Shown here one piece after another: positions 1 to 64,000 of a DNA stretch of 64,000 bases. The DNA lies in assembly GCF_964275005.1 (NCBI RefSeq), contig NC_092686.1, positions 17,932,547-17,996,546 on the forward strand, written 5' to 3'. Source of the DNA: Diadema setosum. Its lineage: Eukaryota > Echinodermata > Echinoidea > Diadematoida > Diadematidae. Position 1 is the first letter of the stretch. Every line of letters starts with the position of its first letter. The notes beneath the pieces are model-generated. The model had not been told where the DNA came from. It ran no database searches and was given only the letters and a program-made list of their open reading frames with translations. The position numbers and the translations under genes were made by a program.

Positions 1-1740
1 TCTCTATGACAAAAAATTTTGGAAAGGATTGTCTACAACCGTGCTGTTAAGTTTCTTGATCAAAATAATATTGTGGGTAGTTATCAGTACGGCTTTCGCA
101 GCAACTATTCAACTTCCATGGCCCTTACTGACATTGCGAATAAGATTGTTGATACGTTTGAGGAAAATTCCTTTCTTATTGGTGTTTTTGTTGACTTGTC
201 AAAGGCCTTTGACACAATTAATCATAATATTATGTTAGCTAAACTTAAGCACTATGGTTTTAGAGGTGTAGCATACAACTGGTTTAAAAGCTACCTCTCC
301 AATCGATACCAATGTACAAAATATAACAGTTGTATATCAGACTTAAAAAAAATATTATGTGGAGTTCCACAAGGGTCTTTATTAGGACCACTGTTGTTTA
401 TATTATACATAAATGACATTGGAAATGTTTCTAATTCCGATACCTCATCGTACATATTATATGCTGATGACACTAATATATTGTTCAGTGGTAAGGATCT
501 TCCTTCTTTGCAAGATCAAGTAAATAGTAGCCTTTCAAAATTGTGTACATGGTTTCAGGCAAATCGATTATCTGTTAACCCCCGCAAATGTAACTTTATT
601 GTTTTTAGTAATCGTAACAAATCATACGACACTGATTTTGTTAAAGTGGAATTGAATGATGTTCAAATTCCCAGGGTAGAGAAAACTAAATTTCTTGGTG
701 TTATTTTAGATTCCAAATTAACATGGAAGCCTCATATACAAGAGACAGAGAAAAAAATATCAAAGAGCATTGGTATTATATCCAGACTAAGCTACATGTT
801 ACCTACTGATGTATTACGGATGTTATACTCCACTCTTGTTTTGCCCTATTTGTCTTATTGCAACATGGTGTGGGGAAGTACTTTTCAGTCCAGTCTAAAG
901 AAATTGACTTCAAAGCAAAATAAAATAGTAAGAGTTATACATGGAGCGAACCCGAAATCTAAAGCAGGCCCGTTATACTCAAAACTAAAATTGCTTACTT
1001 TGAAAAATATCACCACCTATCAGCAATGTATTTTTGTATATCAGTGTGTCAACAAACTTATGCCTGACCATTTTGTTCAATTGTTTGATATCAATCAGAA
1101 TGTGCATAATTACAATACACGCTCCTCGTCATTAATGCATTTGCCCAGACCCAGAACCATGTCTTACCAACATAATATTCGTTTTGTGGGCCCCAAGAAA
1201 TGGAACAATTTATCTAAAGACATAAGAAATGCACCATCTCAAAATTGTTTTAAGATAAGACTCAAGAGAAAGTTGTATTCATCCATATAAGGTAGTTTAT
1301 AGTGAGGGCTGCTAAATTTCTCTTGATTATACTAAAATGAAATACATGTACATGTACAGTATGTACAATGTTGCCTTGTTTGTTATAGTATTACAAGTGT
1401 GTATTTTAGGTTCTCTTTACCTCTCCTTAATGTATTTTTTTTTCTTCTCTTTTCTTTTCTTTCTTTTTTTCCTTCTTCCTATCTGTTTTCCCTCCTGCAT
1501 CCCTAGCTTTAGTCTCTTGTGTATCTGTACTTCGTCTTGTAAATATGTGTATTTTAAACAAAAATGTCTTTTTAGCTATGTTTCAATCAGATTCAACTAC
1601 ATTTTCAAATGTTAAAGGTGCACTCACTTCAAGCTGTGCTTACTGAGTTGTCACCTCCAGTTTGTCATTACTGAATTGTTACTGCTGTTACACGAATTGA
1701 TCTGGAAATAAATGTTCTATTGAATGAATGAATGAATGAA
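1..1740 (+). mobile_element. Non-LTR retrotransposon (LINE), 3' part, cut by the window edge
   Basis: The segment has the order reverse transcriptase, C-terminal region, pyrimidine-rich 3' UTR, then a short tandem tail of GAAT units ending near 1740. Many Jockey/CR1/L2-group LINEs end in such a tail. It lies in srGAP intron 3, antisense to the gene. The 5' half (endonuclease and any first ORF) is outside the window or was lost at insertion. The target site duplication cannot be checked because the left end is missing. Confidence 0.88.
19..1290 (+). CDS. Reverse transcriptase C-terminal part of a Jockey/CR1/L2-group LINE
   Basis: This open frame of 423 codons encodes the reverse transcriptase that would copy the LINE RNA at a nicked target. 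Fingers and palm motifs appear in order: VDLSKAFDTINH with the first catalytic Asp near residue 59, GVPQGSLLGPLLF near 115-126, and YADD near 148-151 with the catalytic Asp pair. The thumb and C-terminal region follow. The frame opens with a TTG (Leu) codon, not a true start: the reading continues from upstream sequence. A TGA at 7-9, next to a run of six A, suggests a one-base slip there. Otherwise the frame is intact to its stop at 1288-1290, so the copy is fairly young. Assignment to one clade among CR1, L2, Crack and Daphne is not possible by eye. Confidence 0.9.
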   Translation: MERIVYNRAVKFLDQNNIVGSYQYGFRSNYSTSMALTDIANKIVDTFEENSFLIGVFVDLSKAFDTINHNIMLAKLKHYGFRGVAYNWFKSYLSNRYQCTKYNSCISDLKKILCGVPQGSLLGPLLFILYINDIGNVSNSDTSSYILYADDTNILFSGKDLPSLQDQVNSSLSKLCTWFQANRLSVNPRKCNFIVFSNRNKSYDTDFVKVELNDVQIPRVEKTKFLGVILDSKLTWKPHIQETEKKISKSIGIISRLSYMLPTDVLRMLYSTLVLPYLSYCNMVWGSTFQSSLKKLTSKQNKIVRVIHGANPKSKAGPLYSKLKLLTLKNITTYQQCIFVYQCVNKLMPDHFVQLFDINQNVHNYNTRSSSLMHLPRPRTMSYQHNIRFVGPKKWNNLSKDIRNAPSQNCFKIRLKRKLYSSI

Positions 1741-1960
1741 CAAATAATCAATACTAAATACATGCCATACATAACAATAGCTTGAGCATTTTTGGACTTG
1801 CGCATCAGTGATATTTGCCTTTCCTTTTGGTAAAGTCAAATTTTAATAGTTTCATGAAAGACTAACTTGTGCAAGGTTGATCCAACCAACTTGAGTGTAT
1901 AATAACACCTAGCAACATCACAATGTCAGACACAATGTGGCTGTCATTACTACAACTCAC
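1741..1960. other. srGAP intron 3, part between LINE and exon 3
   Basis: Intronic sequence of gene srGAP. Nothing recognisable apart from the donor of exon 3 at its right end. Confidence 0.6.
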
Positions 1961-2129
1961 CTTCCTATACACACTGTCCAGCTCATCTCGTAAAATCCCG
2001 TATCTGTTTGCCATGCTATGGGAATAGACATGGCTTAAGGTTGTGTGTTGTCGGTGGTGGTTCTTCGTCATCTCCAGAAGTAGATTCCAGCACATCTGAG
2101 GTGAGGGGACGGTGGAATCCTTTTCACGT
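1961..2129 (-). CDS. SRGAP: srGAP coding exon 3 (F-BAR, continued)
   Basis: This 169-nt exon has acceptor CTTCTCTTGCAG ending at 2130 and donor GTGAGTTGTAG (complement of 1950-1960). It encodes residues 83-138, from REKDSTV to SVYRK. CWNLLL followed by HTTLS is a signature of the srGAP F-BAR, where vertebrates have CWNLLLNQVK and DHTTLSDIY. It ends in phase 0, so the next exon, outside the window, starts on a whole codon. Confidence 0.94.
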
Positions 2130-5100
2130 CTGCAAGAGAAGACACAATTGTCATTTATCATCAAGCTACTTCACCTAAATAAATCTGCAAGAGATGCATG
2201 GTGTTTGCAGAAAAATCATAAGGATTCCAGCTGTCCTCTTTTTCATCTGCCATGGTGGGTCATGTAAAACTTGAGACAAAACTAGCAAATTTCAAATTAT
2301 TGTAATAATGACTGGTAGCAAGACTTCAATCGCAAAATTAGCATACCTGCAAAAACCTCCCCCCCCCCCCATACATATTGAGTGCATTGATGAAAGATCA
2401 TGCTTTAATCATAATCTTCCCTGAAAAGAAAGTTGATGACGATGATGATGGCTTCTCGTATAGCACCGGTATCCACCCTTAAAGGGCACTCATGGTGCTT
2501 AAAGTTGTGTTGCATGTGGCAGGAAAACATGGTATCCTTGTTTAGGGCACAGTACAATACATTACATGAAACTTACATTACTCATCTACTGAGTAATTTG
2601 TAAGTACTTCTGTTTGTTCTGTAGACTTCAGACTGGTATGAGAACTTTTGAGATGACAGTTTCACATGATTGGCAAAAAAAAAAAAAAAAAAAAAACCTG
2701 TTCAAGTGATGTGTTTGAAAGTTTGGCACAACCAAACATTTGTTGAGTGTTTACATGAATTCCTTGAACAAGGTTTCATTTGGATGGCTAAATTGTTTCA
2801 GACAAGAAGTATTGGGGAGTTTGGGCATTTTGACCCCATGGCTCACAACTTTCTTCAAATAATCACTAACTGGTAATATCCAATTTTCACAATACTTTGA
2901 GCTTTTTTCAAAATATGGAAAATAAAATTATTGTGAAGTCTTAACATTTTCACTTGACTTTTGACCCCATGGCCCAACTCTTTCCCTACAAAATCATTGT
3001 ATATGCCTAGTTTAATCAAGCACACGTTTTGAGTAATTTCCACAGTATGAAGAAAATAGTGTAATTTCAACACAAATTAGCAGAATTTAGCATTTCAACG
3101 GGACCTTTGACCCTTGACCTCTGACACCATGACAACCAAATACCCAAGAGAATCATTGTCAGGCAGTACGTGCATACAGTATGTACTACGTTTACTGAAA
3201 ATTCCTTGAGCAATTTCTGAGATATGGAGGAAAAAGTGAAATTCTAAAATGTTTGCTTGACCTTTAACCTTTGAACTTTGACCGCATTGCCCAAAACTCC
3301 CTAGAGAATCTTTATCTGGCAATACATGTTAACGCAAAGTTTCATGAAAATACCACTTCGCATTTTCGATTGGTGGAAACAATTAAATCTAAGTATTTGA
3401 CCTTGACTTTTTACCTTTAGCATGTGCACTAGAAAGAATTAAAAATAGACACAGCTTCATGAACTCACACACATATGGCAAGTTTCATTTGGATACCTTA
3501 AAGTATAAACGGTTCGTAAATTACACTGTCCACAAAATTGATTACAGACGGATGGATAGATAGGACAGACAAACAGATAACCCCAAAACATAATGCCTCT
3601 GGCGACACTTCATCGCTGAGACATAAAAAGTCTTGATACAATTTATCATTCCAAAAGATAGTGTGTGTTCAACACAAACAACAAGAATGCTAATTAGTTT
3701 ATATCCATTCATATCACAAGATTTTTCATAAAGTGAATTTTCTGAGGGGCCACATCTCCTAAGGATGCATAATGTGCATCCTGGTACAAAGGTCAACTCA
3801 GTTAGACCATTCTCATAAGATAGTTTTCACTCTGCATATTGCCTACAATTTTCTGCCGGCACATCATGAGAACTGATGCCAAAACTAACATTTTGCAATG
3901 TATGTACACAGAAAAAGTTTACCATATTAGTAAGTGTATAAAAGCACAGTGCTAGGACAGTGGTCACACAAACCTTTGACCCTCTTCTTGTCTACCGACA
4001 GAAACAAAGCACTCTAAAGAGTTAGTAAAGAGTAAGACTAACAAAGAGAAGAGTAGGGAATCAAGGAAGAGGCCACAGTCACAGTAGGACCACATTAACT
4101 TCCAGGAATTCCCCAGCTACCAGGACCAGTGGGTGGGACCTCTTCAGCCAGATCTGAGCCGGTGGGGGGCCATCATCAAGGCAATCTATTACTACCATTT
4201 AGATGACATGGCATCTAGCTGGCTTCAAGAAACAGACAGACAGACAGACAGGCAGGAAGGACTGGGTCAATACCTCCGCAGCATTCACATCAAGTTCAGC
4301 TTGGGACAAATCTCATTCACCTAATAAGGAAACAACCTCGCCAACAATGAGGGTCCTGAATATTCATGTCTCCACTGACAAACATCCATAAACATGTATG
4401 CACATATCATACACATTATGAGGCACAACTCACATACACATACTTATTCAAACATTTTTATGAACTAGTACTTCCCACTATTTGGCACTGCACACAACAG
4501 GAAATAATGATTTCAAAACTAACAGTCTGCCAAGATCTAGGCCACTGAATGCCTGGGTATTAGCCCTTGGTGTCATCGGAGACGCACGTATTCCAACAAA
4601 ATTGGTTGTGGCACAGATCAATAGTGGAATCAGTTTATTCCACTCCACTGGGTATGAGGGAGATCGATCCCCATTGGCAACACTAGATAGCCAGGCCCCT
4701 TGAGCATATTCCACAAATTAACAGACATTTAAGACACTTTCTCCTCTTCTCCACTCTCAGCAGCAAAAATTTCATCCATGAGAATTTCGGGTGTACAATG
4801 TATGTCACTGAACTCTAAATGTATGTTACTGAACTCTTTCCATAAAGCCCTGCATTTCAATACTTCTCTGTGGGTTTTCTTTTTCCACGGCATACATGTA
4901 GCCTAAACCCACTCAGCTTCGCCTCTTGGGTTAAGCATTCCATAGTTACCTTATGCACACAATTCCGACTGACGCACTCAGACCTGGGCGTCATTTGTAT
5001 GATAAAAAATAAAACCAAAAAAGTGTCTTATCTATACAATATCACACAAGAAACTTCATTATACACAACATATGCAGTACAAGTGTAGCAACTAATTCAA

Positions 5101-8100
5101 GAGAGAATTTACTTGTTGATCTAATGATAAATATAAAGGAGTTTTCCTGTTTATCAATATCACTACAGTTAATTGATATCAGGGCTACCTGTCTATATGT
5201 ACATATACATGTAGCTTTATGCAGCTACTGTAAACGTCAAAAATCTCTGAATCGCTGAAGAGAAATATGTTGAAAATCCCACATATAATGCACTATTTAA
5301 AGGGACTGTACAGTTCTGATTGAGGTGAGGATTTAGCTTTTAACATTTTGAGAGATATTCAGAAACCACTCTATGAGATGTCAAAGAGTATGCAATTTTA
5401 AGGGGTATCAAAAGTTTATTTGATGAAAATCGGTTTTGAAATGGCTGAGATATCCAAAAACAAAGTGAAACAAAGAGATCCTAATAAAAGGCGTGGCCTG
5501 TAGCCTTTTATTATTTTTTTGATATCTCAGCCATTTGAAAACCAATTTTCATCAAATAAACATTGAATCTTTCTTAAAATAACATGCTCTTCCATCTCAT
5601 TATCTCATTCTCATTATCTCACTTAGGAATGTTATAAACCTGAATCCCTACCTCAACCAGTACTGTGCAGTCCCTTTAAAATTAAATAATAAACTAGTAA
5701 TTATGTATTTGTTTACTCTTCTATGAGTATATGATTGTATAATTGTGTATTGAGAACTGTAGTTTATGTACATGTGTATGTATGAATTAAGAATGTATCA
5801 TATACATACACATATTTGTATTAATTCCAACAGAAAGAATTTCCTATATTGAACAATAAAAAATGAAATCTGAATCTGAATCTATTTTGAGGGCCACTTA
5901 ACATAGTCAGGTGTGACTAACTTGTCTCCCTAGCTCAATATTTGTTGTGTACACCTAGCAACCACAGATGCCAGGTTACCTACAAAATTGTACTGGTATG
6001 TTTGCCGGCATGTTGAGTTTTCTTTCTGCCAGCATATTTAAAGTGTTGTACACCAGAATGAGACCTTTCTCTTAAAAATGCTCATCAAGCTCATCAGGTT
6101 ATCTTGTTGATGACCTGCTAGCATACATTCATAATTTTGCATGGTTATGTGCACAGAAGCTAACTTCATGTTCAATAGCAATTAATCACTTCCATTTTTG
6201 TCTGCATGCATATTTCATTAATCAAACTAATCAGGATAACGGTTCTAAAAAAAATCATGACCCAATTACTATTCTTTTTGTTTACCAACAAATATTAGGC
6301 ATAGACTATTAAGGCTTTTAGAGTTTATGCTTTCAGCAAATGAGGCTCAGTATTTCAGTTGCTTTTATAACCTGTCTGTTGCTACATGTGAAAATATTCA
6401 ATTTAAGTGCAGAATTACAAGATGAAGTTTTGAACACAGTAATACTGGTATTAACAGCTATTAAAGTAAGTGATTGCGGAAGCTGACATCAGCCTTGTGA
6501 CGTTCTGGTTCATTCCTGGCTCCTGCTAAGCTTTCCTGATCAAATGTCAAGATGTAATCTACACACTTCCATGGGACAAATATCTGCCATCACACAAGCT
6601 GATCCAGTAGCTCGTTGAGGTGCATGAAAGAAACACAATTCTAGCTTGTGGTAGCACCAGGTTCTTCCTGGTGGAATATCATACTTCTGTATTTCAGACT
6701 CATGCCAAAGTGTAAGCCCTTGATGAGGTAAGAATGTTTAAGCCATCCTGTGAGGAAACTTCAGGATTCCAGGTTTTAAAGACTAAAGTTCAAGGCAGTG
6801 AAATCAAATCTGTCCAATTCCTTTGAATAACCTATCATCATTTTTTGTTTTTCAACAGACATAGGAAATAACATCATTCTCGTGGAACCGCTCATCTCTG
6901 CCAATAATTTACCACACTTCAGCAAGGCAGCACTATTTGCAATACCTTACAGGGTGACTTCATTGTCTTGCTAAGTTAAGAAGAGTAATCAGGCACTATT
7001 TGCATGAAACACTGGGCTTGGTGCCATTTTCCACATGTTTTGGAGAAGTTCATTTCAGCAAATCAAGTGGTCATACTATCAGTACCGGAGTTGAAACTAA
7101 TTTTTCTGTCAAAGTCCATTGTACTTTTGTATTTCCGGAAGAGAAAAAATCCAAAAGCATTGATTGAATGTTAAACAAAAATTGATCTTTTCCTTCAAAA
7201 TAGACAAATAAATGATCCATAGCATACTGGTGAGTCTATAGCCACAATATTATATTGTTTGACCTTTTATGTGAAGGGGGGGGGGGGGAACCCTACAGGA
7301 AGACACTTCTAAATCACATGAGCATGATGGTGCTGGCTTGTTCTCAGACATATCTACATTTGTCAAGTATACACACAAAAATTATCAAATCATGAATCTC
7401 TCTTATACATGTATGTTTTGGGGGGAAAACGATGACTGTGGTGATAGTTCATTGAGAATACAACATGCACTGGGTGTTGCACAGGTGACGTATTAAGCAC
7501 AGACTATCATGGCTTCAGCAAAGTTCCAGCAAGTTAAACATGTGATCGTGCACATCCTTTCTTTAAATCCTCACAATTTAATAATTCATTTAAATCTCGG
7601 CACAACTAAAAAGTTCCAGAAGTGATTTCAAATTACACTTAACTAGAAGTCAAGAGTGGTGGTGTATCACTCAAAATACTATTTTTACAGATTTTCCATA
7701 GAAATCCATAATGTGACATTAATACTGTTCATATTAAGTTTAAAAGAACATGAGAATAATAATGAGAATGGCACTAATGCCATCTTTTTGCTGTTTGTGG
7801 CTCAGAAAGTGTATCACAATCAAATTGCTAATACTTCAATAGAATGTAAGCTTTCAAAACCACCCTAGGAACGTTTCACAACACAGAACAATTACTGCAA
7901 CCACTGCAATCAAAACAAGCATAGTCCTGGTACAAATATACCAATACTTACTGTGACTGTATCTGTTTCTGTTTCCGTACTGTTCGATCATGTAACTTTT
8001 CCAGGTCTTTGGCATATTGCAGCTCTATTTCTGACCGTTGGCGAAAATAGTCCTGATAATCAGAAATCAATTCTCTTTGAGCCTCTGCGCGATTGTCCAG

Positions 8101-9798
8101 TGACTTGAGTTGCTCACTGAGATGAAGACGTATATCTGGAAAATGAACAATAAAAACCACATAGAAATCAAAGTTAGGTGCTTTCAACCATAAGTTCTCA
8201 CACAGTGGTTTACCAGCATGGTTTCTACTTACAACGTATATAGTATGGCATATTTTGGCATATATATGGTCAGCAAAACATGAAAGTTTCATGCCACAAA
8301 TGTTTCTGGTTTTAGAATACTCTATCAACTATCAGGTATTGAGTATCAGAGTTATCAAGACTGCTCGAACATCCTATCTTGACAAATGTGACTCAAATCA
8401 TTTTCCCCAATCGCATGGCCTCCATAACAATCTAACAGTGAACTGAATTAGAGATGGAATGGTATACGGAGTTCAAATCCCCCCCCCCTCATATCTTGCA
8501 TCAGGGTGGTAACATACGATAGTATTTACAATTTGTACAACTCGATGCACATTCTATTTCTTTGAATGCTTCTGGTAGCTTCTAATGGTATTTGAATCTA
8601 TAGAAAGGGTAGTTACATTTCTCTGACTTTACATTCATGGCCACACGTGTATGACACACACATTATGAAACATGTTGATTGTGTGATCATAAGTCATACT
8701 GAGCAAAATGCAATCGTTACCCCTTGCACATTTTATAGATGTAGTGTGCCTCATTGAACCTGACAAGTAAAATCTGAATATCCAGAATATAATTGTTATT
8801 TCCAGATTTATAACGTACCTGGTAATCTACTGAAAGGCAAATTGAGTTGGGTGTAACAGCTGTTGAAATCAAACTGACCCATAAAACACTTAATTCATCA
8901 TAAAGCTTCAACGCTGTTTAGGAAGGGATATAATTGGTGAATTTTAAAACGTAACATATGCCTGCTGAAGCACAAAATACAATACAAAATGGCAGCACTA
9001 TTACAAAGTGTCTTCTTAATCAGAGGCCCCTGTAGCATCAAACTCATGCACTCAAACAGTATGATGCCTGTATTTTTCATCAGACCAAAAGGATACTTTT
9101 GGCAATACAGAAATAGAAAGTTCGTGTGCAACTGTCGACATATATAAATGGAAATAGGTTACAATAAAATGTACATCTGTACCATCATGTCGTGAGTTAT
9201 TGACATTTTCTATGCCATTGGAAAGATGAAAGCAATAACAGCCACTAATATTCCGTTTACCCAAAGAGCAAGATATCCATTTGTAAATCATCACTTCCCA
9301 CATACAGTACATCAAAATAAAGTTACTTCCTAGCAAAAAGATAGCATCCTCGTACTACAAGTTCTTGATGTACATTATGTACATATCAGTTAATAGGATG
9401 GGAATGGAACATAGATCTGCAATACAGTAGATGTCTACAGGCATCTGAGACCAGTCAACTTTAACAAGCATGATGCATGTTACGCTTATGTTTATATAAG
9501 ACATACAAAATGACTGTGTATGTTCTACACACTACCCTGTATTGCATGCCTCATTCCCTGTCTTGAGGAAAATATGTATTGCCAAACAGCACCCCTATGA
9601 CTAACACATTTTCCACTGGTAATATATGACGCATATTTTATTCTATATAGACACTTCTGTTAAACTAGCATGCAAGAAATACTCTGCTTGAACTGAGTAG
9701 CTTACAGCAGCACATCTCCTTTCATGCACCAATTCAAGTAGGTTTGTTTTCAAAACAACAACAAAGAAATAAACCCCTGCTCTTCAAAAAAAAATATC

Positions 9799-9830
<32 letters not shown>

Positions 9831-12800
9831 AATACAGTTTATATTTGGCCATTAACATCAATGCACACCTATTTTGAATTGAGAAATTACTGTTTTAGCT
9901 AACACTGCCATTTATGTGGGCTTCACAGCCATGAGGCAATTATGAACGTTAAGTTGGACTGGAACCAGATTTTCTATCAGTCTTTACCTGCAATAGTGTA
10001 GTCATAAATCATCCATATCACAAAATCCTTCTCTCATATTTATTTACACACAAAAAAAGCAACAAAAAAAAAAAAAAAACACCCCAATAATAATAATTTC
10101 CAAAAAAAATCCAAAGGACAAATTCCAATTACGTAGACTCTGGAATTTCTGACTCCTGAATCATAGAAATATGACAAGCAGACAAACACAGAATTTGTGC
10201 CAACAATGCCGACAGTCACCAACCTACGTCACTAAAATGCTTGATCTCACTGAGACAATAAAAACCCATGTATTCTGGCCTATTTAATTGTAAATGAAGC
10301 AAATTACCGACCATGGATCATACCATGATTACAATGAAGACTTCACAGCTTTGTCTCTGAATGAATGATGCAGATATCCTGTGTACACAAGATTAAAAGA
10401 ATTCATATTTGCACACAAGAAGGTGTCGTCTAAGTCAGCTTGATAGTCACAATGGAGACAGTCTTCTATGCATGCTTTAGTTTATATCTGAAAATTCCAT
10501 CATACAGTATATCCACTTACCAATATGATCTACATAATTAAGGACAGCTTCTGTGCAGAATAGCTTCTCTATGATATGAATGAAAGAGTTAACCAAATTG
10601 CAGGCTTGCTTAAACCCAACTACATCACAGTGTAGACTATATTGACGGTCTGAAAATTGTCATGCATATTGTAACAAATGTACCATCAACAGTGCTTCTT
10701 TGCTTATAACCACTTTGTGACTCTGGGTACAATCCTGTAAGTCCTATGCGTTAAGTGTATGGTGTGTCAGCATGAGCATTTTAAGTAATAAGTAATGATC
10801 TAGACAGAATTCAATGGCATTCATTGCTATCCTCTTTCTCATCCAGGATAAAGTTACTTGGTGACTTCCTGTGGGAAACGGATGTCGTGATGCCCTTGAC
10901 AGCCTTTCAAATCAACCCATGGACACAGCAATCACTCCTTCAAACATTTGTCAACCCTTCATTTCCACAAAGAATGAACTTCAGCAGAAATCCAATGCAG
11001 TGTATTTCCCATCAGACATCATAGTATTCTTCACATACAATGTCTTGACCCTCAAACTGGGTCACCGCTCAGACAAAAAAAAAATCTGGCACCATGCGCT
11101 CTCTTTTGAAGCGTTGGGGGGAAAAGGTGAGTTTGCCACGGATGAGTCACAATGGACTAACAAACAAACTCTCTCTTAGAATGTGACTGCTGTGCAAATG
11201 TTCTAACCTGAGCATATTTAGGCATGTGTCTCTGTATGTACTCAATGCATGTTTCAGATATTTTCAATGTATATGATGAAAAGTCACTTAAAGGGGATTG
11301 GTCTCATGGATCCTTGCAGTGTCACTACAAGATATAATGTACACATCTATCTACTCTATATGCTCATTTATCAAAGTACATATTGTATATTTGACCAATC
11401 ATTATCAGTGCACTGTTTTAACACTACAGTCCACCATCATCATTTATATATTACTTAGAAATAATTTACAAATGTACAATCAAATCACTAATATAGGTAT
11501 ATCATCACCAACGAATTTGTGGTGTGTATTTTATATTCAAACAATTATATTCAAACTTTCACACCAGCATTCTGTAAAACCAGACATTTTTACTTGTATT
11601 TCAATTTTGTGAATTTAGCGAAAGTCAAAATTTACCAGATTTAAATGCATGCGAAAGTTCTTGGTCACACTATGTGCATTGAATGCCAGTGGCAATTCAT
11701 AAAAATTTCATGCCACAAAAAATGCTGTCAGCTCCAGTTTGCAAAAAAAAATTCTTGTTTTAAAGTATACATATTAATACAAGACCTATATTGAAGCACA
11801 GTGGATCAAAAACAAGAACACAACTTACTATATGTATGACAAACACAATGCAGAGCCACATTTGTAATGAGAGCAAGACACAAGCAAACTCAAGACTGGA
11901 TTAGAGACATGAACATGAGCCAGAAAGTGAGCTGGCACACTACATGTGACCTTATGCTACACACAGCCACCTTGACAGAAATTTAGCACTCCAGCTGCTA
12001 ATACTGAACTATTTCATTACAGACCATGAGAGGATCCGGGGAGGATCACAGGGGACCTGATAGTCTTCTTCACCTCAAAGCCGAGGTCAGGGAGGAAGAA
12101 TGTGTGGCAGTTTACAGGATTAATCTCAAGATTCATTTAAGGGTCTATTCTTGGCTCAATAAGCCTGGCACAGGATTTCTCAGCAATCTGGGTGATTCAC
12201 ATCACTTGCCTCCTTCCTCTTTTGAATACACCATAGATGAGTTTGCATCACTCATTTTCTGCAATACACACACAGGACAGGATGGCCGCATGAAAATGAA
12301 ATGGCTCGCTGGTACTGGATAATGTTTACTTTACTTCAGACATCCTTGTCCACACCTGTAATTAAAGGCATTATTTACCATTTGCAGATGAATCAGAAAC
12401 CCAACATTAGTGCTTCAAAAATAGTTCTAAAATGTGAGTTAGGGAAAGAAACAACCAATGTAAAAATTTGAACCAGTATAATCAATGTATGTATTGCTAA
12501 ATATACAAAATGTGAACAATAGTTTTAATAAAAATGTTTCCAGACTTAAACCATCTACAGTTATGGTTTAAAGAGAAAATCAGTGATATCTCCCTATATT
12601 CTAGGCTTTATTGCAAAAATTTCATATGGTAGGATGCTTTGTGATACAACTGACCTACACATATGCATCAAAAGTGATATCTTGAACATTTTTTAAATCA
12701 CTGCTCCAAAAGGTAAACAAGACCTTTAAGAGTGGCTGTGAGCTTCAAAATCACAAAAAAAGGAAAAGACCTGAACAAGACACACACTCATTTCTTGAGG

Positions 12801-15800
12801 ACTTTATCACGTCCTACATGTAGTACAGTTCCATTGCATTTATATATTTTGAAAGGAACTGATCGCTTTTTCCATTTAACTGTAAATCAAAGCAAATTCC
12901 ACTACAATCAGCAGCCATGCTTATAAGTTGAAATGAAGTTATCACAAAGAAAAATGAAGATTGTGTATGCTATAAGTGCCCGTTATACCACATACTATAA
13001 TTACATTCCATATATTTCTTGAATTTCTGATCAAGAACCACAATGACAAAATGAGAAAGAGTAAGTACCTTTTTTCAACATATATGTCAGCAATTTCCAC
13101 CTTGGAAATGATATATGATGCATTCTATTACATTTTGTAATATTCTTATGAGTTATTAAGTTTGTAAATATCAATTGCTTCACTTAAAATTGTGCAAAGG
13201 AAACGCACACACCGAGAATAACTAACCATACATGTATAAAGTTATGGAAGTGGGGGGTTGGTATATTTTCTGAAAATAATCAGTGCCCAGGGGAGCATTT
13301 CATGAAGCATTCTATCCGACAAATTTGTCAGACAAATTTGCTCTCAGCCAATCAGATGCAATGATTTCTGTAGCTTATAACAGTTTGTCAGAAAAAGATA
13401 TGACAAAGCGTTTCATGAAATACCCCCCCCGGTTGTCAATTCTGCGAGTGTGATGTTGTACAAACCTCATTTGCACAAGTACTAATATCACCAGCTGGCC
13501 TTGAGGGGGACATTAGAATAAGCTGCGACTCCTGGGAGCATATTGCACTCATCTTCAACTTGTACCAATATTGTTCTAGCCAGGACAATGGCTAGCAAGT
13601 ATGATAGCTATTTCTTATATACTGTAAGATGTATCCCTTGAAATTTAAACTCGATTCTCAGAAGTTGCAAGTTGAAAATCTTGAGCTGTTGGTATTTGGC
13701 AAACTGCAGCATGCATGGACATAGTGTCCCACTAGATTATGTAGTGACTCTGCACATTTTACACATAACTCTATTGCGATCAGATTTTTCACATAATTGC
13801 ACAAGTTGGTGGTGACAATTAAGCAACTGCTCTTCTAAAGAAATGATTACATTAAGACTTATGTATAATAAATTATGTGAGTTGCTACAGGATGAAAATG
13901 GAGTATAATATCCCAGCTGCTTTTCTTCAGAATATTCTAAGTAATGGCACATCCAAAGTTGAATTTATTATATAACCTGAAATTTGCACTGAAACATAAT
14001 TGCTCAGGAAGATTACAGTTCTCCATTTGATAGTCTCTGAAAAGTCCTTTGAACATTATTACTCTTTGCACACTTCAAGCGGCATGCTATCCGCCAATAA
14101 AATAATTACCACAAGAACTTGGCTGGCCATACTACGAAAGGAAGTGCCTCTCTCATCATTTGACTTTGAACACTTTGCTATGTTGCTGTTCCCACAAAAT
14201 TGAATATCTACTCTATATGATATAGTGTATTGTTGTTCAAAAACACAATAATTATAGCTGTAAGTACTGTAAGCACATTTCAAATTCATTTGACAGTGTA
14301 TGCTCAGTGCCACAAAGCCTGCAATGCAGACTTTGCTTTTTGAGATAGTTTCAGTGTTTCCACCCACATTCCAACATACGGCGTGCTATAAAATGCCTTT
14401 TATGCATGGTCTCTACTGAAATAGGACTTTGGATCAAGTCCAAACATAGCCACAGCACAATTTAGGAGAATCAAAACAGGCATAATGTGTGAGCGAGTAG
14501 CACAAACAATGCTAACATTCCAATTTCTGTCCTTCCCCTCCGAAGCTCGTTATTGACATCCTGTGCCAAGAGTGGCAAGACATTTCTTGAACACAGGCAT
14601 GCAAGACTCATAGTACAAGGATATAGTTTGGCAAAGGGGTATTGTAATTAACAAGCTACATAGTGCTAATGCGCTTGCATCCAGTCTTAATCCCTGCAAG
14701 AAGAACGTCATAAACATCCAGTGTAGAGATGGTTTTTCTCTCTCTGCTGCTGAGAGCAAGAGAGATTCCCCCTATTTCCTGGCTGCCCCACCTGCTGTTA
14801 GCACTAATTACTCACAGCTCCAACAACTTCCGTTACCACGCACTCAGTATGTACTGGAGTGAGCAAATACCTACACAGAGAATGTCTCAATTGCACCCAA
14901 CTACTGGTATCATTTTCAACATGGTGCAGGGTCATATCACCTGCCTTGGGCTCTCCTGCTGACATCATCACACACTGAATATTTCATTGGTGGGAGTTGA
15001 AGCAATTCATGACCTTGACAAAACCATCATTTCACAAACTAACTGCTTAACCTCTTTCTCTTATTTCCATAACCTTTAGCATGTTTTAGCCCACAGTCCT
15101 GAGCTCAAGATCATGATGTAATTACTGAGTTCATGACAGTTCGGATCAAAAGTAAAGTTTGGGTGAACTACCTTAATACCCTTAAATGGATGAGCACTGT
15201 ATTATCAAACTGGGAAACACTTTTTCAAGGAAGTTCTTAAAGTTGTTTAGTGAAGCCGAAGTTTCAGCAACAGATCATTGTAGGCAATTTAAAGAGCAGC
15301 AAAGACACAAGTCTCTTGGAAATGCCTCACGCCTGACGTCGGAGCAAGATCATAACTTGACCTTTACCGTTAACTGCTCTATTTGAAACTTCAAAGCTTA
15401 CAAGGTTTTGCTCTTGTAGTATTGGGGGGGGGGGTACCTGAAGCAGATACACAGTGTAGAAACATTGGAATAATCATGTTCAGTTTGTGTTAAAGGTAGG
15501 GAATACCTTTTACAGACCTCCCAAAATGCAGCAAAACATCAAATATGAACCTCAGGGGACTTGTTTAGGCCACTGCTGAGAAATTTGGAAGTCAACAGTT
15601 ATCTACAATTTAAATAATGCACAAAACTCAATTACTCAGTAGTTCTGTGTGTCAGCCACACTTAAGCCTTTTTGTTGCAGTCTTCTGTATTTTTATCTAT
15701 AAACACAAATCGAAAAGTATAAGAGCTGATGTAATAACATATAGAGTGTGCGGCATGAATGTATATAGAAATGTTTGTAAGTTTTGATGAACTTTCTTCA

Positions 15801-18800
15801 CAAAATATACATGATTGACACACATGCAGTGCATGGGTCTGCAAAGGTAGCCTAGTAATGTACTGGAATTTACGGTGAGCCCCGAAAAAAATTCAATTCA
15901 AAATCTAATGGTCAATAAAAATGCACTAAATGTTACCTTCCACTTTCAATACTTTATGGGAGTTTCTAAAATGATACTCTCTTCAACATACCACTGTTTT
16001 TATACAACTCTTCATTTAAAGATAATTAAGTTTTGGTACCTCAAAAATGTCCTTGTCTTAGTTTGTGTTTCAGGTTAAAGTACCTTTCATATAACTAACA
16101 CTGTGAGACTTACTCACCCCAAAGTGCTCTCATGTCTTAGTAATCATGCAATTAACTGCGACCAGCAGCCCCATATGCATAGCGACCAGCAGTCCCATAC
16201 GCATAACGTAATCAGGCTTCGCATTGTAGCATTCAGGATCATGACAGATTTAGTATCGCGGGATAAATGTTAACTTAAAATCCCAAAAATTCTTCAATTT
16301 GAAGACTTACCAATTAAGGTGAAGTATTGAAAACAGGCTTCGGGCAACGTTTGGTTCTGCCTACAGTCCCTTTCTGTTCGAATTGATGACTGAATGTGAC
16401 TCGGCCGAGAGGACCTTGGGAGAGCTACATACACCATGTACACTGAATACTGCAGCCAGTGCATGCGAACACATCACATGCGCACAAATTTCAAATCCCA
16501 TATCAACGGATAAGATGTTTGTGTGCGCATGCGCTCGCCGTAGTAGTCAGTGTATGCATCTGTCCATGGTGTATGTAGCTCTCCCAAGGTCCTCTCGACC
16601 GAGTCACATTCAGTCATCAATTCGAAAAGGGACTACTGGCAGAACCAAACGTTGTTCGAAGCCTGTTTCCAATACTTCAACTTAATTGGTAAGTGTTCAA
16701 ATCGAAGAAATTTTGGAATTTTAAATTGACATTTACCCGCGATACTAATTCTGTCATGATCCTGAATGTTACGATGCGAAGCCCCATTACGCTATACGTA
16801 TGGGGCTGCTGGTCGCAGTTAGCTATGCGTACAATGGGCTGCACGCTGCTGGTCGCAGTCAGTGGTTTCGTACAATATTTATCGACGCTGTACGGCGACG
16901 ACTCTGGTACGAAACCATTATTGCATGATTACTAAGACATGAGAGCACTTTGGGGCGAGTAATTCTCACAGACAACGTACTTTAACGTGAAACACAAACC
17001 AAGACAAGGAAATTCAGGGAAACTTTTGAGGTACCAAAACTTTTTATTATCTTTAAGGCATGCAAATGGGACTCCCTACCTTTAAACGCCTGTCATACTC
17101 ATGCATCCAAAATATGTAGTTGTCTGACTAGACGATATAAAGTCATTTCTTTTCTGCCCCAAGATCGTAACAGTTACAATTGCTTTTCTCTATAGTCTGA
17201 CTGATAACTAAGAAAAAAAAAAAATCCTACACTGAATAAAACCACGCCCTACATAAAGCAGCTGCCTTCTTTGTATAAAGTGAATGAACACATAGCACAA
17301 AAATTTATGTAATTCCCTATTCATCCCCATCCCTAAATATCATACTGCATCAAATGTGAATAAGGATCATGTATTGTGTGCATGTAAGTGTGTGAGGTTG
17401 TGTATACACACATGAATAAATGCCTATGAGTGAGTGAGTGAGTGAGTGAGTGAGTGAGTGTGTGTGTGTGTGTGTGTGTGTGCATTTAACACACACACTG
17501 TACATTTCAAAGTGAGGGACAGAGAGATGAGAGAATGAAACAAGTTCGGTAGAGGGATAACAAATAGCTTCCCACAATGAAATGTGTGACGCACGTTCTA
17601 ACAAATATGGAATGGGATTCACACGTGACTTCACAAACACAAACAAACTATTTTCATGCTTATAAGCAGGCCATCACACAAGTTTTTGGTAGACTCCTGT
17701 TTTGCCAACCCCGCAGTGAAGTTAGGGAGTCACGTCATTCTCAAATAAAGACCAATTTTCATTCACACACCACTTCCTGGCTTGCTTCCCTCCCCCACCC
17801 ACCATGCTGTAATGCATACAACACATCAAGTATAATTTGTACAGGGTGCCAATAGATGCCATCACGACTCAGTTTCCATCGCCCTGAGTTTCCATCATAT
17901 TTAGTTGATTGATTTGATTTATCATACTCTGATTAAGAAGGTCGCATCCTGCAGCTAGTGTAATAACTTGGGGATGATGAAATGAAACTAAGATCGGTTA
18001 CACACGAGAGAAAATTCGTAACTTGAATCATCATTGTAATGATGATTGCAATTCGTCTTTAGAATTATCGGACCTTACACACGCTCGCTTGAAAACTGTG
18101 ATTAGAATTCGAATTCTCGAGCTAAGGGCTTAAGGCGCTACATAATCCCTGGTGACTTGTCAATCAAAACGTACGATCGAGTGCATGCATGCGGGGCGCG
18201 TATTATCTGAAAGGTCACGTAAGCTCCGCTTCTCAAAAGATGTTTTGGAGGTCAAGCATTACACACGCAAATTTCGCACAGTAATTTGAGTGAACCTTCA
18301 CTGGAATTCACCTCCGGACTAGAATTTGAATTCGTGATTATGATTAGCATTCGTGATTCTAATTTGCTTCCACACGTGCTAACATTCGTCAGCGGAATTA
18401 TTTTTCACTGGAATCATCATTCAAATGACGAATTTTTGACCATGTGTAACTGCTCCAAGGCCACTTTCAGACACTCAGAGTTATCTTGTATCCATATATT
18501 GTATGGATATATGTCGTACTGATATGAGACCATTCAAACCAGAGTATTATCCATCCACGCGAAATACAGATAAATCCCAATATAAATCAACTGTATGGCA
18601 GCATCAGACCTCGCGTATTGTCAATGTCATGTTTCAAGATGGGAAGCTCATGGATATGTATGAGTCCCTCCTTCGTGCAGTATTAACTTTATGTGCGGGT
18701 TTTGCGCATCATGTTTACACTTTGTGGCATATTCCTCTGGTAGTTCGCAAAATCCTCAAAAGCACCATGAATAAACCCTGACTACTCACATGACATGGAT

Positions 18801-21800
18801 ATTAAAGGGCGTTCAGACATTAACAAACATTGTATGGACATATGTTGTATACCCAAACAATGTATCAATATACAAGCATTAAGGCACATAAAATGTCCCA
18901 CATACAATAAACATATGTCCTATATCCATGTGAGAACTCTCTTACCTGGAAAGGGAGAATAGACTTTGCTGCATTACAAGATATTACAATTATCAAAATT
19001 ACCACCCAATTTCAGGTACCTGGGTGGACACTGGGCAGGATTGGTCAAGCAGACTGGTAGCAGCATTACCATGACAATATAGCATCAATAAAACACAACA
19101 GATATGGACCACAGAAAGAGATGTATACCTTCATACTAGACAGCAGTTGATAAGATAGTAATGCTAGATAATTGACAGGTAGTTGTATATGCTCATATCA
19201 AATTTCTAGATTTGTACAACTTTATTCAACTCTCAAATTCTTCAACCTGTTGGTTTTGCACCACTGTCTTCATGAAGATAACTTTCGCTTCAGCACTTCA
19301 TTCTCTGATTCTATCTTATTTCAAAAGTTGCTAATAAGTTAAATTTAGCCCATTATAATGGTTTTAAGGGTGCATGTCCCTAGATGCCAATCTAATTTGA
19401 CTAGTCCATCATGCCAAGAGATATTTCAGGCAAAACCCTAATAGTTACCCTTCCAGTCTTTTGCCCAGTGGATGCAGCAGTACCAAAGAAATAGCGACAC
19501 CTGGTTTGCCTAATAATATGACTGATTGGTCACAACAAGGCAATTATAACAGTACCAGAGAGTGTACCCATCCAAGAGTACCTCTGAATATTATACAGCT
19601 ATTTATAGGTTCAGTTATAATCAGGCAAACAAACTTGGATGAAATCATTTGGACCACTGACAGGCTGTTAATGATTAGCCAATGAAGGGGGTTCCATGCA
19701 GCCTGTGATTCACTAGGCTCTAAAATTTTGTATGATTGTCTTGCATTCGACCGCGAACTACATTAATTTGATGTCAATTCTCAATCTTTATCAGGAGCCA
19801 TCACAAAAAAACGTGAAATTAATTCACATAAAAGCAGTATGCCTGTACAATGCACAGGGAGAATTACAAGTTCCTCTACTATCATGCACATTTGACTGAC
19901 TATATACACCATGTAGTCACACAAACTTTTACACTAACTGCATTTCATGGTGTGGAAGTTTATGTGCATTTCATGAGATCATCAAAAGTCCAGCATGAGA
20001 ATAAAATCATGTGCATATCTTTGTTTGTCATACATGTATGTACCACTATGTAATGTCTTGATTCTAAAGAATTAAAAACATCCAAAATTCATCTTACTCA
20101 GCAGAGTGCATAAATCAATCACGCTAAAATGTTCACTTTTAACAATACATTTGTACTTTCTTTTTACTTCCGTCTCCTCCTCCTCCTCCTCTTCCTTGCT
20201 TTCATTTTAACCACAATTTCCTTTAAAAAACCTCTACTGAAGGGGTACTGTATAGTATGACTTCCTTCACCCAATTACGGAGCTGTATACAAGCTACAAA
20301 GAAACTATTGATTCATGTGTCCATTTGCAGGGTAGACACCACTAGTGCATGGGGTTTTGCCTATGGTATTTGGATTTTGACCTTGCTTTTGACTGGCAAT
20401 CCCAGGACTATCTGAAAGCTTTAATAAAATTCTAAAAGCTTGTGATAAAAGTAGAGAAGGGAAGAAGGTGGAGAAGTTACAGATACAACAAACATCACAG
20501 CACAACAAACTCTGGCAGGTGTGGCACATTACTTGAATATAAATCAGCAGAATATTACACGATTCCTTCAGCAACAAAGCTGACTCATAAATTGTGTTCA
20601 ACAACACCAACAACAACAAAAATAATAATTGTTTTGTCTACTGTGTTGCAACTATTTTCCGACTTTATGAAAGTTATGAGATTACTTATCAATGTATTTC
20701 CTTATCCTCTTTCTTTTTTTTCTTTTCTTTTTTTTTTTTTTTTACCACAGCATGAGGTACCAGTCACTACTCTACAGAATCTGGTATCAAAAATTCTTAA
20801 AGGACAAGTTCACCTTCATTAACATAAGGATTAAGAGAATGCAGCAATATTAGTAGAACACATCAGTGAAAGTTTGAGGAAAATTGGACAATCGATGCAA
20901 AAGTTATGAATTTTTAAAACTTTTGTGTTTCAACCGCTGGATGAGGAGACTACTAAGGCTCGTGATGTCATATGAGTACAACAGTATAAAGAAAATGTAA
21001 AGAAAATTCAACATATTTTCACTTTTTTCGCATAGTTAAAAGAGCACTTGACTTGCCTCTTTCTAAAGGCAATGGGAATACTATTACCCATAACATATGT
21101 CAGTAATGAGTCAAGGGAATGTGTACTTTTTTCAAAAGATGAAATTTTGTGAAATTCTCTTTATATTTTCCTTATATTGTTGTACGCATGTGACATCATA
21201 CACTGTAATAGTCTTCTCATCCAGCGGTGACTGCACAAAAACTTGAACAGATTTTTTGAACAGATTGTCCGATTTCCTCAAACTTTCAATGATGTGTTCT
21301 ACTAATATTGCTACATTCTCTCAATCCTTATGTTAATGAAGGTGAACTTGTCCTTTAATTGCAAATTCATCAACACTGTAAGAGTACCACTGTGAACTGT
21401 TCGTATCATAAGAAGGAACACAGCATTTCACTGTACACCTGCTGTTACCCTAAGACCTCATATTTTCTTTCAATCACTGACAGAAGTGAGAACGTATGTG
21501 TCAACATGAGCAGACATTTGGAAAAGACTAAATCTGACTCAATACAAACATTGAACCGGGCTAATTCTGATGGGTGGTGGGCATTCACTGCATAGTTCAC
21601 CTTGACACCTACATGTTTTCACATCAAGCTTGTAGTGTACATTACAGAGTACAACTACCATGAACTTCAGACTGTGCATGTTGCAAACAGTGAGTACGTA
21701 GGAGGCTCTGGCTAGCTGCCTCATGATACCAGTACATATTGTACATCCTACACCAAATTCTCACAGCATACTATCATCTCATGCTGGCTTCATGACTTCC

Positions 21801-24800
21801 CAATCCACTCAAGCTCTCTCTGCTCACACAGTGCAGTTTCATGGCACATCCCTCGGCCAGTTAATTTCCCATCTTCATTCTACCGCATGATTCACGGTGA
21901 TGCCGCGACGGGCCATCAGCCGCGTGCTTTGACTTCAATTCCCGGCCAACCAGGAGTGGAGGTGGGGATTCTGCCTTCATTACACCCGCCATATCGTATT
22001 ACTCCAGTCGTTACTGCTTTCCTTTCACTTCACTTGTGATGGCAAATGCAGCGGGACCGACCCGGAGATGCACCCAGGATAACCCTAATGGAGCCATGGT
22101 GGCTTGGTAGATAGTTTTGATGGCCTAAAATTGCCGACTCCAAGATTAGATTATTAATCTGCACACCCCATCCCCCTCTCCTTCCCCTTTGCAATACCAT
22201 TGTCTGTTATATACAGCCAATCAGTAAAGACAAAGACATTGTACATTATATGGGTGAAAGTATCTGAAATTTTACACAGCCCTTTATCGCACTGCTAGAG
22301 TCAGATAAAGATAACTCAATATTAATATCAATTTGTACTCAATATATATATGTCTTTCAGGACAAGAAATGCAATGAGCAGAAACTCAGGTGAAGTGGGG
22401 TAAGGATTTTGAAAGTCAAGAAAGTTTGAATATTGCTAATTTCATTAAAACCCCTTTCACTTTACATGAGTGTGATATTTGCAAAGATTTTTCTTTCCTA
22501 TTTAAATCACCAAATATCAAATGATCGTGTCCTTCCATTCAGATGAAGAAAAATATGATACAACCAGTCATCAATAATGTGTAGTGCGGTACATGTGTAT
22601 ATTATATCCTTTGAACTCTACATTGAGAACTACAAAATTACAAAACAAAGCCTCGCACTGTAAACAGGGTCAAAGACAGCCCCGTAGTATATTTCACTGT
22701 TGAAGGGTGCAGTTTATACCCCTTTCACATTAGTCACTCAGATAACCACCCAAGAGATTCAACAGGGAACCGAACGAGGAATATCCACAAGAAATTTCTT
22801 TCATACTGGCAAATGAGCTCCTGCTTGAATATCTCTTGCCAGTTCTTTTGCAGTGCAAGTACACATTATGGTGCATACACAAAATGACCCGTTAAATGTT
22901 GTTGGTATGCTGGCCTTAGCTTTTCACCACAGAGTTTACTTGCAATGCCCTTTATACTATGGCGTCACCTTCAAGTTCTCGGGAAATCTCAGGTAATATT
23001 TGCTACACATGAAAGGGGTATTAGATACAAGTAACAGATTCAGAGGATGACATGGGTCATATACAATGCCCAATCTCAAGAGTTTGAAAACTGAGGAACT
23101 AACATTTAAATTTGAATTGTGAACCCAATCCTACATTTCTGAATAAGCAAGCACAGTTGCTCTAAATGTACCTATCCCTACTACCAGAATTCAAAACCAG
23201 TCATGTGAAATAAAAGCATTAAGGGTAAAATCACATGAAGGTTTGCAAATTAAAACAGAATCACCTATAATTCAATACAAGAGGCAAACATTGTACATCG
23301 AAATAATTTCAAAACAGTTGTATAAAACTGAAACACACCTTCCTAAAAAGAATACTGAGTAGCATAGGGAAAATATTAATTGAAAACTAACATATAAATC
23401 CATAGTCATAACATACATTGTATGCAATGCAATTATGCATTTATTGTCTGGCACTGCACAGCATCAAACTGACCACTAATGTGAAGTTCCCTACTACAGA
23501 TCTCTGTTCTCGAGATAATACTTCATGTAGTATATCTAGATGGCAGTTGATGTTGCCTGCACTCAGCACAGAGCAACTATTATACCAGTGTTTCAGTTTC
23601 AGCTTCTTATGGTCTTCAGGCATTTACCATTAATTATGACACCAGTTACAGCTTAAAGGAAGGCTTCCCTAACACAAATATAATTTCAAATGAGGGCAGT
23701 CACATCAAAATCATATCACAGAAAATGTGGATAAAATCAAATATTCAATTGGTAAATCCATCTTAACCTGAGTATGCTTGGGCAGGTGTCTATGGGAAAT
23801 GCATGTTGTAGAAAAAACAGCTCGTCCTCAATGGGTTAATGTTACAACCTCATCTGAACTGACATTCTATAAGAAATTAAAACAGTAGGACACCTCGCAA
23901 AACTTGAGTAATTTGGTAGAATAACAAGTTATCGACAACAGACATCTTCTTCATTTCTTGTAAAATACGGCTATCCAGTACGTCAATTCAAGAGCATTCT
24001 GAAGCACTGCTCAGCAACATTACAACTTGACTTCACTGAAACAGTGGATTGAAGCTAACTTTGGTCACTGTATTGCACTGTAAAGATATTTATTCTAAAG
24101 AAAACTTTGCACATTGCATTGATATTGATAATGTTTGCACATATTGTATATACACTGTACAATGTACATCAGTTCGTAGAGCACTGATTGGGCTAACACG
24201 GTATGCACTGTAATATGCCCTATCTACTTAGAATTGTATAATGACTTGTGAACATATAATAATAATTCACAAATGAGAAAATGTAATAATATGAACAGAC
24301 AATAATGCCATAAGACACTGAACATTATTACCTACATTCATACAATGTACATGCACACATAGAATGTAGTGAGACAGAAACAGTTTTGACATACTGCAGT
24401 ATCTCATTCATATCCATACAAATATTCTGGAATCACAGTGTTGGTCTCAACAGCTTATTCATGACATCAAGCTAGTGAACAATACTTTCTCTGATTGGAG
24501 ATGAACCTCTACATATACACAGTAACAAGAGAAAGATATAACAGTGTAGCTGAACTATAACCTCACCATGTGATATTAATTAGTCAGTATTCAAGCTTGT
24601 CAGGTTGAATGGTTTTTAAATTTCAATGGTACATTCATGGTTACCTTTGGCATTGCATGTTGACTGAATTTTCTGCCAGTATGTGAGTCAATGGTTTACT
24701 GTAAGCAAGCACTGCCTTTCAAATGATCGTATCTCTCTGTATCACATCTTTAAAAGTACAGGTATACAGTACATGTACACTCTCTTAGCCTACATGTGAT

Positions 24801-27800
24801 AGATCATATCAGCATGCATAATTACATGATTTATGCAGTGCATGCTGATATGATTGATACCATATGCCCACAGTGAGAGAGGAAAAATGCAAATCTGATG
24901 TCTTCAGTGGAAAGATTGACCTCACAATTCATTGCACTTTACTGATTATCAGATGAAACTTTTTTTTCCCTCTTCATTCACTATGCTCTGATACGAGTTG
25001 AACATTTCTGATCATACATTGTACTTTGTTTAAAAAAAAAATATATATTCTCATGATCCATAAGGACAGGAAAAATATTGCAGTTTCTAGGTCTCGACCA
25101 TAATCATAAATCTGTGTTTTGGGACTTTGAACTGATTTCCCGGTTGGGACCATGTAATACCGGCACTTTTTGAGCATCAGACGTCATTGAAATGCCTCTC
25201 AGCCCACACACATTGTGTGCAACATGTGAGTGAGATTGGGCGGATGTGGTCTGGAGTAAGGCACTACTACTGTGGAAGTTATAATAATATGCATTGAGCA
25301 GACTGAGTCAAAGACCCCGTTTACAGTGCGGGGCCGGGCCCGGCCTGAATTGCGCGGCCGATCCTCGCAATTTTGTCCGTTTACACTGCTGGGCTCAGCC
25401 GCGCTTTTAATTAAAACCTTTCAATATTTTGTCATAGTGGCGCTCTGCTTGTAAGCAAACGCAATTTGGTATGGCCTGGTTTTCAGACCCTTTGCCAACT
25501 GGATTCCGTGGCGACGAGTCGCCGTTCGGGCAAAGGCCTTTGCCGAAGGAAAAATCCTTTGCAGGACAAAACCACCTTAAGCTATACTAGTTTTCCACGG
25601 TCAGGGGGTTATAATCGTGAATAGCGAAATAGTACGGGCAGAGGGTCTGGAAGGCAGACTAAAATTGGCCGCGCATTTGGCCCAGTTTGCATTTACACCA
25701 AGAAGAGGCCGGGCTCGGCCACGGCTCGGCCGCGGCCGAGACCACCTCCAGAGCGAGGCCAAATGCGTTGGCCTCGCATTTGGCCTTTTGCGCGTTTACA
25801 CTGAAGCGGGGCTGGGCTCAGCCGCGGCTCGGCCGTGGCCGAGCCTCGCACTGTAAACGGGGTCCAAGTCCACGAATCACCACATGTGTGCATGCCACTA
25901 TAAAGCTGCACAATACAGCAATGTAAACAGCATAGTGATTTATCTATGTCTCTTTCAGTCTGGCATCCAATGAAATGAACAGGATTTCACAATTCATTCC
26001 AATACACAAAGAACTAGTGTAGCTGGACATGATGATTATGCTCATAAAAGCATGTAACTTTGGTTGCTCCAGGACCCCGTTTACAGTGAGCGAAAAGGCC
26101 GGGCTCGCCCGCGGCCCAGCCTGGCCTTCATTTCAGTGTAAACGCGCAAAAGGCCAAATGTGGGGCCAAAATTGGCCGCGCATTTGGCCATGCTCTGGAG
26201 GCGGTCTCGGCCTTTTCTCAGTGTAAACGCAAACTGGGCAAAATGCGGTACCAAATTTAGTCTGGCTTCCAGACCCTCTGCCCGTACTATTTCGCTATTA
26301 AGGATATTACCCCCTCAACGTCAAAAACTAGTATAGTTTAAGGTGGTTTTGTCCTGCAAAGGATTCTTCCTTCGGCAAAGGCCTTTGCCGAACGGCGACT
26401 TCGTCGCCACAGAATCCAGTTGGCAATGGGTCTGGAAACCAGACTATACCAAATTGCGTTTGTTTACAAGCAGAGCGCCACTACGACAAAATATTGAAAG
26501 GTTTGAATTAAAAGCCCGGGCCAAGCCCGGCATTGTAAACAGACAGAATTGCGGGGCTCGGCCCAGCAATTGAGGCTGGGCTCGGCCGCGGCTCGGCCCA
26601 GCCCCGCACTGTAAACGGGGTCTAAGATTCTTCAGTATCAAGCACAACAAAACCAAAAGAAGCTCAGTGACAATATTTAAAAACCTGATTTAAAAAAGGG
26701 GGCAAGAAGAAAAAGCCAACAAAGATGAGAAAGAAATATCACTAAACATATGAATATAAGTGATGCTTTTAGGTATCTCAAAACGCGATCTACCCTTAAG
26801 TATTAATTTTATCCCAAACTGCACAATCACCCTTACTTCAGTTAATCACTACTGTGCTTTGTTCGCCGATTGTCTCACACACACTGGAGTGCTTTCTTTA
26901 CCAATTGGCACAGATGTCTGAAAACTAATTGTCAATAAATAGAAATCATTTAATCCCCTAACCCCTCCTATTGTGCAACTACAACCTTTTTGTTGGATTG
27001 AGGACTATTGCTATCCGTTCAGTGGGCTTGCTTTATCGACAACTACAGTGTACATGTAGGTCAAGTTTGGATGGATTTCTGATTGCTGATGAAAAAGCTT
27101 GGCAAGTTAAAATAAGCACCTTCACACATACAAGCCACATGCACGCATCTGAAATTAAGAGCTTTTTTAAATCAATTTTAAACGCATTGCAAAAAACAGT
27201 AAATCTTAGGTGTGGACACACAAAAAACTTTTTTAATCTGACAATATGCATCATGATGCAATATCAGTCCAGGTTGATTCTTTTTTTAAAACTCTCGCAA
27301 TAATCTACCCTGCCAAGTCCCTGGTGTTTGTCTGTAAACAGCAGGCAGAGAAACTAACGATTTCTGAAAATCCAATAGGTTGCAAACTTACCTGTAGAAG
27401 CGCGGGTCATGCTCTGGTCATTTGTTTGGGCATGCTCGTTCTTGAGATTAAAAGCACTTTAAATATCTAAAGCAAAGTGATTTATTTTTCTTTTCTTTTT
27501 TGCTGTGTGTGAACAGTGGCAAATTAAAATTGATTTTCACGTCACAATGCAAAACCTGATGATTTCTGTGACTGCAGCTTCTGGCTTCAAAATCTATTCC
27601 TATGCCACATGCTTCCATCTCCATCACACCCATTTATTACTTCATTTCCTAATCTTATTCTTAAGATTTGTTATTGTTTTAATTTTTCAGTATCTGAAAA
27701 AAACTTTACATTAAATGTCAAAATGTACATTTCAGGACTCTGGTGACATCATCTCCTATAGTTTGTGATTCTATCACTGCTTCATTGAAAATGTACAACT

Positions 27801-29552
27801 TATAATTTCACAACTGTTTTATTTTATTTCTCATTATGATGAAACTTTGATCTTTCTGTTCATCTGATTTTATTCTCTTTGGTATACATGTACATGAACA
27901 TTTATATCATTTGCCTTTGTAATAAGTAAAGTGACAAACACTGATGGAAAGGACAAAAACACAAGAACAAAATAAGATGATAAAAACCTAGGCTTAATAT
28001 TTGTAACTGAACAAAAACATGCGATACTGTTTTGTGTACAAACATTAAAATGAGCACAAGTTTGCCAATACAATAGTTTAATCACTTAAAAGAAAATGAC
28101 ATTTCTCTTGTCTGGACCCAAATCAAGCTTTCAATGATGTATGTACTCATTAAAATATTTTTATAAATGCTGACAGAACTAAAATGTATTGCAGATAGAC
28201 CATAAGGTAAAAAATGAATGTAGCTGACATGTACTACATTATTCCTTGAACTTGTCAAAAGACCTATTCGTCACCATAAACTGACAAAAAGGAAAGTTAT
28301 GTTTGAACATATCAGGTCATGTGGTTTCTGTGTTTATGGGTTGCAACATTTCTGTTAGCCTTGTGAACTTCATAAACATTTAAAACCATTACTTAAAGGT
28401 CCTGTTTACCTTTGGGAACAGTGATTTAAACAATTTTCAAGATATGACATTTAATGCATCTATTATGTGTAGGTCTGTTGTACCACAAAACATCCCATCA
28501 TATAACATCTTTGTGATAAAGCCTAAAATATAAGGAGATATCTGTATTTTTTTCAATAAACCGCAACTGTAGACGGTTTAGTCTGGAAACGAAAATTTTT
28601 TATTATGACTATTGTTCATATTTTGTATATTTTAAAATACTCAACATTGATTTTACCAATTCAAATTTTTACAGTGGTTGTTTCTATCCCTAACTCACAT
28701 TTTAGAACAATTTTAAACCATTAATGCTGGGTTTTTGCTTCATCTGCAAAAGGTAAATTATGCCTTTAAATGACCATAGAACAACATGCATGGCACCATG
28801 ATATCAAAGCACTTATACCGTATGGCAATTACAAATAATTCCCCTCTCATTCATTTTGATGATGTAATGAAACAAGCCATTGGGTAACCTTTACAGAATG
28901 TATCTTAGTGTAAGCAGTATTGAATTTCATTATGCAACACGTACAATTGTAAGCTTTCAATTCTGTGTTCTGATAAAAGCTGTGATCACACAATTCATAT
29001 TTTTCCTAACATGTTTTTTTTTGTTGCTGTCATTTTTGTCTTGAACTATTTTTGCGCATCCATACTTTGGACAAGAAACCAAGTTAACAGGATCATTAAT
29101 CTAACTTGCCTATAGATATATATATATATATATGTACTCATGATAATGTTAGCCTTCTCAATGTCTTACATTTCTTTCCTATCTGTCTGAAAATGTCATC
29201 GTTATTACCCCAGAATAGAATGGATGAAAGTTCAGCAATATTGCACCAATATGATCATAGTCATTATAACAAATTCTGAGATTTGGGTCATGATCAGGCT
29301 CACATCTGTTTGATTAATTGTTCTCTATGCAAAAAAATGTCAAAAATTGTTTATTACAATTAGCTTCGAAAAGCTTAACTGCAAATGTGTCAAGATTTGA
29401 CACGAGGTCAACCTTGTACTCACTAAGCACACACTTTCATGTATACTTTGTATCATGCTTTCAGCCTCCTGATTTTAGTATTATATTATTATTATTATTA
29501 TTATTATTATTATCATTATTACTATTATTATTATCTTTATTATTATTACTAT

Positions 29553-29599
<47 letters not shown>

Positions 29600-32500
29600 T
29601 TAACATTATCATTATCATTATTATTATTACTTGGTTCTAGTGTATCCACAAACAAGGCAACTAACCAGCAATTCTCTTAGTAACATTCATGAGAGAATCC
29701 TGAATCCTGAAATCCTTTACAAGAGTGATGTGATGCCATCTCCTGCTGGCTAGAGATGACTCCATGGCAGATTTCATACAAACCATTTTTCATTCTCTGG
29801 CTACATTGTATACTACCATATCAAAATAAATGAATAGCATTTATTTGTACTTGGTCTGTTAGAAACAGCATCGATTTGTTGTACTTACCCTGTTGCTGCT
29901 CTCCCCCTAATGCTAGTAGTCAGCAAACAGTTTCACAATAACATCAAAATTATCTGTGCCAAACAAAGGGAAAACCATCTCCCAGGCAGGAAGTGTCAAA
30001 ATCTGTTGGCTTGCATCCTTTACAGGAAAGTGGCTGGTCCTGTATTCAAGACTTTGTCACCCCACTACTGGAGCATGCTTCCGCACAGACCATTTACACT
30101 CATGTTGCTTGTCTTCACTAAATTGCACTTGAAATGTAAACAGTGGTCTACAAGCCATAGAAAGCGGATTTAGTTCACATTATCACAGTGTAATGTCGAG
30201 AGAGATGTCCTGAAGCTTAGTGGGGAAATCTAAAAACCCAAACCCTTCTTCCTCAAATCAGTATTTTGAGTATTCTTTACTACTACAGAAAGTTTAACAC
30301 ATCTCCAGAAAACTCTGTGAAGTTCATCAAACAGCTAAGCTCCAGAAGCATAGGATAATGAATGAATTAATGAATAAAAATTTATTATCCAACTTGAATA
30401 CTTGATTCACCCTTAAATGCAGGAAAAAAAAAATGACAATAGCACAACTGTTAACCCTGTGAGGATGGACTGATTTTGCTACAACATGCATTTCCCATAG
30501 ACACCTGCCCGAGTATATTCAGGACTCACCCTCAATGGGTTAATCAAGGTCAATGATGAGAACTACACGTAGATGTATAGCACCACAAAAGTTTGTTAAT
30601 TCTTGTTTGAAATTATATTACTATAATTCAAATATAAAAGTTGACTGAACATCACACCTTTTCTTTCATACATTGGACCCAAGTCATCTGGGAAGATTTC
30701 TAAATTACACTAAATTCAGTGTGTCGAATGCGTGTATTTTGGGGATAGGGCTTGAAGAGGGTTCTTGTATTCATATTTAAATCCCTGTATTTTAGCATGT
30801 GCTTTGACAAATGCTTTGATAATCACATTTCTTAGCACTACATTGTTGGAACAGCATGTAGTGCTCGGAAATAATGTTTACATGATGGAAAATGCTTTGA
30901 AATGGTGCATAGAACATGACCAAATACAAAATGACCAGAAATATCTTGGAATATCATTTGTACCACTTGACCGAGGTTTATCTATATGGCAGTAGCCTGA
31001 AGTTCATGTTACTTGAATATAAAGGGCACACCTCACTTTCAATCAGAACATGTGGGTCTACCTTAACCCGTTTAGGACGGTTTGATTTTGCTACAACATG
31101 TATTTCCCGTAGACACCTGCCCGAATATACTCGGGACTCGTCCTCAACGGGTTAACACAGACCCTATGGATGTCTCAGCGTACGGTGTGAGTTCTGTCTA
31201 AAACAATATTGGGTACTATAAAATGAGGTATTGTCGCATGGACTTTAACTTCGTGAATTTTGCGAGCCAAGATTTGCAAAATTGCAATGCATGCAAAAGT
31301 TCTTGTTTACACTATATGCAATGACTTTTAGAGGCAACTCCTGAAAATTTTGTGAGCTGCGAAAAAGGCCATCAGCTCCATTTTGCAGCGCTGCCAACAT
31401 TGGAAACTAGTTGAGAGTGAGACTCCCATAGGCCAATGCTATAATTTAGGAGTCAAAATGAGTAAGATCAATAGAAATGCATGCAAATGAAATAAAGTTT
31501 TAGAGTGAGAAAGGACCAAAATGAGTGAGTCTCACTCTCAATGAGTGAGAGTTGGCAGCCCTGATTTTGCGAAAATTTCATGCAAGAAAAAATATCGTTT
31601 TACAATATACAGTAAGTGTACTATCATAATGTATGTGATGTACAAAGTGTAGTCTTCTTCAGATCAATCAATCTGTGTCAACATGATCTGTAAGTTGGTG
31701 CAACTTGTGTGAAATATTCAATTCCCATAAAATTTACTTAGGGTACCGGTACTTTAATACACAGCTTGTGACTGACATTTGAAACACTAAACAATCAGTC
31801 ACAATTGACATGTCGACTGTTGCAACATCTGTCATGACATACTGACACTGGTAGGCAAAACTGTACAGCATGAGTTTCATTGCAGTGGCATCCTTCACTT
31901 AAATCCAGACAGGGCTACCACATTTCAAAGAATTTTCTAAACTTAGAAAATTCTTGTATAAAATGTGTGATGTCTTACATTGTGTACCTTCCAAAGGAGT
32001 GAAAACATACAATTACCTGCTTTAAAAAAAACAACAACAACAGCAATAGAACTCTAGTCACTACTTACTATACCATTACCAAACAACAATAGCTACCAGT
32101 AATGTGTGCCATTCAATATTGACAATAATGCCCAGCACAAAATGTATACGGTACTATTGATCTATGTAAGCCTTTTTTTTTTCTTTTTTTTTTTAAATGT
32201 CCATGAAAGTTCAGAGCTTCCAAGAAGGTTGTGTAGATAACAATGTGTGGCAAATTTACTACTTTGTCAGTTTTAGGCCTATCTATGATATGGAATGGGC
32301 AGGTTAGTCCCAAACAGCAACGTAACACGTTAGACATGTTAGAAGAAAAATGTGATTTTGGAACTTAGAGAGTAATTTTATAGCAAGACACAGACTAGTA
32401 AAAGTTTACTTGAAATGAAAGATCTAACATAGTTTAAGTTAGAGTTATTGTTACTCCTAATGCTAGATCGGTGTTTTTAGTCATATTAGAACTTGTCACG

Positions 32501-33238
32501 AAGGAAAAATATACTTGTGTAGACACTAGACTAGTAATAGTAGTATAATGAGTGAATTATTTAATGTGGTAGGCCTAAGTAGCGTGTGGGTCTAGTAGGA
32601 ACCGTTGTGTGCGTGTGTATGAAATTAGAACACTTCTCGGAGTTAAGTTCTCCATGATTTCTATAATAGATCCTTTGTTTTTTTTATTAAGTGGAGAGTG
32701 TCACTGAAACTTTGTTCGTAGGTTGTATCTACTACTGAACAGATTCATCAGGCATTTACATGGTATGGTGAGCATTCAACGTTTTGATTCCTCTCTTTTT
32801 TTTTTTTTTGGTGGTGGTCTGCTTACAAAAACATAAATTTGTTGAACCTATTCAAAAAAATCCAGATCAGTGGGTCGTGTCGGGCTTAATTACCCTAGAG
32901 GCCTAACGGCTAAGATAAAACTTGACCATCTTTGTTTTATCAATTTACTGTGGCATGGACAACAGCGGAAACTACAACCAGGCCAGGGAGGCACGCGTGA
33001 GCGTAGCGTAGCTAGCCGAGGGCCGCAAGCCGCTGCCTGGCTGGCAAGGCACCAATGATGCCAGCAAGCCAGTTCAGCGGAGATAAACCACGGGATGTCT
33101 GCACCGGCGAAGATCCCATACTCAACGGAGGCAAAAATAGCTGAGCGCAATCTGCTCCTTCCAAGCAGCACTCTTACCTTTTATTCTCGTTTCTAGCTCT
33201 TGCTGAATTAGCCTCTCTTGCTTCTTGTCCGTCGTCAT
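1961..33238 (-). CDS. SRGAP: srGAP (Slit-Robo Rho GTPase-activating protein), coding exons 1-3, gene runs off the left edge
   Basis: The joined coding sequence is complement(1961-2129, 7952-8135, 33178-33238), 414 nt and 138 residues. It matches the start of the F-BAR domain of vertebrate SRGAP1-3. Clear shared blocks are IRxxLxEQxKxLD near residue 22, QDYFRQRSEIELQY near 50, DLEKL near 65, CWNLLL near 93 and HTTLS near 107. Family members bend membranes as F-BAR dimers and switch off Rac/Cdc42 through a RhoGAP domain, downstream of Robo receptors. The rest of the F-BAR, RhoGAP and SH3 parts must lie left of position 1. Splice phases join cleanly: 1, then 2, then 0. The gene is divergent from FAM72. 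One invertebrate gene usually corresponds to the vertebrate SRGAP1-3 set, so no paralogue number is given. Confidence 0.93.
2700..3630 (-). repeat. Degenerate copy of the GGTCA-rich repeat family also found at 42740-43806
   Basis: On the minus strand this stretch repeats GGTCAAAGGTCA-like words separated by feeding phrases about 170 nt apart, as in the better copy in FAM72 intron 1. Its right end, near 3589-3630, carries a diverged form of the terminal sequence TGCCTCxGGCGACAC. The (GTCC)n run of the other copy is reduced here to a GGACAGAC-type tract near 3545-3575. The left boundary is uncertain. Relative to 42740-43806 it lies in the opposite orientation. Confidence 0.6.
5297..5679. mobile_element. 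TTAA-flanked MITE, family 1
   Basis: The ends are inverted: TTTAAAGGGACTGTACAG at the left and CTGTGCAGTCCCTTTAAA at the right, each beginning with a TTAA that can be read as the target duplication. The centre is a second inverted repeat around ATATCTCAGCCATTTGAAA and its complement. No ORF. TTAA targets are typical of piggyBac-type transposases, so it is probably a non-autonomous piggyBac-like element. Related copies lie at 33659-34070, 41700-41872 (half) and 53735-54146. Confidence 0.8.
5690..5883 (+). repeat. Probable LINE 3' end with (TGAATC)n tail
   Basis: AT-rich sequence ends in AACAATAAAAAATGAAATC and then about three TGAATC units. This is the usual look of a 5'-truncated LINE 3' end. 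No coding part remains, so the family is unknown. Confidence 0.45.
7952..8135 (-). CDS. SRGAP: srGAP coding exon 2 (F-BAR, first helices)
   Basis: This 184-nt exon has acceptor TTTTCCAG (complement of 8136-8143) and donor GTAAGTATTGG (complement of 7941-7951). It encodes residues 21 to 82 with heptad-like, highly charged helix sequence. The stretch from QDYFRQRSEIEL to DLEKL is the clearest match to vertebrate SRGAP F-BAR sequence. It ends two bases into a Gln codon that exon 3 completes. An open frame runs upstream past the acceptor in the genomic sequence, but that part is intron. Confidence 0.95.
9797..9831. repeat. (CAA)n microsatellite
   Basis: Eleven to twelve perfect CAA units after a short A run. 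Confidence 0.95.
11575..11775. repeat. Diverged MITE, same family as 31226-31615
   Basis: It shares words such as GCATGCGAAAGTTCTTG, a CACTATRTGCA phrase, TGTCAGCTCCA and CAAAAAAAATTCTTG-like sequence with the copy at 31226-31615, in the same order. Ends are worn, so boundaries are approximate. Confidence 0.6.
12362..12729. mobile_element. TTAA-flanked MITE, family 2, copy 1
   Basis: TTAA at both ends, with TIRs TTAAAGGCATTATTTACC and GGTAAACAAGACCTTTAA. No ORF. Inner sequence matches the copy at 28393-28769 in inverted orientation, including a GATATCTCC...TATA...AGGCTTTAT stretch. Confidence 0.8.
13290..13430. mobile_element. Short MITE with CATTTCATGAA ends
   Basis: About 140 bp. The left end GGGGAGCATTTCATGAAGC pairs with the right end GCGTTTCATGAAATACCCCC. 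It has an inner GACAAATTTGTC palindrome. No ORF. Confidence 0.75.
15490..17085. mobile_element. 1.6 kb TTAA-flanked element containing a 1 kb palindrome
   Basis: TTAA flanks both ends, with TIRs AGGTAGGGAATACC and, inverted, AGGTAGGGAGTCCC. Inside, from about 16012 to 17056, the two halves are long inverted repeats. One end block reads TTTTGGTACCTC and its complement, then CTCATGTCTTAGTAATCATG, then GACCAGCAG, then CTCTCCCAAGGTCC. The arms meet near 16490-16520. No transposase frame: open frames here (for example 16383-16685) read through the palindrome. Probably a non-autonomous piggyBac-like element with a foldback inside. Confidence 0.8.
17426..17482. repeat. Compound microsatellite (GAGT)n-(GT)n
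   Basis: About eight GAGT units pass directly into about eleven GT units. Confidence 0.95.
17993..18455. mobile_element. MITE with GTTACACA ends
   Basis: The left end GGTTACACACGAGAGAAAAT and the right end GACCATGTGTAACTGC are inverted, followed inward by AATTCGT and GAATCATCATT in both arms. Internal GAATTCGAATTC-like words and TTACACACG repeats add further symmetry. No ORF. Exact ends uncertain by a few bases. Confidence 0.65.
20797..21358. mobile_element. TTAA-flanked MITE, family 3, well preserved
   Basis: Both ends carry TTAAAGGACAAGTTCACC in inverted orientation, and the match continues for about 100 bp with few differences, so the copy looks young. No ORF. The inner part is AT-rich with a second symmetric stretch (GACATCAT...CTCATCCAGCGG and its complement). 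Confidence 0.88.
21870..22110. other. GC-rich single-copy block in srGAP intron 1
   Basis: This stretch is clearly richer in G+C and CpG than its flanks, has no terminal repeats, does not recur elsewhere in the window, and has no good coding frame. It could be a conserved regulatory element or an eroded repeat. Confidence 0.35.
22716..23022. mobile_element. MITE with ATACCCCTTTCA ends
   Basis: The left end TATACCCCTTTCACATTAG and the right end ACATGAAAGGGGTATTA are inverted. About 307 bp and no ORF. A lone half-end, CCCCTTTCACTTTACATGAG, lies near 22452. Confidence 0.7.
23763..23839. mobile_element. Very short TTAA-flanked element, family 4, copy 1
   Basis: TTAA at each end with the right TIR CCTCAATGGGTTAA. 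It shares GGGCAGGTGTCTATGGGAAA and CATGTTGTAG with the copies at 30451 and 31063, in the opposite orientation. Confidence 0.75.
25313..25864. mobile_element. GC-rich MITE, copy 1 of a pair
   Basis: 552 bp bounded by GACCCCGTTTACAGTGCGGG and the inverted CGCACTGTAAACGGGGTC. The outer parts are very rich in GGCCGCGGC-like words (GGCTCGGCCGCGGC) and form many alternative hairpins. The middle (ACAAAACCACCTTAAGCTAT and neighbours) is ordinary sequence shared with copy 2. Motif GTTTACA...TGTAAAC recurs inside. No transposase. Superfamily not certain. Confidence 0.85.
26073..26622. mobile_element. GC-rich MITE, copy 2 of a pair, inverted
   Basis: 550 bp with the same GACCCCGTTTACAGTG end and GTAAACGGGGTC end. 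Internal unique parts (TTTCGCTATT, GGTGGTTTTGTCCTGCAAAG, CTTTGCCGAACGGCGAC) run in the opposite direction to copy 1. Only 208 bp separate the two copies. Confidence 0.85.
28393..28769. mobile_element. TTAA-flanked MITE, family 2, copy 2
   Basis: TTAA flanks and TIRs TTAAAGGTCCTGTTTACC and GGTAAATTATGCCTTTAA. Inverted relative to the copy at 12362-12729. No ORF. Confidence 0.8.
29480..29630. repeat. (TTA)n-(GTA)n compound microsatellite
   Basis: About 60 bp of ATT units is followed by about 50 bp of AGT units and a few imperfect ATT units. Long open frames across it are artefacts of the repeat. Confidence 0.95.
30451..30543. mobile_element. Very short TTAA-flanked element, family 4, copy 2
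   Basis: 93 bp from TTAACCCTGTGAGGATGG to CACCCTCAATGGGTTAA. It contains ACACCTGCCCGAGTATATTC, shared with copy 3. Confidence 0.8.
31063..31155. mobile_element. Very short TTAA-flanked element, family 4, copy 3
   Basis: 93 bp from TTAACCCGTTTAGGACGG to CGTCCTCAACGGGTTAA. This is the best-preserved copy. The centre CCCGAATATACTCGGG is itself nearly palindromic. Confidence 0.85.
31226..31615. mobile_element. Diverged MITE interrupted by a second element
   Basis: Related to 11575-11775: shared TGCATGCAAAAGTTCTTG, CATCAGCTCCA and AAAATTTCATGCAAGAAAAA. It is split at 31386 by the element listed next. Outer ends are not clearly defined. Confidence 0.6.
31386..31563. mobile_element. hAT-like MITE nested in a diverged MITE
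   Basis: 178 bp with ends CAGCGCTGCCAAC and GTTGGCAGCCCTG. The six flanking bases ATTTTG are repeated on both sides, part of a possible 8-bp target duplication. CAG...CTG ends and such a duplication fit the hAT superfamily. The inner arms repeat GAGAGTGAGACTC-type words. Confidence 0.75.
33178..33238 (-). CDS. SRGAP: srGAP coding exon 1
   Basis: This exon holds the start codon (complement of 33236-33238), 20 full codons and the first base of a split Asp codon. The encoded start is MTTDKKQERLIQQELETRIK, a charged helix matching the short lead-in of vertebrate srGAP before EIR. An in-frame TAG lies 18 nt upstream of the ATG, and A at -3 gives a good start context, so this ATG is the likely start. 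The donor reads GTAAGAG at 33171-33177. The phase-1 junction with exon 2 restores DIRLHLSEQ. Confidence 0.9.
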
Positions 33239-33420
33239 CTTGATGAATATTCTCTAGTTCTCCCTGGTCAAATATAAAGATTACCTACAAACTCTCGTGA
33301 GATTAAAAATGTGTAACAAATATTCAAAGTTTCTAAGTTTTCACGAGTACAATAGCAGTCGCCATCTTGCAGTGGTCCTAAAGTTCCTTCTTACTTCCGG
33401 GGTCAGTAATTGTGAACTAC
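33239..33420 (-). promoter_or_regulatory. SRGAP: srGAP leader and core promoter with YY1-like and ETS-like sites
   Basis: Read on the minus strand, an ETS-type site CCGGAAGT (33393-33400) is followed about 25 bp downstream by CAAGATGGCGAC (33358-33369), which fits the YY1 consensus AAGATGGCG. This arrangement is common at TATA-less animal promoters, where YY1 sites sit at or just after the start of transcription. The transcript would then begin near 33370, leaving a leader of about 130 nt. No TATA box is evident at the expected place. Confidence 0.6.
33333..33365 (-). other. Short upstream ORF in the srGAP leader
   Basis: The ATG inside the YY1-like site opens a 10-codon frame, MATAIVLVKT, that ends in TAG about 95 nt before the main start. 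If transcription begins upstream of it, ribosomes would meet this frame first and reinitiation or leaky scanning would be needed. Confidence 0.4.
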
Positions 33421-33658
33421 TGTGAGTACGAGTATGAGTACCCTCTCCGCGATCTTTTTTTTTTCGGCGTCTTGATCAACTCTGTGTCCGTACGCGTTGC
33501 ATTACACACACCTCGCGGCGGACTCTCAAATTCGTTTCCACAAGCCGAGCGATGAGATGATGGCGTGCTTTGCTGGTAACGAATTACGCGGATGGCTTCC
33601 CCTGGAGAAACAAGCAATGTCTGCCGAGTGATATCACACAATAAAAATAGAATTGTGG

Positions 33659-34070
33659 AAAGGGATCGTATAGTTTTGGCAAACTTCAGGTTTCTTACAT
33701 TTTTGGTGAGATAATGAGAAACTTTTTAAAAAATATGAAAGAACATGTAATTCCAAGATGAATTCAACGTTTATTTGAAGAAAATTAGTTTTGAAATGGC
33801 TGAGATATCAACAACAAAAAAAAGAAAAAAAAAAGAAGAAAAAAAAGAGCAATCCTAAAGGTCTGACCCACCTTTTATTACGATCGCTTTGTTTAACTTT
33901 GTTTTTGGATGTCTCGGCCATTCCAAAACCGATTTTCATTATAGGGCTAGATTTTGAATTCCTCCTAGAATGCTCTGTTATATGTATTTCATAAGTTGTT
34001 GTTGTTGTTTTTTTTTTTTTTTTTGGTTATCTTGCAAAAAGTTAAAAGCCCAAACGAGATGGGATCCCTT
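33659..34070. mobile_element. MITE of family 1, just upstream of the srGAP promoter
   Basis: The left end AAAGGGATCGTATAGTTTTGG trimmed pairs with the right end CAAACGAGATGGGATCCCTT. It shares TTTTGAAATGGCTGAGATAT and the reverse (GTCTCGGCCATTCCAAAACC) with 5297-5679 and 53735-54146. An A-rich expansion follows the first block. It lies about 290 bp upstream of the proposed transcription start. Confidence 0.7.
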
Positions 34071-34428
34071 CGCTGGATAAAGTAATATCACATGGACGAA
34101 CTGAACGTAGGAGGTTCATCAAAGTCAGAGAGAAAGGTATAAATTGTTATAACTTATATAAACAAGAGGACATTTCGAGAAAGTGAGAAAGAGATAAAAC
34201 ATTGCTATGTGGAATTTGCATTTGTGTTTAGTTGTGTTTGTATTTGTAGGTGCAGTTACGCATAATATATATGATTATTAGAATATATAATCAACAAAAC
34301 CTGTGTGTGTGTGTGTGTGAGTGTGTGATGAGTCTGAATGCAATAAGAATCACATATTATACGAGAGATCTCTTAGTGGATCACCTAATTAAATAATCAT
34401 GTGGTAGATTTTGGGGTTTTTTGGGTGC

Positions 34429-34579
34429 TGTTCGTTATTCCGAAGGTTCGCTATTCCGAAGGTTCGTTATTCCGAAGGGTCGTTATTCCGGAGATTCGTT
34501 AATCCGAAAATGAAATTCGGAATAACGAATCTTCGGACTAAAGAGCCTTCGGAATAACGAACCTTCGGTATAACGAGCT
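34429..34579. mobile_element. Palindromic element built of TTCGTTATTCCGAAGG units
   Basis: Four to five direct units of roughly 16 bp in the left half face inverted units (CCTTCGGAATAACGAA) in the right half, so the whole 150 bp can fold back. Related to 39137-40037. Confidence 0.75.
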
Positions 34580-34856
34580 GTGACCAGATATTTAGTGCTT
34601 GCTCATTTCGATGTACACCGGATGAGCAGATTTAGCACGCAATGTGCATTCTATAATGATACACAATGATTAGCATTTAGACCGGCGTCTACGGCGTATA
34701 ATGGATTGGTACCAGAAACAAACAAACAAACAAACAAATAGCGCAAACAACAACTATAGTGCCGTCCGATCACAACGTATAGGCCTTGCAGTAACTATAT
34801 GGGGGGCAGGGGGAGGAGTATATGCATGCGAAGTCATAAATTACTGTGGAAAATCA

Positions 34857-35228
34857 CCAGGTCCGTAACTATAAAACTATAAGGGGGCTTCAGGGGTTCG
34901 GCGGACACCCCCCCCCCCCCTCCCCCCGTTTGCCAGCAGCAAAAAGAAAGTTAAAGAAATGAAAAAAAAAAAAAAACATGAGCAGCGGAACCCCCTTTAA
35001 TTTTCGGTGAAGAAACCAAGAACCATCTTTGTGAGGCAATCATTGTGGTACCAGAACCTTTTTTTTTTTTTTTTTTTTTTTTTTGCTTGTCAGCGGATTA
35101 AACCCGGAAGTGGCAACTTTGATTATTTATTTTTTCGCGCCCCCAGCAATCTCGAACATAAACTTGAACTAAAAGGTCCACTTTTTCTAATTCCGAACCG
35201 CCCCATACAAATCCTAGTTACGGCCTGA
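34857..35228. mobile_element. MITE with CAGGxCCGTAACTA ends
   Basis: The left end CAGGTCCGTAACTATA and the right end CTAGTTACGGCCTG are inverted. The five bases ATCAC are repeated outside both ends. C-rich, A-rich and T-rich runs lie inside. hAT-like from its ends, but not certain. Confidence 0.6.
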
Positions 35229-35867
35229 TCACATGAATTATTTATTGCTTTAGTCTGAGTTAAGAGCTGAAACATAGATATCAATATTACAGTCAATGCG
35301 ATGAGCTCCACTAATTCGCATTTATATTGATCAATAACAAGTAAATAAAGTCTTGTATTGTTTTTATGTATGGAGCTTGTGTGTGAATGGAGATGAACCT
35401 TAATCTGATACCTGTTCTTATAATTATTATATCGTAGGCCCTATACTTTGAAACAAACAACAAACTGGCACTGGATATATAAACCTGACAATCATGGTGT
35501 ATTCATCCCAAGCAAAAGTCGCGGCCTAACTATGTTGTTTTACGGTAACAATATTATTCATCACTCACTTCTTCATATCATCCAGCATGGTATAAGGATT
35601 GCAACATGGATAAGACAAATCAACTTTGTTTAACTTTTTCAAGTTTAATCAAGCGCTGGACAATAAGAAGCTTCATGACATTTTCGTGGGACTTTTTTCG
35701 AACATTACTGTAAGTTGTGCATATCAATACTGAAATATTGAAAACATTGAAACCATTGTCATGATGCATTCAAATAATATCATCTGCAGATAATGAAAAG
35801 CACACTCTTATCAGCACAGCTTTGCAAAGCGATAGCTATACTCCGACTCCGAGCCACTTTCTCGATC

Positions 35868-37092
35868 CCCAGCTAACATTTACACGTTTTCTGAACGTTC
35901 TTGAAACGCTCCAAGTTCGTTTTTTGGACATTTGTCAAAACGTTTTCAGAACGTCTTTTTTCGGAAGGTTTTCGACGTATTTAAAACGTTTCAGATGGAC
36001 GTTATAAAAACGTTTTTAAACGTTTAAAAACCAATAAAAAAAAAAACCTTTCGGAATTTTTTAAGGACCTGCAGAAAACCTTTTGGACGTTATAGACGTC
36101 AGTAAAACCTTTTCAGAATATTCAAAACGTTCTGTGGATGTTCTGCGGACGTCCAGAAAACCTTTGAAAACCGTCTAGAACGTTTAAAAAACGTTTTAAG
36201 AACGTTAGTCTTATGACCCGTTCCAGAACGTTTAGAGAATCTTTCATATCCGTCTATTGAACATCCAGAAAACCTTTTAAGAACGTCTAATGTTTATTTT
36301 TTTATATAGGGAATTTAAAAGAAAATCATATGAGATTATACAGGCACATTCTGGGATCAATGTACCCTAATCCTAATCCTATTCAATCCTATCCTAACCT
36401 GTTTCTAATGTCCTACCATTTACGACATGCATGCTATTCCCAATAATTGATGAATCTGTATCACATACTTTTATATACCAGCAAAATGTTGTAATGCATG
36501 AAGACATGGTTACTAAAATTAGATCACACACATAGGCCTATTTTAACATCAAGGCTACCTCTTTATAACACAATTTGAAATTGTGAATAACTGAACAATA
36601 ACGTAGGTATAAAAGTTTATTTTCAACACAGAAAATTTGAACCCAGTACAAATCTTTAGATTTCAATGTCTTTTATCTATTTCCACTACTTGTAGTTTTC
36701 AAATCTTAGATTTTCTTATTTGAATATTCATAAATACGCATGAATATTCATGATAAAGAAACCAATGACGAACACACACGGACCAAATAAAAACGTTTTT
36801 TTAAACGTTCATTAAAGACGAAATCGACGTAGCAGACCTAATAAAACGTTTTGTGGACGTTTATAAGGGACGAAGACGTTGCAGACATAATAAAAATGTT
36901 TTGTAACGTCCATTGACGTTTTTAAAACGTTTTCAAAAAAAACCCTGTGCTTTGCAGTACAAAATGCTAAGTCCCAACTTTGACCTTGTATGTACGTTTT
37001 AAAAACGTCCATTTTATACGAAGACGTACGGAACCTATAAAAAAAAAAAAAACGTTTAGGAAACGTTCTGAAAACGCTATGTGTTTGCTGGG
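35868..37092. mobile_element. ACGTT-rich 1.2 kb element with CCCAGC ends
   Basis: The ends CCCCAGCTAACATTTACACG and GTGTTTGCTGGG are inverted. About 430 bp at the left and 310 bp at the right consist of degenerate repeats of GAACGTTT, AAAACGTTTT and GGACGT words. The centre (36310-36770) is plain AT-rich sequence. Open frames across the arms, rich in Phe and Arg, are by-products of the repeat. No transposase. Confidence 0.75.
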
Positions 37093-37339
37093 TCATCCTT
37101 GTTCCAATTCCTCAAAACAAGCTTGCAGCTTGAGTCAAGCCATGTTCTTTTATGCGGTTTTTTTTTTTTTTTCCGGTCTATCCTGTCACGTTGTCTCTCA
37201 AACAACACAATCGGACTCGAGATCCATTCTCGCTACGAAAACAAAACAAAAATAAAAACAAACAAAAAATACATGAGGGAATTCCCCGAATTAGGTTATT
37301 ATTCCGTAACGAGATTGATGATTGCACATTCCTCTTTTC

Positions 37340-37386
<47 letters not shown>
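37340..37386. repeat. (TG)n microsatellite
   Basis: About 23 perfect TG units. Confidence 0.97.
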
Positions 37387-37389
<3 letters not shown>

Positions 37390-39220
37390 TCGAATGCATA
37401 CATTATTGTCAAAGAGGGAGTAACATGGCACCATTATGACAAACTGTTCATTTGATGTTTTCTTGATTTATCCCGTTTATAATTTTCACCATTATGAAAT
37501 ATTCCCAGACATTATTGATCAAAAACCTGCATTTTTTTTTTTAACTAGGCCTATACACAAAGATAAACACAATCATTTTCCAAGTAAAGCCCTGTTGTTA
37601 ATTATACGTCAGTTTGACAAAAGTCACCTCTATTGCGGCTTATGGCAATCAATTTCCGTCATGCACTTATGGACATATTCGCAAAGTTTTAGATGTAATA
37701 GTCGCCATCCATATAAGCAAACTGACAATCAAGTAAAAATAATATCAATAATGTGATTTTCATGAAAATGAACTTTTTTAATAACTGTCCCCGAAACGTA
37801 TAGTTTTGTCCTGTTTAAAATTAGTGAAAGACACTATCTGATGTGGAGCTTTTCATCATCTGGAGACTGGAATACGTCACACACGTATTTGAAAGAAATA
37901 TTTCCTTCAAGAGAGAATTTATTGTTCCGAATTTTATAGGGACATTACACGTGACAACAATACCATTTCCTGTATGATAGCATATGACTTTTTAGAGCAG
38001 AAGTGAACGTTGTTCTATGAGAAAAAGAAAATCAACGAATTTTACTTTCAGTGGCACCAATATACGGCGATATACGACTTACTAACTTGAGCTGGCAGTG
38101 GAATGCAGTGGAATGCAGTTTTGTCTAATGACAAAAGAAAAAAAAAATATGAAAGCAGGATTGGATATCACAGTTAATACTCTTCAGCACTCTTCAAAGT
38201 CCGTGTCAGCCGTGCACACGAGATACTGTAAGCTCCCGCTGGCTCTGCACACGACTGTTCTTCCCCACTTTTGACTCACAGAAAAAGTAGGATATTGTCT
38301 GTCATCTTATCATTATCAATTTCAAAGGTAAGATATGCAGATAATAAGAGAAAATTGTTACAATATTAATAATTTCATACTTCAATATGTGCGTCATATT
38401 TTGAATATATACGGTAAAGTTTGACAATATTGTATAACGTATATAGCTATAAATCTATACCATTAACTGTCAAATTTCAATAGAACATTTTCATTATACT
38501 GTTGGAATAGGATGAAATTGAAGGAGGATTCGAACAAATCTCACGATAGCGTATAGCTTGCAGAACGACTATTACAAATCTGGTTATCAAACTATTCACG
38601 AAGAAAAACAGAATTACTGCTATTTGCGTTTAAGTTGATTAAGATCGTCAGGAAGTTATACGATGGAAGAATGCACTTGGAATATTGGTATACATTGTAA
38701 AACATGCGATGTTTTCTGCTGTCATGCAAATAGCCCCTATCACTTGATAAAGAGTTCCATCTCTCGCTGTCTTTACATTATTGCAAGGTTAATATATAGT
38801 CTGGACACTTTACATGAGGATTGAAAAGACCACTTCCCGTTTGTTTTATTGTTTTAATGGTTAGTCCGTTTTGAGTGAAATAATAAAACATTGATGCTTA
38901 AACTTTTAAAGCTTTAACCAAAAAAACAAATCGAAATCGGGAATTTTTCACATCTTAAACTAATTATAAATATTTGGTTGTCTCGACGTTTCTGCTTCTA
39001 TCATCGTGTAGGAGGTGCGAAAAAAAAATGGTCTCTCCCGTCCCAATACTTAACTTCATCTCTTCCCATAATGTCGCCCAAAAGGGCATACCACACAATA
39101 GGCCACAACATTTTTTTTTTTTTTTTTTTTAGAAATGTTCGTTAAACCGAAAATTCTGTATCCGAAAGTGGAAAAGGGTTATTGTTCTGAAGGTTTTGAA
39201 ATACAAAAATTCCGTATATA

Positions 39221-39505
39221 GGGGGCGCTGTGGCATAGACTCCCGCTAGTCGCTACCACTCCTGCAACCCAATCACGCTAAAATTAATCGGAGGACCCGA
39301 GTTCGATTCCCGCCCAGTGCTTAAATCCACGTCCTTGGACAAGATGTTTTTACTCACCATGTCCCTCTCGACCCAGGTGTATAAAATGAAAGATATGGGT
39401 AGTGGCAATGCTGGGGTAATAATATTAATGGCAGGGCCCTCTGGTAGAGCTGCAGCAGTGGCAACACTGAAGAGGCTACCCTGAATAAAAAAGACCTTAT
39501 CATTA
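39221..39505 (+). mobile_element. tRNA-headed SINE
   Basis: The head GGGGGCGCTGTGGCATAGAC contains an A-box-like TGGCATAGACT. A good B box, GAGTTCGATTCC, lies at 39299-39310. A conserved-looking body (CCTTGGACAAGATG, CCCTCTCGACCCAGGTGTA, GGCAGGGCCCTCTGG) follows, and it ends in a microsatellite-like ATAATA tail. This is the usual structure of a Pol III-transcribed SINE. The head does not fold as a functional tRNA. Confidence 0.8.
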
Positions 39506-39601
39506 TAATAATAGTAATAACAATAATAATAATGATAATGATAATGATGATAATAATAATGATAATGATAATAATAATAACTTTTATTATTATTATTATT
39601 A

Positions 39602-39657
<56 letters not shown>
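39506..39657. repeat. (AAT)n then (TTA)n inverted microsatellite
   Basis: AAT/ATG-type units change at about 39580 to TTA units, so the tract is self-complementary and can form a long hairpin. Confidence 0.9.
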
Positions 39658-40304
39658 TGTTCAGTTGTTTGTCAATCCGACAATAAAATATTATAGGGTG
39701 CGTTAATCCGAATAACGAATCCGAAGGTTCGTTATTCCGCAGGTTCGTTAATTCAAAAACTAAATAACGTTAGTTGATCCGAAGATGAAGACGAAAAAGA
39801 AGAAGGTGCATGTAAACCTTCGGAATTACGACACTTACTTTCGTTTTCGGATTAACGAACCTACGACATAATGAACCTTTTTCTTTTCTTTTCTTTTCTT
39901 TTTTCTTCTTATTCTTTCTTTTCATTTTCGGCCTTCATACATAAACATTTTTTCTTAATTTTTCAAATCAAAAGCCTTCGGAATAACGTATAAATACCTT
40001 CTACGTGTCTTTCCGAATTACAAACCTTTGGAGTAACACTAAGAAAGAAATCATTTGTATACCATAATTGGAAATGATTTATGTTTGTATGCCAATAGTT
40101 GAAATCAATAAAACATATAAAGAAAAAAAAAGAAATAAAAAAAAAATGTAAACGGATGTGAATGAGACCGAATTATTGAACCATACAAGGATAAAGAGGA
40201 AAATAGGCCCTTTTACAACCTCAGGGAATGTATAGAATGAGCAGAATTGGAATGTACTATAATTCATACAAATGCAGATACAGTAATAAACGCAAACAGA
40301 AGAT

Positions 40305-40407
40305 CCCGTCTTATAAAGACTTCAAATCAATCACAAGTCCCCAAATCAATCGCTTTCAAGAGATTTGTGTGTGATTGATTTCTATCACAGGTTTTTATAA
40401 GACAGGG
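40305..40407. mobile_element. 103-bp foldback MITE
   Basis: The left end CCCGTCTTATAAAGAC and the right end GTTTTTATAAGACAGGG are inverted. AATCAATCACA repeats inside in both orientations. Confidence 0.7.
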
Positions 40408-40599
40408 CATGAAAGCTAGGAAACAATTTATTAGTAGCAAAATTAGCATGCAAAGAAAATGGGATCAAATCTAATTTCTTTGCTCATTTTCCACTAAATA
40501 CTGCGATACGTAACAAAATCACAAAAACCAACGATAACGCTCAGTTATTTGTGAATCCATTTGTCTGATTTGACGAAACCATCACACCAAGGTGGGTGG

Positions 40600-41283
40600 A
40601 CTCATCGAATACGGTACAACTTGTTCTACAGTACGTGCACATTGCGGCCGTTGTTGCAAGTCGTCAATCGTCTTCGAGCTTCGAGTGTACTGTGCATGCG
40701 GAGCGTATCGGCACGCGCGTACGCTTGTACGTACGCCTGCTCGCGCGGACGCCCGATTCTGAGATGCGACGTGTTTGTTTACTTGTGGACATTTAAATCA
40801 CCTGATGGTTAACCGTCTGCTACCACGTTTTGCTGGGTTGCACTTATGTCCAGTTGGGGATAGAACTCTACTGTACTGGTCGAGCAGTTCCACGTTACAT
40901 CCAGCATTAGATATATATATTAGTTTTTTGCGGATCTCACGAACGAAGGGGTAAACACCTACAAATGTATAAAAAACGTCACATATTCGTCGAGTAACTG
41001 GTGATGGTGCGTGTTGCAAGTTGCGCTGCTTCCCATGCTTTTCACCACAGCAACATAGGAAGGCGAAAGGGGACGACTAGCTCTACTACTTGATCAGCAA
41101 GCGTTCGCGTTCGGTGTAACATGTTACGTGTGTAGCTCCATTCATTACTAGAGTCTACAGTTCAACGTCTCACAAGTAAAACCCACGGATTTACGGATAC
41201 AACGACACGAACAAGGCTACAACTCACAAGCTAACTTTTGACTAGTGGTGCTGAGAGGTTTCCCATCTTTTTGAGTGTCTATC
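40600..41283 (+). promoter_or_regulatory. FAM72: CpG-dense region upstream of FAM72
   Basis: From about 40640 to 40775 CpG is dense (GCGGCCG, GCACGCGCGTACGC, CTCGCGCGGACGC), unlike the surrounding AT-rich DNA. This fits a promoter-type island 0.5-0.6 kb before the FAM72 start codon. GCATGCGGAGCG resembles half of an NRF1 site. No clear TATA box, CHR or CDE cell-cycle element was found, so the transcription start is not fixed. Confidence 0.45.
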
Positions 41284-41426
41284 ATGCATTCAAGCTTCAA
41301 GAAAAAACCAGTCGTTTATCTCTTCTGTCGATACTGCAACTCGTGCATCTGCAAACGTGGAATGAAGGCGGTCTTGTTAGCCGACACAAACGTTGAGCTT
41401 TATTCAACAGATGCACCATGTTCAGG
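41284..41426 (+). CDS. FAM72: FAM72 exon 1 (coding part)
   Basis: Encodes residues 1-47 and two bases of codon 48. It holds the first CxxC pair (C15, C18) and the nearly invariant RGMKAVLLADT. Donor GTGAGTAG starts at 41427. Confidence 0.95.
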
Positions 41427-44400
41427 GTGAGTAGAGTGCAGTGGTTGCACGACTTGCAAGTTACATTTTCTAGGTTTTGTAGCAGGCCTATGTAGAAGAA
41501 CCCTTTTAATCTGACGACGACTTTTGCCTCCCCTGTGCCAGTACAAGCATGGCCCATGTAACGTTAGAACTATGATTGCCAAGTGTAAACCTAAATATCA
41601 TGAATATGCTCCATACACGTAAATTAACATTAAAAAATCGTGACTTCGTCATGACAACATAAATTTACAATATTACAACCGTGACAATTGTTTAATAAAG
41701 ATAGAACTTTGGATATCTTAGTCATTTCAAAGCAGATTTTTATCAAATAAACTTTCAATTCCTCTTAGAATTGTATGTTCTTGAATATTTCATAACATTT
41801 GTTGTCTAATTATCTCTCAAAAACTTAAAATCTGACTCGCCATCTCAACAAAAACTAGAGCAATCTCTAATGCACAATAATGTGGACATGCATACATTCA
41901 TACTAACTACATTATACACGCAGACAGAGGCTGCACCTCAATTCCTTCGCAGACGTTGTCATTTTTCGGTGTGGTTGTGCGACTCCTTCATGAATATCTT
42001 TATTAATCGTGGAAAACTAAAATACAAGGAATTATCGTAATCAATGATAATCATTCAATAATCGGTGTGCGATTTTTTATTTAATTACGTCAAAAACTCA
42101 CCAAAATCTGTGGCTGAAATCAAGTCTGTAAACGTCCTTATTGCTTCACTCCTCATCTGCGTGTTATTTGAATGGCACAACGTAGGTAATCGGAGAGCTA
42201 GAGGGTGCCTCTCCGACTACCTACGTTGTACGTTGTAGTGAATGCCATTCAAATAACATGTAAAATAAGTCTGTAAACGTCCTTATTGCTTCACTCCTCA
42301 TCTGCGTGTTATTTGAATGGCACAACGTAGGTAGTCGGAGAGCTAGAGGGTGCCTCTCCGACTACCTACGTTGTACGTTGTAGTGAATGCCATTCAAATA
42401 ACACGCAGATGAGGAGTGAAGCAATAAGGACGTTTACAGACCTGATTTCAGCCACAGATTTCGGTGAGTTTTTGACGTAATTAAACAAAAAAATCGCATA
42501 CCGATTATTGAATGATTATCATAGATTACGATAATTCCTTGTATTTTAGTTTTCCACGATTAATAAAGATATTCATGAAGGAGTCGCACAACCACACTGA
42601 AAAATGACAACGTCTGCGAGGGAATAGAGGTGCAGCCGCTGTCGCTTCGCGTGTAGCTAACATTCATACATTCTTCGTCTTCATGTTGAGCTTGCCTCCT
42701 TCTAGACAGAAAAATCCCTCTGTCCGCAGGAGTTTTTTTATGCCTCCGCCAACGAAGTGGCCGGAGGCATTATGTTTTCGGGTCGTCCGTCCGTCCGTCC
42801 GTACGTACGTACGTGTCCGTACGTACGTCCGTCCCGTTTTGTTTTTGTTGATATCTCAAGAACCGTGTGGTGGTTTTGCATCAAACTTGGTATGAGGGTA
42901 TATCCTGGGGGGATGATACTTTGTTTGGATTTTAGGGTCACGGGGTCAAAGGTGAAAGGTCACAGGTTATTTTGTGAAAAAAAGGTTGAAATTTCATGTT
43001 TTTCTCCATATCTCGCAAATGGTTCAAGGTATCTTCATGGAACTTAGTATATATACAAGGAGGTAGCGTACTAGGCTCGCCTAGTACCTCCTTGGTATAT
43101 ATGCATGTACCGATGGGCAGTGATTATCTAGGGAAGTTGGGAGTCATGGGTCAAAGGTCAGGGGGTCAAAGGTCAAGGTCAACTCCTCAAAATATCACTA
43201 CTTTCCTTATATTTATGCAATGCCTGAAGGATTTTTTTTAAAACTTGATATATGCATGTATAACCCAATATATATTCTGTGGGAAGTTTCTTGCCAAAAG
43301 GTCAAAGGTCAAAAGGTCAAAGGTCAAGTGAAAGTGCTAAATTGCACTTCTTCCTCCATATCTCAAAAGTAACTCAAGGTATTATCATGAAACTTACATA
43401 TTTATGCATGTTCTACCTAACAGTGATTCTCTTTGGAACTGTGAGGTCAAAGGTCAAAGGCCAGGTTTAGATAATACTATTTTACCATTTGATACTGAAA
43501 TTATACTTTTTCTCAATACCTTGAAAATTACTCAATGCATAAACTTATAAAAGGGTCAAAAGTCAAGTAAAAATCATCAGTTCCCCCAAATACCTGCACT
43601 CTGACGTTTTAATCATTTGTCCAATTGAACCTACTTCTACGAAAGTGAACATTCAGCACATTTGTGGCAAACCTGTCATTTTAATATTTTGCCAATTGTG
43701 TGAAACTGTCATCACACATTGTCAAGACATTGTGCTATAGACCTATTAGGAGAACCATGCATTATGGCGGAGGCATACACCAGTCGCCGTAGCGACATTT
43801 CTAGTTTAATCATTTTTTGACATTTACGGCTCTCCTTGAGAGAGCCGTAAACTATAAGGGGATACTGTGAAGCCAATAGCAGTCTCCGCAGAACATATCC
43901 CTGACAAGATACAGACCGATCTTTTGGTCAAGCCTCCATCAAACTTGACATGTCATGCAAATTTATCAACTGGTGTGTACAAGTAGTACTGTAGATAACC
44001 GCACCAGCGACCCCAACCCGTACCGAGTTACTGGTTACAACACCCCGCGCAGGGTTAGTGTGTAGACATTTACTGTGTATGTAACCACATAACCTGGGAG
44101 CAAAAGGGCATTGTATTTACATGGTGCAAGTACAAGTGTAAAAGCTGGCCTTGAGTTTCTGTGGCACAGAAGGCTTCCAGTGCTGGAGTGGTGACTGTGC
44201 TCTGCAGGAAGATAGGCTATGCTCTCGTAGTCCTGCAAATAATGACTGTCTGTGGTGTTCTGTCCTAGATCGATGAAGTGGGGTACACACATCAGTAGCC
44301 TTGATGTTCGAGAATGGATGGTTCTTGTGGACCCATCTGCTTCCTGGGATCCAACATAATGTTACTGTGTGTTTTGAAGTATATCCCAAGTTGTTTAGAA

Positions 44401-47400
44401 TGCAATCTTCTTTGCATTATTGAAGGGTCGGGAGTTACTTTAAATGCCTTCATTCAAGGTATCAATACACTGTAGCCCCATAATTCCACTTATGGCTGGA
44501 CTTGTGCTTTGTAGGCCATATCCTGTCTTATCAAATATCAGGTACTGTATTTGAAAATTATACATCTCCCTTGAGAGATACAGTGTACTATAATCAGGTC
44601 AGGGGAGTATGCACTTTAAAGATCTACCTTTGCCTTTGTGGGTCCCAAAGCAGTTCCTAGGAAAGGGAATAAAATGGTAGGCAGCAAAACTGAACAGAAC
44701 TTTGTTTATCTTTCAATTAATTCACAGGACAATCAGCGCTACAGGGCAGCCTTATTCAACAGGGAAGTGTGATTGCAAGATATCAGATACTGTGTGCAAT
44801 AAATGGTGAGTCAAGAAGAGTTTAATTTATCATACATTGTATCATGTCCATGGATGTAAAATTCACCCTGGCCTACTCCAGATGTACAGTGCTGGTACAT
44901 GTACATCATCTAATGATGTGCATGAAGAAAATCAAAAGAAAGTGTAAGTCATTTGTAAAAGAGAGTATTTGATGTGATAGACCAACAAAGAAGGAACAGG
45001 TCTGTTTTGATTCCAAGGTCAAGAACAAACACAAACCATATTCAGCTTATATATCATGATTGTGAATTCGCTCATTAAATACATTGTTCTCTTTCTTAAC
45101 TCGTAAGTCAGTTAGTGAAAAGAAGTCTTCAAAAAATAGATTTGCATTATTTCTGCACTGTAAGTGTAAGCAGGTCAGGATTTCTGTTGATCACAGGTCA
45201 ATATTCTCTACCTATATTCATTGTAGTTGTAAGTCTGTTAGTGGAATGCACTTTCACATGTAGTGTAAAGAAAGTTCATCATGCATGATTCTATTTTGTA
45301 TGGACACAAACATAATTTATAACAGTGAAATGCGATGTCACTTGTTTTCAAGTTGGCCAAATGATAAATGAAGTACAATCTACAACCAGAGTAGTAGGAG
45401 ATCAACAAAAATCAGACATGAAATAATGTGTAAAGAGGTTTTGAAGATTAAAAATTTCACATGATTTCACTTCAAAAGTTGCAGCTGATATCATCATCTC
45501 ACAAGTCTCCCATTGTCCAGTACACATACATTGTACCTCCTTTTTTGACATTATTTGAGAATCATGTAATACTCTTACCCCCTCCAAGAAAAATGTGATA
45601 CTTTGTCTCTCTCATATCACATTACTGCGGGGTGAAATAGCCTTCAGACGTGGTGACCTTTATTTTACTTCCTGAATTATTGACCAAAAACATCACCTTT
45701 CTAATCTGCCAGTTACACAGACCAATTGAAGAGTTTTTAGGTGATATCATTACCTGATGTAATATGGAGGTTGTACATGTAACCAATATCAGCATTTTAT
45801 GAAAACACATAAAACTCCCCGAATTTCAAAACTATCGTATTTTGCGTCCAGTCTTAAATTTGTACATTATATTTCTATGATTTCAATGACATAATATTTC
45901 AATTTTTAGAAGTGCCCAGACACACAATTGGAGGCCTCTGCAGTCTGCTTGCACACATTAGGGATGAGTTTAATAATTAGGGAGTTGAGGTTTGTGAATT
46001 GTGTATTTTGCATATACAATGGTTTTAAAAGTGACTGTGACCCCAGTGTGGAGCATGGCTCAACTTAGTGTCATTGACTGAATGGTAGAGCCAACAGGCT
46101 AAACAAAAAAAGTTCATCACATTTTCTTTTGAGACTGGAATTACATTTTTGAAATACTAAAAGAGGATAAAGCCTGTTCTGCAAAAAGGAAACAACAAAA
46201 ACAAAACAATTACTTGTGACTTTATTTTTATGTATTATTTCTGTGTCTCTCTCCTTTTCTTCTTCTTTTTTTTTTTTGTATCACCACTGAAACTATTTTA
46301 CAGTGGAAACAATGTAGGTTATTCCATCATGATTCCTTGTGTGCCATGCCTGCAATCTTGTAACAATGGACACTTATGGATCTTCAACAGTACTGCTGTG
46401 TGGGCAGAAGGCAAACTTGACAAAACAGGTAAAAACATCTATCCTGTACATGTAGGTGAATTCTCTCTGTAGTATGTCTTATGAAGTATTATTTTATTAC
46501 TTCCGTATTCCCGTCAGTAATTAAGTAAGATATGTATATATATACACAGTCAAACCTGTCTATAGCGGTCACCAAAGGGAGATGAAAAAAGTGGCCGTTA
46601 TAGACAAGTGGCCGCTATAGACAGGTTATCCAACTTTGTGTGCATAGCCTACATGTACATGTATATTGCACATATGTATGTGTGTAGGCCTACGTACATG
46701 TATGCACACGTGTGTTTCATGCATTGAACAATGCCGGTGATTATGAAATTGTTGCACAGTAGCATGTGTACAATTCTGAAGAAAGCTTAACACTAGTGCA
46801 TTGATATGACTCAATGAGTGATAACTGAAGCGGTGGCAATCACTGAACGTTGCCCAGGAATAATTGGCACAGTTACAAAGCAGCAAAACACGCTGAATTA
46901 TCTGCTCGGCTACGGCTTCATCGGGTCTTTGACCGCTATAGACAAATTAAAATCTAGCACAGGAAACAAAATTTGTACCTGCTATACACAGGTTCTTTAA
47001 CAGGGCTTTTCTCTCGGGGGGGGGGGGGGGGGATTTTTTTAGTGGCCGCTATAGACAGGTGGCCGCTAAGACAAGTTTGACTGTATATATATAATAGAGA
47101 GAGAGATATGTAAACTTTCATTGTGCTTGCATCATGGAAGAACTTAAATCACTATAACGGCTGGAAAATGCAGGCTATGGCTGTCATGTTAAGCATTGCT
47201 TCAAGAAATACTTGTAGTTGGCTCTATTTAATAGTGACATACAAAAATGCTGTGTAATCAGAAATGATGCTCCAGCTTGGAAAGTGTACATGTACATAGT
47301 TGAATTTGGTATGTATAAATGAGTTTATTAGTAGTGAGTAATTAGGGGAGTAAATCATGAAAATATTAACATATATAGCTGTTTGGTAGTGGTACAAAGG

Positions 47401-47640
47401 AATGCCATGATTCTTAAGAGTTTTGAATAGATAGAGCAAAAGATCAGTGTGACAAAAAAGGGAGATGGACTTGTCTTTTTTTTTTGTGCTTGTCTGTTGA
47501 ATCTCAGTCTCTCCATAATATCATTTTCCTTCACTGCAGGTTGTGATGTTCTAAGATGGGACAGCTTACCCGAGTGTCCAGAAGACAACAGCCAAGATTC
47601 AATTTATGCAGAGCTTGATGAAATTGAATGTGTGCGATGA
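41284..47640 (+). CDS. FAM72: FAM72 (UNG2-binding family), complete four-exon gene
   Basis: Joined coding sequence 41284-41426, 44728-44805, 46304-46428, 47540-47640: 447 nt, 148 residues against 149 in human FAM72A. Strong matches run the whole length: RGMKAVLLADT (25-35), STDAP, KCDCKI, CNKCGNNVGY (71-80), IPCVPCLQSCNNGHLWIF (84-101), LDKTG, W122, and the end EIECVR. CxxC pairs at 15/18, 71/74 and 86/89, plus C93 and H97, are kept, consistent with a zinc-bound fold. In mammals FAM72A binds nuclear uracil-DNA glycosylase UNG2 and promotes its loss, favouring error-prone repair. An in-frame TGA lies 12 nt before the ATG, fixing the start. Intron phases are 2, 2, 1. It is divergent from srGAP. 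Confidence 0.97.
41700..41872. repeat. Half copy of MITE family 1
   Basis: It matches the right halves of 53735-54146 and 5297-5679: GATATCTTAGTCATTTCAAA, ATCAAATAAACTTTCAATTC, CTCTTAGAATTGTATG. The left half is missing. Confidence 0.6.
41917..42653. mobile_element. Foldback element with duplicated hairpin centre
   Basis: The arms of about 270 bp (from CACGCAGACAGAGGCTGC rightwards, and its complement ending at 42653) are near-perfect inverted repeats. The centre contains a hairpin, CTCTCCGACTACCTACGTTG and its complement, flanked by CCATTCAAATAACA. A segment of about 140 bp with this hairpin is present twice in a row (about 42124-42262 and 42268-42406). No ORF. Confidence 0.8.
42740..43806 (+). 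mobile_element. Repeat with GGAGGCAT ends, (GTCC)n/(GTAC)n run and many GGTCA words
   Basis: It starts ATGCCTCCGCCAACGAAGTG, then GGAGGCATTATGTTTTCGGG and a GTCC/GTAC run at 42783-42836. Five or so loosely repeated modules of about 170 bp follow (CATATCTC...AAGGTATC.TCATG.AACTT), each with GGTCAAAGGTCA. It ends GCGGAGGCATACACCAGTC plus GCCGTAGCGACATTTCTAG. No protein-coding capacity is evident, and its superfamily is unknown to me. A worn copy lies at 2700-3630. Confidence 0.75.
43823..43851. repeat. Perfect 12-bp-arm hairpin
   Basis: TTTACGGCTCTC, a five-base loop, and the exact complement. It lies 16 bp after the end of the GGTCA-rich repeat. Confidence 0.85.
44728..44805 (+). CDS. FAM72: FAM72 exon 2
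   Basis: 78 nt with acceptor TAATTCACAG and donor GTGAGTCAAG. It encodes the end of codon 48 to the first two bases of codon 74: the variable TISATGQPYSTG part, then KCDCKISDTVCNK. Human FAM72A has RCYFTKICKCKLKDIACLK in the same place. The exon is too short to show as an open frame of its own. Confidence 0.93.
44806..46303 (+). other. FAM72: FAM72 intron 2
   Basis: 1.5 kb, phase 2. AT-rich unassigned sequence, with a T run at 46268-46277 close to the acceptor. No repeat family was recognised. Confidence 0.85.
46304..46428 (+). CDS. FAM72: FAM72 exon 3
   Basis: 125 nt with acceptor ACTATTTTACAG and donor GTAAAAAC. It completes C74 and encodes GNNVGYSIMIPC through LDKT: the core of the family, with IPCVPCLQSCNNGHLWIF. 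The donor lacks the usual G at +5. Confidence 0.95.
46429..47539 (+). other. FAM72: FAM72 intron 3
   Basis: 1.1 kb, phase 1. About half is the MITE at 46547-47083. The rest is unassigned, with a GA/AT simple tract near 47084-47108 and a T run at 47477-47486. Confidence 0.9.
46547..47083. mobile_element. MITE with CAGTCAAACCTGTCTATAGC ends
   Basis: Both ends begin CAGTCAAACYTGTCT in inverted orientation, with GTGGCCGCTATAGACA repeated inside each. TA follows the right end, and CA precedes the left end where TA would be expected. Ends and target fit pogo/Tigger-like or other TA-targeting transposons. No transposase. Confidence 0.8.
47540..47640 (+). CDS. FAM72: FAM72 exon 4 (last)
   Basis: 101 nt with acceptor TTCCTTCACTGCAG. 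It encodes residues 117-148 and TGA at 47638-47640. It carries W122 in VLRWDSLPE, matching human W125 in VLLWGNLPE, then an acidic stretch and the conserved end ECVR (ECIR in human). Confidence 0.96.
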
Positions 47641-47889
47641 CTCTCTTGGCAGTTATCTGATGGTAACTCCTCAGATACATACAATGTGTCTTATTCAGAA
47701 CATTCCATGTCAAGCACTGCTGCTGTGACTTTACAACATGTAGATAAGATAAAAAATGTGAGCCTTGTGCCAGTGCAAGAAAGGCATGTTACACTTCTGT
47801 GGGACACCTTCAGTGTAATCTACCTTGCATGCTGGATATACCATTTTGTCCATCAGTTGTACCTGTGGCCTAACTCGTGTTATGCATTA
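47641..47889 (+). other. FAM72: FAM72 3' UTR, proximal part
   Basis: Single-copy sequence from the stop codon to the edge of the nested DNA elements. No AATAAA or ATTAAA is seen in it. The first AATAAA downstream is at 48060-48065, inside the element. Confidence 0.5.
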
Positions 47890-49214
47890 CAGTGAAACCC
47901 CGTTATAACGAGGTCCGTGGGACCGGCGATATTACCTCGTTATAACCGTATGCATCAAAAACAAAGAAAAACATAAGCACGACGTCATATACCATCAATC
48001 AAACTTAAGAACACCCTTTGCGTTGCTATTACACAATTATGGATCATTATTATTGAGAGAATAAAGGGAAATTATTTGTGAATTGATAAAAAAAAGACGA
48101 GAACAAAGTAAGGGTTGAAAGACGTTAATTCTTTATTTTTCTTCCAAAAATCTCTTCACATAGTAGTTGCACATGATGTTCTTGACAAGTAGGCCTGTAC
48201 ATTTTATTATATTCGTGGTTCTTTCTACATCTATCTCTTCCTCTTGTATTGAACCATTCTGAAGGAATGATATTTTTCGTTTGTGAAATACAGTGTAAAA
48301 TGACAATGAACAAAATCAGATTGTATAAAATGCCTTGAAGTTTTTCTAAACACCAGCGCAAATAGAGTAACAAACATACATTGTTTAATGTAACTTTTGA
48401 GGTATTTTACGCTGTTCGTGCCCAGCGGGAATGCGATGATTTCATGAATAATTTCGGCTGTAATCTTATACAATGTATGATCGTTGCCCCCTAATGGATT
48501 AAAAATGCGTTCTTTATTTCTCTTCCAAAAATCTCTTTGCGTTTTGTACAAAAAATGGGCGCCAGGGAATTTGGAAGGTTGTGATCCTTTTTACGCAAAT
48601 CTGTACCTCGTAGACCATTCTGAAAGAAAGAAAATTCTTCATTGTGAAATGCAGTGTTAAATGATAATGAACAAACCCAGTTCTATTCAAACTGTTTAAT
48701 GCGTTTGTTTCTTTATCTGAACACCGACTCAAGTAGATTAACATGCGTTATTCAACTATTTTTACGCTACTGTCACCCGGCGGGATCGCGTTGATTTTAG
48801 CAATTACATTGGCTTTAATCATACACACTCATATTTACACTATCACTTGTTAAATGATAATGAACAAAACAAGATCTATTCAAACTGTTAAATGCGTTTG
48901 TTTCTTTTTCTAAATACCGACTTGATTAAGTAGTATAACATGCGTTATCTAACTATTTTTACGCTGCTGTCACTCGGCGGAATCGTGATGATTTCATTAA
49001 TTATTTTCAGCTTTAATCATATACACTCATATTTACTAATCAGCAAAACAAGTGTAAGTCGGAACAAAAAATGGAAAGGATATAATGATGAGTTTCACTT
49101 GCATTCGCTAAATGAAAAGTTTTTGAATGCGCTATTTTTTTTTTCTCATTGCTGTGCGGTCTGACATTCTATCACGCATGCGTATCTCACGAAAAAGAAA
49201 ATCGAATGATTATA

Positions 49215-51357
49215 CAGTGAAACCCCGTTATAACGAGGTCCGTGGGACCGGCGATATTACCTCGTTATAACCGGTACCTCGTTATAACCGTACGCATCAA
49301 AAACAAAGAAAAACATAAGCACGACGTCATAATATACCCAACAATAAAAGTTAAGAACATCCTTTGCGTTGTTATTACACAATTATGGATCATTATTATC
49401 GAGAGAATAAAGGGAAATTATTTGTGAATTAGGCGAAAAAGTCGGGGTTGAAATAGGTTAATTCTTTATTTTTCTTCCGAAAATCTCTTCCCATAATAGT
49501 GCACGTTATGTTCTTGAGAAGTATAGGCCTATATTATATTAAAATCACATTGTATAAAAACGTTGTTTACCGTAACTTGCGGGGTATTTTTACGCTGTTG
49601 GTGTCCGAGCGGGAATGCGATAATTTCATGAATCATTTCGGCTGTATTCTTATACAATGTATGATCGTTGCGCCCGAAAGGATTAAAATGCGTTGTTTAT
49701 TTTCTTCAGAAAATCTCTTCGCGTTTTGTACATCCGTTCTTGAAAAATAAGCGACAGGATTGAATTTAGAAGGTTGTGATCCTTTTTACGCAGATCTGTT
49801 CCTCATAGACCATTCTGAAAGAAAGAAAATCTTCATTGTGAAATGCGTTGTTAAAATTGTGATAATTAACAAACCCAGATCTATTCAAATTGTTAAATGC
49901 GTTTGTTTCTTTTTCTGAACACCGACTAAGTAGCTTAACATGCGTTATTCAACTATTTTTACGCTGCTGTCAACCGTCGAGATCGCGATGATTTCAGAGT
50001 AACATTCGTGCGTCGTGAAGCGTAACTTGCGGGTTCTTTTTACGCTGTTGGTGCCCAGCGGGAATACGATGATTTCATGAATCATTTCGGCTGTAATCTT
50101 ATATAATGTATGTTCGTTGCAACCGAAGGGATTAAAGATGCGTTGTTCATTTTCTTCCGAAAATCTCTATACGTTTTGTACATCCGTGCATGAAAAATAA
50201 GCGACAGGATTGAATTTAGAAGGTTGTGATCCTTTTTACGCAAATCTGATACTCGTAGACCATTTTGAAAGAAAGAAAAATCTTCATTGTGAAATGCGTT
50301 GTTAAAATTGTGATAATGAACAAACCCAGATCTATTCAAATCGTTAAATACGTTTGTTTCTTCTGAACACCGATTAAGTATTTAAACATGCGTTATTCAA
50401 CTATTTTTACGCTACTGTCATCCGGCGAGATCGCGATGATTTCAGAGTAACATTCGTGCGTCGTTTACCGTAACTTGCGAGGTTATTTTACGCTGTTGGT
50501 GCCCAGCGGGAATGCGATGATTTCATGAATCATTTCGGCTGTAATCTCATACAATGTATTATCGTTGCGCCCGAAAGGATTAAAGATGCGTTCTTTATCA
50601 TCTGCCGAAAATCCCTTCGCATTGTATACATCCGTTCTTTAAAAAATTGCGACAGGATTGCGTTATTCAACTATTTTTACGCTACTGTCACCAGGCGAGA
50701 TCGCGATTTCATTAATTATTTCGGCTATAATCATACATTCGTATTTGCTAATCAGCAAAACAACTGGAAGTCGGGACTACCAATGGAAAGGATATAATGT
50801 TGAGTTGCACACGCATTCCAATTTCCATATTTTCCACGAGTGTCGCTACATGAAAAGTTTTTGAGTGCGTTATATTTTTTCCCTTGTTGCGCTGTGGTCT
50901 GACCTATAACATTACGCACGCGTGTGATCTCGCGTAAAAGAAAATCGAGTGATTATGTTTGATAATTTAGTAGGAACATCGAATGGTATTAATGTGTGTG
51001 TGGTTTTTTTTTTTGGCGTGGTTTAAAAGAAAACATGGAAGGAACCGTTCTCTGCAAAACGGGAAAAAGGCATGAATAGCGTGAATTCGATTTTCAATGT
51101 TTCATTTGTCTCGTGTTTGAAAAGCGGCAAGTCAAGAAATGGTACCTCGTTATATCCGATCGAATTTCTTATGTTTTTCTTTATCATGATGCGCCGAAAA
51201 TGTCCTCGTTATAACCGGAATCTCGTTATAACCGAACTCGTTATAACCGATTCGTTTTGCCATAGGTTTACACGCAAAGGAAAACGGGACCGACGCGATC
51301 ACCTCGTTATAAGCGGTTCCTCGTTATAACCGTACTCGTTATAACGAGGTTTCACTG
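49215..51357. mobile_element. Pogo/Tigger-like element B, inserted in A
   Basis: 2.14 kb from CAGTGAAACCCCGTTATAAC to ATAACGAGGTTTCACTG, with TA on both sides. The middle is two to three direct repeats of about 450 bp (near 49558, 50015 and 50460) built of two modules: one with GCGGGAATGCGATGATTTC, the other with CAACTATTTTTACGCTRCTG. The same modules occur in A. No transposase frame. Confidence 0.85.
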
Positions 51358-51569
51358 TATTCAATAACTTGGTAGGAACATCGGAAGGTATTCTTGTGTC
51401 TTATTGCGAGGGTTAGAAGAAAACATGGAAGGAACTGTAAACTCTGCAAAACGGGAAAGAGATGTGGATAGCGTAAATTCGGTTTTCAATGTTTGAAAGT
51501 GGCAAGTCAAGAAATGGAACCTCGTTATATCCGATCAAATTGCTTATGTTTTTCTTTATCATGATGCAC

Positions 51570-51690
51570 CGAAATTGTCCTCGTTATAACCGGAATCTCG
51601 TTATAATCGAACTCGTTATAACCGGAATCTCGTTATAATCGAACTCGTTATAACCGGAATCTCGTTATAATCGAACTCGTTATAACCGAT
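51570..51690. repeat. Tandem repeat of 34-bp CTCGTTATAACCGGAATC units in element A's end
   Basis: About three near-identical units, alternating AACCGGAAT and AATCGAACT versions of the CTCGTTATA word, enlarge the right inverted end of element A. Confidence 0.85.
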
Positions 51691-52436
51691 TCGTTCTGCC
51701 ATAGGTTTACACGCAAAGGAAAACGGGACCGGACCTGATCACCTCCTTATCAAAGCGGTACCTCGTTATAACCGAACTCGTTGTAACGGGATTTCATTGT
51801 ACATGGTGTGCATTGTGCAGTATTATTCTTGCAAAGATACCATGAATGTATGTCATAGTAAAATAACTGATACGATTTTCTTTTGGTGTTCTGTTGTTTG
51901 TTGACCATATCAGGTGTCACTTTGGCCCATATAAACAAGATGTAGATAACTTTATTATGCTCTTCAGTGTTGGATATATGTATGTATTTTATATTTATGC
52001 ATTTTTTAACATTTACTTTGCTAGTTTAGTTTGGGTAATAGAAAAAGACATTTGTTTTCTATTTCAGATGTATTTGTCAATGCTTGTAACATGTCTCCCA
52101 GACATGCAATACTATGTCATGATCTTAAAGTGCAAATTGATTTGTCATAATGTCATCCTAAAAGGGTCATTCAGAGTTATTTTTTTCATAGGGAATCTTT
52201 TATGAATGCTTGATGACATTCACAAAATGTCATTGAGTATGTATGTCTAATTGAACCTTATGAAAATCAGTTTTTAGCATTACAAGTTTTATTATGTAAC
52301 ATGTCAACTTTCATTAGTCTAGGATGATGTTTTATTCAACTTGAATTTTACAGATGACAGAAGGAGGAAATTAAAAAAGCTTGCCATTTTTTATTCTAAA
52401 ATGTCTTATAACTTAATGCACCTGCAGCACATAGCA

Positions 52437-52495
52437 TACACGTCATTATACAGTATACTTGCTGTACACGTCATTATACAGTATACTTGCTGTAG
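52437..52495. repeat. Tandem duplication of about 31 bp
   Basis: TACACGTCATTATACAGTAT plus ACTTGCTG occurs twice in direct succession. Confidence 0.9.
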
Positions 52496-52603
52496 TAGGC
52501 TGAATAAAGCACCAGTAATAAATGTGTCATCAAAAACTTTGATGACATTAACTTTTTGAATGATCTCAAAGAACTTAAACTCTGGTATTCTTGATGAAGT
52601 TAA

Positions 52604-52856
52604 ATTCTTCCTAAACTTGCAGAAGTCCATCAGTCATAGAATATGTTCTTTGAATCTCAATGCTGCAGTTGTACTGTCAACTTTGTTTAAGTTGATCCCT
52701 TGTAAGTCTAATACTAAATTGCCCATAAAGTCTAAGTTCTTTTCAAGTCCTCTGCTCTCTATATTCAATTAATTTTAATTCTTTGCAAGTCAAATGTCTC
52801 TTAAGTTGAAACTATTTCTTCAGTCCAAATAGATTTGACTCAGGCAAAGTTGACTG
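52604..52856. repeat. Worn MITE related to 55005-55194
   Basis: The right end, AAGTTGACTG before TA, and the inner CTTAAGTTGAAACTATTTC and CAGTCCAAATAGATTTGAC match the other copy's right half. The left end cannot be fixed. Confidence 0.5.
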
Positions 52857-53734
52857 TATATCAATGTACCACTCACTTATGTTCACTTGTTTGTTATGCA
52901 AGTGGTTGAATCTTATGTGTGTGTTGGTCTGAGATGGGGGAGACTCACACAAAAATGCTATTTGATTATATATAACTTTCATGACACAATATCTGTGCAC
53001 TTAGTGCATATGATTTCCTGTGATATGGTACTGGGATTTTGACTGATTTTGTGTAAGCTTTCCATGGAAAATAAACACAAATTTTGAGTTTAAATATTTG
53101 ATTAAAATATTTAGAAAATCTCTCATCAGTTATACATTGTACATGCAAATATGTATTTTCTTTTTCTTTTTGGATATTGACTGTTTACTATAAAGTTACC
53201 TAAATTGCTGGTGATTTTCATAATGGAAGCATGTTACACATGTATGTTCTAGTCTCTATGTATCTACACAGAATGAATTTTCACTTCGTATGCACAGATT
53301 CACGTATAAGCAGTGCATGCTTGTGGAGGAGTCTATCACAAAGACAGGTATATTATGTCGTACTCGACAAACAAAAACCAAAAATATAAACAAATAGTTA
53401 TAACTGAATTTAACAACACGGAAGTAAAAGTATATTCAGGTCCCAATATTATTCATTTTTCTTTATTTACTGTATTTGTTCAGTTATAACAAAATTTTGA
53501 CATATACATTGTAATGAACAAAAACTGCCAGTCCTGGGGGAAATGTTATCATAGGATTAGCCAGTAGTGTTTATACATTACATCATGTACCAGTGGTAAG
53601 TTTGATATCCCTCATGTCAAAACTATTTGTCCTCTCCGAGTAATATGTCACAGTAAGTACAGCTTAAGCACAATGATTACAGTCCTGTGCTCTGGTCAAA
53701 TGCATTTGATTTCTAACTAGGAAACAAAGACACA

Positions 53735-54146
53735 AAAAGGGATGGTTTTGGTTGAAATGGGGCTTCAGGTTTCCAACTTCTTTTGTGAGATGAGAAACCT
53801 CTTATGAATTATGAAAGAGCATACAATTCTAGGAATTCAAAGTTTATTTGATAAAAACTGGTGTTGAAATGGCTTAGATATATAAAAACAAAGAGGTCCT
53901 AATAAAAGGTGGGACCCAACTTTTATTAGGACCACTTTGTTTTACTTTGTTTTTTTGATATCTCGACCATTTCAATACCAATTTTCATCAAATAAACTTT
54001 GAATTCCTCTTAAAATTATATGCTCTTTTATATTTCATAAGTGATAAAATTAAAATTGAAATTGAAATAAGTGGTTTCTAATTATCTGGCAAAAAGATAA
54101 AATTATGTGAATCTCCCATCTCTGTCGAAACTATGTCATCCCTTAA
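53735..54146. mobile_element. MITE of family 1
   Basis: The left end AAAGGGATGGTTTTGG and the right end CTATGTCATCCCTT are inverted. The centre is a strong inverted repeat: AAAGAGGTCCTAATAAAAG and its complement, with GATATCTCGACCATTTCAAT. Confidence 0.8.
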
Positions 54147-55004
54147 AGACTTATTGGGACTGTAGAATGTAGATATAGAGCAAACATAATTGCCTTGTAA
54201 AGAGAGGCCTATGCATTAGACATATCACACATACAAGGCATACCAGTAATATTTGTGAAATATTTTCATATATGTGTGGCATATAGTACACATGTATGTA
54301 ATATTGTGGCCATCATAAATGAATGTGATGTCTATCAGATGAACCAATGTAATTGTAATGTTTGCTGTAAGTATACAGTAAAGCTTTTATGCAAAAAAAA
54401 AACAAAAAAAAAAACCATAAAAATGTTACTTTTGCTCTTTAATATTTGCATATTTGTTTTCGAACAGTGTATCAAACATAATTGAGTGTTCAAACTAGAG
54501 TGGTCCGGTACCATTGTCAGTGTAGTAATGCTCAACTGTATATTGCATTTTCAACAATAACTGCAACGTTGATAGAATTGCAACTTGTGTTCATCAAATA
54601 CACAAACACTCTATGACAATGCTTGTACCATGATTTTTTTTTTTGTTCTATTTGTGTGTACATATTGGGATAGATGTGTGTATATTACATACATGATTGG
54701 GTACTCTCATTTCAAGGCTCACCAGCAATATAGTTTAAGTGGATAATTATCAAGATCAAGTAAAGATATATAATGTGCATTTGTGTGTGTATGTGTGTGT
54801 GTGTGTATGTGTTTAAAATCTACTTATGTGAGAGATACATCAACCATAGATGTCCCTGCATCACGAAAACACAAAAAGTCTCCAGATATGGATTTTTAGC
54901 GAAGTGCAGATTCTGAAAAACCATATACACTCTATGTACAGTGTATGTGCATATAACTAGACTCATACTTTCCTAGCCCATATTATAACTGATGAAGAGA
55001 AAGA
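54147..55004. other. Unassigned AT-rich stretch
   Basis: Only A runs near 54394-54417, a (GT)n tract near 54783-54812 and short palindromic TACATGTA words. Confidence 0.6.
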
Positions 55005-55194
55005 ACAGTAAACCTTGCGTAAGTCAACCTTGCATAAGTCGAATACTCCCCAAAGTCAAAGACCTTTTCAAGTCCTCTTTACATTACATTTGATTTTAAT
55101 CCCTCATAAGTCGAATTTTCTCTTGAGTCAAGGCTGTTCCTTCATTCCAAATACATGTAGATTCGACTTGGACAAGCCAATCAAGGTTGACTGT
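55005..55194. mobile_element. 190-bp MITE with ACAGTnAACCTTG ends
   Basis: The left end ACAGTAAACCTTGCGTAAGT and the right end AATCAAGGTTGACTGT are inverted, with AAGTCGAA words in both halves. Confidence 0.75.
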
Positions 55195-55510
55195 ACGTCC
55201 CCTTGGAAAGGATTCGAAGTTTAGGGTTTATTCAAGTGCTCAATCTAACCCAGCAATTTTCTATGCAGTGAATGGGACAAAAGACAGAACATTCTTTTCA
55301 TGATTGATACTAACTTTCATACAATATAGAGCAAAATCCTTTCAGAGTTAAGATACATGTATTGAGTTGAGGTGAAGAGTGTGGATATAGGGTGGACAGA
55401 CAGAGAAAAGTGTTACATTAAAACTGAAAGAGAAATTCCATTCATTTTATGATCCCAAACTTTAAAAACTAAATAGACAAAGAAGTGTGCTTTCAGAAAA
55501 CATAATAGAC

Positions 55511-55705
55511 TACTGTAAAAGTGGGTATTTTCGCACGACTAATTTTTCGCGCTTGGCCAGGTGAGAAGAGTTTCGCGTGTTTTTAATTCCGCGGAATCAA
55601 GACACCAAGTACAGGAACATATGGCAGCAAAAATATTTGTGTGCTTTTATTTTCGCGCTAGTTTCTGGTTGCACGAAATGCGCGAAAATTTCCACTTTTA
55701 CAGTA
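55511..55705. mobile_element. MITE with TACTGTAAAAGTGG ends and TTTTCGC arms
   Basis: The left end TACTGTAAAAGTGGGTATTT and the right end AAATTTCCACTTTTACAGTA are inverted, followed by TTTTCGCGC-type words in both arms. TA at both edges suggests a Tc1/mariner-type target. Confidence 0.8.
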
Positions 55706-56692
55706 TGTTGACCCAATTCACTTATTTTGAGTCCTCACACAAAATCAGGTCGTTATTTTTTTTTTTTTTTTTTTTTTTTCATACATGGTTTATACGTATA
55801 TATGTAGAATGTCCATCCCTCTGTGGTTCATTATTTTTACGGAGACTATAAATAGACACATTTGCAGTTCTACTTATTTATTTCACTATATCGTCTCTAT
55901 TTTTCATTCATCCCCCCCCCCCCCCCCCCATCAAGCCAGTGAAAAAAACATTTGGCCATGCCATGAGTGGGGTTTTTCTTAGGCAGACCAGTTTGATGTG
56001 ATAAAGGTCTTTATCAACCATTGGGCTTTATGTCCATTATCAACTGAACAATATACAATTGTACAATGTATTCCACTAAAATAGGCTCCACCTCTATCTC
56101 TTGACATGTTTCATGCATGTACTTAATTGTAAGGTCTGTGAACTGTACCATATCACAGCTGACTACAGTTATTTTACACCTTAGATATACAATTGGCTAT
56201 CTTCTGCACTTTACCTTGTTCCAGTACTGGTCTTTGCCCACACATACCATTAGCAGTTGAAGATTTGCAGGAACCCATCCAGGTACATGCCTGCATGTTT
56301 TTGTTTTCAAGTGCAGTACCAGCATCAATGTTCTCACATGAATAAGCCTGTTCATAATTAGCTCATGTATACATTGGTACAAATGACCTTTCTTTGTCTC
56401 AGCGGCATAATGCATAAGCTTGCCCAGACGTAGCAATTTATGGAATTTGTTTTCAAACAAAGAATGAACTGGTGTTCAGACCAGGTGACCAAAATAGTCC
56501 ATCAGTTGACATTTTAGCAGGCATCCATTTCATTGTTTTGTATTGACTGCAATAACAGATTATTTCTTTTCATATTGCAAAATACCATTCTTGCTGTCAG
56601 GTGGATGTGGTGGCATGGTACAAGCACCATTCAGATAAGGATCACACGAACAATCATCGCATCACAGATGCTTATCTCAGTGAATTAACAAA
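55706..56692. other. Unassigned stretch
   Basis: Includes a T run (55757-55780) and a C run (55912-55930). No gene recognised. Confidence 0.6.
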
Positions 56693-58982
56693 CTAAACAC
56701 TAAACAAAAAGTAAGTTCCCCCTAAAACAAAGCTCTGTAATTTATGAATCAGGAACCTTTGAGGAAATCTGAATACATGATTATGTAGCTGTATTTCTCG
56801 GCTACCTTTCATGTGAAATTCAGTGGATATCACTTGGTCACGCTTGAGTGAGCATGACTTAAAGTCAAAATGGTCACTTTTTGAAGTTCACAAGGCCAAT
56901 TTTGCAACTTTGATTTGGTGATATCGAAACAAATTTCAATTTTCCAGGATAAAAATGCATGCAACGTATAATTTATGTGCTTCTTATCGTACCATGTGAC
57001 TTGTGCACAAAATTTCACGGTTGAGTGAACACGGGGTGAAAATTACCGATATGGCCGATTTGACATGTTTCTCGTGGTAATTTCTGTCATTTGAGATTGA
57101 ATTCGTATGTTGAACAGTTTTTAAACACAATTGACGTAATTTCACGGTTGAATGAGCACATTAAAAACAAAGAAAAATAACAATTTAAATTGTGCAGTAA
57201 GAATTGTGATAATTTTGCGCATTGAAATCAAGTGTTTAATGCTTTTTGTATTGTGTTTAATACCACTGTGCATACAGTAATCACCTGACATTTCAGTCAC
57301 GCTCCAATGAGCATGTGGGGCTGGAAAACCCGTTTTACCCTATATAATAAAAAAGTATTCATTGTTTTTTATGTTTTAGTTGCAATGTTGGGAAATTGCT
57401 CTGATTTCAATGAAAAAAAAAACATTTCAATACAAAATTACATGGTGACATGCTTCAGTGAGCACATAAGATGAGCAAAGTGTGCGGGTCAAAACCATTT
57501 TTCGTGGCTGAAATTCCCATAAGATTTACATTTGTTTTGTTTATGAAGACGCATTCAGCGGTGTTAGCAGATAGAGCCTAAAAAGTGAGTGAAGATGCTA
57601 CCCAATCTGTGTTATATTGCCATAACGATCGCATAATAGTCAACCAACATTCTAAGCAACTAACATTACCATTACAATCATCAACACCATATGAACAACA
57701 AAGGCCACTATCTCACCACAATATCTGTCTCCAGACTCTCAGTGCATATTTACAGCACGGGAGGATATTGATGTTTAACAAAAGTGAAATTTGGTACCAT
57801 GTCAATGACCAATTGCATTTATTTTCCCTTGAGTTAATGCATGACTTCATGACGTCACAAAGACATCAAGAACTTAATGCCAAAATCAGTATTCAGTCGC
57901 GAGGACAAAGGCCCGGAGATTTAATTTGCATACTTTCTCATCTCTGCCCCAACAAGGGAATGTCATCAAACTAAAGGCAGACCAATTTCCCAGGAATACT
58001 TCAATATTTAATCAAAGGAAGCCATGGATTATAAGGGGGGTTTCCGGCCCCAGGTACCCTGAAGGAATGCCAAGGATCACTGAGACATTTATATCGGTCC
58101 TAAAACGCAATAATGAAATGTTTTTCAGTTGATTTTAAATGCAGAATATCAAAGCAACACCTGCTGGATGATTTCAATAAGATAATCATTGTTTCATAAT
58201 GTGGTCATTCAACCGTAAAATAAACCACATTGCATGCATAAACCATTGTTAGCTTTCAAAAACATAAATTCCTCCTTTTCACATGAACTTACCATGGGGA
58301 TTATGGCCAAACTGACAATTTTCATTATGTAGGGTACAAAAAGGATTTCCAGCCTCACGTGCTTATTGAAGCGTGACTGAAATGTCAGGTAGTCACTGAT
58401 ATGCGTGTGGGTGTTAACACAATATAAAAAAAAGCATCATGCAGTTGATATTAGAGCGCAAATTATCGCAATTCTTACTGCACAATTTAAATTGTATTTT
58501 TTCTTTGTTTTTGATGTGCTCATTCAACTGTGAAATTACTTGAATTGTGTGTAAAAACTGTTCAACACACGAATTCAATCTGAATTGACAGAAATTACCA
58601 CGAGAAACATGTCAAATTGGCCATTTTGGTAATTTTCACCCCGTGTTCACTCAACCGTGAAATTTTGTGCCCAAGTCACATGGTACGATAAGAAGCACAT
58701 AAATTATACGTTGCATGCATTTTTATCCTGGAAAATTGAAATTTGTTCAGATATCACCAAATCAAAGTTGCAAAATTGGGCTTGTGAACTCCAAAAAGTG
58801 ACCATTTTGACTTTAAGTCATGCTCACTCAAGCGTGACCAAGTGATATCCACTGAATTTCACATAAAAGGTAGCCGAGAAATACAGCTACATAATCATGT
58901 ATTCAGATTTCCTCAAAGGTTCCTGATTCATAAATTACAGAAGTTTGTTTTAGGGGGAACTTACTTTTTGTTTAGTGTTTAG
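56693..58982. mobile_element. 2.3 kb DNA element with long inverted repeats and nine copies of an 18-bp motif
   Basis: The ends CTAAACACTAAACAAAAAGT and its complement open inverted repeats of about 650 bp. Both arms encode the same mirrored open frame (56830-57018 minus, 58657-58845 plus), which is a by-product. Copies of CACGGTTGAGTGAGCACG-like sequence lie at 56839, 57016, 57143, 57298 and 57449 on plus, and at 58358, 58515, 58642 and 58819 inverted. The middle 975 bp is unique and holds an unassigned 129-codon frame (57585-57974). Superfamily not identified. Confidence 0.85.
57585..57974 (+). CDS. Unassigned open frame in the middle of the long-TIR element
   Basis: 129 codons from ATG to stop, with no motif I recognise: no DDE/D pattern, no zinc finger, no membrane segment. 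Its composition (His, Gln, Ser and Leu rich) does not argue strongly for coding. It may be a remnant of captured sequence or chance. It does not resemble the mirrored frames in the arms. Confidence 0.2.
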   Translation: MSEDATQSVLYCHNDRIIVNQHSKQLTLPLQSSTPYEQQRPLSHHNICLQTLSAYLQHGRILMFNKSEIWYHVNDQLHLFSLELMHDFMTSQRHQELNAKISIQSRGQRPGDLICILSHLCPNKGMSSN

Positions 58983-60047
58983 AATGCCTGTTGGTACAAA
59001 TGACCTTTTTCTGCTTGTGTGCAAGTGGAATTATGAGCTGGTCTATGATGGCTGTATGTGCCCATCATAGCCCGATTTATTTTGCCAAGATAATTATATT
59101 CAACTGGCATTTAAACAACCAAGACCACAGGGATTTGGAAGATTATGTACCAGTAATCCCAACTCATGTTGTTTGAATGTCCTCTCTGTAGTAAAAGATG
59201 GAAGCACTGGTGATTTTTTTTGGGGGGGGGGGGGTGTGGGGAGAGCATTACCTTTTGGCAATTGAAGGTTGAACTGAAGGTTGAACTAAAATTTAGACTA
59301 TAAACATCCCAGGATGCATAAACAGTGGCGGCTGAAATCCATGTGCCTGATTGTAACTCGAGTCCTGGAACCCTGACATGGTGCTTAATTAATTCTGTAT
59401 ACCAGTATGGCAACCCCAGTAAGCGCTTGCCTCGGCCTGTGCGTGCAGTTCTAGAACAACTTTCCCCAGCAGGTCAGCATTCAGTGTCTTGAAAAGGAAT
59501 TGACTTTGAATCAAATGTAATCATGCACACACACTCACACTTTTTTTTTTTTTGGTCAATCTTTTATTTTTCTTTCTTTTTCATATAAACAATATACAAA
59601 TTAATTCATGATATTGAAAGATAACACAAATTTTATTATGAGAACATAAATTCCACATTGTCAATATTATGAATGAAAAAAAAAAAATTGTACATAAAAT
59701 CTTTCTTCCCTCTCCCTGTTGAAAGCAATCTTTATTTTGATCATATGAACAATATATATAGAGGTATATAGGTATATATGTGTATATTCTGTATTTGATA
59801 TGTTCCAAACAAGCTCTAATTTTCATGTATTCCATTCGTTCTCAGACTAACTTACAGTATCCATTTACTCATGAGACTGTATGATCCCACTCTATTAGGT
59901 TCACTGGTGTAAATGAATGGAATTTAATTCTAGATTCACATCCTTATTAAGAGCTCTAATGTTGAATAATTAGCCATGACTGAGTAGATAATGTTCTTTG
60001 TGCAAAGTGTCTGGTTCATGCACTTGACTTCACACAGAATTATCGCT
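58983..60047. other. Unassigned stretch
   Basis: G run at 59221-59233 and a T run at 59541-59553. No gene or repeat family recognised. Confidence 0.6.
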
Positions 60048-60102
60048 ATCTCAGAAATGAAAATACTTGACATGTTATGTCAAGTATTTTCATTTTTGAG
60101 AT
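60048..60102. repeat. 55-bp palindrome
   Basis: 26-bp arms (ATCTCAGAAATGAAAATACT plus TGACAT and complement) with a GTT loop and one mismatch. Confidence 0.9.
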
Positions 60103-60169
60103 ATAAAGAAAGAAAAAGGAGAGTAGTTTTGACAGTATTCTTCGTACTGTTCCTCTTTTTTTTTTGGGG

Positions 60170-60300
60170 GGGGGGGGAGGATGGAAGTGCACAAATTGAA
60201 ATTTGTCTCCACTGGGAATCAAACCCACGTCCTTTGTCATGGAATGCCAATGCCTTAACCACTCGACCAGAGAATTCATAACGGTTCTAGCTGGGCAGAC
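60170..60300 (-). mobile_element. tRNA-derived SINE head or tRNA-like relic
   Basis: On the minus strand TGGTCGAGTGGTTAAGG gives a good A box, and GGTTTGATTCC, with one change from consensus, gives the B box about 40 nt later. The spacing and the GAGTGGTTAAGGC phrase resemble a Leu- or Ser-type tRNA gene. The arms at the ends do not pair, so it is not a working tRNA gene. C and A runs follow on the minus strand, as in a SINE tail. Confidence 0.6.
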
Positions 60301-61222
60301 CCAAGTTTGATTACCCAATGTAACAACTCTTCAACCCATTGTGTGCATATTCCTCTTCGAGGCAAAGTTACAAATAACCAGCCGCATGCCTCACCCAGAT
60401 CAACTACTGAGCTTCAAGTACAGTATTTTCATGTTTCGGCATCCTTACTAGCTATAATACAAGCACAAAATGCCTCATGGCTATCTAGCTGTTCTCATTG
60501 CTAATGTGATATACTTTTGTGTTTTACTTTACAAAATAAATTGTTTGGAATGGCCTTTGATCAAATCAAAATCAGTAGATTCAGACCTTTCAAATGGACA
60601 CACACACACAAGCACACACGCAGACACTCGTGCACACTATAGTTCACACATACATGTACCTAATGGTTCCACCACCACACCAAAACATGCAGGACATACA
60701 CACATCTGAAAATTTACTCGAATGGAGGACCATGCTCCTATAACTTGATGCCAAATGGTTCAAGTGATGCTCAATTACATCTATTCAAATGATTCAACAA
60801 GATACCTACAACTGTATCTCTGTGCTTTATATGCATGTTTTGTTAGGCGTGCATAATTTGCAGTTGGTTCCTCATGTGGTGAAAGTAATGGAGTTTGGCC
60901 TGGAGGACATTTGAATGGACACACCCACCCATCCACCCCCCCCCCCACACACACACACATACATACACACACACAGGCATTTGAACAGACCAAACATATT
61001 TCATCCGATTACTGTAAAAGCTGTCATTTTCACAAGGGGTTAATTTCAGGGATTTTGCTAAGAACTGTTTGGCCACACAAATTTAACATGCAAAAATATT
61101 GCGAATAGATGGGCATTGCCACACTTAAGATAGCCTTGGTGTAAAAAATCACAAAAACAATATTTCACGAAATGTCATTGACCTCATTTGCAAAAATTCC
61201 CTTGCAGAAAATTACAGCTTTT
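60301..61222. other. Unassigned stretch with CA-rich simple sequence
   Basis: Imperfect CA tracts at 60597-60650 and 60935-60976. No gene recognised. Confidence 0.6.
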
Positions 61223-62213
61223 TAGTCCATGGGCCAGGCCAGATATTGGTACCACCCGAGGTGGCAAAACCTTTTTGGTGTCATTTTGTTTGTCAGGCAT
61301 AGATATGCTTATCAAGCTATGATAGCATTTCCTAATGAGTAGCTTAGTCATAATAAATAAATTTTAAACCAATTTGGTCTCGTTGTTATATCCCTATACT
61401 TCTGAATCGAGACTAACCGCTATACAAAGAAGAGCACTGTCTTCTGTATGTTCACAGGTGTTCTGTTGTAAACGCGGTGCGCTTAGTCTTTATTCAAGAC
61501 GGCGAAGGGAATATCCAAAGCTTATGATACAGTGTATATCCCTTTATCTAATACCAACAACAACAACAACAAATTCCTCGTGAATTTTACCGTATTTTTC
61601 AATCATCATTTTCCGGTGAAAACGCTTCGGTGGAAAACGCTAATACCACGCTAATGTCGCTTTATTTCCATCCAACAATGAAAGATAATGCAAAAAGAAT
61701 GTACCAGTACACTACAATACATTATAATAAATAATATTGTAAATGAACAGAGTGATTTTTGTTTAAAACCGATGTATTTGTTTAGAGGGTAGTATAAAAA
61801 CAGTAAAGATAATCCCTTTTATTAGGAACTTTAGATATAATAACGGTACATTGTTCTAGATAAAGACTAAGCGCACCGCGCGACAGCTGTGGACATCATA
61901 ACCCTTTGGATATTCCCTTCGCTGCCTTGAATAAAGACTAAGAGCACCGCGTTTACAACAGAACACCTGTGGACAAACAGAAGACAGTGCTCTTCTTTGT
62001 ATAGCGGTTAGTTTCGATTCAGAAGTATAGGGATATAAAAACGAGAGACCAAATTGGTTAAAATTTCATTTATTATGACTAAGCTACTAATTTGAAAATG
62101 CTATCATAGCTTGATAAGCATATCTATGCCCGACAAACAAAATGACACCAAAAAGGTTTTGCCACCTCAGGTGGTACCAATAACCCATTTTTCGGGTCTT
62201 GGCCCATGGACTA
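61223..62213. mobile_element. 1 kb foldback element with TAGTCCATGGGCC ends
   Basis: The arms of about 310-330 bp are near-identical inverted repeats: TAGTCCATGGGCCAGGCC at the left, GGCCCATGGACTA at the right, with GTTTTGCCACCTCxGGTGGT and GAAGAGCACTGTCTTCTGT inside. About 340 bp of AT-rich unique sequence lies between. No ORF. TAG/CTA at the edges gives no clear target duplication. Confidence 0.8.
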
Positions 62214-62785
62214 TTTACAGTATCCTCCAACTACATGGGTCTATCATTGTGGACCCATAGTGATATAAGGTGGATCAATCACACAAGTTCAAAGCAGTTT
62301 ATCAAGTTCTTTGATGCATTTACAATGGATGTACTTCAGCTGCGAAGGATATCCATAGTCGATGGCTGCCCATGGCATGCTTGTAATTCTGGGGTGGGTC
62401 CACATTTTCATGGCCTTCAGAATTGCACACACAGACACAAAGACACACAGTGTACCAAGGACACATGAACAACAAAGCAGGGAACTACAGCATTTGTTTG
62501 TAGTTTGTCTTTATTAACTGAGGACTTGAAACATTCTTCTACCAATGAGATTTTGAATTACAATTGCAGATGACTACTCCAATAATTCCATTTCCTGCAA
62601 ACATTTAGTTACATACATTATTGTAAGTACTGTTTTATGCATGATATGACATGACATTACATTGTCCAGCAAATGCTTTTATTTTTAGCTTTTGGTATTG
62701 CATAACAGGACATGGAAAAGAAAAGAAAAAACAAATACAATAAACATTTACATAGCACATATCAAAAAAACAACATTACATCTCT

Positions 62786-63033
62786 TTGCAAATTGAAGGA
62801 AACTATAGAAATTTAATTATAAGAACTATGTATGAAAGAGAGAGTGAAGAGAAACAAGGCAAGATGAAAAGTGACAAAATTCAGATGTGTAGCACAAAGC
62901 TTGATCCATTAAATTACACAAATACATTTTCAAAAGACTTCAAATCTACATGTGGGCAAAGCGAGTGGATAGTAAATTATTTTGAGAATGAATTGCCAAA
63001 TACATGTACTGTTGAAAGAAACCAAGAGTTTGT
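62786..63033 (+). other. Weak exon candidate followed by a strong donor
   Basis: An open frame of about 82 codons (MQIEGNYRNLIIRT to RNQEF) runs into GTAAGTA, a near-perfect donor, at 63034. Its composition (Lys, Glu, Asn, Ser and Thr) is protein-like, but I recognise no family and no convincing acceptor fixes its start. It could be chance in AT-rich DNA. Confidence 0.2.
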
Positions 63034-63782
63034 GTAAGTAAACTAATGATACCTGGGTGAAGAATTTCGAGTGCTAAATTATCTCTTCTGACTTACAATT
63101 TTGGTATTCCTGATAAAGTGATGGAATAGTGGGATTGTGAATTTTTCAATTTCATTTATGATCCAAACCCTGACTGTAATTCTTTCCATCATATCGCAAA
63201 TAATTGTCGGAAGTATTTTTCTCTGTCTACAGTCTGAAACCTCTCAGGGTTGACCAAGAAAAAAAAGAGTGACAGTTGACTTTAAGTTAGCATTTTGGTA
63301 ATTTGTTTGTATTACTGGTTAGTGCATTTCACGCTGGAGGAAATGGCATCAGTATAAAAAGCGATAGCATTTTTGAAAACCATCATGTTCAAGGAATGTC
63401 TAGAGCCAGGAAAGCATACGCTTTGGGCATGGCACTTATTTAGGTCTGACTTGAGAGATGAAAGTATCAATTTTTCAAAGGTGACACATTCTCTGCAAAA
63501 TTGCTCTTTGATTACTCATTGATTACTTGGTTTCTTCAAAATTTTCATTTGTTGTATGATTTGCTGAAAAAGAACTTTCTGTGCAATTATGCAAACATTT
63601 CATATGTTTCCTTTACATTTGCTACTGGCCCACCAAGTACATTATCAGAACTTTTTGTTGTATACATACACACAATTATGATATGCAGATGAATGCTTTT
63701 CTTTTACTTTGAAAGCTCTATTAAGTGCATGTAAGATAAGAGTTAAGTAAACTTATGACTGCTTGAATAAACACTTTCGTAA

Positions 63783-64000
63783 CCACTTCTCTCCCCATTT
63801 CATACGCATTTACATGTTTATGATGGCCTAGATGTGGATGTCTTTGACCTTGATCTTGGGTCTGAAGAAGGCATTACACATGACACTACAGAAGATGAAA
63901 CTCCCAAGTCCCATTTCATAGTAAAGAGATGTTAGGATAACAACTTGCTGGAATGGCAACTTCCCATAGCAACAGTCAATGAGGATGCTGGATTCTTGTT
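63783..64000 (+). other. Acidic coding-like frame at the right edge
   Basis: One frame is open from 63783 to a single TAG at 63933-63935, then open again to the window end. The first part includes YDGLDVDVFDLDLGSEEG and DTTEDETPKSHF. The second reads NNLLEWQLPIATVNEDAGFL. A possible exon is 63832-63920, between CCTAG and GTAAAG. It may belong to a gene to the right, or be a relic. Family unknown. Confidence 0.2.

Follow-up and report, generated by a model that had tools for sequence, protein, structure and literature searches.

A gene of the srGAP family and a gene of the FAM72 family were found as head-to-head neighbours in the stretch of DNA analysed here (64 kb, hereafter the window), with no gene recognised between them. 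The pair is real, and it is probably an invertebrate instance of an arrangement described in vertebrates, that is, a case of ancient conserved neighbours. We assigned a probability of about 0.8 to the reading that it represents an ancestral linkage predating the duplications of the vertebrate genome, each gene having its own promoter; this value covers the linkage and its promoters, not the force that retains the pair.

The minus-strand member is an srGAP gene, modelled over its first three coding exons (33238 down to 1961, 138 aa):

33178-33238, minus strand: srGAP coding exon 1, 20 codons plus 1 base, with a donor GT at 33177 and in frame into exon 2
8136-33177, minus strand: srGAP intron 1 (25.0 kb), CpG-depleted over most of its length and containing CpG-rich islands
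7952-8135, minus strand: srGAP coding exon 2, start of the F-BAR domain (gene model; Pfam FCH on the joined exons)
1961-2129, minus strand: srGAP coding exon 3, F-BAR domain continued (gene model), followed by a donor GT

Both complete introns of this model (2/2) are bounded by GT-AG and keep the reading frame. Searching the PDB with the product returned human SRGAP2 as the top match (5i6j, E 1.1e-26; 5i6r, E 1.2e-26), exon 1 being aligned from SRGAP2 residue 8 onward. Formin-binding protein 1 came next among the F-BAR proteins of this database, some 25 orders of magnitude behind (E 0.099), so that the N-terminal part is nearest to srGAP among them. Pfam analysis detected the FCH domain (E 3.9e-12); an HSR row on the same product (E 0.0017, 18.9 bits) stayed below its cut-off of 24.9. 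When compared with human SRGAP2, 54 of the 138 residues were identical (39.1%). The gene was identified from this N-terminal F-BAR part, and the RhoGAP and SH3 exons would sit past the left edge of the window.

On the plus strand, gene modelling gave a complete FAM72 gene (41284-47640, 148 aa) made of four coding exons:

41284-41426, plus strand: FAM72 coding exon 1 (gene model)
44728-44805, plus strand: FAM72 coding exon 2 (gene model)
46304-46428, plus strand: FAM72 coding exon 3 (gene model)
47540-47640, plus strand: FAM72 coding exon 4, with the stop codon (gene model)

All three introns are of the GT-AG type and keep the frame. The product matched PF14976 end to end, its residues 3-148 aligning with profile positions 2-145 of 145 (E 1.5e-53; 181.3 bits, cut-off 27). 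Identity to human FAM72A was 47.9% (70/146). The human gene has 4 exons and encodes 149 aa (PMC7957592, excerpt), and the four coding exons and 148 aa found here are as expected for the family. The full-length protein had no match in the PDB at E values up to 10, and FAM72 exon 1 alone returned an agglutinin (E 0.6), which we rejected as a chance match. Since the PDB gave no usable match, FAM72 was identified through Pfam and through comparison with the human protein. Both gene identities proposed in the preliminary description were thus borne out, by the SRGAP2 structures and by the PF14976 score respectively. Further relatives of FAM72 were sought by pattern in viral contigs (1 match) and in genome contigs (26 matches), none of which proved to be a relative by tblastn. 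A "FAM72" met in PMC3124438 is the name of a shrimp repeat and not the FAM72 gene. A FAM72A-like transcript is named in a snail in the excerpted text of PMC4599737, which indicates that the FAM72 gene itself exists in a mollusc.

The two genes are divergent, and the distance from the srGAP ATG to the FAM72 ATG is 8,046 bp. The preliminary description had placed srGAP exon 1 on the minus strand and FAM72 exon 1 on the plus strand, with start codons 8.0 kb apart and no gene recognised between them; the coordinates of both exons (33238-33178 and 41284-41426) proved exact, the measured distance agreed, and a six-frame Pfam analysis of the gap yielded no family over cut-off. The only row obtained from the gap was a weak one for DUF6606 (E 0.026), whose 14.3 bits fell below the cut-off of 27. 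Over the whole window, Rfam gave 0 matches at the gathering score and ARAGORN 0 tRNAs. Elsewhere, Pfam coverage of 1-33.2 kb consisted of the intron-1 islands (15901-18600 and 25101-26800) and an ORF at 10-1290, and coverage of 41.3-49.0 kb took in the first and second plus frames. Repeat-like DNA makes up part of the gap, as shown by the following features:

33239-41283, no strand: 8,045-bp gap between the ATGs with a CpG o/e of 1.13, repeat-like in part and without a recognised gene
33684-33996: dispersed repeat, with 70-71% copies at 53763-54042 and 5644-5423
34430-34576: inverted array with a 16-bp unit (repeat tools)
about 35.87-37.10 kb: transposon-like stretch, recognised by eye, with short inverted matches of 14-20 nt
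about 39.22-39.49 kb: SINE-like stretch, recognised by eye, without support from ARAGORN or Rfam
39505-39657: ATA/TTA runs (repeat tools)

The CpG content of the locus forms a mosaic. The observed/expected ratio was 0.42 for the srGAP body, 1.13 for the gap, 0.55 for FAM72 and 0.71 downstream, the gap being AT-rich (GC 0.36) and flanked by CpG-poor gene bodies; the later part of FAM72 was depleted to 0.25-0.27 from 44.06 kb. A one-break model gave a likelihood gain of 66.0 at 32,500, whereas shuffling the bins 500 times never gave more than 45.5. Using a two-state model, the depleted state on the srGAP side started at 32,843, some 390 bp inside the ATG, and continued toward lower coordinates with interruptions by islands; that of FAM72 ran from 44,059 to 47,866, ending 226 bp past the stop codon. 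The contrast remained when simple repeats were masked (srGAP body 0.42, gap 1.10, 44059-47640 0.27), and the ratio of the gap was 1.04 once the transposon-like stretch had been removed. The gap ranked 788th of 55,955 windows of the same size, and the best such window clear of the gap, at 47,864, reached 1.08. CpG-rich islands also lie within srGAP intron 1, near 16.2-17.0, 18.0-18.5 and 25.3-26.6 kb; six-frame Pfam analysis of 15901-18600 and 25101-26800 found nothing over cut-off in them.

In a sea star, methylation reaches 48-50% for introns, 11.5-12% for intergenic DNA and about 5% for promoters, and vertebrate methylation is 60-80% genome-wide (PMC12550476, excerpt). The mosaic described here is what would be expected of invertebrate gene-body methylation and argues against a vertebrate pattern. 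Together with the levels of identity to the two human proteins, it agrees with the earlier suggestion that the DNA is from an invertebrate, which we consider very probable; an echinoderm source seems likely. A vertebrate source, for example a lamprey, hagfish or cartilaginous fish, was judged very unlikely, although low identity might also be shown by a divergent early vertebrate, and the pair would then be nothing new.

CpG content was not perfectly tied to genes. The region 51.8-64.0 kb is CpG-poor (o/e 0.40) and no gene was recognised there, a second CpG-rich stretch occupies 47.9-51.8 kb (o/e 1.63), and FAM72 intron 1 is CpG-rich over most of its first 2.6 kb, against a simple gene-body reading.

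Motif searches and the two-state model located three features that bear on the promoters:

33361-33368, minus strand: YY1-type match upstream of srGAP (consensus string)
33393-33400, minus strand: ETS-type match upstream of srGAP (consensus string)
40481-42879, plus strand: CpG-rich segment across the FAM72 start (two-state model), its upstream part being the presumed promoter region

The ETS-type and YY1-type matches sit 123-162 bp upstream of the srGAP ATG (33361-33400), and the whole window holds six of the former and two of the latter, using consensus strings. These matches suggest that srGAP is served by a separate promoter close to exon 1. On the FAM72 side (40500-41300), no E2F, NF-Y, NRF1, SP1, ETS, YY1, CRE or E-box words were found; of the 10 motif classes examined, the sole matches were TTTAAA and TATAAA words, both of which are common in the window. 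E2F, NF-Y, NRF1 and SP1 had no match within 700-800 bp upstream of either gene. We propose that the promoters are probably separate, one for srGAP at about 33.36-33.40 kb and one for FAM72 within about 40.5-41.28 kb, and that they may occupy the opposite ends of one domain that would be unmethylated in the germ line.

Bidirectional promoter pairs have transcription starts within about 1 kb of each other; the distance given here is between ATGs, at 8,046 bp, and a separation of this size makes a shared core promoter unlikely. That srGAP and FAM72 share a bidirectional promoter which keeps the two adjacent, an idea put forward for the vertebrate "master gene", was accordingly judged very unlikely. 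The gap does form one CpG-rich domain, and a dual intergenic promoter across a 4-kb gap has been described in vertebrates, but E2F sites are predicted in the human gap by the same review (PMC7957592, excerpt) and such sites, like those for NF-Y, NRF1 and SP1, were missing from the 700-800 bp upstream of both genes here. The promoter-like motifs beside srGAP's own exon 1 also speak against it.

According to the excerpted text of this 2021 review, the divergent SRGAP2-FAM72 "master gene" with its 4-kb gap occurs in all "notochord containing vertebrates", and the legend of its figure 1 gives other species as lacking the pair (PMC7957592). The pair is single-copy in other vertebrates (PMC12672016, excerpt), and srgap2 and fam72a lie together on one BAC of sole (PMC6579814, excerpt). 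The locus analysed here resembles vertebrate SRGAP2-FAM72A, and the human SRGAP2B/C/D-FAM72B/C/D copies, in that the same families stand head to head with no recognised gene between them, and FAM72 has four coding exons and almost the same length (148 aa against 149). It differs in having a single srGAP of pre-duplication divergence, 8.0 kb between the ATGs as opposed to a 4-kb intergenic region (PMC7957592, excerpt), a mosaic CpG pattern, and no E2F match close upstream of either gene. No report of the pair in an invertebrate was found in the open-licence literature searched, and PMC3815023 mentions neither srGAP nor FAM72. The earlier remark that the pair is little discussed outside vertebrates thus holds as far as this literature goes, one review denying it elsewhere (PMC7957592). 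A pair in an invertebrate, as is probable here, would contradict the statement in that review.

We propose that the locus would be the invertebrate counterpart of the vertebrate divergent pair, with one srGAP and one FAM72 that were probably already adjacent in an ancestor predating the vertebrate genome duplications. That the pair predates these duplications, as claimed beforehand, is implied by the gene identities, the divergent arrangement and the probable invertebrate source taken together. Adjacency across lineages was compared between this locus and vertebrates as given in papers, and the case for common ancestry draws on this one locus and those statements. Examination of a single locus leaves room for srGAP and FAM72 having been joined here by chance, independently of vertebrates, but each gene would then have had to acquire the same neighbour, in divergent orientation, on two occasions, and we regard this as extremely improbable. 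By a rough reckoning, not computed from a genome, the odds of such a re-association would be about 1 in 1,000 to 1 in 50,000.

Ancient conserved gene pairs, or microsynteny, of animals were reportedly described by Irimia et al. in 2012. The present pair is similar in that unrelated genes remain neighbours in vertebrates and in an invertebrate; unlike the microsyntenic blocks of PMC8851819 (excerpt), it consists of two genes, those blocks having at least three. SRGAP2-FAM72 has been discussed as a brain "master gene" of notochord animals, with extra copies found only in humans. Should an invertebrate indeed carry the pair, the origin of the pair would be unrelated to the vertebrate brain, and the published claim of its absence in other species would be wrong. 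The pair also provides an example, open to testing, of unrelated neighbours that the vertebrate genome duplications did not separate, although only one srGAP copy kept its FAM72 neighbour afterwards.

Two readings of what retains the ancestral pair were weighed. Under the first, regulation would be interleaved over a long range, FAM72 being a neighbour inside the regulatory territory of srGAP, which may include the 25-kb first intron. The arrangement is similar to a genomic regulatory block with a bystander gene, in that a long-intron gene adjoins a small unrelated gene. The preliminary description had suggested shared regulatory DNA, or enhancers in the srGAP intron acting on FAM72, as what may hold the genes in place. 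We tentatively and narrowly favour interleaving as what may keep the pair together; from a single locus, constraint and survival by chance are not told apart. Passive survival of the same ancestral pair, slow-evolving genomes retaining many neighbours without selection, is a serious possibility that we place just behind. The repeat-like DNA in the gap fits it, indicating that the gap sequence is not tightly held, and ancient blocks are largely retained in ambulacrarians and lophotrochozoans, so that a surviving pair would not be unusual there (PMC8851819, excerpt). Against it, vertebrates lost 84% of the blocks of the bilaterian ancestor yet kept the pair, a figure that concerns blocks of three or more genes and does not transfer directly to a pair (PMC8851819, excerpt).

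Extending the interleaved regulation further, the pair might have been a regulatory unit since before vertebrates split from this lineage, perhaps since early bilaterians, with shared DNA setting proliferation (FAM72) against cell-shape differentiation (srGAP); we consider this doubtful. If true, the human-specific copies would have inherited a very old switch and not a vertebrate brain invention.

The palindrome TAGGCCTA occurred 12 times against 0.65 expected, both strands counted, which is 18.6-fold over expectation; we take it to be common in sea urchin DNA.

The right end of the window (51795-64000) was CpG-poor, with an observed/expected CpG ratio of 0.40, and resembled a methylated gene body. 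A six-frame Pfam scan of positions 49001-64000 detected no gene over the cut-off; the CpG-poor stretch perhaps corresponds to an unrecognised transcription unit.

The following elements were found in and around the minus-strand gene srGAP and its plus-strand neighbour FAM72:

10-1290, plus strand: open frame of 426 aa matching Pfam RVT_1 (reverse transcriptase; E 2.1e-28)
16159-17005, 17950-18493 and 25309-26633: three CpG-rich islands within the CpG-poor srGAP intron 1
42117-42403: tandem pair of 145-bp copies in FAM72 intron 1, 98% identical to each other
47890-51690: recurring CTCGTTATAACCG-type words
49561-50660: tandem array, 448-bp unit, 2.4 copies

The RVT_1 frame was contained in srGAP intron 3 and is a LINE-like element. 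The three islands, in which Pfam matches were absent, may be young insertions or unmethylated regulatory DNA. Both 145-bp copies appeared palindromic by eye. The CTCGTTATAACCG-type words began directly past FAM72 (position 47890) and, also by eye, had the look of DNA-transposon ends; the 448-bp-unit array was located within a very CpG-rich stretch (47.9-51.8 kb). Across the whole window, the palindrome TAGGCCTA was commoner than expected, its count reaching 18.6 times expectation.
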